From: Haloterrigena alkaliphila
Lineage (GTDB): Archaea > Halobacteriota > Halobacteria > Halobacteriales > Natrialbaceae
Length of the DNA: 64,000 nt
Reading direction: 5' to 3'
NCBI RefSeq assembly: GCF_017352155.2
Contig: NZ_CP071462.1
Coordinates: 496,001 to 560,000 of the forward strand
A program made the translations under genes and the position numbers. The notes under the pieces were generated by a model. It saw only the letters and a program-made list of their open reading frames with translations. It was not told where the DNA came from and did not search any database. Numbering within the stretch: position 1 is the first letter of the stretch; every line of letters begins with the position of its first letter. Positions 1 through 64,000 of this stretch are shown here, one piece after another.

Positions 1-1
1 G

Positions 2-115
2 CGGATCGTGGAGCGCCACGACGGGGAGCTGTGGGTCGAATCGGCGCCCGGAGAGGGGTCGACGTTCTCGTTTACGCTGCCGGTTGCCGATGGAGACGAA
101 CGGGAGCAAAACTGA
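2..115 (+). CDS. Histidine kinase, C-terminal fragment (partial)
   Basis: Only the last 37 codons are inside the window, ending at a TGA at 113-115. The peptide reads through a short hydrophilic loop into [15 protein letters not shown] and then FTLPV, which is the G2 box and final strand of a GHKL-type ATPase domain of two-component sensor kinases. In that family this segment closes over ATP before phosphotransfer to the conserved histidine. The sensor part and the kinase's partner lie upstream of the window, so signal and target cannot be judged. Confidence 0.8.
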
Positions 116-236
116 GGCTGGAAGCCGCACTATGGACCGGTGACTGGAATCGGGGTCCGATTCCTTCGACGGATACGACACGTAAACGCCGGACTGCTGG
201 GACTGTCGCTCGGACAGATTTCGTTCGCAGGAGGAG

Positions 237-257
237 TCCGCCTTCCCGATTTGAACA
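237..257 (-). repeat. Degenerate copy of the tRNA-Tyr 3' end
   Basis: These 21 bases match the tRNA-Tyr 3' end (340-360: discriminator base, acceptor 3' strand, T stem and loop) with one substitution and one base missing, in the same orientation and about 100 bp downstream of the tRNA. A second copy of a tRNA 3' end is the usual footprint of integration by a tyrosine recombinase. No integrase is seen in this window. Confidence 0.55.
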
Positions 258-323
258 GATGAGAGACGGTCCCGCTCGTTACACTCGCGAGCGTGCGACT
301 CTCGTGTTCAAATCGTGTCGGTC

Positions 324-342
324 GGATTTTCGGAGAAAATCC
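324..342 (-). terminator. Hairpin at the tRNA-Tyr 3' end
   Basis: GGATTTTC and GAAAATCC form a perfect 8-bp stem around a 3-base loop. Read on the minus strand the hairpin begins within the last bases of the tRNA (340-342) and extends into the trailer, followed by a further T-containing stretch. It could help terminate or process the tRNA transcript; this is inferred from position and symmetry only. Confidence 0.35.
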
Positions 343-413
343 GCCCTCCCCGATTTGAACGGGGGACAAGTCGATCTACAGTCGACTGCTCTACCAGTCT
401 GAGCTAAGGGCGG
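340..413 (-). tRNA. tRNA-Tyr (anticodon GTA)
   Basis: The minus strand folds into a complete cloverleaf of 74 nt without an intron. The acceptor is CCGCCCT/AGGGCGG with discriminator A, the D stem GCTC/GAGC, the anticodon stem GTCGA/TCGAC with loop CTGTAGA (anticodon GTA), and the T stem CCCCG/CGGGG with loop TTCAAAT. CCA is not encoded. The gene lies between the kinase and cdrL and points away from cdrL. Confidence 0.96.
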
Positions 414-481
414 TCGCACGTCAACGTAGACGCCGTGGGTCACATAAGGGTTATTATTCGTGGCGGCAGCGGGCGATGTGT

Positions 482-488
482 GTCTTAC
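482..488. promoter_or_regulatory. GTCTTAC operator half-site upstream of cdrL
   Basis: GTCTTAC occurs 57 nt before the cdrL start and matches the element repeated between cdrL and cdrS. A TATA-like stretch (TTATTATT) lies at about 449-458. The motif is a plausible binding site for the ribbon-helix-helix proteins encoded here, implying autoregulation; binding is inferred. Confidence 0.45.
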
Positions 489-544
489 AGTGACTAGCAG
501 AATGATTGAAATAGGTGGAGTGTCAATGTCGCTGTAACATCGGA

Positions 545-1135
545 ATGAGCAAGATCACGTTCCGCGCCGACGACGACCTCGTCGAGCAACTCGAGGGGCT
601 CGAGATCTCCAAGAGCGAGGCGATGCGGGAGGCGCTGCGTTCGTATCTCGGGGCCGCGGAGCGGCCGGAACGTGGCGGCGCGGGCGGCGAGACGGGTGCG
701 ATCGACGACCTGATTCGCCGGCGCGTCGACGAACTGCTCGCCGACAGACTCGACGAACTGGATCGCGACGGTGCGCGCACGCGCCGTGGCCGTCCGGAGG
801 AGGTCACCGTCTCCGTCTCGCTCGCGGGCGACACTCCCGAGGATCGGACGCGACGCGAGACGGGCGACCGGGAGACGGCCGATCCGCCGGCCGACTCGTC
901 AGCCGATCGGTCCGTCGACCGGCCGCAAACGCCCGACGAGGTGTCGACGTCGTGTGGACAGTGTGGCGAACAGGTGGCGGGAGAGCACGTCTACTGTCCG
1001 AACTGCGGCGAAAAGGCCTCGCGACGGCTGTTCTGTGAGTGCGGTGACGAGATCCGCTCGGACTGGTCGTTCTGCCCCGGCTGCGGGCGGCGAACACCGG
1101 CAGCTGACGTCCTCGGGACGGAGAGTCAGTCGTAG
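545..1135 (+). CDS. cdrL: CdrL-like ribbon-helix-helix / double zinc ribbon regulator
   Basis: This 196-residue protein has an N-terminal ribbon-helix-helix DNA-binding domain (residues 1-37, beginning SKITFRADDDLVEQLE), a charged linker, and a C-terminal double zinc ribbon with C137/C140/C151/C154 and C164/C166/C177/C180. This is the layout of CdrL, the longer regulator encoded beside cdrS-ftsZ2 in Halobacterium salinarum, where CdrS and CdrL link cell-division gene expression to growth. I chose the ATG at 545 because the RHH strand starts right after it; the in-frame ATG at 515 adds ten residues unlike the family. GTAAGAC-type repeats flank the gene. The name rests on domain order and on gene order with cdrS and ftsZ2. 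Confidence 0.88.
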   Translation: MSKITFRADDDLVEQLEGLEISKSEAMREALRSYLGAAERPERGGAGGETGAIDDLIRRRVDELLADRLDELDRDGARTRRGRPEEVTVSVSLAGDTPEDRTRRETGDRETADPPADSSADRSVDRPQTPDEVSTSCGQCGEQVAGEHVYCPNCGEKASRRLFCECGDEIRSDWSFCPGCGRRTPAADVLGTESQS

Positions 1136-1143
1136 GGACCGGT

Positions 1144-1169
1144 GTAAGACACGGACAGTCGCGTCTGAC
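1144..1169. promoter_or_regulatory. Operator pair GTAAGAC...GTCTGAC
   Basis: GTAAGAC at 1144-1150 faces a near-complementary GTCTGAC at 1163-1169, just after the cdrL stop and just ahead of a T-rich TATA-like stretch (GTTTTATTG, about 1174-1182). It is the first of three clustered sites between cdrL and cdrS. Confidence 0.5.
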
Positions 1170-1208
1170 GAAAGTTTTATTGTCTATGCGGATATTCTAC
1201 TTAGTCGC

Positions 1209-1226
1209 GTAAGACGGTCGTCTTAC
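1209..1226. promoter_or_regulatory. Perfect palindromic operator GTAAGAC-N4-GTCTTAC
   Basis: A perfect 7-bp inverted repeat with a 4-bp spacer sits centrally in the cdrL-cdrS intergenic region. A short-spaced palindrome is the expected target of a dimeric or tetrameric ribbon-helix-helix protein, and two such proteins are encoded on either side. The sequence symmetry is certain; the identity of the binding protein is inferred. Confidence 0.65.
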
Positions 1227-1273
1227 AACACTCGGCAAACGCCGCAAACCGCCCGATGTCGGGCGGCTCACGT

Positions 1274-1315
1274 GTAAGACACGCCGCGTCTGACAGGGGC
1301 GCGCCACCGTCTTAC
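1274..1315. promoter_or_regulatory. Operator cluster upstream of cdrS
   Basis: Three related half-sites lie 20-61 nt before the cdrS start: GTAAGAC at 1274-1280, GTCTGAC at 1288-1294 and GTCTTAC at 1309-1315. They would overlap the position of a core promoter serving a short-leader cdrS transcript, which suggests repression or competition with TBP/TFB. Confidence 0.5.
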
Positions 1316-1334
1316 CCCAACGGGGAATACAAAT

Positions 1335-1514
1335 ATGGAGCGTGTGACACTGCGAATCCCGAAACAGCAGATCGAGGAGGTAGAGCAACTGGTCGACTCG
1401 GGCGAGTTCCCGAACCGGAGCGAAGCGATCCGGTCGGCGGTCCGAGAGATGATCAACGAACAACAGGACGGGCCGAGCGAGCAGTCCGGTAAACGAACCT
1501 GGGCCAAGGTGTAA
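1335..1514 (+). CDS. cdrS: CdrS, short ribbon-helix-helix regulator
   Basis: The 59-codon frame encodes a compact ribbon-helix-helix protein: strand MERVTLRIP, helix around [12 protein letters not shown], turn FPNRSEAIR and a second helix ending MINEQQ. It ends at a TAA two bases before the ftsZ2 ATG, so the genes must be co-transcribed. CdrS in Halobacterium salinarum is a small RHH transcription factor in an operon with ftsZ2 and regulates division genes. Size, fold and position agree with this assignment. The promoter region is loaded with GTAAGAC repeats, consistent with control by CdrL and/or CdrS itself. Confidence 0.93.
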
Positions 1515-1516
1515 CG

Positions 1517-2698
1517 ATGCAGGATATCGTACAAGACGCCCTCGAGAACGCGGAGGAAGAGGCCCGCGAGATGGACGCCGACATGGACGACGACGAGTTC
1601 GGCGATCCGCGAATCGTCATCGTCGGCGCTGGCGGTGCGGGTAACAACACGATCAACCGGCTGTACAACATCGGCGTCGACGGCGCCGACACCGTGGCGA
1701 TCAACACGGACAAGCAGCACCTCAAGATGATCGAGGCCGACACGAAGATCCTGGTCGGCAAGTCGCTCACCAACGGGCTCGGCGCCGGCGGCGACCCGTC
1801 GATGGGCGAGCGCGCGACAGAGATGGCCCAGAGCACGATCAAAGAGGTGCTCGGCGACGCGGACCTCGTGTTCGTGACCGCCGGGATGGGCGGTGGGACC
1901 GGCACGGGTGCCGCCCCCGTCGTCTCCAAGATCGCCAAGGAGCAGGGTGCGATCGTCGTCGGCATGGTCTCGACGCCGTTCAACGTCGAGCGCGCGCGCA
2001 CCGTCAAGGCCGAGGAAGGCCTCGAGAAACTGCGCGAGCAGGCCGACTCGATCATCGTGCTCGACAACAACCGGCTGCTCGACTACGTCCCGAACCTCCC
2101 GATCGGCAAGGCGTTCTCGGTGATGGACCAGATCATCGCCGAGACCGTCAAGGGCATTTCTGAGACGATCACCCAGCCCTCGCTGATCAACCTGGACTAC
2201 GCCGACATGTCGACGATCATGAACCAGGGCGGCGTCGCCGTCATGCTGGTCGGCGAGACCCAGGACAAGAACAAATCCGACGAGGTCGTCAAGGACGCGA
2301 TGAACCACCCGCTGCTGGACGTCGACTACCGCGGTGCGAGCGGCGGACTGGTCCACATCACCGGCGGTCCCGACCTCACGCTGAAAGAGGCCGAGGGCAT
2401 CGCGGACAACATCACCGAGCGCCTCGAGGCCTCGGCGAACGTGATCTGGGGCGCCCGGATCCAGGAGAACTACAAGGGCAAGGTGCGGGTCATGGCGATC
2501 ATGACCGGCGTCCAGAGCGCACAGGTGCTCGGGCCGACGACCCAGAAGCAGGCCGACAAGTCCCGCGCGAGCATCGAAGGCGTCAACGACGCCGACTTCG
2601 ACGCGAGCAACAACCTCGAGGAGACAAACTTCAACGCCCACAGCGACGGCGGGCGCGAGGAAGTCGAAAAGCAACACGGCGTCGACGTCATCCGGTAA
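1517..2698 (+). CDS. ftsZ2: Cell division protein FtsZ2
   Basis: This 393-residue tubulin-superfamily GTPase has the nucleotide-binding loop GAGGAGNN (38-44), the tubulin signature GGGTGTG (125-131) and the T7 synergy loop NLDYAD (225-230), so both halves of the polymer-interface active site are intact. An acidic N-terminal extension of about 30 residues and an acidic, Asn-rich C-terminal tail are typical of haloarchaeal FtsZ. Haloarchaea carry FtsZ1 (ring assembly) and FtsZ2 (constriction); the link to cdrS, two bases upstream, marks this copy as FtsZ2. It acts at midcell as GTP-dependent filaments. Confidence 0.96.
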
Positions 2699-3020
2699 TC
2701 GACGCGTAACGCTGCCGGCGTACTGCTCTCACACCGTCCGCGGATCGGTCGACGGTTCGGACGCGGTGCCTTTTCGCGACGCTCGGCTGTTACTCAGATA
2801 GTTACACCGACTCGACCGCTCGGACGATACCGAGCTTGGTTTCCACGCCGACCGAACCCTCTGTTTGCGCCCGTATACAGCCGTAACACCGAACTATCGC
2901 TCGAGTGCGAACTCACGGAGACCGTCCGGCGACTGGTGCCGACTGCAGCGTACTGCGCGAGTCAACTCGAACGGACACCACGGCGACACCCGTCGTGACC
3001 GCGATCGACCGCGTTGTCGG
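2699..3020. other. Intergenic region, ftsZ2 to ncsA (convergent)
   Basis: This 322-bp stretch separates the convergent 3' ends of ftsZ2 and ncsA. It contains no tRNA fold, no convincing frame with haloarchaeal codon use and no strong hairpin. The only notable feature is a locally less GC-rich patch around 2790-2900. Confidence 0.6.
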
Positions 3021-3980
3021 TCAGGCTAGCGACTCGAGCAGCGAGCACTTCCGACAGACTTCGCGGGTGGTCGTCGATCCGCACTCGACACACTCCCGGA
3101 GGTCGGCGCCGTCGTCGCCGCTGAACTCGTCGGCGGCGATCGAGGCCAGATCCTCGTAGCCCGCGAGAATCGAGTGGCGGGTCCCGGGATGGTTCTCCTC
3201 GAGTCCGTAGAGCAACTGCTGGATCTCGCCGCGGTAGGCTTCGCTGGCGTGGGGACACTCCGTGATGTGGGCCGGGAGGTCGTTGATGTGCGCGTAGAGG
3301 GCGACTTCCTTCTCGGGGACGTCGCGCAGCGGCTTCGCGCGCGGGACGAACTCGTCCTGCTCGTCGCGTTCGGAGAGGGGGCCGAGGCTGGCGTCGAAGT
3401 GTTTCGCGATCTGCTCGACGTCGCCCTCGAGGAAGTTCATCAGCGCTGTCTGGGCCTCGTCGTCTAAGTTGTGGCCGGTCAGCAGGAGGTCGGCCTCGAG
3501 TTTCTCGGCGTACTTCTCGAGCAGGTCCCGCCGGAAGACGCCGCAGTAGGCGCAGGCGGCCATGTTTTCGGGGTCGTCCTCGACGACGTCGTCCATCCGG
3601 ACGCCGAACTCCTCCTCGTAGGAGACGAGTTCGTGGCGAACGTCGAGGTCGTCGGTGAGTTCGACGCAGGCCTCGACGGACTCGTCGCGGTAGCCCTCGA
3701 TTCCCTCGTGGATCGTCAGCCCGACGAGTTCGATGCGCGGGTCCTCGGCGAACGTGTCGTGGAGGATCTGCGTGAGAACGACGCTGTCCTTCCCGCCGGA
3801 GAGCCCGATCACCCATATCTGGGGGTTCTCAGGCGTCGCATCGTGCGGGACGAGGTCGTCCCGTCGGACGCGGCGACGCACCCGCTTCTCGACCGATTCC
3901 CGAAAGTGATCCGCACAGAGGTGTGCTCCCGAGTAAGCGGCGTGCATCACCGCCTCTTCGTCACACCGGGTACAGTCCAT
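3021..3980 (-). CDS. ncsA: tRNA 2-thiolation enzyme NcsA (TtuA/Ncs6 family)
   Basis: The protein (319 aa) is a PP-loop ATPase that adenylates U34 of tRNAs so that sulfur can be inserted at C2. The sequence shows an N-terminal zinc finger (C3, C6, C22, H25), the PP-loop SGGKDS (61-66), three iron-sulfur cysteines in CAYC (143, 146) and ITEC (242), and a C-terminal zinc finger (297, 300, 309, 312). In haloarchaea the sulfur donor is the ubiquitin-like SAMP2, which is not encoded in this window. The ATG at 3980 places the first zinc cysteines at the usual distance from the N terminus. It is monocistronic here and convergent with ftsZ2. Confidence 0.93.
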   Translation of the reverse strand: MDCTRCDEEAVMHAAYSGAHLCADHFRESVEKRVRRRVRRDDLVPHDATPENPQIWVIGLSGGKDSVVLTQILHDTFAEDPRIELVGLTIHEGIEGYRDESVEACVELTDDLDVRHELVSYEEEFGVRMDDVVEDDPENMAACAYCGVFRRDLLEKYAEKLEADLLLTGHNLDDEAQTALMNFLEGDVEQIAKHFDASLGPLSERDEQDEFVPRAKPLRDVPEKEVALYAHINDLPAHITECPHASEAYRGEIQQLLYGLEENHPGTRHSILAGYEDLASIAADEFSGDDGADLRECVECGSTTTREVCRKCSLLESLA

Positions 3981-4159
3981 TAGCGGTCCGTTGTCGGTCG
4001 CCGCCCATCACGGTTTCGTTGACGGGAGGGCGCGCTCGAGGCCGCCGGAGCCGTCGCCGAGACCGATGCGCTCGCGAGTGGACGATGCACTCCGCTGGCG
4101 GGATTCGCGACCGTCGTTTCAACGAAACGACTTTTAGACGCCCTGGAGACGAACCTCGT

Positions 4160-4876
4160 ATGACGGCATACGATAGGTCACCGCCGACCGACCCTCGATT
4201 CGTCGACGACTTCGACGACGGGTTCGGCTGGCTCGCCCAGCCCGACGAAACTGGCCAGCGAGCCAGTCACGCGCTGGTCGGCGCGGACGACCGACTCTGG
4301 CTGTTCGATCCGCTCGAGGCGCCCAGGATCGACGCCGAACTCGAGCGCCGGGGCGAGGTCGCGGGCGTCGTCGTCTGTTCGAACTACCACGCTCGCGACG
4401 CGGCCGCGTTCGCTCGTCGGTACGACGTCCCGGTCTTCGTTCCGTCGTGGCTCGACCGGGCCGCCGGCCGACTGTCCGACGGCGACATCGACCTCGACCT
4501 CGAGTTCGTCACCGACGAAATCGGCGCGTCCGGATTCGCCGTTCGCGAGGCGAATCCGTTCCCCGGCTGGCGCGAGGCGATCGCCTACCGCCGGTCGAAC
4601 GGGACGCTGTACGTGCCCGATCTGCTGGGGACGGCGCCGCCGTACCTCGCCGGCGACGAACGGCTGGCCGTCTATCTGTTATGTCGTCTCACCCCGCCGA
4701 CGGGAGCGTTTACGGGAATCGCTCCGGAACGGATTCTCCTGGGTCACGGCGAGGGGATTCCCGAGGACGCGACGGCCGCGTTGGGCGACGCTCTCGCGAA
4801 CGCCCGCCGCGGATTTCCCCGCGCACTGCTGACGAACGGCCGGTCGCAACTCGGCGCGCTGGTCGACGCGCTCTGA
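4160..4876 (+). CDS. Degenerate metallo-beta-lactamase-fold protein
   Basis: This 238-residue protein shows the strand order of a metallo-beta-lactamase fold: an N-terminal segment with LWLFDPLE, then VVVCSNYHARDAA where the HxHxDH signature would be, then DVPVFVPSWL, and a late LLGHGEG. Only H77 and D80 of the usual metal cluster appear at the signature, so hydrolytic metal binding is probably altered or absent. It matches a conserved haloarchaeal type of unknown role. The ATG at 4160 is preferred over upstream in-frame starts because the acidic haloarchaeal composition begins there and a TTTTAG stretch lies about 27 nt upstream. Confidence 0.65.
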   Translation: MTAYDRSPPTDPRFVDDFDDGFGWLAQPDETGQRASHALVGADDRLWLFDPLEAPRIDAELERRGEVAGVVVCSNYHARDAAAFARRYDVPVFVPSWLDRAAGRLSDGDIDLDLEFVTDEIGASGFAVREANPFPGWREAIAYRRSNGTLYVPDLLGTAPPYLAGDERLAVYLLCRLTPPTGAFTGIAPERILLGHGEGIPEDATAALGDALANARRGFPRALLTNGRSQLGALVDAL

Positions 4877-4910
4877 CCGCTGCCACGGTACCGGCAGCGG
4901 TGACGTCGCT

Positions 4911-5651
4911 TCAGGCCGGGACCGGATCCGCCTCTTCTTCGGACTCGTCGTCTTCTTCGACGGCTTCGGCACCCTCCTCGAGGGCCGCCAGCAGCGTGTC
5001 GACGTGGCGCTCGCGGCTAGCGGAGGAGAACAGTTCGTGGCCGCCATCGTAGAGGACGACGTGTTCGGCGGGGACGCGCTCGCCGATCGGCCGGAGGCTG
5101 ACGACCGGATCGCGCAGCGAGCAGAAGACGACCGCGTCGTGATCGATCGTCAGCAGATCCTCCTGGGCGCGGCGCGTCTCGCGGACGAACGCCGGCGAGA
5201 TCCACCGCGGCGTCGTCGCGATCTGGTGGTCGGTGGCCTTCTCGCCCAAGGCCTCACGGTCGATGTCCCCGACGGGGAGACACGGGAACGTCGTCGGGAG
5301 CTTCGAGACCGCCTCGAGCACCGGATCGGGGAACGATTCGCCGTAGCCCCACCACGGACTCAGGTAGACGTGGTTGTCCGCGCCGTCGAGGGCCTGGGCG
5401 ATCAGCGCGCCCGCGCTGTGGCCCAGCAACTGGTAGCCGTCCATGTCGCGGACGTACTCGGCGACCGGCTCGAGCCAGTCGGCTTTGAAGTCGTCGATGT
5501 TGGTGGGGAGTTCGAACGCGTGGACCCGGTAGCCGGCGTCGGTCAACTGCCCGACGAGCCAACTGACGTTCTCGTGAGTCCAGCGGTTCCCCCAGCCCAT
5601 GACGAAAACGAGTTCCTCGTCGCCGTCCTCGTTGAAGATCCGGTGTCGCAT
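4911..5651 (-). CDS. Alpha/beta hydrolase
   Basis: The 246-residue product has the alpha/beta hydrolase pattern: an oxyanion-strand region VFVMGWGNRW near residues 15-24, the nucleophile elbow GHSAG with S79, a likely acid in LRDPVVSLRP and the catalytic His in DGGHE near the C terminus. The last 25 residues are almost purely acidic and probably disordered. The substrate cannot be told; the family includes carboxylesterases and lipases. I used the ATG at 5651 because upstream sequence in frame is basic and unlike haloarchaeal proteins. Confidence 0.8.
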   Translation of the reverse strand: MRHRIFNEDGDEELVFVMGWGNRWTHENVSWLVGQLTDAGYRVHAFELPTNIDDFKADWLEPVAEYVRDMDGYQLLGHSAGALIAQALDGADNHVYLSPWWGYGESFPDPVLEAVSKLPTTFPCLPVGDIDREALGEKATDHQIATTPRWISPAFVRETRRAQEDLLTIDHDAVVFCSLRDPVVSLRPIGERVPAEHVVLYDGGHELFSSASRERHVDTLLAALEEGAEAVEEDDESEEEADPVPA

Positions 5652-5771
5652 AGCTCTCCGTTCGGCCGGAACGGATAAAAAAGGTGCTCTCCTGACAGGA
5701 GTGCGACGATGTGACATCCCCGAGCCGGAGATCGGGGAAACAACGGGCGAACACGGGGCTCTCGTTTCCGA

Positions 5772-6278
5772 ATGGCTTTCCGAACCGCGGCGGGAGTCTC
5801 CCCCATGCTCGCGTCCCTGAGGGCTCGCCTCTATCGGATCGGCTTCAACCTGTTTCCGGCCTACCGCGGCACCGGCGGGCGGGTGACGTACATCGCTCCG
5901 GACTGGCAGGAAGTTCGCGTAAAGCTACCCCACTCGTGGCGGACGCGCAACTACGTCGGCGTGACCTTCGGCGGCAGCATCTACGGGGCCGTCGACCCCT
6001 TCTACATGATGATGCTCCTGAAGTCCCTCGGCGACGGCTACGTCGTCTGGGACAAGGAAGCCGAGGTTCGGTTCAAGAAGCCCGCGAAGGAGACGCTGTA
6101 CGCCCGGTTCAGGCTGACCGACGAGGAACTCGAGGCGATCCGCGCCGAACTCGCGACCGAGGGGACGGACTCGATCGACCGCCACTACACCGTCGACCTC
6201 GTCGACGCGGAGGGGATCGTCCACGCGACGGTCCGGAAAACGGTCTACGTCTCGACCGACGAGTCGAAGACGGCCTGA
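5772..6278 (+). CDS. DUF4442 hotdog-fold protein
   Basis: This 168-residue protein matches DUF4442, a hotdog-fold family related to acyl-CoA thioesterases. Recognisable parts are the basic N-terminal helix, the strand ending VKLPHSWRTRN, the long helix after GGSIYGAVDP and the C-terminal strand VRKTVYV. Hotdog proteins of this type are thought to act on acyl thioesters, consistent with the acyl-CoA genes elsewhere in the window, but activity is not established. An in-frame ATG at 5805 is an alternative start. A divergent promoter is shared with the alpha/beta hydrolase. Confidence 0.8.
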   Translation: MAFRTAAGVSPMLASLRARLYRIGFNLFPAYRGTGGRVTYIAPDWQEVRVKLPHSWRTRNYVGVTFGGSIYGAVDPFYMMMLLKSLGDGYVVWDKEAEVRFKKPAKETLYARFRLTDEELEAIRAELATEGTDSIDRHYTVDLVDAEGIVHATVRKTVYVSTDESKTA

Positions 6279-6362
6279 CTCGACGGCGAGCGCGCTCTCC
6301 CGCGGCGACGTCGGCACGCGTCGAAGAAACCGTTTTGCGACTCGAGGCCCCACACTGCCGTA

Positions 6363-7028
6363 ATGAGTGGATTTTCCCGTCGCAACGCGGTCGACCGGCT
6401 CGAGGCCCTCGTCGAGACCGTCGAGACCGAGCGCATGCCCGTCCCGGTCCGGGAGGTCTGGGCCTTCGGCGACGTCGCGCTCGGCGTCGATCCGGTCGAG
6501 CGCCTCGACGTCTACCTGACCAAGGACGTCCTGATGCGAGACGACAGCGACGGGGACGACGAAAGCGCGGCCGCGCTCGAGAACGAGTACGGGGTCGCGG
6601 GCATCGGCAAGTCAGTCCGGGCCGACTGGGCCGCCGACCACCCCGAGTACCTGCGAGCTAACGCCAGCGGCCACGCCGCTCCGGAGAAGTGCCTGGCCGC
6701 CCACCTGCTGGGCGAGGACGAACCGATCCACCTCGAGGTCTGTAACTCGCCGTTCGAGGACAACGTCTCCCAGCGCCTGCGCGGGGCGAAACTGCGCGAG
6801 GACTACACGCGACTGCTCGACCCCCGCGGCGTCTGCCTGTGGGCCGACGGCACCCGCAGCGACGAGGCCCTCCGCAAACTCCGGGAGAGCGAACTGGCGC
6901 TGCCGACGCTCTCGAGCGCCCTCGAGATGCTCGGCCTCGAGGAAACGGAGGCCCGGGAGGCGGCGCGAGAGCTCCACGCCTGGCGCGACGAGCAGGACGG
7001 CGTGACGGTGCGCGGCGACGTGGTCTGA
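6363..7028 (+). CDS. Conserved haloarchaeal protein, possible nucleotidyltransferase-like fold
   Basis: I do not recognise a characterised family. The 221-residue protein has an N-terminal segment VREVWAFGDVALGVDPVERLDVYLTKD (split here as VWAFGDVALG and RLDVYLTK) that resembles the FG...D.D layout of minimal nucleotidyltransferases, followed by a region with HLEVCNSPFEDN and a C-terminal helical part. Codon use and acidity are those of neighbouring genes, so it is real. The nucleotidyltransferase idea is weak because the second catalytic Asp is not clear. Confidence 0.7.
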   Translation: MSGFSRRNAVDRLEALVETVETERMPVPVREVWAFGDVALGVDPVERLDVYLTKDVLMRDDSDGDDESAAALENEYGVAGIGKSVRADWAADHPEYLRANASGHAAPEKCLAAHLLGEDEPIHLEVCNSPFEDNVSQRLRGAKLREDYTRLLDPRGVCLWADGTRSDEALRKLRESELALPTLSSALEMLGLEETEAREAARELHAWRDEQDGVTVRGDVV

Positions 7029-7258
7029 GCTGGTCTTCCGGTATCGGTCGGAATCGGAGCACGCGGGTGCGAACGCGAGCGAGCGGCGCGATCCGCGATC
7101 GTACCAACGGAACCGATTCACACACCGATCGCACAGTCCGCGATCTCACCGACGGCCTGCGGTATCATTTATCCGGCTTCGTCCGACCACCGGCGCCGGC
7201 CGGAACCGAGCGTCGTCTCGAGTGCGCTGACGCTACCGCGGTTCGTTCCCCGGCCCCG

Positions 7259-8050
7259 TCAGATATCGCGGCGTCGGAACCAGAGCTGGCTGGCCGCGAG
7301 CAGGACGACGGTCATCGCGACCAGCACGCCCGCGCCGACGAGGTCGTACGTGCCGTCGATCAGTACCTCGTTCGGGTCGAAGTACCGCATCGGTGCGACA
7401 GCCCCGATCGCCTCGTAGTCGGTGCCGGAGAGCAGCGACTCGAGCATGAACAGGCCGAACGTGATCCCGAGCGCGAGTCGCTGGGCGATGCCCGTGCGAT
7501 CGACGACGACGGAGGCGACCAGCCCGATCCCCGCGCACGCGAAGAGGTAGGGGATCGAAAGCAGGTGGATCGCCGCGACGCCCGCGACCGCGAGCGGTTC
7601 GTCGACCAGCGCCGCGGCCGCGTAGATGACGATCGGCGTCAGGACGTTGACGACGACGATCGGCACGGCCAGCGAGGCGAACTTCTCCCCGACGACCCGC
7701 GCCCGCGAGACCGGCATCGACAGCAGGATGTCCATCCGTCCGCGTTCGACGTCAGAAGCGACCGTCCCGGCGGCGAGGTAGGCCAGGTAGAGCCCGAGCA
7801 AAATCGTCCAGCCGAAGATGTAGAGTTCGAACGCGAGAAAGCCCTCGAGCGAGGCCATCGTCCGGATGTCGAACACCTGAATGACACCCTCCGGATAGGC
7901 CTGCAGGAACTCCTCGTCGACGTCCTCGAAGGAGCCGCTGAACGAGGGGTAGATCCAGATCACCATGACGGCCAGAAGCGACATGGCGATCGAGAGGGAG
8001 ACGCTGCCCTTCAGCCGGTGACGACCGTCGTAGCGGCTGAGTTCAAACAT
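7259..8050 (-). CDS. ABC-2 type transporter, permease
   Basis: This 263-residue membrane protein has about six hydrophobic helices, the first just after residue 15 and the last before the terminal RRRDI. The segment GTVASDVERGRMDILLSMP is the cytoplasmic coupling helix motif of ABC-2 permeases. It overlaps the ATP-binding gene by 8 bp, so the two are translated together and form one exporter. The substrate is unknown; such pairs export lipids, peptides or drugs, or are linked to copper (NosY type), with no evidence here for any of these. The ATG at 8050 follows the first transmembrane logic; earlier in-frame codons are a shadow of the ATPase gene. Confidence 0.88.
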   Translation of the reverse strand: MFELSRYDGRHRLKGSVSLSIAMSLLAVMVIWIYPSFSGSFEDVDEEFLQAYPEGVIQVFDIRTMASLEGFLAFELYIFGWTILLGLYLAYLAAGTVASDVERGRMDILLSMPVSRARVVGEKFASLAVPIVVVNVLTPIVIYAAAALVDEPLAVAGVAAIHLLSIPYLFACAGIGLVASVVVDRTGIAQRLALGITFGLFMLESLLSGTDYEAIGAVAPMRYFDPNEVLIDGTYDLVGAGVLVAMTVVLLAASQLWFRRRDI

Positions 8051-9050
8051 CGTCGGCCACCTCCGTCGGGCGCGCTCGCCGTTCGCCCGCCGCGGCATCC
8101 CCATCCTCGCCGTAAAACCGCATGAAGACGTCCTCGAGCGGCGCCTCATCGATCGACAGGTCGAGCAGCCGGTGGTCCCGCAGGTGCTCGAGGAGCGCGT
8201 TGACGTCGCCGGTGAACGTGAAGGTGCACTCGGTGACGGCCCGCTCGGCGCTCTCGGCTGCCGATTCGTCGTCATCCGGACCGCGAACGCGATCCGCAGA
8301 GCGGTCCAGACTCCCCTTGAGGTCGTGGACGCCGTCGATATCGAACGCCTCGCGGGGAATCGGGTCCGCGGCGCGGAGCCGCACCACCTTCCCGCTGCGG
8401 TCGAGCAGCGATTCGACGGGTTCGACCGTCACGAGTCGGCCGTCGCGGATGATCCCGACCCGGTCGCAGAGCCGCCGGACCTCGCTCAGGATGTGCGAGG
8501 AGAAGAACACGGTCACGCCCCGGTCGCGTTCGGCCCGGAGAAACTCGGCGAACCGGTGTTGCATCAGCGGATCGAGCCCGCTCGTCGGCTCGTCTAAGAT
8601 CACCAGCTCCGGCTCGTGCATGAACGTCGTCACGAGCCCGAGTTTCCGGACGTTGCCGTGGGAGTAGTCCCGCACCGGCCGGTCGAGCGGCGGGGCGAAC
8701 AGCTCGAGCAGGTCGTCGCTGCGCTCGTCGCCCTTGATCGAGGCGTGTAGCTCGAGGATCTCCCTGCCGGTCGCGTGCTCGTCGAACGCCGGGTTGTCGG
8801 GGAGGTAGCCGAGGCGGCGCTTGGCCTCGACGAGTTCGTCCTCGGCGGTGACGTCGCGGCCGAGCAGGCGGGCCGACCCGCTCGTCGGCGAGAGGAAGCC
8901 GAGCAGCGTCCGGATCGTCGTCGTCTTCCCGGCGCCGTTGGGTCCGAGGTAGCCGAAGATCTCGCCGCGCTCGACGGAAAACGTCACGCCGTCGTTGGCG
9001 AGGACCGCCCCGTAGTCCTTCGTGAGCCCCTCGAGTTCGATCGCTGCCAT
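8043..9050 (-). CDS. ABC transporter ATP-binding protein
   Basis: The 335-residue ATPase carries Walker A GPNGAGKTT (36-44), the Q-loop region, the signature YSHGNVRK in place of LSGGQ, Walker B LVILDEP and the switch His in FFSSHILSEV. The variant signature is common in the CcmA-like subfamily paired with ABC-2 permeases. The C-terminal third after residue 230 is a family-specific regulatory extension rich in acidic residues. The gene is first in a two-gene operon with the overlapping permease. Confidence 0.92.
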   Translation of the reverse strand: MAAIELEGLTKDYGAVLANDGVTFSVERGEIFGYLGPNGAGKTTTIRTLLGFLSPTSGSARLLGRDVTAEDELVEAKRRLGYLPDNPAFDEHATGREILELHASIKGDERSDDLLELFAPPLDRPVRDYSHGNVRKLGLVTTFMHEPELVILDEPTSGLDPLMQHRFAEFLRAERDRGVTVFFSSHILSEVRRLCDRVGIIRDGRLVTVEPVESLLDRSGKVVRLRAADPIPREAFDIDGVHDLKGSLDRSADRVRGPDDDESAAESAERAVTECTFTFTGDVNALLEHLRDHRLLDLSIDEAPLEDVFMRFYGEDGDAAAGERRARPTEVADDV

Positions 9051-9161
9051 GGGATAGTTTCGTCACCAGCGCTTATGTAACCGATCGATAGTTTCGAGCG
9101 GGACGGCAACGACTTTCACGGCCCCTCGAGGAGGGGGCGCGGGGCGAGGCGATCCCCGGCG

Positions 9162-10229
9162 TCAGAACTCGGTACAGACCGGAATGCCCATCGTGTCGTA
9201 CTCGCCGAGTCGGTCCATCACGTCGGGAACGTCCTCGAGCGAGCAGGTCTCCGTGACGATCTTCCCGGGATCGATCTTCCCGCCGTCCATCATCTTGAAG
9301 ATCTCGTCGTACTCGTGGGGCGGCATGCCGTAGGAGCCGTAGAACTCGCGCTCCTCGGTGACCATCGTGTCGACCGGGATCGAGACTTCGCCGCCCTCCT
9401 CGGACGTCGTCATCCCGATCTGGAGGTGCTGGCCGCCCGGGGCGAGCGAGTCGACCGAGTTGCGGACCGTCTCCGCGATGCCGAGCGCGTCGACCGAGAC
9501 GTCGACGCCGCGGCTCATCTCGGTGAAGCCCTTGACGGCCTGGGACACGTCCTGGACGCTCTCGGGATCGACGGTCTCGACGGCGCCCAGTTCGCGAGCC
9601 AGTTCGAGTTTGTCGGGGATCACGTCGACGGCGATCACGTTCGCGCCGAGGGCGCTGGCGACGTGGACCGCGGAGAGCCCGACGCCGCCGCAGCCGTGGA
9701 CCGCGACCCAGTCGCCGGCCGTGACGTCGACGCGGTGGACGATCCCGTGGAACGCGGTCGCGAACCGACAACCCAGTCCGGCGACTTCGGCCGGATCGAC
9801 CGACTCGGGGACGGTCACGAGGTTCTGCTCGGCGTTCCGGACGGGGTACTCCTCCGCGAACGCGCCCTGCTGGAACGGGACGAACCCCATCGGGACCGAC
9901 TTCTCGCAGATGTTGGCCCGCCCCGCCCGGCAGTACGGACAGGTGCCGTCGCTCAGGTTGAACGGGTTCGTCACGAGGTCGCCCTCGCTGAAGCGCTCGA
10001 CGCCGCTCCCGACCTCGACGACGCGGCCGACGGGTTCGTGGCCGAAGACCAGCCCCTCCGTGGGCATCAGGCCGATCCAGTCCCAGTCGCCCTGCCAGGC
10101 GTGCCAGTCGCTGCGACAGATGCCACAGGCTTCCGTCTCGACGACGACGCCGTGCTCCTGACAGTCGGGTCGGTCTACTTCCTGTACCTCGAGCGGTTCC
10201 TCCGCGCCCTGAAAGACGACGGCTTTCAT
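9162..10229 (-). CDS. Zinc-dependent alcohol dehydrogenase
   Basis: The product (355 aa) is a medium-chain dehydrogenase. It shows the catalytic zinc site with C35 (ACGICRSDWH) and GHE at 63-65, a structural-zinc loop that keeps only three cysteines (97, 100, 108), and a nucleotide fold with GCGGVG followed by an Asp-ended strand (IAVDV), which favours NAD over NADP. It should interconvert an alcohol and aldehyde or ketone. The ATG at 10229 is chosen because a CTTTATT box lies about 24 nt upstream, giving a leaderless message. The aldehyde dehydrogenase gene lies directly upstream on the same strand. Confidence 0.88.
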   Translation of the reverse strand: MKAVVFQGAEEPLEVQEVDRPDCQEHGVVVETEACGICRSDWHAWQGDWDWIGLMPTEGLVFGHEPVGRVVEVGSGVERFSEGDLVTNPFNLSDGTCPYCRAGRANICEKSVPMGFVPFQQGAFAEEYPVRNAEQNLVTVPESVDPAEVAGLGCRFATAFHGIVHRVDVTAGDWVAVHGCGGVGLSAVHVASALGANVIAVDVIPDKLELARELGAVETVDPESVQDVSQAVKGFTEMSRGVDVSVDALGIAETVRNSVDSLAPGGQHLQIGMTTSEEGGEVSIPVDTMVTEEREFYGSYGMPPHEYDEIFKMMDGGKIDPGKIVTETCSLEDVPDVMDRLGEYDTMGIPVCTEF

Positions 10230-10345
10230 AGCCGCTCGCACGACGGGTTCCCCAATAAAGTTAATGATTAATAGTTGTATTTGTGCCGAGAGCAGCCGCT
10301 ATCGGCCGAACGAGCCCTCGCTGACGTGTTGCTCGACCGAACAGG

Positions 10346-11908
10346 TCACCCCATCTTCGGGACGCCGCCGAGGTTGACTTTGACCGTCTTCACCTGCGAA
10401 TAATCCTCGAGCGCCTCCTCCGCGAGTTCCCGGCCCGTGCCGCTCTCCTTGTAGCCGCCGTGGGGGGCCGGATCGAACAGGTCGTTGTAGGTGTTGATCC
10501 AGACCGTCCCGGCCTCGAGGTCGGTCGCGAACTCGTGGGCCGCGCGGAGGTCCTCGGTCCAGACGCCCGCCGCGAGTCCGTAGCTCGTGTCGTTGGCTCG
10601 CCGGAGGACCTCCTCGCGGTCGCTCCATTCGAAGACCGAGAGCACGGGACCGAACACCTCCTCGCAGCCGACGGTCGCCTCGTCGTCCACGTCGGTCAGC
10701 ACCGTCGGCCGCACGAACGGCGCCCCCGCGAGGTCGTCGTCGACCGCTGCGGTCGCGTCGTCGCCGCCGATGAACGGGGTGGCGCCCTCCGCGACGGCGG
10801 TCTCGACGTAGTCGCGGACCGACTCCGCGTGGGCGTGGTCGATCATCGGCCCAACGTCCGTCGTCGGCCCGAGCGGATCGCCGACGGTGAGCCCCTCGAC
10901 CGCGGTCCGCAGGCGCTCGAGGAACTCGTCCCGGATATCCTCGTGGAGGTACAGCCGGGAGCCGGCGGTGCACTGCTGGCCGGAGTTGAAGAAGATGCTC
11001 ACGAGCGTTCCCTCGATCGCCAGCTCGAGGTCGGCGTCGGGGAAGACGATGTTCGGGCTCTTGCCGCCCAGTTCGAGCGAGGTTGGCGTGATCGTCTGGG
11101 CCGCGCTCTCGAGGGTGGCGACGCCCGCCCCGCGCGACCCGGTCAGGCTCAGTTTGTCGACGTCGTCGTGGGCGGTCATCGCCGCGCCCACGTCCTCGCC
11201 GAAGCCCGTGACGACGTTGACCGTCCCCGGCGGGAGGACCCGATCGCAGATCCGCGCGACCTCGAGCGACGAGAGCGCGGCCCGCTCGGACGGCTTGAGG
11301 ACGACGGTGTTCCCGGTCGCCAGCGCCGGGCCGAGCTTCCACGCGACGAACATCGCGGGGAAGTTCCACGCGGAGATGGCCCCGACGACGCCGTAGGGCT
11401 CGCGGCGCGTGAAGACGCGTTTCTCGTCGCCGGTCGGCACGACCCGGCCCTCGTCGGTCGACCGCGCGAGCGCCGCGAAGTGGCGGAACTGCTCGATCAA
11501 CACCTCGCAGTCGACGAACAGCGCGTGGAGGTTGGGTTTCCCCGCCTCGAGGCTGTCGACCTTCGCGATCTCGGTCTTCCGGTCCTCGAGCCGGTCGGCA
11601 ATCTCCTCGAGCCGTTCGGCGCGCTGTCGGGGCGAGAGCTGGCCCCAGCTTCCCTCGAAGGCCTCCCGGGCAGCCTCGACGGCCCGGTCGACGTCGGCGG
11701 GAGAACCGATCTGAACCGTCGCGAGCGGTTCGCCCGTGGTGGCGTCGATCGCCTGCCCCTCCTCGCCGTCGGCGGCGTCGACCCACTCGCCGCCGATCAG
11801 GTGGCCGTAGCGGTCCCGCGAGAGGGCCGTGGTCGCGGCCGACCGGTGGCGCTCGAGGACGCCGTCGCCGACCTCGTACCGGTCCCGGTCGTAGTACTCC
11901 GCCTGCAT
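10346..11908 (-). CDS. Aldehyde dehydrogenase
   Basis: This 520-residue NAD(P)-dependent aldehyde dehydrogenase has the substrate-binding and catalytic motifs of the superfamily: AWNFPAMFVAWK at the cofactor entry, TGSRGAG, the general-base Glu in LELGGKSPN and the nucleophile Cys in NSGQQCTAGSRL. It oxidises aldehydes to acids, probably those made by the alcohol dehydrogenase encoded 116 bp downstream. The N-terminal 35 residues before HLIGGEW are longer than usual. A 31-bp dyad (12054-12084) lies upstream and may control the pair. Confidence 0.93.
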   Translation of the reverse strand: MQAEYYDRDRYEVGDGVLERHRSAATTALSRDRYGHLIGGEWVDAADGEEGQAIDATTGEPLATVQIGSPADVDRAVEAAREAFEGSWGQLSPRQRAERLEEIADRLEDRKTEIAKVDSLEAGKPNLHALFVDCEVLIEQFRHFAALARSTDEGRVVPTGDEKRVFTRREPYGVVGAISAWNFPAMFVAWKLGPALATGNTVVLKPSERAALSSLEVARICDRVLPPGTVNVVTGFGEDVGAAMTAHDDVDKLSLTGSRGAGVATLESAAQTITPTSLELGGKSPNIVFPDADLELAIEGTLVSIFFNSGQQCTAGSRLYLHEDIRDEFLERLRTAVEGLTVGDPLGPTTDVGPMIDHAHAESVRDYVETAVAEGATPFIGGDDATAAVDDDLAGAPFVRPTVLTDVDDEATVGCEEVFGPVLSVFEWSDREEVLRRANDTSYGLAAGVWTEDLRAAHEFATDLEAGTVWINTYNDLFDPAPHGGYKESGTGRELAEEALEDYSQVKTVKVNLGGVPKMG

Positions 11909-12053
11909 GGGATCACCGTCCCTCCGTCGCGGATCGGCTCCGTTCGGCGATCGGATCGGGTCTGCGCGTGTACACGACCGGTACGCCGCCAGCGGCGGTG
12001 GTCGGCCCGCCGAAGTCGTCGGCGCGTCTCGATCTGCCCGAAGACTGTGTGGA

Positions 12054-12084
12054 ATTGGCACACATAGGATATAGCCGTGCCAAT
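12054..12084. promoter_or_regulatory. Inverted repeat upstream of the aldehyde dehydrogenase gene
   Basis: ATTGGCAC (12054-12061) and GTGCCAAT (12077-12084) form a perfect 8-bp dyad with a 15-bp spacer containing GGATATAG. The element lies 146 bp upstream of the aldehyde dehydrogenase start in an otherwise unassigned gap. It looks like an operator for a dimeric regulator; no regulator gene is adjacent except the receiver protein. Confidence 0.45.
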
Positions 12085-12172
12085 GATACCGAGAATCGTC
12101 AGCGTGATCCCTTGGAAACGCGGTTATCTATAAAGGGCGAGCGGGTCGTCCACTCTAACTTCGCAGAAGCGA

Positions 12173-12601
12173 TCACTCGACGGGCGGGAGTCGAGCGATC
12201 GTCAACCAGAACGTTTCGATGGCCTCGACGAGTTCCTCGAGTTCGTCCGGGTCGTCCGGTTTCCGGAGGTACGCGTTCGCGTGGAGGCTGTAGGAGTTGA
12301 TGATCTCGTCCGCGACCTCGGAGTCGGAGAGGATGAGGACCGGGATCAGTTTGAAGACCGGTTCGTTTTTGAGTTCGTTCAGCAGTTCGTAGCCGTCCAT
12401 CTGGGGCAAGTGCGGGTTGAGGAGGACGATATCCGGGGCGGGAGCGTCCTCGTACTGGTCGCGTTGGTGAATGAAATCGAGCGCGTCGTCTCCCGTGTGG
12501 ACGACGTGGACCGTGTTCGACGGTCCCGTGTCCTCGAATTCGCCCCTGATGCGGTCCGCATCGTCGGGGTTCGGGTCAACTAACAGAATAGTAGTAGACA
12601 T
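12173..12601 (-). CDS. Receiver-domain protein lacking the phospho-acceptor Asp
   Basis: The 142-residue protein is a single CheY-like receiver domain of the type common in haloarchaea. The acidic pair is present (D9, D12), as are the switch Ser in LILSDSE and the Lys in YLRKPDD. However, the phospho-acceptor position in DIVLLNPHLPQMDG is Asn62 rather than Asp. It therefore probably cannot be phosphorylated in the usual way and may work as a constitutive or partner-binding pseudo-receiver. No kinase or output domain is adjacent. Confidence 0.88.
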   Translation of the reverse strand: MSTTILLVDPNPDDADRIRGEFEDTGPSNTVHVVHTGDDALDFIHQRDQYEDAPAPDIVLLNPHLPQMDGYELLNELKNEPVFKLIPVLILSDSEVADEIINSYSLHANAYLRKPDDPDELEELVEAIETFWLTIARLPPVE

Positions 12602-12819
12602 TGACTGGTAGGTACGACAATTTTGATGAGTCGGACGCGGTAAAAGGTAGTCACCAAGTGTGTTGGTACTCCGGTGGAGAGAGTACGATTATTCAAAACG
12701 AAATTAGCCCCATCGGAGCGGGTCGTGGCTGACGGCGAGTCGGGCGCTCGAGTCGATACTGGGCGAAAACCGTCCGAAAAACGACCGTGAAGGCGAGTTA
12801 CGACGGTGGGAGATTCCGT

Positions 12820-13128
12820 TCACAGGGCGTCGAGGCCGAGGAGATCGTTCTGAACGCGTTCGCCGACGCGGATCTCGCTGTCCGCACGCGGATACGAACA
12901 GCACAGTAGCACGTAGCCGTCGTCCTCCTGGGCCGGCGAGAGCGCCGTCCCCTCGTGCCCGTCGAGGTCGCCCTCGAGCAACTCGCCGGCACAGGAGGTA
13001 CACATCCCGTTCCGACAGGAGTGGGGGAGCTCGAGGCCGGCGCGTTCTGCCGCGTCGAGGACGTACTCGTCCGGGCCGACCTCGACCGTCTCCGTCCCGT
13101 CCTCGAAGTGGAACGTGATCTCGTACAT
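12820..13128 (-). CDS. [2Fe-2S] ferredoxin
   Basis: This 102-residue plant-type ferredoxin has the cluster ligands C38, C43, C46 and C76 in the spacing Cx4Cx2C...C. Unlike the abundant haloarchaeal ferredoxin it lacks the long acidic insertion, so it looks dedicated. It is the last gene of a three-gene operon, starting 7 bp after the stop of the 105-aa gene, and most likely delivers electrons to the R2lox-like di-iron oxidase encoded at the operon's head. That partnership is inferred from the operon. Confidence 0.9.
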   Translation of the reverse strand: MYEITFHFEDGTETVEVGPDEYVLDAAERAGLELPHSCRNGMCTSCAGELLEGDLDGHEGTALSPAQEDDGYVLLCCSYPRADSEIRVGERVQNDLLGLDAL

Positions 13129-13135
13129 GGCCAGG

Positions 13136-13453
13136 CTAGATGCGCTGGCGGAGCTTGTACAGTTCCAGCGCCTCGAGTCGCGGATCGCCGGTTCCGACCT
13201 CGTCGTGGTCGAGGCTGGCGCCGCTGATGCTCTCGTTGAACGACGTGCTGACGCCCTCCTCCTCGAACGTCGAGTCCATGATGTAGGCGACGTTCTCGCG
13301 GACCTCCTCGAAACTCTGGCCGAGCTCGTCGGCGGCCTCCTCGATCGCTTCGACCACTTCGTCTTCCGACGCGGTGAACTCCGCGCCGCGTGACAGTTCC
13401 GTCAGTTCGGTGTCGGTCGATGCGTCGGTCGTCGTATCGGTGTCTTCGCTCAT
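13136..13453 (-). CDS. Small acidic protein in the R2lox-ferredoxin operon
   Basis: The 105-residue protein is unrecognised. A Thr/Asp-rich, probably disordered N terminus (residues 1-25) leads into a helical segment (about 30-60, with EAIEEAADELGQSFEEV) and a C terminus ending ELYKLRQRI. No metal or cofactor motif is present. Its ATG follows the R2lox-like stop by a single base and its stop precedes the ferredoxin start by 7 bp, so it belongs to the same complex or pathway. A coupling or effector role like that of small subunits in multicomponent oxygenases is possible but unproven. Confidence 0.8.
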   Translation of the reverse strand: MSEDTDTTTDASTDTELTELSRGAEFTASEDEVVEAIEEAADELGQSFEEVRENVAYIMDSTFEEEGVSTSFNESISGASLDHDEVGTGDPRLEALELYKLRQRI

Positions 13454-13454
13454 G

Positions 13455-14513
13455 TTATCGGCCCCCGTCTGCGGCGACGGCGCCGCCGCGTTTGCGCTGG
13501 TAGATCTCCTGGTACTCCCGCACCTCCTCGTCGATGTCCTTCTCGAGACACTCCTGGTGGCGGTCGGCGACGATGCCGACGACCTTGCGGTGGTCGATGT
13601 CCAGATCCAGCGCCTCGTTGAACTGGCCGTCGATGAGGTTGCCGACCCGCATCAGGAGGTCGTCGAAGTCGATCTCGAGGGGGTCGCCGACGGCGTCGGT
13701 GAACATGTAGCCGAAGTCGGCGACCGATCCGACGTTCTCGTAGAGCACGTTCTCGATGCCCTGACTGACGCCCTGGAACTCCGGTTCGCCGGCGCGCTCC
13801 TTCTCGATCAGTTCGCTCAGGACCTCGACGCCGTGGGTGATGTGGCGCCCCTCGTCGGTGCTGATGAACTTGAAGCCGTGGTTCAACAGCGGCAGCGGGG
13901 CGTTCTGCGAGAGCTTGTTGATCGAGTAGAAGCCGCCGCGGGCGAGCAGCCCCTCGACGATCATGTGATACACCGTCAGCGCCTCGGCGATGTCGACGGG
14001 GTCCTGGGAGTGGGCCGCCCTGGCCGTGAGCTGTCCCTGCCGGTCGAAGATTTCGCCGAGTCCGGTCGCCTGCACGATGGGGATCCGGGCGCCGCCCCGT
14101 TTCGGGTTCAGATCGGCGAACACGTCCTGTTCGCCCATCACCTCGTGCATGTAGACGTCGAGGAACTGGGTGTGTTTGTGCTCGGTCAGCGTAAACATCG
14201 TCATGTACATCTCCATCTCCTCGTTGTCGTCGAAACACGGCGCGCCCATGATCCGCTGGAGGTGGTGACTGGCGTCCTCGCCGACCGCGAACTCGCCGTC
14301 GAGGAAGCCCGAGACGAGGTACCGAATCTGCTTCTGTTCGACCGGGTCGAGCGAGTTCCAGATCTCGCGGTCCTCCTCGAAGCCGACCTCCTCGAACAGC
14401 TTCTCGACGTTCCACGTGCCGAGTTCGACCCCCTTCTGGAAGAGGTCGTACCACTTGCTCTGCGTATCGATCCGTTCCGCCTGAAATCCGGGTGTCTTGG
14501 TAACCTGTGACAC
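13455..14513 (-). CDS. R2lox-like di-iron ligand-binding oxidase
   Basis: This 352-residue ferritin-like protein is often labelled ribonucleotide reductase beta subunit, but its motifs fit R2-like ligand-binding oxidases. Metal ligands are E74, E111/H114 (TEHKH), E187 (IVEG) and E221/H224 (DEGRH). Val77 in GEFAVGED and Tyr182 in VYHMIVEG occupy the positions of the Val and Tyr that form the ether crosslink in Mycobacterium R2lox (V71, Y162). R2lox binds a long-chain fatty-acid-like ligand and activates oxygen. No ribonucleotide reductase alpha gene is nearby; instead a 105-aa protein and a [2Fe-2S] ferredoxin follow in the operon. Confidence 0.85.
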   Translation of the reverse strand: MSQVTKTPGFQAERIDTQSKWYDLFQKGVELGTWNVEKLFEEVGFEEDREIWNSLDPVEQKQIRYLVSGFLDGEFAVGEDASHHLQRIMGAPCFDDNEEMEMYMTMFTLTEHKHTQFLDVYMHEVMGEQDVFADLNPKRGGARIPIVQATGLGEIFDRQGQLTARAAHSQDPVDIAEALTVYHMIVEGLLARGGFYSINKLSQNAPLPLLNHGFKFISTDEGRHITHGVEVLSELIEKERAGEPEFQGVSQGIENVLYENVGSVADFGYMFTDAVGDPLEIDFDDLLMRVGNLIDGQFNEALDLDIDHRKVVGIVADRHQECLEKDIDEEVREYQEIYQRKRGGAVAADGGR

Positions 14514-14588
14514 AACTTCACTTCGGCCGATTCGGGAATGAGCCTATCCGTTCGAATACGCGGTCCTTGAAGTCGCGCCGTCGCCAGC

Positions 14589-14691
14589 GCGTCGGCCGGA
14601 TCGTCTCGACTCGAACGAGTGGGCCGGATCGTCTCGGCGCGAGCGTGTCGGTCGGACCGTCTCGACGCGAACGTATCGTCCGGACCGCCCG
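14589..14691. repeat. Degenerate 28-bp tandem repeat, about 3.7 copies
   Basis: Units start at 14589, 14617, 14645 and 14673 and share the core GTCTCGRCKCGARC, with a GGCCGGATC-like half. They fill most of the gap between the R2lox operon start and the SCP2-like gene. The 28-bp period is not a multiple of three, so this is not a coding repeat. Confidence 0.6.
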
Positions 14692-14707
14692 TCAGAACAG
14701 GCGCTCG

Positions 14708-15412
14708 TCAGAATAGGTATCGCGCGTCGGTCTCGCCGGCGACGTCGCCCATCGCCGCCGCGGCGTCGCCGTAGTGCAACACGCGCGTCACGTCTCCCTC
14801 GAGGTCCATCTCGTTGGACATCACCGATTCGATGACGTCCGCGCCCTCGAGCAGCTCCGTCCACGTCTCGTAGGGGGCCTCGAGTTCGAACCCGGGGTCG
14901 CACGCCGACGGGTCTTCGACGAGTTCGGCACCCAGACAGTCGCCGTCCTCCAGTTCGACGTAGGCGTGAACCCGGGTGTCGTCGACGACGTACGTCTCCA
15001 GCTGGTCGAGCAGCGAGTCGAGGTCCCCTCGGATGTGTTCCTCGAGCGCCGGCCAGGTGACCTCCGGGACGTCGGCGAGGGTAACGCCCGCGAGCGCCTC
15101 CCGGAACCGTTCTCGGTCGTCCTCGCCGTCGGCCGACGCGAGTCGCTCCTCGAAGGCGGGCGTCGCCGTCTCCCGCAGGCGGTCGAACTCGTCGGGTCCG
15201 AGCGCGTCGATGCGGTCGAACAGGTTGGCGGTCAACTCGTCGGGGAGGTCACCGATGGTCATCTCCTCGATGGGTAGTCGCGTCAGGACGAACAGGAAGT
15301 CGCCGTCGAAGTCGACGCCCCAGCCCTCGCTCTCGGCGGCGTACGTCTCGTCTTCGTCGAGGGTCGCGCGGTAACTCTCGAGCCACTCTCGTGAGGGAAA
15401 CCACTCCGTCAT
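14708..15412 (-). CDS. SCP2-like protein (divergent paralog A)
   Basis: The 234-residue protein has two parts: an N-terminal half with YAAESEGWGVDFDGDFLF and a C-terminal half with WTELLEGADVIESVM and DLEGDVTRVLHYGDAA, which resembles the SCP2 lipid-binding fold. SCP2 domains carry acyl-CoAs or other lipids in a hydrophobic tunnel. It is a paralog of the protein encoded divergently at 15687-16415, sharing the WGVDFDG core and the final residues. The ATG at 15412 is used because upstream codons lack haloarchaeal composition. Confidence 0.72.
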   Translation of the reverse strand: MTEWFPSREWLESYRATLDEDETYAAESEGWGVDFDGDFLFVLTRLPIEEMTIGDLPDELTANLFDRIDALGPDEFDRLRETATPAFEERLASADGEDDRERFREALAGVTLADVPEVTWPALEEHIRGDLDSLLDQLETYVVDDTRVHAYVELEDGDCLGAELVEDPSACDPGFELEAPYETWTELLEGADVIESVMSNEMDLEGDVTRVLHYGDAAAAMGDVAGETDARYLF

Positions 15413-15686
15413 ACGTTCACACACTGGATTCGGCGGCTTGAGCGTTCGTCCCCGGATCCGAGGCGGTATATGTGGGGAGACGACGGGGTCGGCGAGCGAC
15501 GCGACCGAGCACCGGTCCCGCGGCAATCCCACCTCACCTCACCCTACCTCACCCCACCATCACGCGATGATCCGTCATCTCCGCAATAAATCGTGATAAA
15601 TCCCCTCGGATGCGCGGAGAAACCACAACAACAGTTCACAATGAGCACCGTCATATATCGGGTCGGCCGAGGCCCGGTCACCACCC

Positions 15687-16415
15687 ATGAGTACACAGCA
15701 ACTCCGACCGATCGAACAGTACTTCCCGACCGAACCGTGGCTGCAGGAGTATCGGGACGCGATCAACGACGACGACGATTACGCCGAGAACTGCGCGGGC
15801 TGGGGCGTCGACTTCGACGGCCGGTTCGTCTTCCAGATCGAGGACGTCCCCCTCGAGTCCCACACCGTCGCCGATTTGCCACAGGAGATCGTCGAGGCCA
15901 CCGACGACCGCCTCTCGGCGCTCTCCGAGGACGAGATCGAAACCGTACTCGAGACGGCGCCGGACGAGATCCGCGAAAGCATCGAGAGCCGCGACGGCTC
16001 CCTCGAGGAACGGGTCGCCGAGGAGATTAAGTCGACAACGATGGCGGAAATTCCCGACCGCACGTGGCCGGAACTGCGAGCGGAACTGCCCGACCTCCTC
16101 GACGAACTGATCGTCCAACTCGAGGAGAACGTCACCGACGACGGGACGGTTTACTCCTATCTGGACCTCTACGACGGCGAGTGTCGCGAGGTGGATACGA
16201 TCATCGACCTCGATAATCAGGAGTACGGGTTCCGGCTCATCGGCGACTACGAGAAGTGGACGAAACTCGTCCGCGGCGAGGGCGACGTCATCGACATGCT
16301 GATGTCCGGCGAGTTCGAGATCGACGGCGACATGCAGAAGATCCTGCAGTACTCCGACGCGGCGGTCGACCTCGCGGAGATCTCCGGCGACGTCGACTCG
16401 CGGTTCATCTTCTGA
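15687..16415 (+). CDS. SCP2-like protein (divergent paralog B)
   Basis: This 242-residue paralog of the adjacent gene keeps the same two-part layout: YAENCAGWGVDFDGRFVF in the first half and WTKLVRGEGDVIDMLM with EIDGDMQKILQYSDAA in the second, ending SRFIF. The C-terminal part resembles SCP2 lipid-carrier domains. A TATA box (CATATATC, 15652-15659) lies 30 nt before the ATG, giving a leaderless transcript. The two paralogs are transcribed away from each other from a shared 274-bp region. Confidence 0.75.
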   Translation: MSTQQLRPIEQYFPTEPWLQEYRDAINDDDDYAENCAGWGVDFDGRFVFQIEDVPLESHTVADLPQEIVEATDDRLSALSEDEIETVLETAPDEIRESIESRDGSLEERVAEEIKSTTMAEIPDRTWPELRAELPDLLDELIVQLEENVTDDGTVYSYLDLYDGECREVDTIIDLDNQEYGFRLIGDYEKWTKLVRGEGDVIDMLMSGEFEIDGDMQKILQYSDAAVDLAEISGDVDSRFIF

Positions 16416-16495
16416 CTCCCCGCTAACTGCGGGCGGTCTGCCAGCCGCCGGCCCTCGGTGGCGATTTTTTGACACTACTGATAGAAAATAGGTTG

Positions 16496-17173
16496 CTAAC
16501 TCCGGCGATAGACGAGAACACCCACGACCATTGTCCACACGTATAGCACCGGAATCAGTAACGTCGCGATGTCGAACAGCACGTGTCCTTCCGAGCCGCC
16601 ACCGAGGCCAAGGAGCAGCGGGTAGAGGGCAGTAAGGATTGTAATCACCCCGAGTCCGACACCCGTCCCAGCGACGTACCGGGAGACGAACTCCGTCTGA
16701 CGGATCGCCCACCCGAATAACGCGATGCCAGCCCCCATGAGGATCGCGTACATAAGCAGGTGGCCGGCACCGAACGGAACGATAATCGCGTCAAGGAGCA
16801 GTTCGCTCCGGTCCGTCTCTCGCGCACCGCGTACGTCCACGTAGGCCCAGGTCACCCATTGGAGTCCGTGAAGAACACCTAACCCGAGGACGCCCGACCC
16901 TAAATAGCCAGCCAGTCCCCGTCTGAGTGCGGGAATCGCTCTAAGCAGAGCGACGACGCCGACCGTCAGGATCACGATAGCGAGCGCCCACAGCGCGTGA
17001 CTGAGCATCCCGAGCAGTGGGGCTCCTGAGGGCGGTGTTTCGGCCTCGATGACGAGAACTCCGCCGACGAAAAACGGGATTCCGGAGAGTGTCAACCCCG
17101 CGACACCGATCCGCAGGCTGGATCCGTCCTCGTTCGGAGGCGGCGTGAACGTAGTTGTAGTTTCTTCAGACAT
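16496..17173 (-). CDS. Integral membrane protein, about six TM helices
   Basis: The 225-residue product has a short Thr-rich cytoplasmic N terminus and about six hydrophobic helices, including IPFFVGGVLVIE, LWALAIVILTVGVVALL, LGVLHGLQWVTWAY and LLMYAILMGAGIALFGW. No functional family is recognised. The gene is somewhat less GC-rich than its neighbours. A large nested hairpin (17212-17281) lies 39-108 bp upstream of its start and may sit in its leader. Confidence 0.7.
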   Translation of the reverse strand: MSEETTTTFTPPPNEDGSSLRIGVAGLTLSGIPFFVGGVLVIEAETPPSGAPLLGMLSHALWALAIVILTVGVVALLRAIPALRRGLAGYLGSGVLGLGVLHGLQWVTWAYVDVRGARETDRSELLLDAIIVPFGAGHLLMYAILMGAGIALFGWAIRQTEFVSRYVAGTGVGLGVITILTALYPLLLGLGGGSEGHVLFDIATLLIPVLYVWTMVVGVLVYRRS

Positions 17174-17211
17174 GTCTCATGAACCACGGTTTCTACCACG
17201 ATTAATTCTAT

Positions 17212-17281
17212 TATCGGACAGAACTTTGATACTCTCCGCCGGGCCGTACCCCGGCGGAATGTATCGTGGCTTCGTCCGATA
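17212..17281. repeat. 70-nt nested hairpin element
   Basis: Three nested perfect stems are visible: TATCGGAC/GTCCGATA (17212-17219/17274-17281), GATAC/GTATC (17228-17232/17261-17265) and TCCGCCGGG/CCCGGCGGA (17235-17243/17250-17258) around a 6-base loop. Internal loops separate them. It lies in the gap between two minus-strand membrane-protein genes and could be an RNA leader structure, a small RNA or a compound operator. Confidence 0.55.
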
Positions 17282-17434
17282 GTATAAGCGCTCGTAGCTA
17301 CCGGAGATTTCAGAATGTATCGGTGCGAAACATACGCGCCCTGCATTCAGCACACTACTACGAACGAGACTCGAAGCTGAGAGATCGCTCGCTGGTCGAT
17401 ACGCGCGAGACGGACTCGATCGGAGGCAACGGCG

Positions 17435-18061
17435 CTACCGATACTCGAGCAACAACCCGTACACCAGTCCGAGCGTGCCGCCGTACAGGATCCAGGCGAC
17501 GACCCCGAAGAGGCCGTCGACCGTGAGGTTCGGAATCATCGTCGGGACGTCCATCACGACCGTCAGCCAGATCGGCATCAGGAACAGGGAGACGACGACG
17601 CCCACGGCGGCCCCGTAGCCGTTGCCGAGGCCGAGCGTCGTCGTCGTGAGCGCCGAGCGCTTGAGCAGCGGCACGAGGACCGTCCGGAGGTGGTCATTTT
17701 TACTCGAGAGCAGCATCACCTTCTGGACGAACGAGTCGATCGAACTCGAGACGAACAGGCTGAAGGGGAGCGCGAACAGCACGCCCAGCGCGAACATCGC
17801 GAGCCAGCCGCCGTCCAGCGTCGGGGCACCGAAGACCGCACCGACCCGCCGGATCGAGTCGGTGTCGTGGACCTGCAGAACCACCGCCGCCTGAAACCCT
17901 CCGGCGAGGCCGCCCGCGACGGCCGCCTCGAACTCCCGGGCGTCGAACTCGAGCGAGTCGACCGCCTCGGACAGCGCCGTCAGTGCGTCGCGAAACGGCG
18001 AGTCGCCGCCGTCGGGGTTCGATCCGGCGTCAGTTCCGGTGCTGGTGTCGGTGTCTGCCAT
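17435..18061 (-). CDS. Integral membrane protein, about four TM helices
   Basis: The 208-residue protein starts with an acidic, disordered tail, then a short amphipathic region and about four hydrophobic segments (FALGVLFALPFSLFVSS, a central GYGAAVGVVVSLFLMPIW, and two at the C terminus including WILYGGTLGLVYGLLL). No family is recognised. The second in-frame ATG (18061) is preferred to the one at 18076 because it starts the acidic tail directly. It is flanked by the PRC-barrel gene, transcribed divergently. Confidence 0.65.
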   Translation of the reverse strand: MADTDTSTGTDAGSNPDGGDSPFRDALTALSEAVDSLEFDAREFEAAVAGGLAGGFQAAVVLQVHDTDSIRRVGAVFGAPTLDGGWLAMFALGVLFALPFSLFVSSSIDSFVQKVMLLSSKNDHLRTVLVPLLKRSALTTTTLGLGNGYGAAVGVVVSLFLMPIWLTVVMDVPTMIPNLTVDGLFGVVAWILYGGTLGLVYGLLLEYR

Positions 18062-18248
18062 ACTGGTGCCTACCACTACTGGTCTACGGTGGCATTCCTC
18101 AGTGTTGTTCCGCGGATCCGGGGCTCTTTATGTCGGACGCGTCGTCACGGGCCCCATAACCGCCGGCATCGGACGCCTCGGACGACTCGATTCTCGCAAA
18201 CTGCGACAGTCCTCAAGGGTTTACTATCTCCCTGTGGGGCCGGAAGAT

Positions 18249-18497
18249 ATGACCGAGATACTGACGCGGCGACTCGTCGGAAAGTCGATCGTCGGGACCG
18301 ACGGCACCGTCTTCGGCACGCTGTCCACCATCACCATGGACCCCGAATCCGGTGCGCTCTGCGACCTCGTCGTCGAACCTCGCGGGGACGGTCGTTCGAA
18401 GCGCAACAAGCCACTCGACGACGAGGGCCGAATGCACATTCCCTTCGGTCGAATCGAGACGGTGCGGGATCAGATCGTCGTCCAGGTCGGCAACTAG
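18249..18497 (+). CDS. PRC-barrel domain protein
   Basis: The 82-residue protein is one PRC-barrel domain: LVGKSIVGTDGTVFGTL forms the first strands, followed by DPESGALCDLVVEP, and a closing IPFGRIETVRDQIVV. PRC-barrels occur in RNA processing (RimM), photosynthetic reaction centres and, in archaea, the CdpB division proteins that bind SepF. The length, single-domain form and ending resemble archaeal CdpB1/CdpB2-like small PRC proteins, but sequence alone does not decide this. The ATG at 18249 is preceded by GGAAGAT rather than a clear TATA. Confidence 0.82.
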   Translation: MTEILTRRLVGKSIVGTDGTVFGTLSTITMDPESGALCDLVVEPRGDGRSKRNKPLDDEGRMHIPFGRIETVRDQIVVQVGN

Positions 18498-18594
18498 GGT
18501 CCGATACCGGCGCCGACGAACGGGTTCAGCACCCGGAGGCGCTGGCAAAACGAAAACGGGCACGAGTAAACGGAAACGCGAGCGAGTCGACGGC

Positions 18595-19800
18595 TCAGTA
18601 GGCGCTCATCCCGGTCAGTTCCTTCCCGACGATAAGTTTCTGGATCTCGGTGGTGCCGTCGGGAATCGTCATCACGCGCGCGTCGCGGTAGTAGCGCTCC
18701 ATCCGGTTCTCGAGGTCGAGTCCCGCGGCCCCGAGCACCTGGAGCGCGTCGCTGGTCGCCTCGATCGAGCGCTCGCAGGCGTACCCCTTCGCGAGCGAGG
18801 AGAGCAGGCGCGCGTCGGGGTCGCCGTCGACCAGCGCCTCGGCGGCGCGGCGGGACATGCCCCGCGAGGCCTCGATGTTCGCCCGGACGTCGTAGAGCTT
18901 CTCCTGAATCAGCTGGTGCTGGGCGATGGGCTCGCCGAAGGTCTCTCGCTCCTGAGCGTACTCGAGCGCGTCCTCGAATGCTGCCTGCATGATCCCGACG
19001 GCCATGAACGCCATCCCCGTTCGCATGAACGAGAACATGACGTTGAGCGGCTTGTGTTCGAAGAACAGCTGGCTGACGCTCTCCGGGAACGGGACGATCT
19101 CGTGGATGTCGTGCCCGTCGGCGATGGCGTCGCCGAAGATGGTCGAGAACCGGTTCTCGACGGGGATGCGCACGTCGTCGAAGACCATGCGCCCGTTCGG
19201 GACGCCCTTCCAGCCCAGCTTGTTCATCTCCTCGGTCTCGAAGTCGGCGTTCTCGCGGTCGACGAGGAACATGTCCTGGGTGTCCTCCGAGGCGTCGTGA
19301 GCGACGACGAGCGCGACGTCGGCGATCTGGGCGTTGCCGACCCAGACCTTCTCGCCGTTGAGCACGAACTCCTCGCCGTCCTTCCGGGCGACGGTGTTCG
19401 GGTGGGCCGTGTCGCTGCCGCCCTCGGGTTCGGTGACGCCGAGACAGCCGATACAGCGGTTCTCCTCGAGCTTCGGGAGCATCGCCTGCTGGGTCTCGTC
19501 GGCGGCGTAGCGGACGAACAGCGCCGGGAACGACATCTGCAGGGCGACGTTCAGGCTGGGCCAGACCCGGCTGATCTCCTCGCTGGCGATGACGAACCGC
19601 CAGACGTCGCCGAAGTACTGGTGGACGGTGTCGGGGGTGAAACCGATGTCGAGATCCTGCAGGTCGTCGAGGTAGCCGACCAGATCGTCGCGGTTCATCG
19701 GCCCGTTGCGGTCCTTCTCGTCGACGATCGGTTCGATCTCGGACTCGAGGTAATCCCGGAGATCGTCGCGGAACGCCTGCTGGTCGTCGGTCAGGCGCAT
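18595..19800 (-). CDS. Acyl-CoA dehydrogenase (Asp at the usual catalytic Glu)
   Basis: This 401-residue flavoenzyme has the FAD and substrate motifs of the family (TEPEGGSDTAHP, EKVWVGNAQIAD, and QERETFGEPIAQHQ). It should desaturate an acyl-CoA at C2-C3 and pass electrons to ETF. The usual catalytic Glu of the xEGTxEIQ motif is Asp381 here (IPDGTTEIQ), so chemistry may differ, or the base may come from elsewhere as in isovaleryl- or long-chain enzymes. It is the second gene of an operon, one base after an SCP2 gene, which suggests lipid delivery. Confidence 0.92.
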   Translation of the reverse strand: MRLTDDQQAFRDDLRDYLESEIEPIVDEKDRNGPMNRDDLVGYLDDLQDLDIGFTPDTVHQYFGDVWRFVIASEEISRVWPSLNVALQMSFPALFVRYAADETQQAMLPKLEENRCIGCLGVTEPEGGSDTAHPNTVARKDGEEFVLNGEKVWVGNAQIADVALVVAHDASEDTQDMFLVDRENADFETEEMNKLGWKGVPNGRMVFDDVRIPVENRFSTIFGDAIADGHDIHEIVPFPESVSQLFFEHKPLNVMFSFMRTGMAFMAVGIMQAAFEDALEYAQERETFGEPIAQHQLIQEKLYDVRANIEASRGMSRRAAEALVDGDPDARLLSSLAKGYACERSIEATSDALQVLGAAGLDLENRMERYYRDARVMTIPDGTTEIQKLIVGKELTGMSAY

Positions 19801-19801
19801 G

Positions 19802-20374
19802 TTAGGACTCCGCGGGGACCTGATCGGACAGGGAGTTCATGATCGGTGCGAGCTGGGTGCCCTTGTAGACCGGGCCGTCCATCTGGTACTTCTGCTGCAT
19901 GAAGCCCTGGATCGGATCGACGCTGCCCACGATGAGGCCGACCAGCGTGTCGGCGGGGCCGGTGATCTCGAGCATCGGGTCGTCGAGTTTGCCCGCGCCG
20001 CCGCGCATCGTCTGCTCGGCCTCGTCGACCTCGAGGTGGCCCTCCATCGGGCAGTCGTCGGCCTCGAAGTTGACGGTGATGTCCTCGTCGATGCTCTCCT
20101 GAACGTCGGGGGAGGTCTCCACGAGGACGTTCATGCCGGCCCAGAGAAGCTCCTGAAACTGGTCGGCCGTGTCGGGGTTCTCCGAGACGAAGGAGGCGAT
20201 GTCCATCGTCTCCATCCGCTGGACCACGCGGCCGAACGTCTCCGGGTACTCCCGGACGAGTTCCTCCGTCTGGCCCTCCATCCGCCCGAGCAGGTCGGGG
20301 AGGTCGTCCTCGAGTTCGTCGTCGGGTTTCTCGAGCGATGCGTCGATGTCCTGAATCAGATCGTCGTTCGTCAT
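19802..20374 (-). CDS. SCP2 sterol-binding domain protein
   Basis: The 190-residue protein has an N-terminal helical region and a C-terminal SCP2 fold (about residues 75-180), recognisable from ITVNFEADDCPMEGHLEVDEAE with the final segment VDPIQGFMQQKYQMDGPVYK. SCP2 proteins bind acyl-CoAs or other lipids. It precedes the acyl-CoA dehydrogenase with a one-base gap, so the two are co-expressed and probably hand over substrate. A TATA-like ATATAAAC and a 32-bp palindrome lie upstream at about 20468-20512. Confidence 0.82.
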   Translation of the reverse strand: MTNDDLIQDIDASLEKPDDELEDDLPDLLGRMEGQTEELVREYPETFGRVVQRMETMDIASFVSENPDTADQFQELLWAGMNVLVETSPDVQESIDEDITVNFEADDCPMEGHLEVDEAEQTMRGGAGKLDDPMLEITGPADTLVGLIVGSVDPIQGFMQQKYQMDGPVYKGTQLAPIMNSLSDQVPAES

Positions 20375-20480
20375 GGCTATCGGTTCGGGCCCACCGGGTG
20401 GGTGAGTCCCGCTACACGTGGATAGGGAACGAGTGTCGAACAGTTTGATCCGTGGAATACGCGGAGGTTTATATTGGGTG

Positions 20481-20512
20481 CCGTGACGGTTGGAGGAGTG
20501 ACACCGTCACGG
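20481..20512. promoter_or_regulatory. Perfect 10-bp inverted repeat beside a TATA box
   Basis: CCGTGACGGT (20481-20490) and ACCGTCACGG (20503-20512) are perfect arms around a 12-bp spacer. On the minus strand the dyad sits directly upstream of ATATAAACC (20467-20475), about 95 bp before the SCP2/acyl-CoA dehydrogenase operon. A regulator binding here would control TBP/TFB access. It is also downstream of the acyltransferase gene and could alternatively be its terminator hairpin. Confidence 0.5.
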
Positions 20513-20628
20513 GACGCGGCGAACGACGGGTTCCAACGGCCGAACGCGCGGGTTCGTCCCCGTTCGGGGGCGACCGTCCCGGGGCCAGCGACAGCGGTGC
20601 ACGGACGGAACAGGAAGGTGCGCTCCCC

Positions 20629-21738
20629 TCAGCCCGAGTCGTGGTTTCGAATCCGGCTCGGGACCGGCAGGTGGGAGCCGCCGATCTCGATCGCACCGAG
20701 CCTGTGAGCGGCGAGGGAGACGAGCAATGCCCCGAAGAAGGTCGCGGGAGTCAACGCGAGATGCCAGAGGATCGTGTTTTCGACGCCGTATCCGGCCCCC
20801 TCGAGCAGGTCGCGGGTCAACTCCAGCACGTACAACACCGCGGGATGAGTGACGTAGATCCCGACGGCGTACGCTCCCCACGAGGGTAACGGGGTGGACC
20901 GTCCGAGAGTCGGTCGCGAGAGGAGGAAGGCGAACAGCGAGAGGGTGACCAGCACGGTCGCGATCGAGTAACTCGGGGCGTAGACGCTCTGACCGACGCT
21001 CTCTCCGGTCAACGCGTATCCGAGGACGTACCGTTCGGCGACGTGGAGCGCGCCGAAGAGGACGGTCGCACCGAGATAGGACGGGCTTCGATCGGCGTTC
21101 GGCCGCCAGTCGCCGGCGTGGAGCCAGTAGCCGAGGCTGGTGTAGAAGAAGCCGAAGAATAGCGCGTCCCTGACCTCGAACGGGACGTCGACGAACATCG
21201 TGTAGCTCGCCCCCAGCAGACCGATAACGTGGAATCCGAGCGCAACCGGCACCAGGTGCGCCGTTCTGTCCGCGGCAACGAAGAGACAGATCAACCCGAG
21301 CGAGAACAGGAGCGCCGGGAGGAACCACAGGATCTCGGAGACCGAGTTCCCGTAATAGACCAGTGTTAGCGGCGACGTAAACTCGATCAATTCGCGAAGC
21401 ACGATGCTCGCGATATCGGTATCGCCCCCCGCACGGACGATCGCACCCGCGAGGAACACCGGCGTGGAGAGCAACAGCCCGAACGCGTAGATCGACGCGA
21501 TCGTGGCCGCTCGATCGGCGAAGTAGCCGATCGGCTCGCGCGTCTCGGTCTTGCGGGCGAAGAAGTATCCCGAGGTCACGAAGAAGAACGGAACCGCGAA
21601 TCGCGCTGTCGAGTCGATCAGAAAGTTCAGCGTGTTTCCGTACGCGCCGAGTCCCCTGAACGGGTCCGTGTGGATCGCGACGACGAACGCCATCGCGACG
21701 ATCCGCATCGAGTCGATGCTGTAGATCCGATCGCCCAT
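20629..21738 (-). CDS. Membrane acyltransferase (acyltransferase-3 family)
   Basis: The 369-residue polytopic protein has the acyltransferase-3 layout of about ten helices. It opens with YSIDSMRIVAMAFVVAIHTDP, containing the R...H pair typical of the first helix, followed by FAVPFFFVTSGYFFARK, and ends with a WGAYAVGIYVTHPAVLYVL helix. These enzymes O-acetylate sugars or polymers at the membrane. The substrate is unknown and no glycan genes are adjacent. The ATG at 21738 places the first helix at the expected position. Confidence 0.85.
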   Translation of the reverse strand: MGDRIYSIDSMRIVAMAFVVAIHTDPFRGLGAYGNTLNFLIDSTARFAVPFFFVTSGYFFARKTETREPIGYFADRAATIASIYAFGLLLSTPVFLAGAIVRAGGDTDIASIVLRELIEFTSPLTLVYYGNSVSEILWFLPALLFSLGLICLFVAADRTAHLVPVALGFHVIGLLGASYTMFVDVPFEVRDALFFGFFYTSLGYWLHAGDWRPNADRSPSYLGATVLFGALHVAERYVLGYALTGESVGQSVYAPSYSIATVLVTLSLFAFLLSRPTLGRSTPLPSWGAYAVGIYVTHPAVLYVLELTRDLLEGAGYGVENTILWHLALTPATFFGALLVSLAAHRLGAIEIGGSHLPVPSRIRNHDSG

Positions 21739-21891
21739 ACACCGGGCCAACCTCGTTACCGGGTATGTCCGTTCCGCCTCAATAGAGTGGGTCTCCGCCT
21801 CGTCAAACTGGCAGCGGGGCAACTAACGTCGATGCGTCCGGTCCCAGCGCCACGGATTCGTCCGCATCAGCGACGCGACGCGGAGACCGGT

Positions 21892-23577
21892 TCAGTCGGC
21901 CCCGGCGTCTCCCGTCGCCCCGTCGCGCAGCGTCTGCTTGTCCGTCTTCCCGATGTCGGTCAGCGGAATCGACTCGACGAACGTCACCTCCGAGGGCATC
22001 GCGTGTTTCGGCACCTTCCCATCGAGGTGGTCGCGGACGTCCTCCTCGGTCAAGTCCGCGTCCGGTTCCGGTTCGATGTAGACGCCGACCCGCTCGCTCC
22101 CCGGTCGATCGGGGTCGGGAATCCCCACCGTCGCGGGTCGTTTGACGCCCTCGAGGGCGAACAGGACCTCGTCGACCTCCTCGGAGTAGACCTTCAGCCC
22201 CGAGACGTTGATCATGTGTTTGACGCGGTCGACGATGTAGAACCGGCCCTTCGAATCGACCTTCGCGACGTCGCCGGTTTCGACGTACCCCTCGTCGTCG
22301 AAGGGATCCTGCTCCGCGTCGAGGTAGCCCTTCATCCGCTGGGGACCCTTGACGAGCAGTTCGCCCTCGAGCCCCTCCTCGGCGGCGCGCTCGACGGGGA
22401 TCGCCTCGCCGGTGTCGACGTCGCGGAGTTTGACCTCGGTGTCGGGGACCGGGACGCCGATGGTCGGGTGATCGAGGCCGTCGTCGCCGTCCCTTCCGGC
22501 GAGGAGTTCGTAGAGGCCGTGAACGTCGAAGTGGGTGATCGGCGACATCTCCGAGAGGCCGTACCCCTGGGAGACGCCTCCGGCCTCGCGCTCGAACTCG
22601 GATTTCGTCTCGTTGGCGAGCGGCGCGGAGCCCGAGATGCCGATGACCTCCGACTCGAACTCCTCGTTGACCAGTTCCATGAACTGCGTCGGGACGCCGA
22701 GCATGATCAGCGGCTCGTGGGTCCGCACCAGCTCGCTCATCTGCGCCGTGTCGCGCGCGTCGGGGACGATCAGAATATCGAGGGCCAGGTCGAGCAGACT
22801 GTTCGTGATCGAGTAGCCGTAGGCGTGGTACATCGGCAGCGCCATCACGCCCGCCTCGCTGCCGCGCATCATCTGGGCCATTCGCGACTGCGCGGCGACG
22901 CCCTGGAGCGCGTTCGCGACGAGGTTTCGATGGGTCAACAGACAGCCCTTCGGCAGCCCGGTCGTCCCGCCGGTGAACAGCAACGTGTGGACGTCGTTCT
23001 CCGGATCGAAATCGACGTCCGGCGGGTTCGGGTCGGCCTCCTCGATGACGTTGGGGAGCCACTCGGCACCCGTGATCGCCTCGTGCTCGCGCGGCGGGTC
23101 GTCCGAGTAGTCCTCGAGCGACGTGAGGATGACGTGCTCGATGTCCAGTTCGTCCCGCAGCGACAGCACCAGGTCGAGGTGTTCGTCGTGGCCGATGAGC
23201 ACCTCGGGCTCGCCCCGCTCGAGGCGATACTGGAGGTCGTCCTCGGCGTCGAGGAAGTCGTTCGGGATGTGGACGCCGCCGGCCCGCGAGATGGCGTTCG
23301 TGGCGACGACGAACTGCGCGGAGGTCGGCAGGATCGTCGCCACGCGGCTGCCCTTCTCGACGCCGCGCTCGCGCAGCGCCGTCGCCAGCCGGTCGACGTC
23401 CTCCCGGAGTTCGGGATACGTAAAGCGGCGACCCAGCTGAACGATCCCCTGCTCGGGGTGGTCCTCGGCGGCGTCGTAGAGGAAGTGATGAACCGGTTCG
23501 TCGGGGTACGGCTCGAGCGACTCGGGGATGCCGAACCGCTCGTACTCCGTCGACCAGAGTGTCGCGTCTCGAGACAT
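21892..23577 (-). CDS. Acyl-CoA ligase (AMP-dependent)
   Basis: The 561-residue enzyme belongs to the ANL superfamily. It has the phosphate-binding loop TGGTTGLPKG (202-211), the QGYGLSEMSP motif, the hinge GDVAKVDSKGRFYIVDR and the C-terminal catalytic Lys region (DIGKTDKQTLR). It should activate a carboxylic acid to acyl-CoA through an acyl-AMP. Length and motifs fit medium- or long-chain ligases. It is transcribed divergently from an SDR gene whose product could act on the same pathway. Confidence 0.92.
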   Translation of the reverse strand: MSRDATLWSTEYERFGIPESLEPYPDEPVHHFLYDAAEDHPEQGIVQLGRRFTYPELREDVDRLATALRERGVEKGSRVATILPTSAQFVVATNAISRAGGVHIPNDFLDAEDDLQYRLERGEPEVLIGHDEHLDLVLSLRDELDIEHVILTSLEDYSDDPPREHEAITGAEWLPNVIEEADPNPPDVDFDPENDVHTLLFTGGTTGLPKGCLLTHRNLVANALQGVAAQSRMAQMMRGSEAGVMALPMYHAYGYSITNSLLDLALDILIVPDARDTAQMSELVRTHEPLIMLGVPTQFMELVNEEFESEVIGISGSAPLANETKSEFEREAGGVSQGYGLSEMSPITHFDVHGLYELLAGRDGDDGLDHPTIGVPVPDTEVKLRDVDTGEAIPVERAAEEGLEGELLVKGPQRMKGYLDAEQDPFDDEGYVETGDVAKVDSKGRFYIVDRVKHMINVSGLKVYSEEVDEVLFALEGVKRPATVGIPDPDRPGSERVGVYIEPEPDADLTEEDVRDHLDGKVPKHAMPSEVTFVESIPLTDIGKTDKQTLRDGATGDAGAD

Positions 23578-23825
23578 TCGTTCACGGTACCGTCTCTCAC
23601 TCGCTAAAGCGTACTCACTGGGATACGCGGGGCTTGAAGGCTGGCGCCGGCAGTCCGCGGCGCGGTCGTCGAGTCGTTCCCGTCCGCACACGGGGAACGC
23701 TCACACACGGGGCCGTTTTCCGGCGTCTTCGCCGGCCTCGGACGCGATCGCGAGCCGACCGGTGCTATAAACGGCCTGCCATCCGCCGAGCAATTGCCTT
23801 CGTCGTCGCCGCTATCCCTCGAGAC

Positions 23826-24602
23826 ATGGACTTCGGATTGGACGACAAGACCGCGCTCGTCACCGGGGCGGGCGGCCGCATCGGGAGCGTCGACTGCGAG
23901 GTACTCGCCGAAGAAGGTGCCGAGGTGATCGCGCTGGACGTCGACGTCTCCGCGGCCGAAACGATCGCCGAGGACGTCGAGAACGCGGGCGGCCGTGCCC
24001 ACGCGGTCGAGTGCGACCTGACCGACCGAGAAGCCGTCGCGGAGACGGTCTCGGCCGTCGAGGAGGAGACCGACGGCATCGACATCCTGATCAACAACGC
24101 CGGACTGGTCGACGCCCGCGACAGGGTCGAGGAGTTCGACGACGAGATCTGGGACCGCGACGTCTCGGTCAACCTGACGGGCACCTACAACGTCACCCGC
24201 GCGGTCTACCCCGGGATGAAGGACCGCGAGTGGGGCCGGATCATCAACATGTCGTCGATGGCCGGCTGGTACGGCGGGTTCGGGCAGGCGTCTTACAGCG
24301 CGACGAAATCCGCCCTGATCGGCTTCGGCAAGACCCTCGCCCTCGAGGGCGCCCAGCACGGCATCACGAGCAACGTCGTCGCGCCGAGCATCGTCGTCGG
24401 CGCGCTCGCGGACATGGATATCGAACAGTTGGAACAGGTCGACGAACACTTCGCCCGGATCGCCAAGGCCACGCCGATGCGACGGCTCGGCCGCGAGGAG
24501 GACGTCGCGAACCTGATCGCGTACTTCTGTTCCGAACGGGCCGACTACATCACGGGACAGGTCGTCGGCGTCACCGGCGGCGTCGATCTCTTCAGCTTCT
24601 GA
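23826..24602 (+). CDS. SDR family oxidoreductase (paralog 1)
   Basis: This 258-residue Rossmann-fold dehydrogenase has TGAGGRIG (13-20), an Asp after the second strand (LDVD, favouring NAD), NNAG (90-93) and the catalytic Ser143/144, Tyr157 and Lys161. A 3-hydroxyacyl-CoA or similar alcohol is a reasonable substrate given the divergent acyl-CoA ligase. It is closely similar to the SDR at 53816-54601, including the identical C terminus TGGVDLFSF. A TATA box (GCTATAAAC) at about 23764-23772 lies 54 nt before the ATG. Confidence 0.9.
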   Translation: MDFGLDDKTALVTGAGGRIGSVDCEVLAEEGAEVIALDVDVSAAETIAEDVENAGGRAHAVECDLTDREAVAETVSAVEEETDGIDILINNAGLVDARDRVEEFDDEIWDRDVSVNLTGTYNVTRAVYPGMKDREWGRIINMSSMAGWYGGFGQASYSATKSALIGFGKTLALEGAQHGITSNVVAPSIVVGALADMDIEQLEQVDEHFARIAKATPMRRLGREEDVANLIAYFCSERADYITGQVVGVTGGVDLFSF

Positions 24603-24804
24603 GCGACGACGGCCTCGCGCGACCGACCTCGAGGGCCGTCTCTCATTTCGACGGACGGCTGCACGGCTCGAGTCGTCGGACGCGCGGCTCAGAGCGTGTC
24701 GTCTCCTCGAGAGACCTGCGATCGGCGACCCCCCTTCGAGTCGCGTCGGCAGAGCCACATCATCCCTGGTTACGATCCGATCCGGTTTCGCCGCGTTCGG
24801 ACCG

Positions 24805-25455
24805 TCACGGAACGATCTGCGTGAGGATTTTCGACTCGATCTTCCGCAGGTGACCGCCGACGGTCCCGCCTGTACAGCCGAGTTCCGAACCGATGTCCTC
24901 GTGGGTCACCTGCCGCGGAACGCTGTAGTAGCCCATATCGACGGCGGTCTGGAGGATCTCCTGTTGCCGGTCGGTGAGCTGGGAATACAGGCGATCCGTA
25001 TCCGGTTCGTAGCTCCCCGTCTTGAGGAGCTTGAGCCTGATCCCGTCGGGAACGTCCGGGACGGCCTTCTGGAAGCTGCCCACGTCGCCGATCATCGTCA
25101 CGCGCAGCCCGCCGCGGCGCGTGAACTCCAAGGGCGTGTCGAAGATGAACTCGAACTCCCGAAGCATGCTCAGCAGCCCAACGAGCCTGTCGTGAGCCTC
25201 GACGTGCATGTACGCGTGGATCGCGTCGCCGGACCCGGAAAGCTGATACTGGTGTACCATCGGGGACTCCTCTAAGATCGCCTCGAGGGCTACGCGGTCG
25301 CCCGAGAGCTGGTAGAGCGTGACGATCGTATCGTCCGCGAGCAGGTTGACGTTGTGCAGGAGGTCGCGCGCGATGTCGGGGTGGTCTGCGACCCGCTTGT
25401 CCACGGGATGCAATCCATCGTCGTCGGGGATGATAATGCACTTTGCGTATCTCAT
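24805..25455 (-). CDS. Bat-type helix-turn-helix regulator (HTH_10)
   Basis: The 216-residue protein has an N-terminal sensor-like region and a C-terminal HTH_10 domain (about residues 160-212) with LTDRQQEILQTAVDMGYYSVP, EDIGSELGCTGGTVGGHLRK. This is the archetype of the Bat family of haloarchaeal transcription factors. No GAF or PAS domain is evident in the N-terminal part. The target is not shown by the sequence; the DUF6230/DUF6114 module begins 485 bp away in the opposite direction. Confidence 0.88.
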   Translation of the reverse strand: MRYAKCIIIPDDDGLHPVDKRVADHPDIARDLLHNVNLLADDTIVTLYQLSGDRVALEAILEESPMVHQYQLSGSGDAIHAYMHVEAHDRLVGLLSMLREFEFIFDTPLEFTRRGGLRVTMIGDVGSFQKAVPDVPDGIRLKLLKTGSYEPDTDRLYSQLTDRQQEILQTAVDMGYYSVPRQVTHEDIGSELGCTGGTVGGHLRKIESKILTQIVP

Positions 25456-25939
25456 CGGACGACAGTCCCCTCATCGTGAACGTACTTCTTGTTACCGCTT
25501 GTCACTGTATTTCCGAACTATTCAAGTAAAATATCAACTAATTATATACACGATACGATTATTGTCTGGGGTTGCGTGAGCTCGCTCGGCGAAGTCGCGG
25601 GCGCTTCCCTATCGGGAGATTGACCACACACGTCCCACCGTGTGGCCGGGTTAAATGAGGGCGCTCTCGCGTCCTGACCAGTAGCTCTAATTCGGGGCGT
25701 GACCCGCTCTCTACCGTACGAGCAGTCGTTCGATTGGTATCACACGTATAACGGTTGTGGCCGATTCAGGTATAAACTCCCCCGCATACAAGGAGATAAA
25801 ATAATTATAAGTCGTGTTGGGTGTGTTCCTGTGCCACACAAGATGGACCCCCAGCACGGCCGATCCGTGAACGGGGCAGGTGACAGTCCGGGGAGTCGAT
25901 CGAAAACCAACGGAATACAGTGTATCAGGAGGAAATAAT
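25456..25939. other. AT-rich region between the Bat-like gene and the DUF6230 gene
   Basis: This 484-bp gap is clearly less GC-rich than its surroundings. It holds a hairpin CCACAC/GTGTGG (25624-25629/25640-25645), two TATA-like boxes on the plus strand (GGTATAAAC at 25769-25777 and AAATAATTATAA at about 25798-25810) and the strong AGGAGG ribosome site of the next gene. I see no convincing gene. Part of it (about 25560-25710) does not resemble promoter DNA and may be a mobile-element remnant. Confidence 0.5.
25927..25932 (+). promoter_or_regulatory. Strong Shine-Dalgarno AGGAGG
   Basis: AGGAGG lies 7 nt before the ATG at 25940 and fixes that start. Full-length Shine-Dalgarno sites are rare in this window, so the downstream secreted protein is probably highly or specially expressed from a leadered message. 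Confidence 0.75.
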
Positions 25940-26596
25940 ATGTACAACCGAAAGCGACTGCTGGCCGGGACCGGCCTCTCGTTCCTGGTCGTCGCCCTCG
26001 TCGGACTCGTCGTCCTCTCGACGGGGACGGCGTACGCGGCGCCGCTGGCCGACGGCAACGGATTCACCGTCGAGGCCGACGAGATCAGATCCGACGAATT
26101 CATGATGTACCCCTCTACCGGGGAGAACGACGCCGGAGAGACGCCGGTCGCCGTCGTCGAACAGCGCGGCGTCGAGATCGACGGGCTGGTCCTGTCGAGG
26201 GAGCAGAACATTCCGGGCATGGGAACGGTGGTAATTGAATTCACCTCCAGCGACACGGTCACAGCCGACCAGCAGTACCTCAAACTCACCGGGTTGAGCG
26301 CCGAAAATGCGCAGTTCAACGGCCAGGTCATCAACTCTCAGCCGGGCGAACCCGCAGACAACTTCATGCAGACGGCCGGCGAAAATTCCGAACCCGAACA
26401 GGGTCGGCTCACCAACATCTCCGGTGAGTCGCCCGGCATGGTCCAGGAGAACGTCTCCATCGACATGGTGTACCTGGCCTCGAACGAGATCACCCTGCCC
26501 GGGCTCGACGTCAATATCGAGTACACCGACGGCGGCGACGACGGCGGTAACGGCGATACCCAGACGAACAGCAACGTCGACGAGAAGAAGAAGTGA
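25940..26596 (+). CDS. DUF6230-like secreted/anchored protein
   Basis: The 218-residue protein has a signal-like N terminus (basic MYNRKRLLAG, hydrophobic core to about residue 30, TAYAAPLA) followed by an extracellular beta-rich domain and an acidic C-terminal tail. Phrases such as GFTVEADEIRSDEFMMYPS and LTGLSAENAQF resemble DUF6230, a family best known from Actinobacteria, where it sits beside DUF6114 genes. The next gene here matches DUF6114, which supports the call. Function is unknown; the product may act at the cell surface. Confidence 0.72.
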   Translation: MYNRKRLLAGTGLSFLVVALVGLVVLSTGTAYAAPLADGNGFTVEADEIRSDEFMMYPSTGENDAGETPVAVVEQRGVEIDGLVLSREQNIPGMGTVVIEFTSSDTVTADQQYLKLTGLSAENAQFNGQVINSQPGEPADNFMQTAGENSEPEQGRLTNISGESPGMVQENVSIDMVYLASNEITLPGLDVNIEYTDGGDDGGNGDTQTNSNVDEKKK

Positions 26597-26602
26597 TCGC
26601 CA

Positions 26603-27157
26603 ATGGCAACGCAACATAGTCAGGACGGCTCCGAAACGATCTCGGACCGCCTCTCGAGTCGGTTGAGCCGATTCAACGACTGGCGGACGCAACGGCCGTT
26701 CCTCGGCGGCGTGCTCCTGTGTCTGGCCGGGATCCTGATCACCTGGGTGCCGATGCAGATCCTGCCCGACCTCATCTTCATCGGCGGCCAGGTGGCGGGC
26801 TTTCTCGCCATCGGAGCCCTGTTCGGCGTGCTCGTCTTCCTGACGGGCATCTACGCGCTGTACAAGCCGACGCTGTCCGACGAGATCGGCGTCATCGGCG
26901 TCGTCCTGTCGATCTTCTCGCTGTTCGGCTCCCTCGGCGGGCTGTTCGTCGGGATGCTGCTCGGGATTCTCGGCGGCAACCTCTGTCTCGCGTGGCAGCC
27001 CGACGCGGAAGCGGTCGACGACACCGTGACGGAGCCGAGCAAGGTCGACAGAGCCGCCGCTCGGGTCCGCGGGAGTGTGCTGGGGGTCGTCGGGAAGTCG
27101 GTCGCTCGCTTGCGCGGCGAAACCGGGCGCGTCCAACGGGAGGGCGCCGACGAGTAA
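26603..27157 (+). CDS. DUF6114-like membrane protein
   Basis: This 184-residue protein begins with a hydrophilic segment, then WRTQRPFLGGVLLCLAGILI, the diagnostic start of DUF6114, and about four transmembrane helices ending near residue 133. The C-terminal 50 residues are charged and cytoplasmic. It starts 6 bp after the DUF6230-like stop, reproducing the DUF6230-DUF6114 pairing seen in Actinobacteria. A role in the membrane with the secreted partner is likely; the mechanism is unknown. Confidence 0.75.
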   Translation: MATQHSQDGSETISDRLSSRLSRFNDWRTQRPFLGGVLLCLAGILITWVPMQILPDLIFIGGQVAGFLAIGALFGVLVFLTGIYALYKPTLSDEIGVIGVVLSIFSLFGSLGGLFVGMLLGILGGNLCLAWQPDAEAVDDTVTEPSKVDRAAARVRGSVLGVVGKSVARLRGETGRVQREGADE

Positions 27158-27241
27158 CGTTTAGGCACATGATTCGAATCAGCGCGGTCGGCGACGACGG
27201 GCCGGTTCCCGACAGCCAGGAGAGCGAATCGCGTGAGCGCC

Positions 27242-27703
27242 ATGAGTGAGTACGAGAGCTACGAGTTCGACCCGGAGGACGTATCGTTCGAGTGGTTCCA
27301 CGGCTGGGTCGTCGTCGGCGCCGTCGTCGTCGGCGCGCTGGTCAATCTCACGGCGCTGATGGTGCCGCTGCTCGGCCAGATCGGCGGCGGGATCGTCGCC
27401 GGGTTCCTCGCCGCCTACGCCGTCGGCCGATTCGCGATGGGGTTGCTCCACGCGGCGATCGCGAGCACGCTCGTCGGCGGCGTCGCGGGAACGGTGACGG
27501 CGCTGCTCGGCGTGACCATCGGCCTCTTCAACGAACCGCCGCTGCTGGTGCTCAGCGGCATCGGCCCGGTCAGCCCGATGCTCTCGGGGCTCGGACTGCC
27601 GAGCGCCCTGCTGATCATCGCGGCTTTCGCGCTGCTCACCGTCGTCGACGGCCTCGTCGGCGGCCTGCTGGGCGCTGGCGTCCGGGCGCTGCTCCCGTGG
27701 TAA
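27242..27703 (+). CDS. Membrane protein of the DUF6230/DUF6114 module
   Basis: The 153-residue protein has an acidic N terminus (YESYEFDPEDVSFEWFHG) and about four hydrophobic, Gly-rich helices, resembling DUF5518-type haloarchaeal membrane proteins. It follows the DUF6114-like gene by 84 bp on the same strand and likely belongs to the same unit. A GTG at 27233 in frame is an alternative start. No catalytic motif is visible. Confidence 0.7.
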   Translation: MSEYESYEFDPEDVSFEWFHGWVVVGAVVVGALVNLTALMVPLLGQIGGGIVAGFLAAYAVGRFAMGLLHAAIASTLVGGVAGTVTALLGVTIGLFNEPPLLVLSGIGPVSPMLSGLGLPSALLIIAAFALLTVVDGLVGGLLGAGVRALLPW

Positions 27704-27766
27704 CGCGCACACTCACTTCTCACTGTCCGACTCCTGGGACCCCGAAACCGGTCGACTCGAGATTCC

Positions 27767-28579
27767 TCAGGGGACCCGTCCGACCGTGACGAAAAACGGC
27801 ACCGACTCCTCGCGTCTGTACTCCCGCCCTTCCATCTGGTCGATCACGTCCCGGCCCATCTCCCGCCACGCCCCCCGGAGGTCGTCGTACTGGGACTCGG
27901 TCAACGCCCCCGAGAGCATCGTCTCGCGGTCGTCGGCCAGCCCCGCGCCGGTCGCCTTCCGGCGGGCCGCCACCAACGCCAGTTCCCCGTACGGGGGTTC
28001 GACCGTTCGAACGTGGTCGTACCGGCGCGTCTCGCACACCTCGAGGCCCGCCTCCTCGAACGCCTCCCGCGCATCGGCGCCGAGCGCGACGTCCGTTCCC
28101 ACGCCGTCGATGTAGGCCCGGCGCGCGCGCCGCTCGAGGTGATCCTCGCGCTCGACGCTCGAGTCGATCTCGACGGCCGCGTTGTCGGGTTCGACGGCCG
28201 CGACGAGGTCGGTCGAGACGCGCGCGAACTCCGCGACGGCGGCCGCCGGATCGGGGAGGTTGATCAACAGCGCCTGACAGACCGCGAGGTCGAAGCTGTC
28301 ATCGGGGAACGGCAATCGGAGGGCGTCGCCGGCGACGACCGGAATCGATTCGTCGTCGCCGACCGCAATTTCGAGCAACTCGCGATCGGCGTCGCAGCCG
28401 ACCACGGTTGCGTCGTCGGGCGCCTCCTCGCGCAGGACGCGGGTCAACTCGCCGGTGCCACAGCCAACGTCCAGAATTCGGTCGCGGGACTCGAGGTCGA
28501 GGGGCTTGAGGGCCTCGCGGGAGTCGTCCCACATCCCCTCGCGGGTCCGACGCAGGTAGTCCTCGGAGAACTCGCGCAC
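27767..28579 (-). CDS. Class I SAM-dependent methyltransferase
   Basis: The 270-residue protein has motif I DVGCGTGEL (37-45), motif II VVGCDAD, and motif III/IV around FPDDSFDLAVCQALL. It should transfer a methyl group from SAM to a small molecule; the family (Methyltransf_11/25) does not reveal the substrate. The C-terminal part YRREESVPFFVTVGR is conserved in haloarchaeal relatives. It is convergent with the membrane module on its left. Confidence 0.88.
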   Translation of the reverse strand: MREFSEDYLRRTREGMWDDSREALKPLDLESRDRILDVGCGTGELTRVLREEAPDDATVVGCDADRELLEIAVGDDESIPVVAGDALRLPFPDDSFDLAVCQALLINLPDPAAAVAEFARVSTDLVAAVEPDNAAVEIDSSVEREDHLERRARRAYIDGVGTDVALGADAREAFEEAGLEVCETRRYDHVRTVEPPYGELALVAARRKATGAGLADDRETMLSGALTESQYDDLRGAWREMGRDVIDQMEGREYRREESVPFFVTVGRVP

Positions 28580-28706
28580 GGCCGCTCGTAGAGCGGTCTC
28601 GAGTAAAAACGGGTCGGTTTCAGGTCTCGCTTCGCCGCTCGGGGAGTGGCGAACTCTCGCCGCGCAGTTCGCTCGAGTACGGCGTCCGTCGTCCCCAGCC
28701 CCTGCG

Positions 28707-29624
28707 TTACCGCCGCACGGCAGCGAAATACCAGTCGCCCTCGTACCGGGCGAACGACGCGAACTCTCCTCCGGCGAGCGTGAGACGGTCGAGGAGGTCG
28801 GCGAACCCGTCGGAATGGGGTTTACACGCCTCGTACATTCCGTTCCGCGCCTGCGAGACGATGTCGCGCTGGGCCGCCGTGAGGTCGTCGAGCACGACCC
28901 CTCGCGTCTCGAAGAGTCGCTCGGCGAACGCCGTCGTCGAATCCGCGACGCGTTCGGCGGTGACGGTGTGGTCGGCGACCGAGACGGATCGTTCTCCGTC
29001 GAACGTGATGCGAAGCGGGATCCCCTCCCACCGCACGTACTGAACGTCCGTCTCCGGAACGAAGACGGACTGCTCGCGCTCCCGCTCGCGTTCGTACGCG
29101 AACACGACGCTGAGCGTCGTTCCGTGTCCGTCGCGGACGCGGTGTCCGATACCGATCACGCCGAGAAGCGACTCGCGGTCGTGGGCCGGTAACGCGTCGA
29201 ACCGATACACCGTGTCGTCGTCCGTCGGCCCACGCATCCCGTTCCCGAACTCGAGCGCGTATTCGTATCCGGTCGTGGACGCCCGATCGTGCGCCCCGGT
29301 CGTCACGCGATAGTAGGTCCGTTTGGGGGTCGTACTGACGAATTCCGTGTGGACGTCTGGAGCGTAGTACCCGCGCCGTGTCGCGTCACCGTCGTCGATC
29401 GCGTCCGCCACGAGCGACCGGGTTACCGGGGACAGGAACTCGAGCGGCGTGCTGTACTCGTTCGAGACGTGCGCGTCGCGTACCGTCTGCATCGAAAACG
29501 TCGTCTCCGCCGCGCAGCCGATCCCGAGCGACCGGACCGAACAACCGGCGAGCGCCGTCGCTCCGGCGGCAACGGTCGACTGGAGGAGGCGCCGCCTGGA
29601 ATGTGGACGCGGAGCACGGGCCAT
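28707..29624 (-). CDS. TAT-exported lipoprotein of unknown function
   Basis: The N terminus carries a twin-arginine signal (SRRRLLQS) and a lipobox ending LAGC, so the protein is exported folded and lipid-anchored on the outside. The mature part (about 280 residues) contains a charged stretch EREREREQ, and no family is recognised. The ATG at 29624 gives the shortest TAT n-region; ATG at 29633 is also possible. Only a weak promoter is visible upstream. Confidence 0.75.
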   Translation of the reverse strand: MARAPRPHSRRRLLQSTVAAGATALAGCSVRSLGIGCAAETTFSMQTVRDAHVSNEYSTPLEFLSPVTRSLVADAIDDGDATRRGYYAPDVHTEFVSTTPKRTYYRVTTGAHDRASTTGYEYALEFGNGMRGPTDDDTVYRFDALPAHDRESLLGVIGIGHRVRDGHGTTLSVVFAYEREREREQSVFVPETDVQYVRWEGIPLRITFDGERSVSVADHTVTAERVADSTTAFAERLFETRGVVLDDLTAAQRDIVSQARNGMYEACKPHSDGFADLLDRLTLAGGEFASFARYEGDWYFAAVRR

Positions 29625-29725
29625 ACCTGTCATTGGTTTCACCGGTACGTAAGAATGGGGGTCCGCTACCCGGACGGAGGTCCCGTTACCCAAAGTGAGG
29701 GGCCGTTATCCGCGCTGATGGGCGG

Positions 29726-30598
29726 TCAGTCGTCATCTCGCAATTCTTTGACTTTCTCGATGTTCCACGCGAAGCCGCGGCCGTCCTCGGTGGGCGTCTC
29801 GAGCGCGAACGGCAGATCCCGCAGGTCCGGATGGTTCACGATCGCCTTCATGCCGTCCTCGCCGATGTAGCCCTCGCCGATGTGGGCGTGTTCGTCCTTG
29901 TGCGTGCCGACGTCGTGTTTCGAGTCGTTGAGGTGGATGTACTCGAGGTGCTCGAGGCCGACCTCGTCGTCGAATCGACCGACGGTTTCGTCGACCGCTT
30001 CCGGAGTCGTCAGGTCGTTGCCGGCCACGAGGGTGTGGGCGGTGTCGATACAGATGCCGATCTCCGTCTCGGTGCGGTCGATGATCCCCGCGAGGTGTGC
30101 GAACTCGCCGCCGAGTTTCGTGCCGCTGCCCGCGTCGGACTCGATGAGGATCTGGACGCCGTCGGGGACGTCGAGTTCGTCGATGACGCTCGCGGCGTTG
30201 TCGAGGCCGCCCTCGACGCCCGCACCGGTGTGGGCCCCGAGGTGGACGTTGACGTACGGAATCCCGAGTCGATCGGCGGCGTCGAGTTCCGCCTGCATGC
30301 TCTCCTTCGATTTCTGCCGCAGGTCCTCCTTCGGGGTGCAGAGATTCACGAGGTACGCCGAGTGGATCACCCACGGCCCCTCGAGTTGCTCGTCGGACGC
30401 TTCCCGAAAGCCGTCGGCGGCCTCGTCGCCGATTTCGGGCTGAGTCCAGACCTGCGGCGAGGTGGTGAAGATCTGTCCGCAGTTGCCGCCGAAGGCGCGC
30501 TGGCGGTGGACCGCGTTGCGGATGTCGTCGTACGGCGGCGTTTCGTCGTCGGAAGAGACGCGCGAGCCGGAGATGGATACGTGTGCGCCAACCTTCAT
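29726..30598 (-). CDS. nfo: Endonuclease IV (AP endonuclease)
   Basis: This 290-residue TIM-barrel nuclease has the family metal-site segments [68 protein letters not shown] and ALETPTEDG (each shown in short form), which hold the three zinc ions. It cuts the DNA backbone 5' of abasic sites in base-excision repair. Length and motif order match canonical Nfo. It is upstream of and co-directional with an unrelated lipoprotein gene. Confidence 0.95.
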
Positions 30599-30673
30599 GG
30601 TCGCTCGTCAGTACCGGTTCGTGATAGGTATACTGGTTTCCGCAGTCAAGAGACGCTGTCGTGTCGTCGAGAT

Positions 30674-31111
30674 TTACACGCTCTCCGCTCGAAAGCGGAG
30701 GACGTCGATGTCGAGCGGAAGCGCGTCGAAATCGTCGTCGCCACCGACGACGAGCGTGGCGTCGTGCTCGAACGCGAGCGCCACCGCGTGGGCGTCAGCT
30801 AACGAAATGTGACCGTCGGCTTTCACCTCGCCTGCGAGACGCCAGTCGGCGCGCTCGAGGTCCAGCCCCCACCGCTCGAGGGCTCGAACGTCGCGATCGG
30901 CAGTTCGAAGCGAGGCGGACGTCGGCGTTTCGTCGACGCCTTCGAACCGGGCGACGAGGTAGAGTACCTCCGCGGCGTTCGTTTCGGTAAGAAGACCGTC
31001 AGCATCGCCACTGTTGACCGCGGTAAGGAGCGTCTCGACGGAATCGCGTCCCGGTTCATCATAGAGGTATGCGATGATCGCCTCAGTATCGAAGACGTAC
31101 GTTTCCGTCAT
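30674..31111 (-). CDS. vapC: VapC-family PIN-domain toxin
   Basis: The 145-residue protein is a PIN-domain ribonuclease with the acidic site D8 (VFDTEA), E48 (AAEVLY), D106 (LADAHA) and a late Asp cluster GGDDDFD. Such toxins cleave tRNA or rRNA until neutralised. Its ATG overlaps the stop of the AbrB-type antitoxin gene by 4 bp (ATGA), the standard coupled arrangement. All catalytic acids are present, so the toxin should be active. Confidence 0.93.
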   Translation of the reverse strand: MTETYVFDTEAIIAYLYDEPGRDSVETLLTAVNSGDADGLLTETNAAEVLYLVARFEGVDETPTSASLRTADRDVRALERWGLDLERADWRLAGEVKADGHISLADAHAVALAFEHDATLVVGGDDDFDALPLDIDVLRFRAESV

Positions 31112-31410
31112 TCGTCCTCATCCCCGGGCCGAAGACGAGCGGCGCGTTCCGCCTCTCGCTCCCGCTCTTCGGCCCGCAACTCCCGAGTCCGATCGAGTAC
31201 TGCACCGCGTTCACGGTCCGCATCGGCGTGGATGCCGCCGAGTTCATCGAGCGAGGGGATCGGTTCGACGACGATTCGACCCTCGTCCTCGTAGATGAAC
31301 ACCTCACCTGGCGCCTCGATTCCGAATTTCTCCCGCAACGATTTCGGGATCGTCGCCTGCCCCTTCTGAGAAACACGGACGACCTCCGGATCTCGAGTAC
31401 TACTCGACAT
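31108..31410 (-). CDS. vapB: VapB-family antitoxin (AbrB/SpoVT fold)
   Basis: The 100-residue protein starts with an AbrB swapped-hairpin DNA-binding domain (VRVSQKGQATIPKSLREKFG, residues 11-30, and VFIYEDEGRIVVEP) and continues with a charged helix, which would wrap the toxin. It overlaps the vapC start by 4 bp. It should bind the operon promoter, where a short dyad GTAT-GCG-ATAC lies at 31423-31433. Confidence 0.92.
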   Translation of the reverse strand: MSSSTRDPEVVRVSQKGQATIPKSLREKFGIEAPGEVFIYEDEGRIVVEPIPSLDELGGIHADADRERGAVLDRTRELRAEEREREAERAARLRPGDEDE

Positions 31411-31422
31411 TACTAGTTGTAC

Positions 31423-31433
31423 GTATGCGATAC
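31423..31433. promoter_or_regulatory. Possible vapBC autoregulatory dyad
   Basis: GTATGCGATAC is a short palindrome 13-23 bp upstream of the vapB start, where a repressor would block the core promoter. Short dyads at this position are usual targets of AbrB-type antitoxins. The symmetry covers only four base pairs per arm. Confidence 0.3.
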
Positions 31434-31617
31434 TCGTATTACAATCTGACGGTGATCGGGCCTCGTGTTGGCTGCAGTCTCGAACCGAGAGACGACGATA
31501 GCAACCGGGACAGTTCGCTCCCGTCCACTCGGTTCGGACCGATCGAGATAAGGTTTCTCATAGCACGCTCGAGTCTGAAGGAAAAGCCGTTTAATCACCC
31601 CGCTCCTCGGACGGACA

Positions 31618-32817
31618 ATGAGTCGGAGTTACCGGATCGGACTCGTCGGCAAACCCTCCGTCGGCAAGTCCTCCTTCTTTAATGCGGCCACGATGAACGA
31701 CGTGCCCGAAGGCGCGTACCCGTTCACGACTATCGACCCCAGCGTCGGCGAAGCCTACGTCCGCGTCGACTGTGCAGCCCCCGAGTTCGACGAGGAGTGT
31801 ACGCCGAACGTCGGCTACTGCGACCACGGAACGCGGTTCGTTCCCACGAAACTCGTCGACGTCGCCGGACTCATCCCCGGCGCCCACGAGGGCAACGGGC
31901 TGGGCAACCAGTTCCTCAGCGACCTCAACGAGACCGACGTGCTCGTCCACGTCGTCGACTTCTCGGGCACGACCGACGCCGAGGGCGAACCCACCGAGGG
32001 CCACGACCCCCGCGAGGACATCGCCTTCCTCGAGGAGGAACTCGACCAGTGGTACCTGGGCGTCCTCGAGAAAGGTATCGAGCGCTACGAAACGGGCTAC
32101 ACGACCGAGGAGGACGCCATCGAGGAGGAACTCGCAGAACAGATGAGCGCGTTCCGGACGAACGAAGACGAGATCAAGCGCCTCATCCGGCGCACCGAGG
32201 TCGGTTTCGATCCCGAGGAGTGGGACGAGGAGGACCGACTCGAACTCGCCCGCGAGATCCGCAAGGAGACCAAGCCGCTGGTCATCGCGGCGAACAAGAT
32301 GGACACGCCCGCGGCCCAGGAGAACTACGAGGAGATCGCGAGCGATCCGGCGTACGACCACCTGACGATCGTTCCCTGCAGCGCCCACGCCGAGAAGGCC
32401 CTGAAGTCCGCGGACAAGGCGGGCGTGGTCGACTACCGACCCGGCGATTCGGACTTCGAGATCACGGGCGACGTCTCGGGCGAGCAGGAACAGGGTCTCG
32501 AGCAGATTCGGGACTTCCTCGCCGAGTACGGCGCGACGGGCATCCAGGCGGCGCTGGAGACCGCGCTGTTCGACGTGCTGGGCGTCGTGCCGGTGTTCCC
32601 CGGCGGCGCGAACGGACTGGGGAACGAACGCGGCGAGGTGCTGCCCGACTGCTACCTGATCCCGCCGAACTCCACCGCGGAGGACTTCGCGTACAACCTC
32701 CACTCGGACATCGGCGACGGCTTCCTTCACGCCATCGACTGCCGGTCGAACCGCCAGTTAGGGAAGGGGTACGAGGTCGAGTCGCGGGACGTCATCGAAG
32801 TCATCACGACGAACTGA
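31618..32817 (+). CDS. YchF/Obg-family GTPase (ATPase) with TGS domain
   Basis: The 399-residue P-loop protein has G1 GKPSVGKSS (11-19), G3 DVAGLIPGAHEGNGLG, a long helical insertion (about 120-215), a base-recognition motif AANKMD that keeps the NKxD form, and a C-terminal TGS domain (about 320-399, LIPPNSTAEDFAYNLHSDI). The archaeal YchF-like subfamily is associated with ribosomes and translation. It stands alone, sharing a divergent promoter region with vapBC. Confidence 0.9.
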   Translation: MSRSYRIGLVGKPSVGKSSFFNAATMNDVPEGAYPFTTIDPSVGEAYVRVDCAAPEFDEECTPNVGYCDHGTRFVPTKLVDVAGLIPGAHEGNGLGNQFLSDLNETDVLVHVVDFSGTTDAEGEPTEGHDPREDIAFLEEELDQWYLGVLEKGIERYETGYTTEEDAIEEELAEQMSAFRTNEDEIKRLIRRTEVGFDPEEWDEEDRLELAREIRKETKPLVIAANKMDTPAAQENYEEIASDPAYDHLTIVPCSAHAEKALKSADKAGVVDYRPGDSDFEITGDVSGEQEQGLEQIRDFLAEYGATGIQAALETALFDVLGVVPVFPGGANGLGNERGEVLPDCYLIPPNSTAEDFAYNLHSDIGDGFLHAIDCRSNRQLGKGYEVESRDVIEVITTN

Positions 32818-32855
32818 CGGGGGAGCGCCGCCGCTCGAAGCTGACGTTCCTACCA

Positions 32856-33080
32856 CTATCGCTGCCACGTGAATCGGCTCATCGCGTCGTCGAGTCGACT
32901 CGAGAGGCCCGAAATCCACCCGTCGGGTGAGAAGAGGCGCAATTGGTTCTCATCCACCTCGATCCGTTCCTCGCCGTACGGGTTGCGTTCGGCACGTTCA
33001 TCGTCCCCGCGGTCGGTGTTGGCGACCTCGACCGCGACGGACGTCGAACATCGGCCACACGCTTCGCGGTCCGTTACCAT
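32856..33080 (-). CDS. Small haloarchaeal protein with CxxC
   Basis: The 74-residue frame encodes an acidic protein with a CGRC near the N terminus (residues 8-11), a polar middle containing NPYGEERIEVDENQLRLF and a C-terminal SGLSSRLDDAMSRF helix. Composition is haloarchaeal and the frame does not overlap another gene, so it is probably real. No function can be given; a single CxxC could bind a metal only as a dimer. Confidence 0.55.
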   Translation of the reverse strand: MVTDREACGRCSTSVAVEVANTDRGDDERAERNPYGEERIEVDENQLRLFSPDGWISGLSSRLDDAMSRFTWQR

Positions 33081-33253
33081 GGGTATCTACGGCAGTGTAG
33101 GAGTCGACGACACTTAAATCACGGCGCGCGCCGCGGCGCTGCGGTGCCGACGGACTTTTGGTCGCGACGTGGCATCACTTCGCATGAACGATCAGACCGT
33201 CGGACGACGATCGTTCGTCCGGGACGTCCGGAATACTTCGACCGGGGCCAGCC

Positions 33254-33925
33254 ATGAGTGATCCGCACACCGATACCGACGAGACCGCGACCGACTCGCC
33301 CGAAGATGCGACCGCCGACGCGGCGCCACCGGCGCCGGCGAGGGCAGCGGACGACGCCCTCGAGGACGTTCCCGACTGGGACGACGGGTACGTCGACCGG
33401 GTGAGCGACCGACTGTTTCACAACTACGACCTCGAGAAGGACTACGCTGCCGACGGGGAGCGCTTCACGCTCTACGGCCGGATGGAACTGGTGAACAAGA
33501 AGCACTTCCTCCACCCCGCGCTCTCGCTGGCCGAACACGAGTCGACCGAACACCTGTTCGTGCGGCGGGTCGACCGCGTCGACGACCGGACGCTCGATCG
33601 GTTCGTCGACCTCGGCGAGCGACTGGCCGACGACTGGATCGACCCCGACGAGGAACACTTCTCGACGGACTTCACGTTCGTCGCGATCGCGCCCTCGATC
33701 CCCGAAGCCGTCCGCGAGCGCGTCGCGGGCTACGACGGGCGAACGCTGCTGAAGTACGGGTATCACGGTCACTACGAGATCAACCTGGCCGTCGTCTCGC
33801 CCGACACGGAGGATCTGGTCGCGAGCGAGAACGCCGACGTCGCGACCGCCTTCCGGCTCTGGGATCCGATCGAGACGGACGAGTCGGGACTGCTCGGACT
33901 GCTTTCGCGGCGGCTCCAGTTGTAG
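33254..33925 (+). CDS. Conserved haloarchaeal protein
   Basis: I do not recognise a named family for this 223-residue protein. An acidic disordered N terminus (1-35) leads into a compact domain with WDDGYVDRVSDRLFHNYDLE, a strand LYGRMELVNKKHFLHP, and a later LLKYGYHGHYEINLAVV that looks like a nucleotide- or membrane-associating core. No catalytic motif is clear. Codon use is normal for the genome. Confidence 0.75.
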   Translation: MSDPHTDTDETATDSPEDATADAAPPAPARAADDALEDVPDWDDGYVDRVSDRLFHNYDLEKDYAADGERFTLYGRMELVNKKHFLHPALSLAEHESTEHLFVRRVDRVDDRTLDRFVDLGERLADDWIDPDEEHFSTDFTFVAIAPSIPEAVRERVAGYDGRTLLKYGYHGHYEINLAVVSPDTEDLVASENADVATAFRLWDPIETDESGLLGLLSRRLQL

Positions 33926-34064
33926 CCCGACGCCGTCCAGCCGCCGACGCGTCACTCGAGGCGAAACCGGAGCGAAACGGCTGCGTGCTCCCCACTCTTC
34001 TGGGCTCGAATCGTCGAAAGAAGGGTCCGCAATCGGCGATCGCGATCCGCAGTCGCGACCCGAC

Positions 34065-35930
34065 TCAGTCGTCGTCCGAACTGACGTCGGCCGCGACGCC
34101 GTCGCCCGTGCGACGGGCCGTCTTCATGTTGTCATAGCCGATCTTGAACAGCGACAGCGCCAGCCCGATGAGAATGGCGATGATCACGAGCTGTACGACC
34201 GCCGAGGCCTGAGCGAGCAGTTCGGTCTCCGCGTCGGCGGTGATTCCGAGCAGCCGACCGCCGAGGATCTGATAGAGCCCGGTCCAGGTGAGGCCGATGA
34301 TCGTGATGGTCCCCATCAGCGCCATCGGGCCGCCGGTAGAGATCAGCTGCTTGGACTTGCTCCAGTTAGCCAGCCAGACGGTGCCGGTCAGCAGCGCCAG
34401 CGACGCCAGCAGCTGATTCGCACCGCCGAACAGCGTCCAGAGGTCTTCCCACCGACCGCTGCCGAGCAGGAAGAACGCGACGACCGCGATGAGCGTCGTG
34501 TTGACGTAGCGGTTAGCCGCGTACTGCTCGACGGTCGTCTCCGGCGTGCCGACGATCTCTTCCAACATGTATCGGCCCAGTCGAACGGCCGTGTCCATGC
34601 TCGTCAGCAGGAAGCTCGCGAGCACGAGCGCCATGAACGGCGCGGCGTACTCGAACGGGATTCCGAGCGCGGTGAGGATGGCGCCGCCGCCGGTCGCGAA
34701 GTTGGGCAACGCGAGCCCGATCCCGCCGCTACTGGCCGGAATCGCGACGACCGTCACCGCGCAGAGTGCGACCGCCGCCAGCAGGCCTTCGGCGAGCATT
34801 CCGCCGTAGCCGATCAGTCTGGCGTCGGTTTCCTTGTCCAACTGCTTGGCCGTCGTCCCCGACGAGACCAGCGCGTGGAAGCCGCTGATCGTCCCGCACG
34901 CGATGGTCAGGAACAACAGCGGGAACAGCGGCATGAGCGGGAGGTCCCCCGCGAGGGGACCGCCCCCTCCGAGGAAGCCGTACCACGCACCCGTCGTGAT
35001 GTCGAGGCTCAGTTGCGCACCGGTCTCGGGGTGGACGGCGTCGCTTCCCATCCCGGTGATGAGTGTGCCGACGATGACCGCGAGCAGGCTCCCGCCGACC
35101 CCCGCGTACAGGAGGAACGACGAGAGGTAGTCGCGCGGCTGTAGCAGCATCCACACCGGCAGGACGCTCGCCGCCCCACCGTAGAGGAGCATTACCAGCA
35201 CCCACGCACCGATGTTGGCGCTTCCGAGCAGCGACGGGAAGAACGACGCCGAGTCGAGCAAGACGATCGTCCCGCTGGAGTAGTCGCCGGGGACGATCGC
35301 GAGCGGGTACTGGATGCCGACCCAGACCGACGCGAAAACGCCGCCGACGAAGACGACCGTCCCGACCGAGAACGGGAGGTTCAACTGGTAGAGCCAGACC
35401 CCGAAGACGAACGCGAGCGTGACGTACAGCAGGCTCGCGGTCGCCGCCGACGGGTACGCGTTCAGCACGACGCCGATGACGAGCGCGAACACCGCGACGA
35501 CGAGGATCGTCAGCAGGAAGGCGAACCACAGCAGCATGTCCTTCCCCCGTTCACCGACGTACTCGCCGATGATGTAGCCGATCGACTTCCCCTCGTGTCG
35601 GAGGCTGCCCGACAGCGAGATGAAGTCGTGAACCGCGCCGAGCAGCGGGTTCCCGATCGCGACCCACAGCACGGCCGGCACCCAGCCCCAGACCAGCGCG
35701 GCCGTGATCGGTCCGACGATCGGTGCCCCGCCCGCGATACTCGAGTAGTGATGCCCCAGTAGCACCGGCTTCTTCGCCGGTACGTACTCCTGTCCGTCCT
35801 GGTACTTGTGTGCTGGCGTCTCTCGGCTGTCGTCTAACCCCACGAACTGGGAGAGATACCGCCCGTACCCGATGTACGAGACGGAAAACGTCACCAGCAC
35901 CAGTGCCACGATCCATATTACACCTGCCAT
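34065..35930 (-). CDS. cstA: CstA carbon-starvation transporter
   Basis: The 621-residue polytopic membrane protein has the CstA signature: an N-terminal helix, the loop DGQEYVPAKKPVLLGHHYSSIAGG (in part), many Gly-rich helices and a FHALVSSGTTAKQLD segment. CstA-family proteins take up peptides or pyruvate during carbon limitation. Length is somewhat below the Escherichia coli protein, as in many archaeal homologs. The upstream gap contains an AT-rich promoter (TATAAATATAA region, about 35970-35985). Confidence 0.93.
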   Translation of the reverse strand: MAGVIWIVALVLVTFSVSYIGYGRYLSQFVGLDDSRETPAHKYQDGQEYVPAKKPVLLGHHYSSIAGGAPIVGPITAALVWGWVPAVLWVAIGNPLLGAVHDFISLSGSLRHEGKSIGYIIGEYVGERGKDMLLWFAFLLTILVVAVFALVIGVVLNAYPSAATASLLYVTLAFVFGVWLYQLNLPFSVGTVVFVGGVFASVWVGIQYPLAIVPGDYSSGTIVLLDSASFFPSLLGSANIGAWVLVMLLYGGAASVLPVWMLLQPRDYLSSFLLYAGVGGSLLAVIVGTLITGMGSDAVHPETGAQLSLDITTGAWYGFLGGGGPLAGDLPLMPLFPLLFLTIACGTISGFHALVSSGTTAKQLDKETDARLIGYGGMLAEGLLAAVALCAVTVVAIPASSGGIGLALPNFATGGGAILTALGIPFEYAAPFMALVLASFLLTSMDTAVRLGRYMLEEIVGTPETTVEQYAANRYVNTTLIAVVAFFLLGSGRWEDLWTLFGGANQLLASLALLTGTVWLANWSKSKQLISTGGPMALMGTITIIGLTWTGLYQILGGRLLGITADAETELLAQASAVVQLVIIAILIGLALSLFKIGYDNMKTARRTGDGVAADVSSDDD

Positions 35931-36097
35931 GTTACCCTCTCTCTAGGAATCGATGGGACGGGAGGATTATAAATATAATTTATTGTGGATTGTACTAGGC
36001 CTGATCATATGTTCGTTACCGCGCGTAAACCGCCCTATATGTAATCGGTATTCGATTTACGAGAGATTGCCTATCACTCGAGCAACCGAACGCGCGA

Positions 36098-37072
36098 TTA
36101 CTCCGTCTGGGGCCGATCGTCCGCGACTCCGATCTCGAGGTCGTTCGCCACGTCCTCGAGCAGGCTCCCCCGGACCTCCTCGACGCGCGTCTCGATGGTC
36201 GCCACGACCGGCGGTTCGAACTCGCGCTCGATGCGCTCGAGGCGCTCGCGCTCGGTCGCCACGCGGTCGCGGAGGTAGGTCGCGCCGCGTCCCTCCTCGT
36301 GGGCCTCCGGTTCGGGCGTCAGCCGGTTGACGACCAGGCCGCGAACGGGCAGGTCGGCCTCGGCGAGCGTCTCGAGCGATCGGGCCGTCTCCCGGATCGA
36401 GAGTTCGTCGGGGTTCAACACGAGGTAGAACGACGCGTCCTCGCGAAGCACCTCGCCCGCGAACTCGAAGCGCTCCTTGCGTCCCTGGAGCCGAGCGAGG
36501 ATCGGGTCGCCCTCCATCACGCGCCGGGGTTCCTGATTTCCGATGGCGGCCTTCTCGTAGAGGTCGATGCTGCGCTCGCGTTTGTCAATCAGCCGGTCGA
36601 TCCAGCGCTCGAGCAGCTCGGGGAGGGCGAGCAGCCGCAGCGTCGAGCCGGTCGGCGAGGTGTCGAAGACGACGCGGTCGTAGTCGTCGGCGGTGCGCAT
36701 CACCTCGACGAACCGGTCGAACAGCGCGGCCTCGTAGGCGCCGGGCGTCTGGTGGGCCATCTCGAGTTGCAGTTCGACCTCGTTGACCATCGTCGCCGAG
36801 AGCTGCGCGTTCAGCTGCTGGCGCAGCTCCATCAGGTGGTCCTGCACTTCCTGCTCGGGATCGATCTCCATCGCCGAGAGCCCGTCGTACCCCTCGACGG
36901 GCCGCGGGTCGTCGCCGAACTCCTGGTCGAAGACGTCGGCCGTGCTGTGGGCCGGGTCCGTCGAGACCACGAGCGTTTCCAGCCCTGCGTTAGCACACTC
37001 GAGCGCGTAGGCGCTCGAGACGGTCGTCTTCCCCACGCCGCCTTTGCCGCCGAAGAAGGTGAACCGTGTCAT
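36098..37072 (-). CDS. ArsA/Get3-family ATPase
   Basis: This 324-residue P-loop ATPase begins MTRFTFFGGKGGVGKTT, the deviant Walker A with the signature Lys, and has switch I STDPAHS, switch II VFDTSPTGSTLRLL and the A-loop region near DELSIRE. The family covers arsenite pumps (ArsA) and tail-anchored protein chaperones (Get3). No ArsB, ArsD or ArsR gene is near and the arsenite-site cysteines are absent, so a Get3-like role in delivering membrane proteins is more likely. A 98-aa gene precedes it by 28 bp. Confidence 0.9.
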   Translation of the reverse strand: MTRFTFFGGKGGVGKTTVSSAYALECANAGLETLVVSTDPAHSTADVFDQEFGDDPRPVEGYDGLSAMEIDPEQEVQDHLMELRQQLNAQLSATMVNEVELQLEMAHQTPGAYEAALFDRFVEVMRTADDYDRVVFDTSPTGSTLRLLALPELLERWIDRLIDKRERSIDLYEKAAIGNQEPRRVMEGDPILARLQGRKERFEFAGEVLREDASFYLVLNPDELSIRETARSLETLAEADLPVRGLVVNRLTPEPEAHEEGRGATYLRDRVATERERLERIEREFEPPVVATIETRVEEVRGSLLEDVANDLEIGVADDRPQTE

Positions 37073-37100
37073 CGCGTTAGATGGTAAGCGTCGTCATCGA

Positions 37101-37397
37101 TCAGAAGTGGTACTGGTGGCCCTTGCGCTCGATCACCGACTGGCGGTCCCACATCCGGCGCTCCCAGGCCTGGTACTCGTCCTCGAGGTAGGGGAGGAGT
37201 TCGGCCGTGTAGTAGGAGACGGGGCTCGGGATCCCGAACGCGTCCGGGAAGCAGGCGAGCATGAACGCGTCCTCCGTGTCCTCGGCCTCGGCCTCGACCT
37301 TCTCGTAGGCGGGGTGGGTGAACATCCCGTGGTAGAGCCCCCGGAGCCACTCCTCGAGGGTGGTCCGAAACGCGGCGATCCGATCGGCGAGTGTCAT
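37101..37397 (-). CDS. Small protein paired with the ArsA/Get3 gene
   Basis: The 98-residue protein is unrecognised. It is predominantly helical, with an N-terminal IAAFRTTLEEWLRGLYHGMF, a loop around CFPDAFGIPSPVSYYTAELL, and a C terminus rich in aromatic and basic residues (WERRMWDRQSVIERKG). It is first in a two-gene unit with the ATPase, 28 bp apart, so it may be a substrate-binding or adaptor partner. There is no transmembrane helix. Confidence 0.75.
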   Translation of the reverse strand: MTLADRIAAFRTTLEEWLRGLYHGMFTHPAYEKVEAEAEDTEDAFMLACFPDAFGIPSPVSYYTAELLPYLEDEYQAWERRMWDRQSVIERKGHQYHF

Positions 37398-37779
37398 CGT
37401 CGGTCATGCTCGGGCCCGGAGACAAAAAGATATCGCGTCCGGCGGTTCGACGCGAAATCGCTGCCCCTGTCGCGCAGTGCGCACTTTATCGGTCGAATCT
37501 CGGCAGACGAACGTCTACCCAACAGTTACCAGTGTGGCCGTGGAACGACAGTTCGCGCACACCCTGTCGCCGACCCGCGGTCCGCCCGCTCCGGTGGCAT
37601 CACGGCTCCTCACCGGTTCCGTGCCCTGAAAACGGGAGCGGGTGGTGTGTCTTGTTTCGAGAAGCTCCCGTGGTAACTAGTCACAACTGCACGCTAATAA
37701 TGGCATCGGCTAGCACCGATCGAGCACCGCGGCGCCGGCGATACGACGCTTCTTGACCCTCGAGTCCCAACCACCCGGC
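37398..37779. other. Intergenic region between the Get3 unit and the CobW gene
   Basis: This 382-bp stretch separates divergent genes and should hold both promoters. An AAAAAGATAT box lies about 30 bp upstream of the minus-strand gene (37425-37435). I see no RNA gene or convincing small frame. Confidence 0.5.
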
Positions 37780-39084
37780 ATGAACGCCGAATCGGACGCC
37801 ATCCCGGTCACCGTGCTCTCGGGGGCCCTCGGAGCGGGGAAGACGACGTTGGTCAACCACCTCCTGCGGAACGCCGGCGACCGCGACCTCGCCGTCCTGG
37901 TCAACGACATGGGTGCAGTGAACGTCGACGCCGAACTCGTCGCCGAGGGGTCGGACCTCGAGGTCGAGGGCGGCGTCGCGGAACTCTCGAACGGCTGTAT
38001 CTGCTGTGAACTGCAGGACGACCTCGAGACGGCGGTCGTCCGACTGGCCCGCGAGCGCGACTTCGACCACCTGCTCGTCGAGTGTTCGGGAATCTCCGAG
38101 CCCGAACCGGTCGCGCGCCTGTTCACGACCACCTCGCGAGTCGCCGCGAGCTATCGGATCGACGCGCTCGTCACGGTGCTCGACACCCGGCTCTTCCTCG
38201 ATTATTTCGCGGGCGAGGGCGTTCCCGAACGCCGCGGTGAGAGAACGGCCGAAGCGGGCGCGAGCGGCGAGTCCCCCGACGGGACGGGCACGGACGGCGA
38301 CGATGCCGACGGGACGGAATCGGGAGGCGACGCCGACGAGACCCGGCCGCTCTCGGACCTGCTGCTCGAGCAACTCGAGGTCGCCGACCTCGTCCTGCTC
38401 AACAAGTGTGACCGCTGTGATCCGGCGGAACTCGAGGAGGCCGAAGCGCTCGTCCGCGCGCTCCGACCCTCAGCGGAGACGATCCGCACGGAGTTCAGCG
38501 CGGTCGACCCCGACCGCGTGCTCGGTGTCGACCTGTTCGATCCCGGCCGGACGGGCGAGGCCGCCGGCTGGCAGCGCGCGCTGGCCGACGATGGCGAGGG
38601 CCAGAACGCCCACGATAACGGCCACGACCACCGCCACCCGGACGAGGTGTACGGCGTCGATTCGTTCGTCTTCCGCGAGCGACGGCCGTTCCACCCCGAG
38701 CGGTTCGCCGCCTTCCTGCGGGGGCTTCCGGACGGCGTCGTGCGCTCGAAGGGCGTCGCGTGGGTCGCCGGTCGGGACGTGAAAATCGACGTCGCGCAGG
38801 CCGGCCCCTCGGTTCGCGCGAGCGTCCGCGGCCCGTGGATCGCCGCCCTCCCCGAGGTGCGACGGGATCTCTACCGGTCGAATCGACCCGACCTCGAGTG
38901 GCACGACGACCACGGCGACCGCCGGTCGGAACTGGTCTTCATCGGCACCGACACCGAGGAGGAACGGCTCCGCTCGGAACTCGAGGACTGTCTGGTCACG
39001 GACGAGGAGTGGGATCGCGCGGACGCCCTCGAGAACCCGTTTCCGGACGAAGGCGACGATGCCGTCGTGATACGCGAGTCCTGA
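37780..39084 (+). CDS. CobW/COG0523-family metal-chaperone GTPase
   Basis: The 434-residue protein has Walker A GALGAGKTT (15-23), the diagnostic metal-binding GCICC (72-76), switch motif VECSGISEP and base-recognition LLNKCD. The C-terminal CobW domain is present. A hydrophilic insertion (about 150-200) and a His-rich segment HDNGHDHRHPDE add possible metal ligands. Members insert metals such as zinc or cobalt into client proteins. The His-rich loop favours zinc, but the client is unknown and no Zur-like site was identified. Confidence 0.9.
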   Translation: MNAESDAIPVTVLSGALGAGKTTLVNHLLRNAGDRDLAVLVNDMGAVNVDAELVAEGSDLEVEGGVAELSNGCICCELQDDLETAVVRLARERDFDHLLVECSGISEPEPVARLFTTTSRVAASYRIDALVTVLDTRLFLDYFAGEGVPERRGERTAEAGASGESPDGTGTDGDDADGTESGGDADETRPLSDLLLEQLEVADLVLLNKCDRCDPAELEEAEALVRALRPSAETIRTEFSAVDPDRVLGVDLFDPGRTGEAAGWQRALADDGEGQNAHDNGHDHRHPDEVYGVDSFVFRERRPFHPERFAAFLRGLPDGVVRSKGVAWVAGRDVKIDVAQAGPSVRASVRGPWIAALPEVRRDLYRSNRPDLEWHDDHGDRRSELVFIGTDTEEERLRSELEDCLVTDEEWDRADALENPFPDEGDDAVVIRES

Positions 39085-39131
39085 TCGGCTGAGCGGTCGC
39101 CCCGGCAAGCGGGCGGGACGGGACAGAGCGA

Positions 39132-39545
39132 TCAGTCGAAGGCGTCTTCGACGGCCTCGAGCAGCCGCGTCACCTCGCCGCCGCGCTTCCAGGCGGCGAT
39201 CCGGTCGCCGAAGGGCAGCGGCGCCGCCAGCGAGGCCGACGACCGGACCGTGACCCGAGTGCCCGAGTCAGCGTCGGCGTCCTCGAGTTCGATCCACGTC
39301 TCCATCGCCGAGAACGGTCCCTGCTCGCCCGCCTGCGTGTAGTAGATCGCCCCGTCGCGGTCCTCGAATCGCAGCGGCAGCGCCATGCCGGGCCCGCTGG
39401 CGACGACGACCACCGCGTCGTCGCGGTTCTCGACGGATTCGACGTCGAAACTCCCCTCCGCGCGGACGATCGTCGGGGGATCCAGCCACTCCGAGAGCTC
39501 CGCGGGCGTCGCGTCGACGACTCGAGACGCCGTCACCTCGCGCAT
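39132..39545 (-). CDS. SRPBCC-fold protein
   Basis: The 137-residue protein matches the START/polyketide-cyclase-like SRPBCC fold: VTASRVVDATPAELSEWL at the N terminus, central strands with WIELEDAD and VRSSASLAAPLP, and a C-terminal long helix RIAAWKRGGEVTRLLEAVEDAF that closes a ligand cavity. A TATTTAT box lies about 25 nt upstream of the ATG at 39545, so the message is leaderless from that start. The ligand is unknown. Confidence 0.78.
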   Translation of the reverse strand: MREVTASRVVDATPAELSEWLDPPTIVRAEGSFDVESVENRDDAVVVVASGPGMALPLRFEDRDGAIYYTQAGEQGPFSAMETWIELEDADADSGTRVTVRSSASLAAPLPFGDRIAAWKRGGEVTRLLEAVEDAFD

Positions 39546-39660
39546 ACCGGGCACGTTCGCGGGGACCGGCATAAATACCGGTGACGTCGACGGATGCTGT
39601 GGACGTGCTCGCGACCCGGCGTGGGAAACGACTAAGTGATCCACGGCCCCGTATTCGGCC

Positions 39661-39888
39661 ATGTCAGCCGGCCCTAACGGCGAGCGAGACGGGCTCCAAG
39701 AGGGACTCGAGTCCTCGGAGGGCGACCCGCGGGTGATACTCGCGATGAACGCGGTGCTGTCGACGGTGTTCGCCGCGCTGATCGTCTGGGGCGCGTCCAT
39801 CGTCGGCACTCTCGAGTACGACCTCCCGACCGTCGCGGTCGCCGCGGTCGCGCTGTTCGTGCTCACGCTCGTGATGACGCGGCGCTGA
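39661..39888 (+). CDS. Small membrane protein, two TM helices
   Basis: The 75-residue protein has an acidic N terminus (about 25 residues) followed by two hydrophobic helices (ILAMNAVLSTVFAALIVWGA and VAAVALFVLTLVM) and ends TRR. It resembles the small haloarchaeal membrane proteins of unknown role found next to unrelated genes. Codon use is normal. Confidence 0.72.
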   Translation: MSAGPNGERDGLQEGLESSEGDPRVILAMNAVLSTVFAALIVWGASIVGTLEYDLPTVAVAAVALFVLTLVMTRR

Positions 39889-39891
39889 GCG

Positions 39892-39954
39892 GCGTTACCG
39901 CGGAACCGAACAGCGTTACCGCGGGACTGAACGGCATCACCGCGGGACCGAACG
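39892..39954. repeat. 21-bp tandem repeat, three copies
   Basis: Units at 39892-39912, 39913-39933 and 39934-39954 share GCRTYACCGCGGRACYGAAC. The array lies directly after the small membrane-protein gene and about 75 bp before the next start. Its period is a multiple of three, so a formerly coding origin (an extension of the upstream gene) is possible. Confidence 0.65.
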
Positions 39955-40030
39955 ACGTCGCCTGGATCACCGATCGCGAGGTCGCGACCGAGGCGACAGG
40001 TACACGTCGCCGGGCCGCCTTCGTCCGATA

Positions 40031-41674
40031 ATGACCGCGCGGAGCGCGCTTTCCTATCGGCCCACGAACCCCGAACTCGCCGTCTTCGTCTCGGGGATCA
40101 CCAGCATGGGTATCGAGATTCTCGCCCTCCGGATCGTCGCGCCGCAGTTCGGGAACCACATCTACACCGTCGGGGGCATCATGACGGTCTGTCTCGCGGC
40201 GTTGAGCCTGGGCTACTGGCAGGGCGGTAAGCGGGCACCGGACGCGACGAATCGGCAGATAACGTGGCTGTTACTCGCCACGGCGACCTACATCGGCGTC
40301 GTGATCTTCGCCAGCGACCTGCTGTTGCTCCAGACGTCGTCGCTGCCGCTGTCGCCGCGGTACGCCGCCCTCCCGGCGTCGATCGCCCTGTTCGGACCGC
40401 CGACGTACCTGCTCGGGTTCATCAGCCCCTACGCCGCCGAACTCTCCCAGAAGAAGAGCACCGGCGAGGCGTCTGGCCACGTTTACGCGCTGGGGACGAT
40501 CGGCAGCATCCTCGGGTCGGCCGCGACCACGTTCGTCCTCATCCCCGCGCTGACCGTCGACACGATCGGGCTGGTCTTCGGCGTCGCCCTCGTCGGAACC
40601 GCGCTCTTCCTCGAAGCGCCCGCGCTGCCCCGGAAACCGACGCTCGCGAGCGTCGGCGTCGCGGTCCTGCTCGTCGCCGCGACCGGCGTCGGCCCGGTCG
40701 CGCTCGACTACCGCGGCGACGTCGTCTACCAGACCCAGACCGCCTACCAGGAACTCGAGGTCGTCGACAACGGCGACGTCCGCACGCTATACCTGGGCGG
40801 CGCCCGGCACAGCGCGATGGACCTCGAGGATCCCGACCGCCACGTCTTCGAGTACACGACGTACTTCCACCTGCCGATGCTCATGGCCGACGACGTCGAC
40901 GACGTCGGCGACGTGCTGTTCATCGGGGGCGGCGGCTACACAGGGCCGAAGGACTTCGAACGCAGCTACGACGTCGACGTCGACGTCGTCGAGATCGATC
41001 CCGAGGTGACCGACACCGCCGAGGCGTACTTCGGCCTCGAGCACGGCGAGAACATGACCACGCACACGACCGACGGCCGGCAGTACCTCCAGAACACGGG
41101 CGAGGAGTACGACCTGATCGTCCTCGACGCATACAAGAAGGATCAGGTTCCCTTCCACCTGACCACCGTCGAGTTCATGGAACTGGTCTCCGATCGCCTG
41201 GCCGACGACGGGCGCTTCCACGCCAACGTCATCGCCGCGCCGACGGGATCGGCCGGCGAGTTCTACCGCGCCCAGCGGAAGACGATGGACGAGGCCTTCG
41301 GCGAGACGTACGCCTTCCGCACCTCGGACGCCAACGCCATCCAGAACATCGAGATCGTGGCCACGAACGAGGAGACCGACTTCACTGCGGCCGAACTCGA
41401 CGACAGAAACGCCGAGCGCGACCTCCCCGTCGACCTCGCGGAGCAAATCGACAACCGCCTGGGCGCCCTCGAGGCCACCGACGCGCCCGTCCTCCGGGAC
41501 GACCGCGGCGAGGTCGACAGCCTACTCGATCCGATGCTGGGCCAGCGCTACGTCATCGAGGAGAGCGACGGCGACACGGCCAGCGGCGACGGCGAAACCC
41601 CCTCGATCGCCGCCGGAACGGTGCCGCTCGCGGTCGCCGGCCGGATCGGAAGGCGGGAGCCGGCGGAATCGTAG
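40031..41674 (+). CDS. Membrane-anchored spermidine synthase-like protein
   Basis: The 547-residue protein joins an N-terminal membrane domain of about seven helices (residues 12-240, including GITSMGIEILALRIVAP and LLGFISPYAAEL) to a C-terminal SAM-dependent Rossmann domain with LFIGGGGYTGP, VVEIDPEVTD and LIVLDAYKKDQVPFHLTT. The soluble part resembles spermidine synthases. Agmatine or decarboxylated-SAM use is not shown, and such fusions may act on other membrane-associated amines. A C-terminal acidic/low-complexity tail follows. Confidence 0.85.
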   Translation: MTARSALSYRPTNPELAVFVSGITSMGIEILALRIVAPQFGNHIYTVGGIMTVCLAALSLGYWQGGKRAPDATNRQITWLLLATATYIGVVIFASDLLLLQTSSLPLSPRYAALPASIALFGPPTYLLGFISPYAAELSQKKSTGEASGHVYALGTIGSILGSAATTFVLIPALTVDTIGLVFGVALVGTALFLEAPALPRKPTLASVGVAVLLVAATGVGPVALDYRGDVVYQTQTAYQELEVVDNGDVRTLYLGGARHSAMDLEDPDRHVFEYTTYFHLPMLMADDVDDVGDVLFIGGGGYTGPKDFERSYDVDVDVVEIDPEVTDTAEAYFGLEHGENMTTHTTDGRQYLQNTGEEYDLIVLDAYKKDQVPFHLTTVEFMELVSDRLADDGRFHANVIAAPTGSAGEFYRAQRKTMDEAFGETYAFRTSDANAIQNIEIVATNEETDFTAAELDDRNAERDLPVDLAEQIDNRLGALEATDAPVLRDDRGEVDSLLDPMLGQRYVIEESDGDTASGDGETPSIAAGTVPLAVAGRIGRREPAES

Positions 41675-41725
41675 TCGATCGCACCAGTCACACCTCCTCG
41701 AGTCATCCGGTAGAATCACCTCGTA

Positions 41726-41823
41726 TTCGCCACTCGCCACCGGGGTCCAACAGTCGACGCCCGGAGTTCGTCACTCGCCACCGGGCCTGTCACGCGACGT
41801 CCGGAATTCGTCACTCCGACCGG
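41726..41823. repeat. 40-41-bp tandem repeat, about 2.4 copies
   Basis: Units at 41726-41766 and 41767-41806 share TTCGYCACTCGCCACCGGG and a GACGYCCGGA end; a third, partial copy (41807-41823) runs into the stop codon of the SDR gene at 41811. The repeat lies between the convergent 3' ends of two genes. Confidence 0.6.
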
Positions 41824-42674
41824 CGATAGTCGGGATCGAACAACTGCGCCGACCGCGGATCCGGATCGCCTTCGGTGAGGTTGTACCGCGAGAAGTCCTC
41901 GACGCCCGCCTCGCGCAGTAGTTCCTCGTCGTAGACGGCGTTCCCGGTGAACTCGGCGGGGTCCCGGGAGAGGATCTCGAGGACCGCGTCGCTCACGATT
42001 TCGGGCGTCCGCCAGTCGTCCTCGGTCCCCATCCCGAAGTACCGCGTCGCGCGGGTGTCGATGGCCGTTACGGGCCAGAAGGCGTTGCAACCCACGTCGT
42101 CGGCCGCGAGTTCCTCCGCCATCGAGAGCGTGACGAAGGACATCCCGAGTTTCGACCAGGCGTAGGGTGCCGATCCCGGAGCGCGATCGATCGTCACCGG
42201 CGGCGCGTTCGCGAGCAGCCACGCGTCCTCGACATCCCGCAGGTGGTCGGCGAAGGCCCTCGCGACCAGATACGTCCCGCGCACGTTGACGTCCGTCAGG
42301 AGGTCGAAGCGCTTCGGCGGGAGGTCCTCGACGGTCGCGATCTGGATCGCGCTCGCGTTGTTGATCACGATCTCGACGGTCCCGAACTCGTCGATGGCGC
42401 GCTCCGCCGCGGCCTCGACGGCCGCCGGGTCCCGGACGTCCAACTGAACGGGGAGCGCGTCGACGCCGCGCTCCTCGGCTTCGCGGGCCGTTTGCTCGAT
42501 CGTCCCCTCGAGGTCGTTGTCCTCGAAATCATCGTCCGTTTCGCTCGTCTTGCCCGTCGAGACGATATTACAGCCCTTCTCGGCCAGTGCGAGCGCGATC
42601 GATTTCCCGATGCCGCGGGTCGTGCCCGTGATGAACGCCGTCTTCCCGGAGAGGTCCGGGTTCTCGAGTGCCAT
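41811..42674 (-). CDS. SDR family oxidoreductase (HSDL2-like)
   Basis: This 287-residue Rossmann protein has TGTTRGIG (16-23), an alternative cofactor loop beyond STGKTSE suggesting NADP use, INNASAIQ, and the catalytic YAWSK. The C-terminal extension (about 230-287) and the pattern LLANAPP are like hydroxysteroid dehydrogenase-like protein 2 and related lipid SDRs. It is monocistronic and faces the spermidine synthase-like gene tail to tail. Confidence 0.88.
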   Translation of the reverse strand: MALENPDLSGKTAFITGTTRGIGKSIALALAEKGCNIVSTGKTSETDDDFEDNDLEGTIEQTAREAEERGVDALPVQLDVRDPAAVEAAAERAIDEFGTVEIVINNASAIQIATVEDLPPKRFDLLTDVNVRGTYLVARAFADHLRDVEDAWLLANAPPVTIDRAPGSAPYAWSKLGMSFVTLSMAEELAADDVGCNAFWPVTAIDTRATRYFGMGTEDDWRTPEIVSDAVLEILSRDPAEFTGNAVYDEELLREAGVEDFSRYNLTEGDPDPRSAQLFDPDYRRSE

Positions 42675-43004
42675 ATACTGTCATTCATCTGTCGGGGGAT
42701 AAGTAGCGGTGAAACCGGCAGGGATGGCGACGATTCGGTCCGTAGCGCGTCTTCGGCGCCGCCAGCGCGCCGGTTCGGCATACCAATCAGACTCAGTTAC
42801 TATCACGACTATAAACTAATTGCCGCGATATCAAATCTCGGGAGTCGAACGAGAACGAAGCGGAATGACAGACGCTCAGGAGGTGCGGAAGCGTCGAGGA
42901 CGCCGAAACGGGCCGCACGGCCATCGCTGAACGGGCGCTCGTCGATCGACGCAGCGTCGCCACTGCGGGTCTGAGCGGTCAGTAGAACGCCTCGAGGCGC
43001 GGTT
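42675..43004. other. Intergenic region, SDR to UspA
   Basis: The 330-bp gap holds the promoter of the SDR (minus strand) and an AT-rich patch TATAAACTAATTG at about 42810-42825. A frame of 21 codons (42865-42930) ending in TGA is too short and basic to support. No RNA gene is seen. Confidence 0.5.
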
Positions 43005-43433
43005 TCAGTCTTCGCTGCCGCCGCCCGTGACGACGACCGGCCGGTCGGTGTTGAGGATCACCGACTGCGTGACGCTGCCGAACACCGCCTTGCCGACCGG
43101 CGAGCGCTTCCGGCCGCCGAGGACGATGGCGTCGACGTCGTGGTCCGCCGCGGCCTCGAGAATGTCGCCGTCCTCGACGGAGCCGCTGCCCTCGAGAATC
43201 GTCGTCTCGACGCCCGCCGCCTCGAGGCGTTCGTTCGCTCTGCGGACGGAGCCGATCCGCGACGCGGATTTGAACTGCTCGAACTCTTCGGGCAGGTCCG
43301 CGCTCTCCTCGTCGAAGATGAACAGTACGTACGCTTCGACCGATTCGGCCGCGTCGGGTAGCGACGTGACGTACTTCGCCTGTTCGAGCGCTCGGTCCTC
43401 GTTGGTGTCGACGGGGACTAAAACGCGATACAT
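43005..43433 (-). CDS. Universal stress protein (UspA family)
   Basis: The 142-residue UspA-fold protein begins MYRVLVPVDTNEDR, where the Asp contacts ATP, and ends with the ATP-binding signature GGRKRSPVGKAVFGSVTQSVI (G2xG9xGS pattern, given here across its length in the protein at about residues 116-136). It should bind ATP. Haloarchaea have many such proteins and no specific stress can be assigned. Confidence 0.9.
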   Translation of the reverse strand: MYRVLVPVDTNEDRALEQAKYVTSLPDAAESVEAYVLFIFDEESADLPEEFEQFKSASRIGSVRRANERLEAAGVETTILEGSGSVEDGDILEAAADHDVDAIVLGGRKRSPVGKAVFGSVTQSVILNTDRPVVVTGGGSED

Positions 43434-43629
43434 GAACCGAATTTCACACGGACACGTAATAAAACCGACTCACGGAACCGGTTCGTTGGAACGAACGCGA
43501 GGCGATGAAAAGGCCTCCGCGAGATCGAGTGCAAGGGTGAAACGGCGGACGCGAGACCGATCACAGGAGTGGAACGGTAGCTGCGGAGTCAGCGCGGTGA
43601 CGTCGATGAGTCCCCCTAGCGCGTCGCGT

Positions 43630-45276
43630 CTACTCGCCGTCGCGCAGCGAGCGCCGCTGGATCTTGCCGGTGGTCGTCGTCGGCAGTTCGTCGACGAACG
43701 CGACGTGTTTGGGGTACTCGTACTCCGCGAGGCGCTCCCGGACCAGGTCGCGGATCTCCTCGCGGAGCGCGTCGGGGTCGTAGTCGTCGGTCGCCGGCTG
43801 GACGTAGGCCTTGATCGCCTCGCCGCGGGTCTCGTCGGGGACGCCGACGACGCCCGCCTGTTCGGTCTGCGGATGGTGCAAAATCGCCTCCTCGACCTCC
43901 ATCGGCCCGACGCGGTAGCCGCTGGTGAGGATCACGTCGTCGGTCCGGGAAACGAACCAGCAGTAGCCGTCGTCGTCGCGCTCCACGAGGTCGCCCGTGA
44001 GGAACCATCCGTCCTCCGTCCGCTTGTTTTCGGTCTTCTCCGGGAGCTTCCAGTACTCGTCGAAGAAGACGCGTCGGTCGTCGGGCTTGACGGCGAGTTC
44101 GCCCACCTCGCCCGCCTCGAGTTCCTCACGCGTCTCGGGGTCGAGTACAGTCACCTCGTAGCCGGGGAACGGCTTACCCATGCTCCCCGGACGGGTGTCG
44201 AACCACGACGACGAGTTGCCGACGACGAGGTTGAGTTCGGTCTGGCCGTAGAACTCGTTGATCGCGATGTCCGCGAACGTTTCGTCGACCCAGTCGACGA
44301 CTTCCGAGGTGAGGGGTTCGCCCGCGGAGGCGAACGTCTCGAGGTCGAGATCGAATCGCTCCTCGGGGTCGTCGACCGACATCAGCATCCGGAGTGCCGT
44401 CGGCGGCATGAACGCCTTCGTTACGCCGTGGCGCTCCATCAGGTCGTACGCCTCCTCGGGGTCGAACCCGTCGCGGGGCCAGCCGACGATCGTACAGCCG
44501 TGGTGCCACGCCGCGAAGAGGGTCCCGCCGAGGGCGGCACCCCAGGCCCAGTCCGCGGGCGTCCACAGCGTCGTTTCGCCCGGCTCGAGCCCCTGGTCGA
44601 AGTAGTTGTACGCCGCCGCGGCCCGGCCGAGCCACAGCGCGTGAGAGTGGCGGACGCCCTTCGGCGGCCCCGTGGAGCCGCTGGTGTACATGATCGCCGT
44701 GGGCGTCTCGGAGGTCGCGTCGTAGACGTCGATGCCGGGGTCGTACTCAGCGAGCAGGTCGTCGAAGGCGTGGGCATCGCCAGCCACCGATTCGGCGCCG
44801 CCGAGTTCGATCACGTGCTCGAGGTCGGGACACTCCTCGCGGATCTCCTCGATCGTCTCGCGGACGCTCGGGTCGACGACGACCGCCGCCGCCTCGCTGT
44901 CCGCGAGCCGGTACTGCAGGGCGTCGCGCCCGAAGAGCACGGTGAGGGGTACGGAGACGGCCCCTAGCTTCCAATTCGCGAGGTGCGAGATCGGGTTCTG
45001 GGGCTTCTGGGGGACGACGACGCCGACTCGGTCGCCCGTCTCGACGCCCAGATCGGCCAGCGCGGCGGCGATCCGGTCGGAAGCGTCGTCGAGGTCGTCG
45101 AACGAGTAAGTCTCGAGGCCGCCGTCGGGAACCTCGTAGCGAAGCGCGGTTCGACTCGTGTCGTCGTGTTTCCGGAGGAAGTCGACGGCCGGGTTAAACT
45201 CCTCGGGGAGGTTCCATCGAAATTCCTCGCGGGCCTGCGCGTGGGTGTCGAACGACGGCATCACCGTCCAGGTCAT
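43630..45276 (-). CDS. Acyl-CoA synthetase (acetyl-CoA synthetase-like subgroup)
   Basis: The 548-residue ANL enzyme has TSGSTGPPKG (198-207), the TPADWAWGAA segment, YGQTELN, and the C-terminal TTGKIQRRSLR with the catalytic Lys. The combination of ADWAW and YGQTE is shared with the medium-chain/acetoacetyl-CoA synthetase group rather than long-chain ligases. It makes acyl-CoA from acid, ATP and CoA. The gene stands alone; ATG at 45261 is an alternative start. Confidence 0.9.
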   Translation of the reverse strand: MTWTVMPSFDTHAQAREEFRWNLPEEFNPAVDFLRKHDDTSRTALRYEVPDGGLETYSFDDLDDASDRIAAALADLGVETGDRVGVVVPQKPQNPISHLANWKLGAVSVPLTVLFGRDALQYRLADSEAAAVVVDPSVRETIEEIREECPDLEHVIELGGAESVAGDAHAFDDLLAEYDPGIDVYDATSETPTAIMYTSGSTGPPKGVRHSHALWLGRAAAAYNYFDQGLEPGETTLWTPADWAWGAALGGTLFAAWHHGCTIVGWPRDGFDPEEAYDLMERHGVTKAFMPPTALRMLMSVDDPEERFDLDLETFASAGEPLTSEVVDWVDETFADIAINEFYGQTELNLVVGNSSSWFDTRPGSMGKPFPGYEVTVLDPETREELEAGEVGELAVKPDDRRVFFDEYWKLPEKTENKRTEDGWFLTGDLVERDDDGYCWFVSRTDDVILTSGYRVGPMEVEEAILHHPQTEQAGVVGVPDETRGEAIKAYVQPATDDYDPDALREEIRDLVRERLAEYEYPKHVAFVDELPTTTTGKIQRRSLRDGE

Positions 45277-45411
45277 ACGCGGGGCTTCCGGAGCCAGGAC
45301 ATAGCGTTTTTCGACACCGCTCGGCGAGAACTGGCGTCGGTGGAAACCGAGCGGTGATTTTCCCCCCGATTCCGCGACGCGTGGCGCGACCCGATATCGG
45401 CCGGCGTCGGC

Positions 45412-45606
45412 CTACTCCTCGTCTTCCGCTTCGCCTTCCGTCTCTTCTTCCCCTTCGACCTCGATCTCGGCTTCGACCTCGATCGTCAGCCCGTCGGTCT
45501 CGAACTCGCCCTCGAACTCGCGGCGGTCCGCGGCCTCGAGTTCGAGTTCCTCGCTGTCGACTTCGACCTCTACCTCGACATCGACGGTGACGTCGGAATC
45601 CTCCAT
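45412..45606 (-). CDS. Very acidic Val/Glu-repeat small protein
   Basis: The 64-residue frame encodes an almost purely acidic protein in which Val and Glu alternate (DVTVDVEVEVEVDSEELELE and LTIEVEAEIEVEGEEE). It has no Lys and two Arg. The alternating pattern would give beta strands with one hydrophobic face. It lies alone between two unrelated genes. The codons are GC-rich throughout, supporting a true gene, but no homolog family is recognised. Confidence 0.55.
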   Translation of the reverse strand: MEDSDVTVDVEVEVEVDSEELELEAADRREFEGEFETDGLTIEVEAEIEVEGEEETEGEAEDEE

Positions 45607-45682
45607 ACTCGCGCTTCGACGGAGATCCCTAAAGAAGTGGTGCGGTTTTTCGCCGGGCGAACCCGCCGCGACGGGAATCGGT

Positions 45683-45949
45683 ATGTGGGTGGCTTGCCAC
45701 GATGGAGGCATTCAGGGGACCCTCGAGCGCGCCGAGGCCACCGAGGCCGTCGCGGCCGATCCGCGCGGCGTGTTCGATCACGCCTACGACGAGCCGAGAC
45801 TCCGACTCGAGGACCAGCGGCGCGCGCTCGCGGTCCTCACGAACCACACGGCGACGCCGAATTACTCGATTGTGAGTGACTATTTTACCATAAAGGCGGA
45901 ACAGGGACAGGATAACGGCTACCCCGTAGTCGTCCCCTCTCTCGGGTAA
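45683..45949 (+). CDS. Possible small or decaying gene
   Basis: A frame of 88 codons starts at the ATG at 45683. The first 60 codons use C or G in third position as real genes here do (for example the LERAEATEAVAADPRGVF segment). The last 28 codons are AT-rich and include a TATA-like stretch (45880-45893) belonging to the next gene's promoter region. Its stop is one base before the ATG at 45951. It could be a truncated gene. Confidence 0.35.
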   Translation: MWVACHDGGIQGTLERAEATEAVAADPRGVFDHAYDEPRLRLEDQRRALAVLTNHTATPNYSIVSDYFTIKAEQGQDNGYPVVVPSLG

Positions 45950-45950
45950 C

Positions 45951-46466
45951 ATGCAACTCGAACAGCCGACCCAGGTCGAGCAGTCGACGCAGGAGTCGGG
46001 CTGGAGCGGGACGGTCCCCAGCGCCGTCGACGCGCGGGTCCTCGGACTCGTCGTCGTGGTGGGCGGACTGGCGGCGTCGTTGAACATCCCCTACGGCGGG
46101 CTCCCGATGGCCCTCGCGGCGTTCGGCCTGCTCGTCGGCGGCGGCGTCGTCGCCCACGTGCTCGGCGAACGGAAACTGCGCCGGATCACCGACGGACTCG
46201 TCGAGCGATGGGTCGACGACGGCGCCCACATCGAAGACGTCACCCGGTCGTCCGACTGGATGCAGACCGAGTGGACGGTCCACACGCCCGACGGCGAGAT
46301 CCGAATCGGCGGCCTCGCGCTGGTCCCGATCAGCCGCTTCTCGGTCGAGTGGCAGGGGATGGGCGACGCGATGAACGCCAGCGAGGCCGAGGAGAACCTC
46401 GACGCCCTCGCGAAGGGACTCTACGCGGAGTTCTTCGACATCGGTTCCGCGACCCAGCGCTCGTAA
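45951..46466 (+). CDS. Membrane protein, two TM helices with a C-terminal domain
   Basis: The 171-residue protein has a Gln-rich N terminus (EQPTQVEQSTQ), two hydrophobic helices (VLGLVVVVGGLAASL and LPMALAAFGLLVGGGVV) and a soluble C-terminal domain with DWMQTEWTVHTPDGEIRIGGLALV. It is not a family I recognise, but composition is haloarchaeal. The soluble part resembles a cytoplasmic beta domain. Confidence 0.75.
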   Translation: MQLEQPTQVEQSTQESGWSGTVPSAVDARVLGLVVVVGGLAASLNIPYGGLPMALAAFGLLVGGGVVAHVLGERKLRRITDGLVERWVDDGAHIEDVTRSSDWMQTEWTVHTPDGEIRIGGLALVPISRFSVEWQGMGDAMNASEAEENLDALAKGLYAEFFDIGSATQRS

Positions 46467-46653
46467 CGCCGGTTCACCACGCGCTGTCGCAGTAGCTCTA
46501 TTCTTCGGCAGGTCGCGAACCGTTCTCGAGGCTGATTACTCATTGACTCCGTTCGAGACGGTGTTGCGTCCGATCTCAGTAGCTCCCGGCGAGCACGGGC
46601 GCAACGTGTCAGACATCGAAATTTATTTGTTCCGAAGTATGGTAGCACATAAC

Positions 46654-46917
46654 ATGGCAATCGGGCGTTACCGCGACGAACCGGCCGAGATGGACGACGA
46701 CGAGCGCGAAGTCGCCGCGGCCCAGTACCCCGAGGGCGGTCTCGTGATCGGTATCGGCGTCGGTATCGTCCTGGCGCTGGTACTCGCCGACGCGTTGCTG
46801 GTACTGACCCCCGTCCTCGGCGGCGTGGTCGGATTCGTTGTCGGTCGTCGAATTCGCCGCTACAAACTCCGACAGCGGCGAACCGAGCGCACCATCGACG
46901 ATGAGCGACGACACTGA
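46654..46917 (+). CDS. Small membrane protein upstream of an APC permease
   Basis: The 87-residue protein has a charged N terminus (AEMDDDEREVAAAQYPEGG) and two hydrophobic segments (LVIGIGVGIVLALVLADALLVL and LGGVVGFVVG) ending in a basic tail RRIRRYKLRQRR. A TTTATTT box at about 46621-46628 lies 26-33 nt before this ATG, indicating a leaderless start here rather than the upstream in-frame ATGs. It overlaps the permease gene by 17 bp, so translation is probably coupled. Confidence 0.7.
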   Translation: MAIGRYRDEPAEMDDDEREVAAAQYPEGGLVIGIGVGIVLALVLADALLVLTPVLGGVVGFVVGRRIRRYKLRQRRTERTIDDERRH

Positions 46918-48286
46918 GGGCGATTCGACGACGCTCTCCTCGAGCGTCGGGGTGGTGGGGGTACTCGCGTTGCTGGTCGGGAACGCGATCGCCGTCCCGA
47001 TCTTCGTCCTGCCCGGGCCGCTGGCCGCGACAGCGGGACCCTCACTCGTGCTGGCGGCCGTGCTAGCGGCGATTCCCGCGGGCTTCGTCGTCCTGTACAA
47101 CGCGCTGCTCGGCTCCGCGATGCCCGTCGCCGGCGGCCTGTACGTCTACATCTCGCGGCTGACGGCGCCCTTCTGGGGGTTTCTCGTCCCGTGGACGATC
47201 CCGCTGGTCGCGTGGGCGTCGCTGCTCATCACGGCGACCGGCTTCGCCGAGTACGTGCGGATCTTCGTCGACGCCCCGTCGCCGTTGTTCGTCTACGGCC
47301 TGCTCGCGTTCGTCCTCGTCGTCAACCTGATCGGACTCAGGACGGTCGCGCGGGTCCAGCTCGTCTTCGTCGCCGGCCTCGTCGCCTCGCTGCTCGTCTT
47401 CGTCGTTCCGGGCCTCGGCGCGGTCGAGCCCGCGAACTATGCCCCGTTCCTCCCGGACTACGGCGGGTTCGCGCTCGCGGTGGTCGCGCTGTTCTACCCG
47501 TTTCTCGGCTTCGGCCTGCTGGTCGAACTCGGCGAGGAGATCGACGATCCCGGGCGAACCATTCCGCTCGTGCTAGGCGTCGGCATCGGCATCGTCGCGC
47601 TGTTCTACGTGGCGCTGATCGCCGTCCTCGTCGGCGTCGTCCCCTACGCGGAACTCGGCAGCGAGGCCGACCTCGCGATCGCCGCCGGGGCGTTTCTCCC
47701 GTGGTGGGGCGAGTACGTCGTCGCCGCCGGCGCCCTCTTCGCCGTCGTGACGACGGTGAACACGACGTTGCTCGTCTTCTCGCGGACGCTCATGCGCGCG
47801 AGTCGCGACGGGATCTTCCCGGGACAGTTCGCCCGGATCCACCCGCGCTTCGAGACGCCCCACTACGCCGTGCTGGCTCTCGGGCTCCCGCCGTTCGCGC
47901 TCGTTCCCCTCGCGGACGAAATCGTCGGGCTCGCCGCGTTCATCGGCCTCGCCAGTCTCACCGCGTACTTCTTCTGTGCGGTCGGTCTCTGGAACCTCCC
48001 GCGGGAGTTCCCCGACCACTACGCGAACGCCCCGTTCCGGCTCCGGCGGTATCGCGGGCTCCTCCTCGCGGTCGTCGGCGGCGCCGTCGTGACCGGCGCG
48101 TTCTGGATCGTCACGTTGCTCCAGCGTCCCACGGTCGGCGTCGTGCTCATCGGCTGGTTCGTCGTCGCGTACGGCTACTACCGCTATCGGCTCGCGAGCG
48201 TCGACCGGATCGCGGTCTATCGAACGATGACGAGCCTCGACGCCCACGAGCGCGTCGGGGACGCGGACGAGCGTCCGGACGACTGA
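46901..48286 (+). CDS. APC-family amino acid permease
   Basis: The 461-residue protein has the twelve-helix APC layout, starting with GVLALLVGNAIAVPIFVLPGP (first helix with the unwound GN/A motif) and including ALFYPFLGFGLLVELGEEIDDPGRTIP, the characteristic helix 6 with conserved E and IP. It should exchange or import amino acids or amines. It overlaps the upstream small membrane gene. The substrate cannot be told. Confidence 0.88.
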   Translation: MSDDTEGDSTTLSSSVGVVGVLALLVGNAIAVPIFVLPGPLAATAGPSLVLAAVLAAIPAGFVVLYNALLGSAMPVAGGLYVYISRLTAPFWGFLVPWTIPLVAWASLLITATGFAEYVRIFVDAPSPLFVYGLLAFVLVVNLIGLRTVARVQLVFVAGLVASLLVFVVPGLGAVEPANYAPFLPDYGGFALAVVALFYPFLGFGLLVELGEEIDDPGRTIPLVLGVGIGIVALFYVALIAVLVGVVPYAELGSEADLAIAAGAFLPWWGEYVVAAGALFAVVTTVNTTLLVFSRTLMRASRDGIFPGQFARIHPRFETPHYAVLALGLPPFALVPLADEIVGLAAFIGLASLTAYFFCAVGLWNLPREFPDHYANAPFRLRRYRGLLLAVVGGAVVTGAFWIVTLLQRPTVGVVLIGWFVVAYGYYRYRLASVDRIAVYRTMTSLDAHERVGDADERPDD

Positions 48287-48379
48287 CTCGCTCGAGCCCG
48301 TCGGTCGACGCCCCCAGCCTCCCGTCCCGTCTGGTATCACCGACATCACATTTAATAGCCGGAGCGAGTAGTATGTTGT

Positions 48380-49318
48380 ATGTCAACGGAATACACTCCT
48401 ACCGAGATGATGGATCGGGAGTCCCGATCGAACCGCTACTACCGGAACGCGGTCGAGCGCCACTGGGATCCCGGAGAGATCGACCTCGAGCGGGACGTCG
48501 GGAACTTGCTCGAGTACATCGAAGGAGCCGACGAGTACGATCAGGGGTACTGGTACCGGACGCTCAACGGGATCGCGAAGTTCGGCGCCGGCGAGGACGC
48601 GGTCACCGAGGACCTCGCGCCGCTCGGCACGGTCCTCGACGATATCGACGACCAGTTGTTCCTGACGACCCAACTGTACGAGGAGGCCAAACACGCGGAC
48701 TTCTTCGATCGCTACTGGCGCGAGGTCGTCTGGACGGTCGAGGACGAGCTGGGCTGGGAGCGATCGAACCCGCGCCACGAGCGGTGGTTCAACGAGCCGT
48801 ACATCGAGCTGTTCGACCGCAACCGAAAGGCGCAGTTCCGACTCCTCGAGGAAGACACCCCCGAGAATCGGGCGAAGGCGTACTGTCACTACCACCTCAC
48901 CGTCGAGGGGATCCTCGCCCAGACGGGCTACTACGGGATGCAGACCTCCTACGGCGGCGAGTTCGACGAGTTGCCGCACCTGCCGGGGCTCGTCGAGGGC
49001 TTCACGAAGATCCGCAGCGACGAGGGTCGACACGTCGGCTTCGGGATGAACCAGCTCAAGAAGCTCATTCGGGAGGAGGGCGTCGATCCGACGCTCGTCG
49101 AGGAGACGGTCAACGAGCTTCTCCCGCTCGTGCAGGGCATCACGGAGGACGATCGGTTCCAGTCCGACACCGAGGAGGGAGAGCGCATCGGCCTGCAGGA
49201 AGGCGAGCTGGCCGAGTACGCGGTCGAAAAGCACACCGATCGGATGCACCAGATCACCGACGCCGCGGCCGACATCCCCGACGTCGACGAACTGGTGCGC
49301 CTCGAGGGCGACGACTGA
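48380..49318 (+). CDS. R2lox-like di-iron ligand-binding oxidase (second copy)
   Basis: The 312-residue ferritin-like protein shows the R2lox pattern. Metal ligands are E72, E102/H105 (EEAKH), E176 (TVEG) and E215/H218 (DEGRH). Val75 in GEDAVTED and Tyr171 in HYHLTVEG match the Val-Tyr ether-crosslink pair of Mycobacterium R2lox. Automatic calls as ribonucleotide reductase beta are probably wrong. A TATA-like TTTAATA lies 29 nt before the ATG. The next genes on the same strand are an acyl-CoA ligase, an acyl-CoA dehydrogenase and an amidase, which suits oxidation of a lipid-type ligand. Confidence 0.87.
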   Translation: MSTEYTPTEMMDRESRSNRYYRNAVERHWDPGEIDLERDVGNLLEYIEGADEYDQGYWYRTLNGIAKFGAGEDAVTEDLAPLGTVLDDIDDQLFLTTQLYEEAKHADFFDRYWREVVWTVEDELGWERSNPRHERWFNEPYIELFDRNRKAQFRLLEEDTPENRAKAYCHYHLTVEGILAQTGYYGMQTSYGGEFDELPHLPGLVEGFTKIRSDEGRHVGFGMNQLKKLIREEGVDPTLVEETVNELLPLVQGITEDDRFQSDTEEGERIGLQEGELAEYAVEKHTDRMHQITDAAADIPDVDELVRLEGDD

Positions 49319-49478
49319 CGAGCGAGCGGCGCCTCGAGGTCGCCGTCACACCGGAAGACGCGCCTCGAGCCGCAGGGTCACGCCGTCGCGGTTGCCACGG
49401 AATCGCGCCGTCGCCGTTCTCACGGAATCGCGGGCGACCAAACACCTAATACTCCGGCCGTTGACAGTCCCCGCGACC

Positions 49479-51122
49479 ATGATGGGTGCACAGTTAACAC
49501 TTGACAAGATACTCGAACGGGCAGTCGACCTATTCCCCGACCGGGAACTGGTGACGAAACTGCCCGACGGAGAGATGCACCGATACACCTACGGGGACGC
49601 CTACGAGCGCATCTGCCAGCTCGCGGGCGCGCTCGACGAACTGGGACTCGAGGAGGGGGCCCGAGTCGGCGTCGTCGCGACGAACCACTACCGCCACTTC
49701 GAACTGTACTTCGGGCCAGCCTGCTCGGGGAGGTCGATCCACATGTGTAATATGCGGCTGCCCGACCACCACTTCGTCCACACCATCGAGGACGCCGGGG
49801 ACGAGGTGCTGTTCGTCGACCCGTGGCTACTCGAGAAAGTCGAGGCGAACGCCGACGAACTCGAGACCGTCGAACGGTACGTCGTCCTCTGCGGCGAGGA
49901 CGAACTGCCGGAGACCGACCTCGAGCCGGTGACCGACTACGAATCGCTGCTCGAGGGACACTCGACCGAGTACGGCTGGCCCGACGTCGACGAGGATGCG
50001 GAGTACGGGATGTGCCACACCTCGGGGACGACCGGGCTCCCGAAGGGCGTCGCCTACTCCCACCGGGCGATGTACCTCCACAGCATCATGTGCGGCCACG
50101 TCGACGCCAACGGGGTCAGCGAGCGCGACACCGTGTTGCCCGTCGTCCCGATGTTCCACGCCAACGGCTGGGGGCTCCCCTACGCGGCGACGTTCGTCGG
50201 CGCGAAGCAGGTCTTCCCGACCGTCCACACCGATCCGGAGCCCCTCGCTCGCCTGATCGACGAGGAGGAGGTAACGTTCTCGGCGGCCGTGCCGACGATC
50301 TGGCTCGGGATGGCCGAGTTCTTGGACGAGAACCCCGAGGTCGACATCTCGAACATCGACCGGCTGACGGTCGGGGGGTCCGCGCCGCCGGAGTCGCTCA
50401 TCCGGAAGTACGACGAGGAGTACGACGCGCCGATCATCCAGGGCTGGGGCATGACCGAGACCTCGCCGCTAGGCACGCTCAGCACGCTCCGAAAGGAGGC
50501 CGCCGAACTACCCAGCGACGAGCAGTACGAGTACCGCGCCAAGGCCGGCCTCCCCGTCCCGGGGATGCAGACCCGCATCGTGGACGACGACGGCGAGGAG
50601 GTACCCGCCGACGGCGAGACGATGGGCGAGTTGCAGGTCCGCAGCCCCTGGGTCACGGACGGCTACCACGACCGACCCGAGGAGAACGAGGCGGCGTTCA
50701 CCGAGGACGGCTACCTGCGGACCGGCGACATCGCCACCCGCGACGAACTCGGCTACGTCGACGTCGTCGACCGGAACAAGGACGTGATCAAGTCCGGCGG
50801 CGAGTGGATCTCGTCGGTGCAACTCGAGAACGAACTGATGGCCCACGAGGCCGTCGCCGAGGCGACGGTCGTCGCGGTCGAGCACGAGCGCTGGCAGGAG
50901 CGCCCGATGGCGGTTATCACCACCTCGGCGGGCGCCGACGTGACCGGAACCGAACTCGAGGACCACCTCGCCGAGACGTTCCCCGATTGGTGGCTCCCAG
51001 ACGTCTACGAGTTCGTCGACGAGATCCCGAAGACCTCGACCGGGAAGTTCGACAAGAAACGGCTGCGCGAGCGGTTCGATATCGTGCTCGAGGCAGAGCA
51101 GGGGGAGGAGGCCGAACCTTAA
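49479..51122 (+). CDS. Long-chain acyl-CoA ligase (AMP-dependent)
   Basis: The 547-residue ANL enzyme has TSGTTGLPKG (181-190), QGWGMTETSP, the linker GDIATRDELGYVDVVDRNKDVIKSGGEWIS (in part) and STGKFDKKRLRE with the catalytic Lys. Motifs fit medium- to long-chain fatty acid ligases. ATGs at 49479 and 49482 are adjacent. It heads a run of acyl-CoA genes and follows the R2lox-like gene by 160 bp; the dehydrogenase starts 24 bp after its stop. Confidence 0.93.
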   Translation: MMGAQLTLDKILERAVDLFPDRELVTKLPDGEMHRYTYGDAYERICQLAGALDELGLEEGARVGVVATNHYRHFELYFGPACSGRSIHMCNMRLPDHHFVHTIEDAGDEVLFVDPWLLEKVEANADELETVERYVVLCGEDELPETDLEPVTDYESLLEGHSTEYGWPDVDEDAEYGMCHTSGTTGLPKGVAYSHRAMYLHSIMCGHVDANGVSERDTVLPVVPMFHANGWGLPYAATFVGAKQVFPTVHTDPEPLARLIDEEEVTFSAAVPTIWLGMAEFLDENPEVDISNIDRLTVGGSAPPESLIRKYDEEYDAPIIQGWGMTETSPLGTLSTLRKEAAELPSDEQYEYRAKAGLPVPGMQTRIVDDDGEEVPADGETMGELQVRSPWVTDGYHDRPEENEAAFTEDGYLRTGDIATRDELGYVDVVDRNKDVIKSGGEWISSVQLENELMAHEAVAEATVVAVEHERWQERPMAVITTSAGADVTGTELEDHLAETFPDWWLPDVYEFVDEIPKTSTGKFDKKRLRERFDIVLEAEQGEEAEP

Positions 51123-51146
51123 GCCGCTCCGCACGGTCGTTCGCGT

Positions 51147-52367
51147 ATGCCAACTGATACCACAGCTGGCGTGAGTTTCGCCGTCGACGAGGAGACCGGA
51201 CTGATCCTCGACAGCCTCGAGGAGTTCCTCGAGCGGGAGGTCGATCCGATCGTCGAGGAGCTGGGCGACGCGTACACCAATCCGCGGAAGGGGCACCGCG
51301 AGGACGGCCGCTGGAGCGACGACCTGCTCGAGGCCCGCGAGGAGATTCGGCGCCGCGCCGCTGAGGCGGGATTCTACGCGATGAACCTGCCCGAATCGGT
51401 CGGCGGCGAGGACGTCTCCGCGGTGACGTGGTACCGGGCGAAGAAGCGGCTGGCGTCCCACGGCCCCGGACTGGCGCGCTACGCCCTCGCCGGTCCCGAG
51501 GGCCCGAAACCGCTTCTCCTGCAGGCCGAGGGGGAGCAGGTCGAACGGTACCTCGAGCCGACGGTCCGCGCCGAGAAGTCGACCGCGTTCGCCCAGACCG
51601 AGCCCGGCTACGGCTCCGATTCGCCGAATATGGAGACCACGGCCGAAAAAGACGGGGGCGAGTGGGTCCTCAACGGTCGCAAGCAGTGGATCACCAACGC
51701 TCCCTACGCCGACTTCGTGCAGGTGTTCGCTCGGACTACTCCACAGGAGGAGGCGGGTCGCTACGGCGGTATCACCTGCTTCATCGTCGAACGCGACGAG
51801 TACGAACTCGGGTCGTACAACAACGCCGTCGGCGCCGAGGGGTCGCAGGCCGAGATCGTGCTGGACGACGTGCGGATCCCCGATGACCGCGTCCTCGGCG
51901 CGGTCGACGAGGCGTTCTACGCCGCGATGGAGTTCCTCTCGCTCGGCCGGCTCGAGCTGGGTGCAGAAGCGGTCGGCTACTCGGAGTACCTGCTCGAGCG
52001 AGCGACCGAGTACGTCACCGAGCGCGAGGCCTTCGGCCGGTCGATCGGGGACTTCCAGCAGGTCTCGGCGAAGCTCGCCCGCGGGAAGGCCAAGACCTAC
52101 GCGGCCGACGCGGCGGGACTGAAACTCGCCTGGAAGATGGAGCGAGACGAGCGGACGGTGATGGATTCGTCGATCCTGAAGTGGTTCGCGACGAACGTCA
52201 TGTGGGAACTCGCCGACGACGTCGTGCAGGTCAACGGCGCGAACGGCCTCGCCGAGGAGAACCCGTACGTGGACCTCCTCCATCAGGCCCGGATCCTCCG
52301 GATCGTCGAGGGGACCGACGAGATCCAGCTGAACACGATCGCGAAGTCGATGGGGGTCACGGACTGA
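51147..52367 (+). CDS. Acyl-CoA dehydrogenase
   Basis: This 406-residue flavoenzyme has AQTEPGYGSDSPN, RKQWITNAPYADF, REAFGRSIGDFQQ and the catalytic Glu388 in IVEGTDEIQ. Unlike the enzyme at 18595-19800 it keeps the standard base. It introduces the first double bond in beta-oxidation, passing electrons to ETF. It starts 24 bp after the acyl-CoA ligase and is followed within 6 bp by an amidase, so the three likely form one transcript. Confidence 0.94.
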   Translation: MPTDTTAGVSFAVDEETGLILDSLEEFLEREVDPIVEELGDAYTNPRKGHREDGRWSDDLLEAREEIRRRAAEAGFYAMNLPESVGGEDVSAVTWYRAKKRLASHGPGLARYALAGPEGPKPLLLQAEGEQVERYLEPTVRAEKSTAFAQTEPGYGSDSPNMETTAEKDGGEWVLNGRKQWITNAPYADFVQVFARTTPQEEAGRYGGITCFIVERDEYELGSYNNAVGAEGSQAEIVLDDVRIPDDRVLGAVDEAFYAAMEFLSLGRLELGAEAVGYSEYLLERATEYVTEREAFGRSIGDFQQVSAKLARGKAKTYAADAAGLKLAWKMERDERTVMDSSILKWFATNVMWELADDVVQVNGANGLAEENPYVDLLHQARILRIVEGTDEIQLNTIAKSMGVTD

Positions 52368-52373
52368 TCCGCT

Positions 52374-53810
52374 ATGGTCCCAGTACCCACACGGATGACC
52401 GCTGCGGGGCTCGCGAGGGCGATCCGGGACGGCGAGTACTCGCCCACCGAGGTCGTCGACGCCACGCTCGAGCGCATCCGCGAGCGCGCCGACAGGACGA
52501 ACGCGTTCGTCACCGTCACGGACGAGTTGGCCCGAGAAATGGCCGAAGAGGCCGAACGGGCGATCGACGAGGGCGAACCGCTCGGGCCGCTGCACGGCGT
52601 CCCCGTTGCAATCAAGGATCTCGACGACGTCGAGGGCGTCCGGACGACGTCGGGTTCGCTGCTCTTCGAGGATCGCATCGCCGACGCGGACTCGCCGTTC
52701 GTCGCTCGACTGAAGGCGGCGGGCGCCGTCGTCGTCGGAAAGACGAACACGCCCGAGTTCGGCCTCGGGGTAACGACCGACAACCGCGTCGCCGGCCGAA
52801 CCGGCACGCCGTTCGATCCCGACCGCGTGTCGGGGGGCTCCTCGGGCGGCGCCGGCGCGGCGCTGGGCGACCGACTCGTCCCGCTCGCGCCGGGGTCGGA
52901 CGCGGGCGGCTCCGTCCGGATTCCGGCGAGCTTCTGCGGCGTCTACGGCCTGAAACCCACGCAGGGCGTGCTCCCGAACGTCAGCCGGCCGAACGCGTTC
53001 GCGAACCACACGCCGTTTTCCACCGTCGGGCCGATGGCCCGCACGGTCGAGGATGCAGCCCTCTCGCTGGACGCGATGGCGGGCGCCCACCCGCGCGACC
53101 CCTTCTCGGTCCCGAAACGAGAGTCGTACCGCGACGCCGTCGACCGTCCCGTCGACGACCTGAAGATCGCCTACAGCCCGGACATGGGAATCTACCCCGT
53201 CGATCCCGACGTGCGCGAGGTCCTCGAGGAGGCCATCCCGGCGTTCGAACGCGCCGGCGCGACCGTCGACGCGGTCGACCCCGATCTCGGACACGACAAC
53301 GAGGAAAGTCTGGACGCCTACTACACGATGGCCACCGTCCGGTGGCAGTCGCTGCTCGATGCTCTGGAGCGGGAAGGGTTCGATCCGCGGGGCGACGACC
53401 GCGGCCACCTGCGGCCGTATCTCGTCGACCTTATCGTGGACGCGGAGGAGCCGACGACGCGGGAGTACGAGCGCGCGGACGTCGTCCGGACGCGCGTGCT
53501 CGACGGGTTCGCGGATCTCTTCGCGGAGTACGACCTGCTCGTGACGGCGACGGTCGGCACGACGCCGTTCCCCCACGGGGAGGAGCCCGAGGCCATCGAC
53601 GGCGTCGATATCGAACCGCTCCGCGGCTGGGCGCTCACGCAGCCGTACAACCTCACGGGCCAGCCGGCGGCCTCGATTCCGGCCGGCTTCGTCGACGGGC
53701 TCCCCGTCGGAATGCAAATCGCGGGCGAACGACACGCCGACGCCGACGTCATCGCCGCCAGCGCCGCCCTCGAGCGCCGGCGGCCGTGGCGCGATGCGTA
53801 TCCCGACTAA
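52374..53810 (+). CDS. Amidase-signature-family amidase
   Basis: The 478-residue protein has the complete Ser-cisSer-Lys triad: Lys81 (VAIKDLD), Ser156 (SGGSSGGAG) and Ser180 (SDAGGSVRIP). Members hydrolyse amides, including GatA-type and fatty-acid-amide enzymes. Being in an acyl-CoA ligase/dehydrogenase operon, it may release a carboxylic acid from an amide for activation. There is no GatB or GatC gene nearby, which argues against the tRNA amidotransferase. Confidence 0.92.
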   Translation: MVPVPTRMTAAGLARAIRDGEYSPTEVVDATLERIRERADRTNAFVTVTDELAREMAEEAERAIDEGEPLGPLHGVPVAIKDLDDVEGVRTTSGSLLFEDRIADADSPFVARLKAAGAVVVGKTNTPEFGLGVTTDNRVAGRTGTPFDPDRVSGGSSGGAGAALGDRLVPLAPGSDAGGSVRIPASFCGVYGLKPTQGVLPNVSRPNAFANHTPFSTVGPMARTVEDAALSLDAMAGAHPRDPFSVPKRESYRDAVDRPVDDLKIAYSPDMGIYPVDPDVREVLEEAIPAFERAGATVDAVDPDLGHDNEESLDAYYTMATVRWQSLLDALEREGFDPRGDDRGHLRPYLVDLIVDAEEPTTREYERADVVRTRVLDGFADLFAEYDLLVTATVGTTPFPHGEEPEAIDGVDIEPLRGWALTQPYNLTGQPAASIPAGFVDGLPVGMQIAGERHADADVIAASAALERRRPWRDAYPD

Positions 53811-53815
53811 CGGGA

Positions 53816-54601
53816 TCAGAAACTGAAGAGGTCGACGCCGCCGGTGACGCCGATCACCTGCCCGGTCACGTAACCGGCCTGCTCCGAACAGAGGTAGGCG
53901 ACCATGTTGGCGACGTCCGCCTCGGTCCCGAGGTGGCGCATCGGCGTCGCCTCGGCGATTCGCGCGAAGTACTCGTCGACGTCCTCGCGCAGTTCGTCGG
54001 GATCCATGTCGGCCCAGTCGCCGACGACGATGTTCGGGGCGATGACGTTCGACGTGACCCCCGACTGAGCGCCCTCGAGCGCCATCGTCCGGCCGAGCCC
54101 GATCATCGCGGCCTTCGTCGCGGAGTAGGAGAGTTGGCCGAAGCCGCCGTACCAGCCCGCCATCGAGGACATGTTGACGACCCGTCCCCAGCCGCGGTCG
54201 CACATCCGCGGGAACACCTCCTTGCTGATGTTGTACGTCCCGGTGAGGTTGATCTCGACGTCCCGATTCCAGATATCGTCGTCGTAATCGCCGATCCGCG
54301 AGCGCGCGTCGACCATCGCGGCGTTGTTGACGAGCACGTCGACGCCGCCGAACGCGTCGCGCACCTCGGCCATCGACGCGCGGACGTCGTCGGGGTCGGT
54401 CAGGTCGCACTCGAGGGCCATCGCGTCGCCCCCGTCGGCGGTCTCGTCGATCTCTGCGGCGACCGTCTCGGCCCCGTCGGCGTCCACGTCGAGGACGACC
54501 ACGTCGGCGCCCTCCTCGGCGAGGATTCGACAGTCGGTGCTTCCGATCCGTCCGGCGCCGCCGGTGACGACGGCGGTCCGGTCCTGGAGTCCGAAATCCA
54601 T
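53816..54601 (-). CDS. SDR family oxidoreductase (paralog 2)
   Basis: The 261-residue dehydrogenase has TGGAGRIG (13-20), the NAD-type LDVDAD, NNAA (92-95), a Ser-Met-Ala catalytic segment, Tyr159 and Lys163. It is closely similar to the SDR at 23826-24602 in length and sequence, down to TGGVDLFSF. It is convergent with the amidase (5-bp gap) and lies next to the AMACR-like gene, transcribed divergently. The likely substrate is a hydroxyacyl-CoA or related alcohol. Confidence 0.9.
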   Translation of the reverse strand: MDFGLQDRTAVVTGGAGRIGSTDCRILAEEGADVVVLDVDADGAETVAAEIDETADGGDAMALECDLTDPDDVRASMAEVRDAFGGVDVLVNNAAMVDARSRIGDYDDDIWNRDVEINLTGTYNISKEVFPRMCDRGWGRVVNMSSMAGWYGGFGQLSYSATKAAMIGLGRTMALEGAQSGVTSNVIAPNIVVGDWADMDPDELREDVDEYFARIAEATPMRHLGTEADVANMVAYLCSEQAGYVTGQVIGVTGGVDLFSF

Positions 54602-54813
54602 GACTGGAGCGGCTATTCCGCCGAGACAGGTAACAGTTTGGGTGAGATCGACACGCACGCTCGTCGCCCGGCGACGCGTCTCGTGCCCGACTGGGCGTCC
54701 CGGCGGGCTTCGAGGACGCGCCGGGCCTCGAGGACGGACTGAACTTCGGGGACGCGTCGCCGTCCCGCACTCGAGCCCGTACGGTAAAGTATCGCTGCGT
54801 CGACCCGTACGGT

Positions 54814-56004
54814 ATGCGACTCGATGGCACTCGCGTGCTCGACTGTTCGCGGCTGCTGCCCGGCCCCTACGCGACGCAGTTGCTGGCCGACTGCGGCGCC
54901 GAGGTCGTGAAAGTGGAGGACACCGACGCCGGCGACTACGCGCGGGCGATGCCGCCGTACACGTCCCGCGACGTCGGCGCGATCTTCGACGCGGTGAACC
55001 GCGGCAAACGGAGCGTCTCGATCGATCTGAAGCGCGAATCCGGGCGGGAGGCCTTCTATCGACTCGTCGAGACGGCCGACGTCGTCCTCGAGGGGTTCCG
55101 ACCGGGCGTCGTCGACCGGCTGGAGATCGACTACGAGACGCTCACCGAGTACAACGAGGAACTGGTCTACTGCTCGCTCAGCGGCTACGGGCAGGACGGG
55201 CCGTGGGCGGACCGGGCCGGCCACGACCTCAACTACGTCGCGCTGGCCGGCCTGCTCGACATGACCCGCGACGCGCCCGACGAGAAGCCGCAGGTCCCCG
55301 GCTATCCGATCGGCGACATGGCCGGCGGCCTGTTCACCGCCTTCGCGATCGTTGGAGCGCTACTCTCGCGGGAACTCGGAAACACCGGCGGCGAGTACGT
55401 CGACGTCGCGATGGCCGACGTCGTGGCCTCGTTCAGTCAGTCGGTTGCCCATCAGGCCTTTACAGGCGAGCCCGACGAACCTCGACCCGGCGCGACGTCG
55501 CTGACCGGCGCGCTCCCGTGGTACGACTGCTACGAGACCGCCGACGAAAAGTGGGTGACCCTCGCGGCTCTCGAGCCGCAGTTCTGGCGGGCGTTCTGCG
55601 AGGCCGTCGACCGAGAGGACCTCGTCGACGAACACGGCACGGCGGATCCGGACGTCCGCGCCGCCCTCGAGGCGGAACTCCGCGACCTCTTCCGCGAGCG
55701 AACCCGCGAGGAGTGGGAGGCGGCCCTCGCAGGCGTCGACGCGGCGTTCGCCGGCGTCTACGCGCCGGCCGAGGCGGTCGACCACCCCCAGTTCCGCGCT
55801 CGGGAACTCCTCGAGGACCCCGAGGACGCGCCGCCGCGAATCGGATTTCCCGCCCGGTTCGGCGGCGAGTCGGCGGCCCGCGACGAGCGCGTCCCGGCCC
55901 AAGGCGAACATACCCGTCAGTACCTCCTCGAGGCGGGATACGACGACGAAGACGTCGACGCGCTGCTCGAGTCGGGCGTCGTGGCCGGTGAGTCGCACCG
56001 ATAG
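54814..56004 (+). CDS. Alpha-methylacyl-CoA racemase-like protein (CaiB/BaiF family)
   Basis: The 396-residue family III CoA-transferase-fold protein begins RVLDCSRLLPGPYATQLLADCGAEVVKVE (in part) and contains GYGQDGPWADRAGHDLNYVALAG followed by GYPIGDMAGG. His137 and Asp168 correspond to the catalytic pair of alpha-methylacyl-CoA racemase rather than only the CoA-transferase Asp. It would epimerise branched acyl-CoAs so that both isomers can enter beta-oxidation. A formyl-CoA-transferase-like role is the alternative. The partner genes around it are all acyl-CoA type. Confidence 0.88.
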   Translation: MRLDGTRVLDCSRLLPGPYATQLLADCGAEVVKVEDTDAGDYARAMPPYTSRDVGAIFDAVNRGKRSVSIDLKRESGREAFYRLVETADVVLEGFRPGVVDRLEIDYETLTEYNEELVYCSLSGYGQDGPWADRAGHDLNYVALAGLLDMTRDAPDEKPQVPGYPIGDMAGGLFTAFAIVGALLSRELGNTGGEYVDVAMADVVASFSQSVAHQAFTGEPDEPRPGATSLTGALPWYDCYETADEKWVTLAALEPQFWRAFCEAVDREDLVDEHGTADPDVRAALEAELRDLFRERTREEWEAALAGVDAAFAGVYAPAEAVDHPQFRARELLEDPEDAPPRIGFPARFGGESAARDERVPAQGEHTRQYLLEAGYDDEDVDALLESGVVAGESHR

Positions 56005-56125
56005 GTTTCGTTCGATCGGCTGCCGTCACGGCCGCCGTCTCGACGCCGCCCCAGCCCCGCGATGGAGCGTTTCCGTGACAATCTTTAACACACTATCTCC
56101 CGTCACCGTGACTGGGTGAAGCCGA

Positions 56126-56266
56126 ATGACGCGCTACGAGAACCGATACGAATGTCGGAACTGCTCGTCGACGGTGCGTCCCGTCGCCTATCGCGCGAAC
56201 TGTCCGGACTGCGGCGGCGCCCTGCAGTCCACGACGAGTCGGTACAGCGGGACGACGAACCCCTGA
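56126..56266 (+). CDS. Small zinc-ribbon (rubrerythrin-like) protein
   Basis: A 46-codon frame encodes a single zinc ribbon with C10/C13 (YECRNC) and C26/C29 (NCPDCGG), resembling the tiny rubredoxin/rubrerythrin-like haloarchaeal proteins. It has the normal start ATGACG, high GC in third positions and four well-placed cysteines, so it is real although short. It could bind zinc or iron. The longer overlapping frame at 56116-56472 is a shadow. Confidence 0.78.
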   Translation: MTRYENRYECRNCSSTVRPVAYRANCPDCGGALQSTTSRYSGTTNP

Positions 56267-56477
56267 TAGCGTTCGAAGACGCTACTTGGGCTATTTTTGA
56301 TTACGACCATCCATTCGCAGATGTTCGGGGTACAGAAGGTGCACATGCCGACCCGTTTCACCTCGTCGTCCTCGGGATCCTCGCGATCGCCGCGGCGCTC
56401 GAGGACCTCCTCCGATCGCGCTATCGCGGGTGGGACGGCGGCCGGTTTGCCGAGAGCGCCGACGCCGCGTGAGGTCG

Positions 56478-56996
56478 TCAGTCGAAGAGTTCGTCGTGGC
56501 GGCCGGCCAGGTTCGTGTACTCGCCCGAGGAGAACTCCTCGAAGATGGCCTCCGCGTCGACTCCCGTCTCCTCGAGCGGCGTGATCCGAGCGGGGACGCC
56601 GCGGACGAACGACTCGGGCGGGATGTCGTAGGCGTCGGGGATCACCGTCCCCGACGCGACGACGCTGCCCGAACCGATCGTGGAGTCGGTGTTGACCGTC
56701 GCGTTGAAGCCGACCAACGCCCCTTCCTCGACGGTCGCCTCGTTGAGCACCGCACCGTGGCCCACCATGACTCGGTCGGCGAGTTCCGAGGCGCGAACCG
56801 TCGCGTTGTCGCCGATGTGGGCCTGTCGACCGACGCGAACGGGACCGACGTCGCCCCGGAGGACGACCCCCGGCCAGACGCTCGCCTCCGCTGCGATCCG
56901 GACGTCGCCGACCAGCGTCGCTTCCCGACTCACCGACGCGGCATCGTCGACTGACGGTTCCGTTCCCTCGAACGGGTAGGTTCGACTGTCACCCAT
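56478..56996 (-). CDS. Gamma-carbonic anhydrase-like hexapeptide protein
   Basis: The 172-residue left-handed beta-helix protein shows repeated hexapeptide turns (SVWPGVVLRGDVGPV, HIGDNATVRA, MVGHGAVLNEA, LVGFNATVNTDSTIG). The metal His positions of gamma-carbonic anhydrases appear in part as the His of QAHIGD and VGHGAV; the first usual zinc-site His at the turn after the RGD is not clear. Carbonic anhydrase or acyltransferase activity is therefore uncertain. The ATG at 56996 begins the usual short N-terminal strand. Confidence 0.82.
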   Translation of the reverse strand: MGDSRTYPFEGTEPSVDDAASVSREATLVGDVRIAAEASVWPGVVLRGDVGPVRVGRQAHIGDNATVRASELADRVMVGHGAVLNEATVEEGALVGFNATVNTDSTIGSGSVVASGTVIPDAYDIPPESFVRGVPARITPLEETGVDAEAIFEEFSSGEYTNLAGRHDELFD

Positions 56997-57201
56997 GGTG
57001 AACGGACCACGATCGCGCTCATAATACTGAATGGGGGCCGTCGTGACACTCACCGTCCCGTAGGGGTCGCTCGAACCGCGAAGCGAACGCGGCGTCGGCG
57101 ACGATTCAGCTTTCGAGACCATTCATTACCAATTAGAACCATTCAGCGGTATGCAAGCCCGCTATTTATCCCCGGTCGGCACCGATCATTGAGTGAAGAC
57201 A

Positions 57202-58047
57202 ATGAGCCAATCAGAGTCCCCTATCCGAGCGATGTTCGACGTGCAGCGAACCGCGGTCAAACAGAGCCAGCAGCTGTTCAAACAGGGCCTGTCCGCCCAG
57301 CGCAACGTGGACACGATGGCGCTAACCGGCCTCAAAGGGCAGGAGTCGCTCCAGCTCCAGCAACTCGAGCTCGCGCAGGCCGTCTCCCACAGCTACGTCA
57401 GCGCGACGTCCGCGATGTTCCCCAGCGACGAGTCCTCGGACACCCACCGAACCATCGACGAGACGTTCGCCGGGCTGAAGACGACCCACGCCGAGTTCTA
57501 CGAGGCGCTCGAGCGCGAACTCGAGCGAGACGTCGACTCGGCCGCCGAACTCTCCGACGAGTTCGTCGAGGCACTCGACGAGCAGATCGACCAGCTCCTC
57601 GAGATGTCCCGATCCATCGAGGATCAGACGGTCGAGAACGTCGACGGCCTCTCGGGACAGCTCCACCAGCAACTCGAGCAGACCCAGGAACTGCAGGATC
57701 AGCTCGAGGAGCAACTCGAGCGCCAGACCGGCGACGTCGCCGACCTGCTCGAGCGCCAGGCCGAACAGGTCGAGCAGTTCCAAGCGCAACTCGAGGAGCA
57801 AGCCGAACAGGTCACGCAGCAGCTTCGAGAGGAGCAGCAGGTCGAGGCGGAGACGAAGATTCGGACCGATCCGGAGCACACGCTCGAGTCCGTCGCGGGC
57901 ATCGACGCGGACGTCCGGGACCAGCTTTCGGATGCCGGCATCTCGACGGTCGACGATCTCGTGCGCGCCGACGCCGAAACGGTCTCCGAGGCCGCCGACG
58001 TCTCGGAGAGCGAGGCCGAGGAGTGGATCGAACAGGCCGAAGCCTGA
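57202..58047 (+). CDS. Phasin-like coiled-coil protein with C-terminal helix-hairpin-helix
   Basis: The 281-residue protein has an N-terminal helical bundle (residues 5-105) like a phasin or PhaE-related protein, a long Gln/Glu-rich coiled coil (about 130-220 with QLEEQLERQ repeats), and a C-terminal helix-hairpin-helix domain (SVAGIDADVRDQLSDAGIST..., about 232-280). HhH domains bind DNA nonspecifically or nucleoproteins. A PHA-granule association or chromosome link is possible. Regular coiled coil and Gln use set it apart from neighbours. No PHA synthase gene is in the window. Confidence 0.75.
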   Translation: MSQSESPIRAMFDVQRTAVKQSQQLFKQGLSAQRNVDTMALTGLKGQESLQLQQLELAQAVSHSYVSATSAMFPSDESSDTHRTIDETFAGLKTTHAEFYEALERELERDVDSAAELSDEFVEALDEQIDQLLEMSRSIEDQTVENVDGLSGQLHQQLEQTQELQDQLEEQLERQTGDVADLLERQAEQVEQFQAQLEEQAEQVTQQLREEQQVEAETKIRTDPEHTLESVAGIDADVRDQLSDAGISTVDDLVRADAETVSEAADVSESEAEEWIEQAEA

Positions 58048-58082
58048 ACAAGGGTTTCCCTGTCGGAGCCGTTCGTCTACGT

Positions 58083-58739
58083 ATGCTCGTTCTCGGTGAC
58101 GCCCACGCCGCCGAACCGGACCGCCGCGAGACCCTTCTCGAACTGTATCGAACCGTCGACCCCGATCGAGTCCTTCAGGCCGGCGACCTCGAGCACTACG
58201 ACCTCCCGGCGCCGACCTGGTTCGTGGCGGGCAACAACGAGGACTTCGACGTCATCGATGCGTTTCGCGCGGGCGAGAACCCGCCGGAGGCCGCGAACGT
58301 CCACCTCCTCGCCAGCACCGTCGCGACCGTCGACGGGATCCGCGTGGCCGGCCTCTCGGGCAACTACTCGCCGACGAGGTACGATCTCCCGCGCGACGAA
58401 CTCGAGGGCGACCGACGTCGTCACTTCACCCACGAGGACGTCGGCCGGGCGGCCGAACTGGACGACGTCGACGTCTTTCTCACCCACGAGGCCCCGAACG
58501 ATCTGTTGTCCTACGGCTACGACCCCGGCTGCGAACACGTCGACGACCTGCTCGAGGCGCTCTCGCCGTCGCTCTGTCTGGTCGGCCACCACCACCGTCA
58601 CCGCGAGGCCGAAATCGGCGATACGCGCGTCGTCAGCCTCGCGCCGGCCTGGGAACGGTACTACACGCTCGAGTCGGTCGACGGCTCGCTCCGACTCGAG
58701 GGCCACGACCACGAGTTCGGGAGCGACGGCTCTCGGTGA
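58083..58739 (+). CDS. Calcineurin-like metallophosphoesterase
   Basis: The 218-residue protein has the metallophosphoesterase sites in order: GDAHA (D6, H8), GDLEH, GNNED, THEAP and GHHHRH. The second-site motif has Glu-His in place of the usual Asp, so metal affinity may differ. It would hydrolyse phosphomonoesters or diesters. Family members of this size often act on nucleotides. It starts 35 bp after the phasin-like gene on the same strand. Confidence 0.88.
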   Translation: MLVLGDAHAAEPDRRETLLELYRTVDPDRVLQAGDLEHYDLPAPTWFVAGNNEDFDVIDAFRAGENPPEAANVHLLASTVATVDGIRVAGLSGNYSPTRYDLPRDELEGDRRRHFTHEDVGRAAELDDVDVFLTHEAPNDLLSYGYDPGCEHVDDLLEALSPSLCLVGHHHRHREAEIGDTRVVSLAPAWERYYTLESVDGSLRLEGHDHEFGSDGSR

Positions 58740-58844
58740 TCGAGCACCGGACGAGTCGAGATCGAGAAGGAAAACGAAAGACGGAGAGCGGAACCGCCAG
58801 CGAATCCGATCGAAACGGCGTCGATCACCGTCGACCGGTCGGCC

Positions 58845-60200
58845 TCAGAACGTCTCGAGGTAGCGGTCGAGTTCCCAGTCGGAGACGTCGACGAGGTACT
58901 CCTCGAACTCCTGGCTCTTCGCTTCGACGAACTTCGGTCCGACGTGCTCGCCGAGCGCGTCGTAGATGACGTCGTCCTCCTCGAGGGCCTCGACGGCCTC
59001 GCCGAGGTTGGTCGGCAGCGTGTCGATACCGTACTCCTCGCGTTTCTGCTCATCGAACTCGTAGATGTTCTCTCGAACCGGGTCGGGACACTCGAGATCG
59101 TTCTCGATGCCCTCCAGACCGGCCTGAATGAGCGCCGCGAGGGCGAGGTAGGGGTTACACGACGGGTCAGGGAACCGCGCTTCGATGCGCGAGGCCGCCG
59201 GGACGCGGGCGGCCGGTTTGCGGATCAGCGCCGAGCGGTTGCGGTCCGACCAGGCGACGTAGACCGGCGCCTCGTAGCCGGGCACCAGGCGCTTGTAGCT
59301 GTTCACGGTGGGGTTGGCGACCGCCGTGATCGCCGGCGCGTGCTCGAGGATGCCGGCGGTGAAGGCGTGGGCCTCGTCGCTGAGGTTGAATTCGTCGTCC
59401 TCGTCGTGGAACGCGTTCTCACCGTCCTCGGTGAACAGCGAGAGGTGGGTGTGCATGCCCGAGCCGTTGATTTTCGGAATCGGCTTCGGCATGAACGTCG
59501 CGTGAAGGCCGTGCTGGGCCGCGATGGCGCGGACGACCGTTCGGAACGTGGCGACGTTGTCCGCGGTCGAGAGCGCGTCGTCGTACTCGAAGTTGATCTC
59601 GTGTTGGCCCTCGGCGACCTCGTGGTGACTGGCCTCGATCTCGAAGCCCATGTCCTCGAGGCCGTAGATGATGTCCCGTCGGACGTCGCTCGCGAGGTCT
59701 TTCGGCGCGAGGTCGAAGTAGCCGCCGGAGTCGTTCGTGTTGGTCGTCGCGCGACCGTCCTCATCCTCCTCGAACAGGAAGAACTCCGGTTCGGGCGCGG
59801 CGTTGACTTCGTACCCCATCTCCTCGGCGCGGTCGAGCGCGTTCTTGAGGACGCGGCGCGGGTCGCCCTCGAAGGGTTCGCCCGTCGAGGTGTTGTAGAC
59901 GTCACAGATCATTCGGGCCGCAGCGCTGTCCTCCTTCCGGCGCCACGGGAGAATCGCGAACGTGTCCGGGTCGGGAACCAGACGCATGTCCGATTCCTGG
60001 ATGCGGACGAAGCCCTCGATCGAGGAGCCGTCGAAGTAGATGCCCTCGGCGAACGCCTTCTCGGCCTGCCGGGCCGGGACGGAGACGTTTTTAACCGTGC
60101 CGAGAATGTCAGTAAACTGGAGACGGAGGAAATCGACGTCTTTCTCCTCGATCTCGTCTAATACAGCCTGTTCGGCTTCAGTGATGTTTCCGCTTGTCAT
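58845..60200 (-). CDS. glnA: Glutamine synthetase
   Basis: The 451-residue enzyme (type I-alpha, lacking a long adenylylation insert) shows [38 protein letters not shown] and [16 protein letters not shown], giving the two metal sites and ammonia and glutamate sites. It makes glutamine from glutamate, NH3 and ATP. It is transcribed divergently from an Lrp-family regulator, an arrangement known from Halobacterium, where Lrp activates glnA. The ATG at 60200 matches the family; an in-frame ATG at 60221 adds seven residues. Confidence 0.96.
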
Positions 60201-60315
60201 CTTTCTCGTCGTGCTATCCAAGTAACTCTGCTACTAAAACCCTACTGCTCCAAGCAAATCTTCGGTGTGCTCCTTCAAACTGGATATTCGTAAAGTTCTA
60301 AAGGCTCCAATGAGA

Positions 60316-60320
60316 GGGAG
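60316..60320 (+). promoter_or_regulatory. Shine-Dalgarno of lrp
   Basis: GGAGG lies 6 nt before the ATG at 60327 and supports that start over the GTG at 60324. The 126-bp gap also holds the divergent glnA promoter and presumably Lrp sites. Confidence 0.55.
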
Positions 60321-60326
60321 GATGTG

Positions 60327-60788
60327 ATGACGTACGAAAATCTCGATGCAAAACTAGTGAATGCACTCCTCGGCGACGGCCGGGCGAGCCTCCGGAGCCT
60401 CGCCGAGGAGCTCGACGTCTCCGTGACGACCGTCTCGAATCACCTCTCGGATCTCGAGGAACAGGGCGTGATCGACGGCTACACGCCGCGAGTCGACTAC
60501 GACGCGGTCGGCTACGACGTCACGGCCGTCATCCAGTTGCAGGTCGAGGGGAACGCCCTCCCCGAGGTCACCGACACGCTCCGCGACCACCGGCAGATGA
60601 TCTCGGTTTACGAGGTCACCGGCGACTACGACGTCATCGCCATCGGGAAGTTCGAAGACACCGACGGCATGAACGAGCAGATCAAGCAGTTGCTGACCGA
60701 CCCCGACATCAAGGCCTCGAACACGAGCGTCGTTCTCAACGCGGTCTGCGAGAACGAACAGTTCGAACTCGACGTCGAAGACGACTGA
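60327..60788 (+). CDS. lrp: Lrp/AsnC-family regulator
   Basis: The 153-residue protein has an N-terminal winged helix ([24 protein letters not shown]... with [17 protein letters not shown]) and a C-terminal RAM ligand-binding domain ([14 protein letters not shown] to ENEQFELDV). It binds promoters as octamers and senses amino acids. Position next to glnA, divergently transcribed, matches Halobacterium Lrp, which controls glutamine synthetase. Its own start is set by a GGAGG. Confidence 0.92.
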
Positions 60789-60879
60789 TTCGAGCGAGAG
60801 CCGACGTATCGACCGTTTTCCGACCCCGAGAGACGCGCCCGTCCAGCCGCGGCCGCCGCGAACGGCGACGCCGACCCTC

Positions 60880-62799
60880 TCAGTCGTCTCCCTCGAGCAG
60901 CGCTTCGGCGGCCGTCTCGCGGTCACCCGCCTGTGCCGCCCACAGCGTCGCGTACTGCCCGTCCGCGTCCAGTAGCTCCTCGTGGCTCCCCCGTTCGACG
61001 ATTTCGCCGTCCTCGACGACGAGGATCGTGTCCGCGTCCGTGACCGTCGAGAGACGGTGGGCGATCGCCAGCGTCGTGCGGTCCGCGGTGAGTCGATCGA
61101 TCGACCGCTGGATCTGCAACTCCGTCCACGTGTCGACGGCGCTGGTCGCCTCGTCCAGCACGAGGATCTCGGGATCCGCGAGAACGGCGCGGGCGAGCGC
61201 GATCCGCTGGCGCTGTCCCCCGGAGAGCTTGACGCCGTTCTCGCCGACTCGCGTCTCGTAGCCCTCGGACAGGTCGGTGACGAACGCGTGGGCCTGCGCC
61301 GCTTTCGCGGCCTCGCGGACCGCTTCCTCGTCGGCGTCGAACCGACCGTACCGGATGTTGTCCGCGACGGTGCCGTCGAAGAGGACCGTCTCCTGACTGA
61401 CGTAGCCGACGCTCGATCGCAGGTCGGCCAGCGAGAGCTCGCGGACGTCGTGGTCGTCGATTCGGATCGATCCCGACTGCACGTCGTACAGGCGGAGCAG
61501 GAGTTTGACGAGCGTCGACTTCCCGGCGCCGGTCGGGCCGACGAACGCGACCGTCTCGCCGGGTTCGGCCGCGAAGGAGACGTCTCGAATCACGGCCTCG
61601 TCGAACGCCGTCTCCTCGCCGACGTGGGCCTCGCTGGCGTCGTAGCTGAACGTGACGTTCTCGTACGCGACGCGGCCCTCGACCGACTCGAGCGCGACCG
61701 GATCGTCGGGGTCGGCGACGTGGACGGGGACGTCCATCAGCCCGAAGACGCGCTCGCTCGAGGCCTTCGCGTTCTCGTACTGGTCGACGATGTTCGAGAC
61801 CTCGGCCAGCGGGTCGACGATCCGCTGGGTCAGGAAGAGGAAGACGACGAAGTCGCCGACCGAAAGCGTCCCGGTCAGGGGGCCGGGCGCCGTCCCCGTC
61901 GCGAGCCAGTAGCCGCCGACGAGGAAGGTGCCGGCGAAGGCCAGTCCGGCGAGCAGTTCCATGCCGGGCCGGTAGAAGTACGAGAGTCGGAGGACGGCCA
62001 TCGTGTCCTCGTAGAGGCGCCGCGAGGCCCCGCGGACGCGGTCGATCTCGTGGGCCTCGCTGTCGGTCGTCTTCGTCAGGGTGACGCCGGAGATGCTGTT
62101 CTCGAGGCGGGTGTTCAGCGCTCCGACCGCGGAGCGCTGGCGGGCGTAGCGCGGTTCGACCGCGCGCATGAACCAGATCGTGAAGGCGACCATCGCCGGG
62201 ACGGCGACCAGCGTCACGATCGCCAGTTGCCAGTTGAGGTAGAAGAGGACGGCGGCGATCCCCCCGACCATCACCAGCAGTCGCGCGGAGTTCATCAGCG
62301 CGTTGTCGAGGAACATCTCGAGGTTCTGCGTGTCGTTGTTCAACACCGCCATGACCTCGCCGGTCTCCTTGTCGTCGAAGAAGGTCATGTCCAGGCGCTG
62401 CATCTTCTCGAAGCAGTCGACCCGCACCGCGTGCATCACGCCGTGGGCGAACAGGTTCGCGGTGACGCCGTAGATCCAGGTGAAGACGGCGACGACGAGA
62501 AAGGAGACGGCGACGGCGCCGATGGTGAACCAGAACTGCGCCATCTGTGCGGTCGGCAGCCACGCGTCGGGCACCAGCGGCAGTTCGAACGACCCGTCGT
62601 TGGCGAAGATGGCGTCGATGGCGACCCCCAGCAGGAGCGGCGGGACGAGACTCGCCATCCGCGCGACGAAGTTCGCGACCATCCCGGCGGTGAACCAGCC
62701 CAGCCGGTCGGGGCCGTACTCGCGGAAGAGTCTCGAGAGCGGGCGCTCGACGTCCTCGCGGTAGGCGTCGAACGGCGTCTCCTCCTCGTGCGTACTCAC
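60880..62799 (-). CDS. ABC exporter, fused membrane and ATPase domains
   Basis: The 639-residue half-transporter has six helices (residues about 45-345), the Walker A GPTGAGKST, LSGGQRQRI signature, Walker B LVLDEATSAVD and H-loop AHRLS. It would export lipids, peptides or drugs as a dimer. I chose the GTG at 62799: a TTTATATTT box lies 20-29 nt upstream of it (62820-62828), so the mRNA should begin at this start, whereas the ATG at 62883 lies upstream of that box. N-terminal residues STHEEETPFD are polar. Confidence 0.92.
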   Translation of the reverse strand: MSTHEEETPFDAYREDVERPLSRLFREYGPDRLGWFTAGMVANFVARMASLVPPLLLGVAIDAIFANDGSFELPLVPDAWLPTAQMAQFWFTIGAVAVSFLVVAVFTWIYGVTANLFAHGVMHAVRVDCFEKMQRLDMTFFDDKETGEVMAVLNNDTQNLEMFLDNALMNSARLLVMVGGIAAVLFYLNWQLAIVTLVAVPAMVAFTIWFMRAVEPRYARQRSAVGALNTRLENSISGVTLTKTTDSEAHEIDRVRGASRRLYEDTMAVLRLSYFYRPGMELLAGLAFAGTFLVGGYWLATGTAPGPLTGTLSVGDFVVFLFLTQRIVDPLAEVSNIVDQYENAKASSERVFGLMDVPVHVADPDDPVALESVEGRVAYENVTFSYDASEAHVGEETAFDEAVIRDVSFAAEPGETVAFVGPTGAGKSTLVKLLLRLYDVQSGSIRIDDHDVRELSLADLRSSVGYVSQETVLFDGTVADNIRYGRFDADEEAVREAAKAAQAHAFVTDLSEGYETRVGENGVKLSGGQRQRIALARAVLADPEILVLDEATSAVDTWTELQIQRSIDRLTADRTTLAIAHRLSTVTDADTILVVEDGEIVERGSHEELLDADGQYATLWAAQAGDRETAAEALLEGDD

Positions 62800-62819
62800 T
62801 GGACGATCGTTTCGGTGCG

Positions 62820-62828
62820 AAATATAAA
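62820..62828 (-). promoter_or_regulatory. TATA box for the ABC exporter
   Basis: On the minus strand TTTATATTT lies 20-29 nt before the GTG at 62799, the right place for a leaderless archaeal transcript. It decides the start codon. Confidence 0.6.
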
Positions 62829-62904
62829 CCGGGCTCGGTTCCGCTCGAGTCCCCTCGAGGCGTGTCTGGTTCCGCGTCTCCAACTGCCGCCGCCCACGTC
62901 CTCG

Positions 62905-63045
62905 CTACCGGTAGTACAGCAACACCAGACCGAGCGCGAGGAGCCCGATTCCCCACCACAGCGAATCGCCGGGCAGGGCCTTCAGGACCAGCGTGACGAT
63001 ACCGGAGGTGAACAGCGACCAGCCGAATGTTGTCTGGGAGGACAT
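62905..63045 (-). CDS. Very small membrane protein, two TM helices
   Basis: The 46-residue frame encodes a protein with two hydrophobic segments (GWSLFTSGIVTLVLKAL and WWGIGLLALGLVLLYYR). An ATG at 63051 adds two residues. Hydrophobicity is typical of the many tiny haloarchaeal membrane proteins, and it ends right before the exporter gene. No function is known. No TATA is certain. Confidence 0.6.
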   Translation of the reverse strand: MSSQTTFGWSLFTSGIVTLVLKALPGDSLWWGIGLLALGLVLLYYR

Positions 63046-63281
63046 AGGCATCGTACCGGCCCCAGCGCAAAAGATCACCGGCCTGCCACGAAACGGATGG
63101 GATTCAGGAGTCGGCAGTCGGACAGAAACACCTGCTCGGGAAATCGGATGGTTACAGATACAAATCGATACTCGACGAATTTGCCTCGAGCCGAGCATCG
63201 GCGAGTGAGCGGTTCGGAGAACCCGAGCGGTGCGCGGTTCGGAGCGAGCAAAGCGAGCGAGAACCGCGAAAACGTGAATAG

Positions 63282-63302
63282 CGCGGGATCGAAGATCCCG
63301 CG
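63282..63302. repeat. Palindrome with GAA loop (9-bp stem)
   Basis: CGCGGGATC-GAA-GATCCCGCG is a perfect 9-bp stem with a 3-base loop. Confidence 0.75.
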
Positions 63303-63312
63303 AACCGTGCGA

Positions 63313-63331
63313 ACGGGCACTTCGTGCCCGT
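63313..63331. repeat. Palindrome with TTC loop (8-bp stem)
   Basis: ACGGGCAC-TTC-GTGCCCGT is a perfect 8-bp stem with a 3-base loop. Confidence 0.75.
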
Positions 63332-63373
63332 GAGCGGACGGGGAACGGAGTGACCCGTGAACGACGCCGTTCA

Positions 63374-63398
63374 CCGAGCGCGGCTTCGCCGCGCTCGG
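63374..63398. repeat. Palindrome with TTC loop (11-bp stem)
   Basis: CCGAGCGCGGC-TTC-GCCGCGCTCGG is a perfect 11-bp stem, the longest small hairpin of the array. Confidence 0.75.
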
Positions 63399-63416
63399 GC
63401 CGACGAGCGACCAAGG

Positions 63417-63435
63417 CGCGGCGCGAAGCGCCGCG
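63417..63435. repeat. Palindrome with GAA loop (8-bp stem)
   Basis: CGCGGCGC-GAA-GCGCCGCG is a perfect 8-bp stem with a 3-base loop. Confidence 0.75.
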
Positions 63436-63485
63436 GGATGGCGAACGGCGCTAGCCGTGAGCCCGGGAGCGAGGAGTGCTTTTAT

Positions 63486-63536
63486 ACTAAATTTTGCCGA
63501 GGGCCGCCTTCGGCGGCCCGCAGAGCAAAATTTAGT
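63486..63536. repeat. Double hairpin, AT-rich 12-bp outer and GC-rich 8-bp inner stem
   Basis: Outer arms ACTAAATTTTGC (63486-63497) and GCAAAATTTAGT (63525-63536) are perfect over 12 bp. The inner GGGCCGCC-TTC-GGCGGCCC occupies 63501-63519. An AT-rich stem is unusual in this genome. Confidence 0.75.
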
Positions 63537-63572
63537 TTAGCTCGCGGGTCACTCCGTTCCCCGCTCGCTTTC

Positions 63573-63608
63573 AGCGATTCTCGATCACTGCGTTCGCTCC
63601 GAATCGCT
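63573..63608 (-). terminator. Hairpin directly after the thermosome stop
   Basis: AGCGATTC (63573-63580) and GAATCGCT (63601-63608) are perfect 8-bp arms around a 20-base loop, located 2 bp past the thermosome stop codon on the minus strand. Position suggests a role in 3'-end formation or stability of the thermosome mRNA. Confidence 0.45.
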
Positions 63609-63609
63609 C

Positions 63610-64000
63610 CTACATCATGCCGCCCATGCCGCCGCCCATGCCGCCCATTCCGCCGGGGGCACCACCGGGGCCGCCTTCCTCGTCGCCGCCCTTGTCGGTC
63701 GACAGGTCGCCGGCGGAGATGATGTCGTCGATCTTGAGGACGAGGTTCGCGGCCTCGGCGGCGGAGGTAACCGCCTGCTCCTTGGCGTGGGCCGGTTCGA
63801 CGACGCCGGACTCGAAGGTGTCCTCGACGTCGCCCGAGAAGACGTTCAGGCCGGCCGTGATCTGGCCGTCGTCGTGAGCCGCGCGAAGGTCGACGAGCGT
63901 GTCGATGGAGTCCAGACCCGCGTTCCCGGCGAGGACGCGCGGGACGAGCTCGAGCGAGTCGGCGAAGGCCTCGACGGCCAGCTGCTCGCGGCCGGAGACG
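63610..64000 (-). CDS. Thermosome (group II chaperonin) subunit, C-terminal part
   Basis: The last 129 codons are in the window and the gene continues past its right edge. The peptide runs through [20 protein letters not shown] and [18 protein letters not shown], which are the conserved closing segments of the equatorial domain of archaeal chaperonins, then [27 protein letters not shown] (in part) and a Gly-Met-rich tail ending GGMM, as in haloarchaeal Ths subunits. It folds proteins in an ATP-driven double ring. The stop is TAG at 63610-63612. Confidence 0.96.

Follow-up and report, generated by a model that had tools for sequence, protein, structure and literature searches.

An R2-like ligand-binding oxidase of Haloterrigena alkaliphila and its recurrent linkage to acyl-CoA genes in haloarchaea

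Introduction

The natural role of R2-like ligand-binding oxidases (R2lox) was called unknown in 2014 (PMC4118035). One member, GkR2loxI of Geobacillus kaustophilus (GK2771; structure 4HR0), has been reported as an alkane monooxygenase encoded in a beta-oxidation cluster, and fatty acids co-purify with R2lox proteins (PMC10867098, PMC6060897). This alkane degradation, the sole R2lox activity reported in the literature that we surveyed, was measured in crude lysate, and mutating two ligands together abolished it only in part (PMC10867098). The plasmid-borne R2lox operons of Rhodococcus (R. opacus B4 pROB01 and R. oxybenzonivorans pRB11) are single compact units that combine an alcohol dehydrogenase, an FAD reductase, a ferredoxin, an aldehyde dehydrogenase, and a fatty-acid-CoA ligase with SCP2 and MCE genes.

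Here, we analyzed a window of 64,000 nucleotides from the haloarchaeon H. alkaliphila that contains two R2lox genes, designated R2lox-1 and R2lox-2. R2lox-2 (48380..49318, plus strand, 312 aa) resembles GkR2loxI at each of the eight ligand and cross-link positions as well as in the Ala/Tyr pair of the channel, at 28-29% identity, and both genes are accompanied by CoA ligase and dehydrogenase genes, which belong to the beta-oxidation cluster in Geobacillus (PMC10867098). The two loci differ in that alcohol and aldehyde dehydrogenase genes adjoin GK2771, whereas in the window both sit with R2lox-1. Furthermore, the haloarchaeal locus has extra genes for an APC permease, an amidase, and a racemase-like protein. 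The Rhodococcus operons (27-28% identity) share a fatty-acid-CoA ligase with R2lox-2 and the ferredoxin, alcohol dehydrogenase, and aldehyde dehydrogenase with the R2lox-1 region, such that functions found there in one operon are split over two loci in the window. The R2lox of Mycobacterium tuberculosis (Rv0233; 3EE4/4AC8) is similar to R2lox-2 in its fold (Z 31-32) and active-site positions, but at only 23-25% identity. Finally, the class Ic R2 protein NrdB of Chlamydia has a related fold (Z ~25) and the Mn/Fe-type all-Glu carboxylate set, but is without the ligand channel and the Val-Tyr cross-link (16% identity); Phe replaces the channel Ala in class Ic R2 (PMC4118035), the position at which R2lox-2 has A180.

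Results and Discussion

R2lox-2 belongs to the R2-like ligand-binding oxidases and is not a ribonucleotide-reductase subunit. It matches Geobacillus R2lox 4HR0 with a phmmer E value of 1.2e-23, and the alignment pairs its ligands E72, E102, H105, E176, E215, and H218 with E69, E102, H105, E167, E202, and H205, and its cross-link residues V75/Y171 with V72/Y162. None of these eight positions varies among 107 haloarchaeal homologues, and channel residues A180 and Y184, assessed by a criterion taken from PMC4118035, are invariant in the homologue alignment. When an AlphaFold2 model (pLDDT 88) was compared with solved folds, R2lox chains scored Z 29.3-32.4 and the best ribonucleotide-reductase R2 scored 26.6; among the structures listed, all R2lox entries ranked above all ribonucleotide-reductase R2 entries. 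The alignment bears out the complete ligand set and Val75/Tyr171 pair that the first-pass annotation had read in this copy. The top matches among profile models were five R2lox models, with a score of 134 bits that falls below the cut-off of 194. Since each of these models covers a narrow equivalog or subfamily, the shortfall points to a divergent subfamily rather than to exclusion from R2lox.

The genes around R2lox-2 include several of acyl-CoA metabolism. An APC-family permease (46838..48286, plus strand; PF13520) flanks the run. As the first-pass annotation had proposed, R2lox-2 is followed by genes that Pfam supports as acyl-CoA ligase, acyl-CoA dehydrogenase, amidase, and SDR. The AMP-binding ligase (about 49479..51122, plus strand; start put at the conserved ATGATGGGT) has as its closest solved structure in a PDB search the Thermus long-chain fatty-acyl-CoA synthetase 1ULT (513 bits). 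The dehydrogenase (51147..52367, plus strand, 406 aa) carries a YEGT-type catalytic Glu motif, IVEGTDEI, read directly from its sequence. Next come an amidase-signature hydrolase (52374..53810, plus strand; PF01425, E 6e-107) and, on the minus strand, a FabG-like SDR recognized by profile matches (53816..54601), which has a 65% identical paralogue at 23825-24602 in the region of R2lox-1. The run extends past the SDR to a gene of the CoA-transferase III family (54814..56004, plus strand; Pfam) with an alpha-methylacyl-CoA-racemase signature. Neither a ferredoxin nor an alcohol or aldehyde dehydrogenase was found next to R2lox-2. A carnitine-type pathway (CaiABCD-like set), suggested by the combination of ligase, dehydrogenase, CaiB-family protein, and hydratase, was discarded, with no NCBIfam match above the cut-offs.

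R2lox-2 appears to have a promoter of its own. A TATA-like element, ATTTAATA (48350..48357, plus strand), precedes the ATG by ~29 nt, and an equivalent element lies at -28 to -33 in 23/23 readable orthologue upstream regions, despite their differing genomic contexts. Because the box is conserved at this distance, the sequence suggests that R2lox-2 has its own leaderless promoter. The tight operon consists of the ligase, dehydrogenase, and amidase genes, with gaps of 24 and 6 bp. We therefore rejected R2lox as the obligate head of one operon, given that its probable promoter is conserved and that R2lox-free loci exist.

On balance, we lean toward R2lox-2 being an oxygenase that feeds hydrophobic chains to β-oxidation, by analogy with what is reported for Geobacillus GkR2loxI. 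Such an enzyme would assemble a Mn/Fe (or Fe/Fe) center with a Val75-Tyr171 ether cross-link. A long hydrophobic chain would bind in the channel that A180/Y184 line, to be hydroxylated (or desaturated) with O2 and two electrons from a putative donor. Further oxidation would yield an acid for activation by the neighboring fatty-acyl-CoA ligase, after which the adjacent acyl-CoA dehydrogenase and SDR, and in Natrinema also a hydratase, a hydroxyacyl-CoA dehydrogenase, and a thiolase, would degrade the acyl-CoA.

Beyond the family membership and gene content of R2lox-2, the recurrence of its linkage is established. Orthologues are present in 49/125 family genomes, and an acyl-CoA gene lies within 10 kb of 33 of the 41 orthologue-type loci, with a core beta-oxidation gene at 23 of those 33. 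A comparison of orthologue neighborhoods, proposed with the first-pass annotation as a way to expose a missing acyl-CoA link, thus revealed no such absence, and R2lox clades that are only distantly related show the link as well. Among R2lox sequence clusters, 8/31 have an acyl-CoA dehydrogenase (ACAD) or enoyl-CoA hydratase (ECH) within 1.7 kb, against a background of at most 3.6% derived from family positions in two genomes (binomial P ~1e-5). We dropped ACAD as the sole diagnostic partner because its enrichment at the cluster level is too weak (P 0.004 at 1.7 kb and 0.09 at 5 kb); the hydratase link is stronger.

Some clades place R2lox inside tight operons with β-oxidation genes. The Natrinema orthologue is embedded in a complete β-oxidation set, with the order hydratase, hydroxyacyl-CoA dehydrogenase, (permease), R2lox, racemase-like protein, ligase, dehydrogenase, amidase, SDR, thiolase, and dehydrogenase. 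The arrangement hydratase-R2lox-dehydrogenase recurs in Halomarina, Halorarius, and genus g55 (loci L083, L091, L164, L169, and L214), including a co-directional operon with gaps of 52-63 bp at L169. A small-genome clade has R2lox-hydratase-BKACE, and Natrialba has R2lox with MaoC, HADH, and thiolase. These loci are concrete candidates for knock-out tests. As a clue to the substrate, which is how the first-pass annotation regarded it, the neighborhood narrows the substrate class without revealing the substrate itself. Haloarchaeal membrane chains are isoprenoid, and the linkage, statistically supported in several clades, carries the argument on substrate class to archaea whose membranes are not built from fatty acids.

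Even so, the association with acyl-CoA genes is recurrent rather than fixed. The partner set varies between genomes, orthologues 68-73% identical to R2lox-2 have none of the acyl-CoA block in their neighborhood, and most R2lox copies of the type that we label P0003 have no acyl-CoA neighbors. Conversely, R2lox is missing from the corresponding locus in four genomes that retain dehydrogenase, SDR, or racemase-like genes there. Such variation leaves a modest chance that R2lox-2 has an unrelated role and merely shares a variable catabolic locus, a genomic hot spot at which degradative genes accumulate. Its probable own promoter would fit that scenario, as would the acyl-CoA block without R2lox at the same scaffold, the R2lox genes without the block in several genera, and the R2lox-free paralogue of the acyl-CoA set on the second contig of this genome. 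Yet, this scenario is at odds with the enrichment over 31 clusters, which includes tight co-directional operons in unrelated clades, and with bacterial R2lox operons that follow the same logic.

Alternatively, the substrate of R2lox-2 could be an isoprenoid or methyl-branched hydrocarbon or acid, such as those of archaeal phytanyl lipids, with the racemase-like enzyme taking the 2-methyl acyl-CoA stage. When aligned to MCR 1X74, the 54814-56004 protein has the catalytic His (GHDLNY) and Asp (GDMAGG) of alpha-methylacyl-CoA racemase, and it and the Natrinema neighbor, encoded directly downstream of R2lox, carry this pair and not the GYD of CoA-transferase homologues. Wherever we compared this region in R2lox-linked members, the signature was present. 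Nevertheless, it does not by itself establish that the enzyme is a racemase, a CaiB/BaiF protein is the best overall PDB sequence match of 54814-56004, and the gene also occurs at R2lox-free loci. We consider such a substrate unlikely, and slightly more doubtful still the fuller proposal that haloarchaeal R2lox-2 initiates the breakdown of these chains. If true, it would provide a Mn/Fe entry to archaeal lipid recycling without phytanoyl-CoA hydroxylase. Our literature search found no open-access paper on methylacyl-CoA racemase in haloarchaea.

The permease and amidase raise a different prospect, namely, that R2lox oxidizes an amine, amide, or amino-acid-derived substrate that the APC permease imports and the amidase trims. 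One APC permease subfamily adjoins R2lox genes from three different R2lox subfamilies: relatives of the 46838..48286 permease lie beside the R2lox that this genome carries on its second contig (80% identity) and beside R2lox in Natrialba (77%) and Halomarina (71%). Within this genome, 2/4 R2lox genes adjoin one of nine such permeases (chance ~3e-4). But most R2lox loci are without the permease, the amidase occurs at 11/41 orthologue-type loci, neither is regular in the hydratase operons outside Natrialbaceae, and fatty acids occupy the known R2lox pockets, making a nitrogenous substrate quite improbable. Least credible by far is the class I ribonucleotide-reductase small subunit implied by Pfam family PF00268 and by the public annotation "ribonucleoside-diphosphate reductase," which we correct to R2lox: it is contradicted by the fold ranking and, in 4HR0 numbering, by a Glu as first carboxylate, the V72/Y162 pair, and A171 where Phe is expected.

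The first-pass annotation counted two copies, but the genome holds four, two of them beyond the pair in the window. R2lox-1 (13455..14513, minus strand, 352 aa) has all eight R2lox positions and a Phe at the position of Geobacillus channel Tyr175. It is tied to a [2Fe-2S] ferredoxin (12820..13128, minus strand; PF00111), whose orthologue lies beside R2lox-1 in 16/16 genomes. Downstream are an aldehyde dehydrogenase (10346..11911, minus strand; PF00171), with an orthologue in 10/16 of these genomes, and a zinc alcohol dehydrogenase (9162..10241, minus strand; PF00107/PF08240); in the window, these two functions occur only at R2lox-1, ~35 kb from R2lox-2. The suggested contrast between a ferredoxin partner for one copy and fatty-acid partners for the other holds for the conserved ferredoxin, but it was drawn too sharply, given the alcohol and aldehyde dehydrogenases near R2lox-1 and an acyl-CoA dehydrogenase and AMP-ligase 5-9 kb away. 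Separately, R2lox copies of the type labeled P0004 occur in cobalamin gene runs, which prompted the idea of a cobalamin role; we set it aside because the P0004-type copy of H. alkaliphila lies among different genes. R2lox-1 and its neighbors, for their part, may carry out the earlier part of a route like that proposed for R2lox-2.

Family membership of R2lox-2

The gene at 48380-49318 (+), R2lox-2, encodes a 312-aa protein that is an R2-like ligand-binding oxidase (R2lox). Residues 20-255 align with the Geobacillus kaustophilus R2lox 4HR0 (E 1.2e-23), and in this alignment E69, V72, E102, H105, Y162, E167, E202 and H205 of 4HR0 correspond to E72, V75, E102, H105, Y171, E176, E215 and H218. These eight ligand and cross-link positions show no variation across 107 haloarchaeal homologues, bearing out the complete ligand set and Val75/Tyr171 pair reported in the first-pass annotation. 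Also invariant are A180 and Y184, counterparts of the channel residues Ala171 and Tyr175 (PMC4118035). When a structure model built from 33 sequences (pLDDT 88) was searched with Foldseek, the first 34 matches were all R2lox entries, and VIA-align returned Z scores of 29.3-32.4 against R2lox and at best 26.6 against R2, the ribonucleotide-reductase small subunit. Ligands, cross-link pair, channel residues and fold ranking together rule out a ribonucleotide-reductase subunit. R2lox-2 falls short of the NCBIfam cut-offs for R2lox, which is what a divergent subfamily would give. PF00268 has four members in the host genome, all of them R2lox; besides R2lox-2 these are R2lox-1 (13455-14513, -), a contig-3 copy 58% identical to R2lox-2 and a contig-2 copy about 28% identical to it.

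Gene order and transcription

Downstream of R2lox-2 lie genes for an AMP-ligase, an acyl-CoA dehydrogenase and an amidase (all +), then a convergent SDR (FabG-like) gene, the content described previously. Among solved structures, the Thermus long-chain fatty-acyl-CoA synthetase 1ULT is closest to the ligase (513 bits). Two neighbors had been overlooked: the gene immediately before R2lox-2 (46838-48286) encodes an APC permease, and 54814-56004 encodes a member of the CoA-transferase III family. Upstream of the permease, 45951-46466 and 46543-46917 encode small conserved proteins without Pfam matches; the former is a marker of a chromosomal scaffold conserved among several genera, and the latter accompanies the permease. 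The SDR subfamily occurs in two copies, 65% identical, one per R2lox region (23825-24602 and 53816-54601).

The element ATTTAATA lies 29 nt 5' of the R2lox-2 ATG, and in all 23 readable orthologue upstream regions, independent of the upstream gene, a TATA-like element occupies -28 to -33. This fits a putative leaderless haloarchaeal promoter belonging to R2lox-2 itself. The ligase, dehydrogenase and amidase genes, separated by 24 and 6 bp, look like one operon. Thus, R2lox-2 stands at the head of the acyl-CoA run by position, as first proposed, but probably not by transcript.

Neighborhoods of orthologues in Natrialbaceae

Of 125 Natrialbaceae genomes, 49 carry an R2lox-2 orthologue; identity is at least 82% in 45 of these and 68-73% in the other four. 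An acyl-CoA gene lies within 10 kb at 33 of the 41 loci examined, and a core β-oxidation gene (dehydrogenase, hydratase, hydroxyacyl-CoA dehydrogenase or thiolase) at 23/41. The cluster is complete in Natrinema (hydratase, hydroxyacyl-CoA dehydrogenase, R2lox, racemase-like protein, ligase, dehydrogenase, amidase, SDR, thiolase, second dehydrogenase), and public annotation of Halostagnicola larsenii gives the same picture. The comparison therefore supports an acyl-CoA link but with an uneven partner set: other genera retain only one or two cluster genes beside R2lox-2, and locus inspection found none at one locus (L061) or at the 68-73% identical orthologues.

R2lox-2 may hitch-hike in a degradative hot spot, although we consider this rather unlikely. 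Four genomes (G329, G150, G292, G297) have the same chromosomal scaffold without R2lox, yet with dehydrogenase, SDR or racemase-like genes. Across genomes, R2lox-2 presence correlates with dehydrogenase (Fisher P 4e-8) and SDR (3e-14) orthologues, in hand-read counts that ignore kinship. A paralogous acyl-CoA block without R2lox (dehydrogenases, SDR, racemase-like, hydratases) occupies 10170-23645 of host contig 2.

R2lox-1 and its partners

The earlier contrast of ferredoxin at one copy with fatty-acid genes at the other holds for ferredoxin, whose orthologue lies directly downstream of R2lox-1 in all 16 of the 125 genomes that carry this copy; none of the remaining genomes has a ferredoxin more than 54% identical to it. 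In the window, R2lox-1 and its [2Fe-2S] ferredoxin form this constant pair at 12820-14513. The contrast nevertheless required correction, as R2lox-1 also keeps company with an aldehyde dehydrogenase (10/16 genomes, within 4 kb in eight), followed by an alcohol dehydrogenase. This locus matches the alkane-alcohol-aldehyde-acid step order proposed for GK2771 (PMC10867098), and Rhodococcus plasmids carry an R2lox route as one operon including FAD reductase, ferredoxin and fatty-acid-CoA ligase. The R2lox-1 and R2lox-2 loci can be read as two putative halves of such a route. R2lox-1 has a natural Phe where the Geobacillus R2lox has channel Tyr175.

Proposed role

Members of the family perform two-electron chemistry at a Mn/Fe center, form an ether cross-link and bind a fatty acid within their channel (PMC6060897, PMC4118035). 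Lysate containing GkR2loxI degraded C10-C22 alkanes, and an E202A/H205A mutant lost only part of the activity (PMC10867098); in the haloarchaeon Halorientalis hydrocarbonoclasticus, according to a source cited there, hexadecane induces an R2lox gene. The most likely role of R2lox-2, which we favor with modest confidence, is that it would oxidize a hydrophobic chain with O2, and that the product would then enter acyl-CoA activation and β-oxidation. A branched or isoprenoid chain is a serious, if less probable, alternative, because the His/Asp pair of the 54814-56004 protein (GHD...GD) is that of α-methylacyl-CoA racemase; its two better-scoring relatives (CaiB/BaiF, formyl-CoA-transferase) have GYD in place of GHD. 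The partners had been proposed as a possible guide to the substrate. They narrow down its class, through an acyl-CoA link that recurs across haloarchaea; the substrate, metal, cross-link and electron donor of R2lox-2 itself we infer.

Recurrence across haloarchaea

Comparing R2lox genes over haloarchaea and placing them on a tree demonstrated this recurrence, which our analysis adds together with the corrected operon structure, the corrected contrast between copies, and two new partners, the permease and the racemase-like protein. Halomarina, Halorarius and genus g55 share a hydratase-R2lox-dehydrogenase order, with gaps of 52-63 bp at one locus (L169). In Natrialba (L135), an R2lox of the contig-2 type accompanies a permease, MaoC, hydroxyacyl-CoA dehydrogenase, thiolase, dehydrogenase and ligase. 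Clustering at 70% identity gave 31 sequence clusters, not fully independent, and in eight of them a dehydrogenase or hydratase gene lies no more than 1.7 kb from R2lox, against a background of 2.9-3.6% of the genome in the two genomes that supplied positions (binomial P about 1e-5). Hydratase alone gives 6/31 (P 1e-5) and dehydrogenase alone 4/31 (P 0.004); these figures come from a simple gene caller and from trials of several distances. Two separate clades place R2lox beside enoyl-CoA hydratase, beta-keto-acid cleavage enzyme (BKACE) and SDR, as R2lox-hydratase-BKACE-SDR (L148:607-5178, L149) or hydratase-BKACE-SDR-R2lox (L180), which suggests a beta-keto-acid route.

The permease association is a real but unexplained regularity. 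A single APC subfamily adjoins R2lox-2 orthologues, the host contig-2 R2lox (L003/L074; permease 80% identical), its Natrialba relatives and a Halomarina R2lox (71%). With nine APC permeases in the host genome, two of four R2lox genes have one within 1.6 kb (chance about 3e-4). In several Natrialbaceae (L130, L132-L134, L136), the contig-2-type R2lox lies within a run of cobalamin genes (CbiA-like, tetrapyrrole methylases). Several genomes of genus g49, which includes Halorientalis regularis, have five R2lox matches each (G058, G086, G110, G168, G365). On Haloferax mediterranei pHME505 (L270), an R2lox homologue annotated as hypothetical lies beside genes for a quinone oxidoreductase, acyl carrier protein, ketoacyl synthase, malonyltransferase, FabG and PhaC, a haloarchaeal cluster that resembles one for fatty-acid synthesis.
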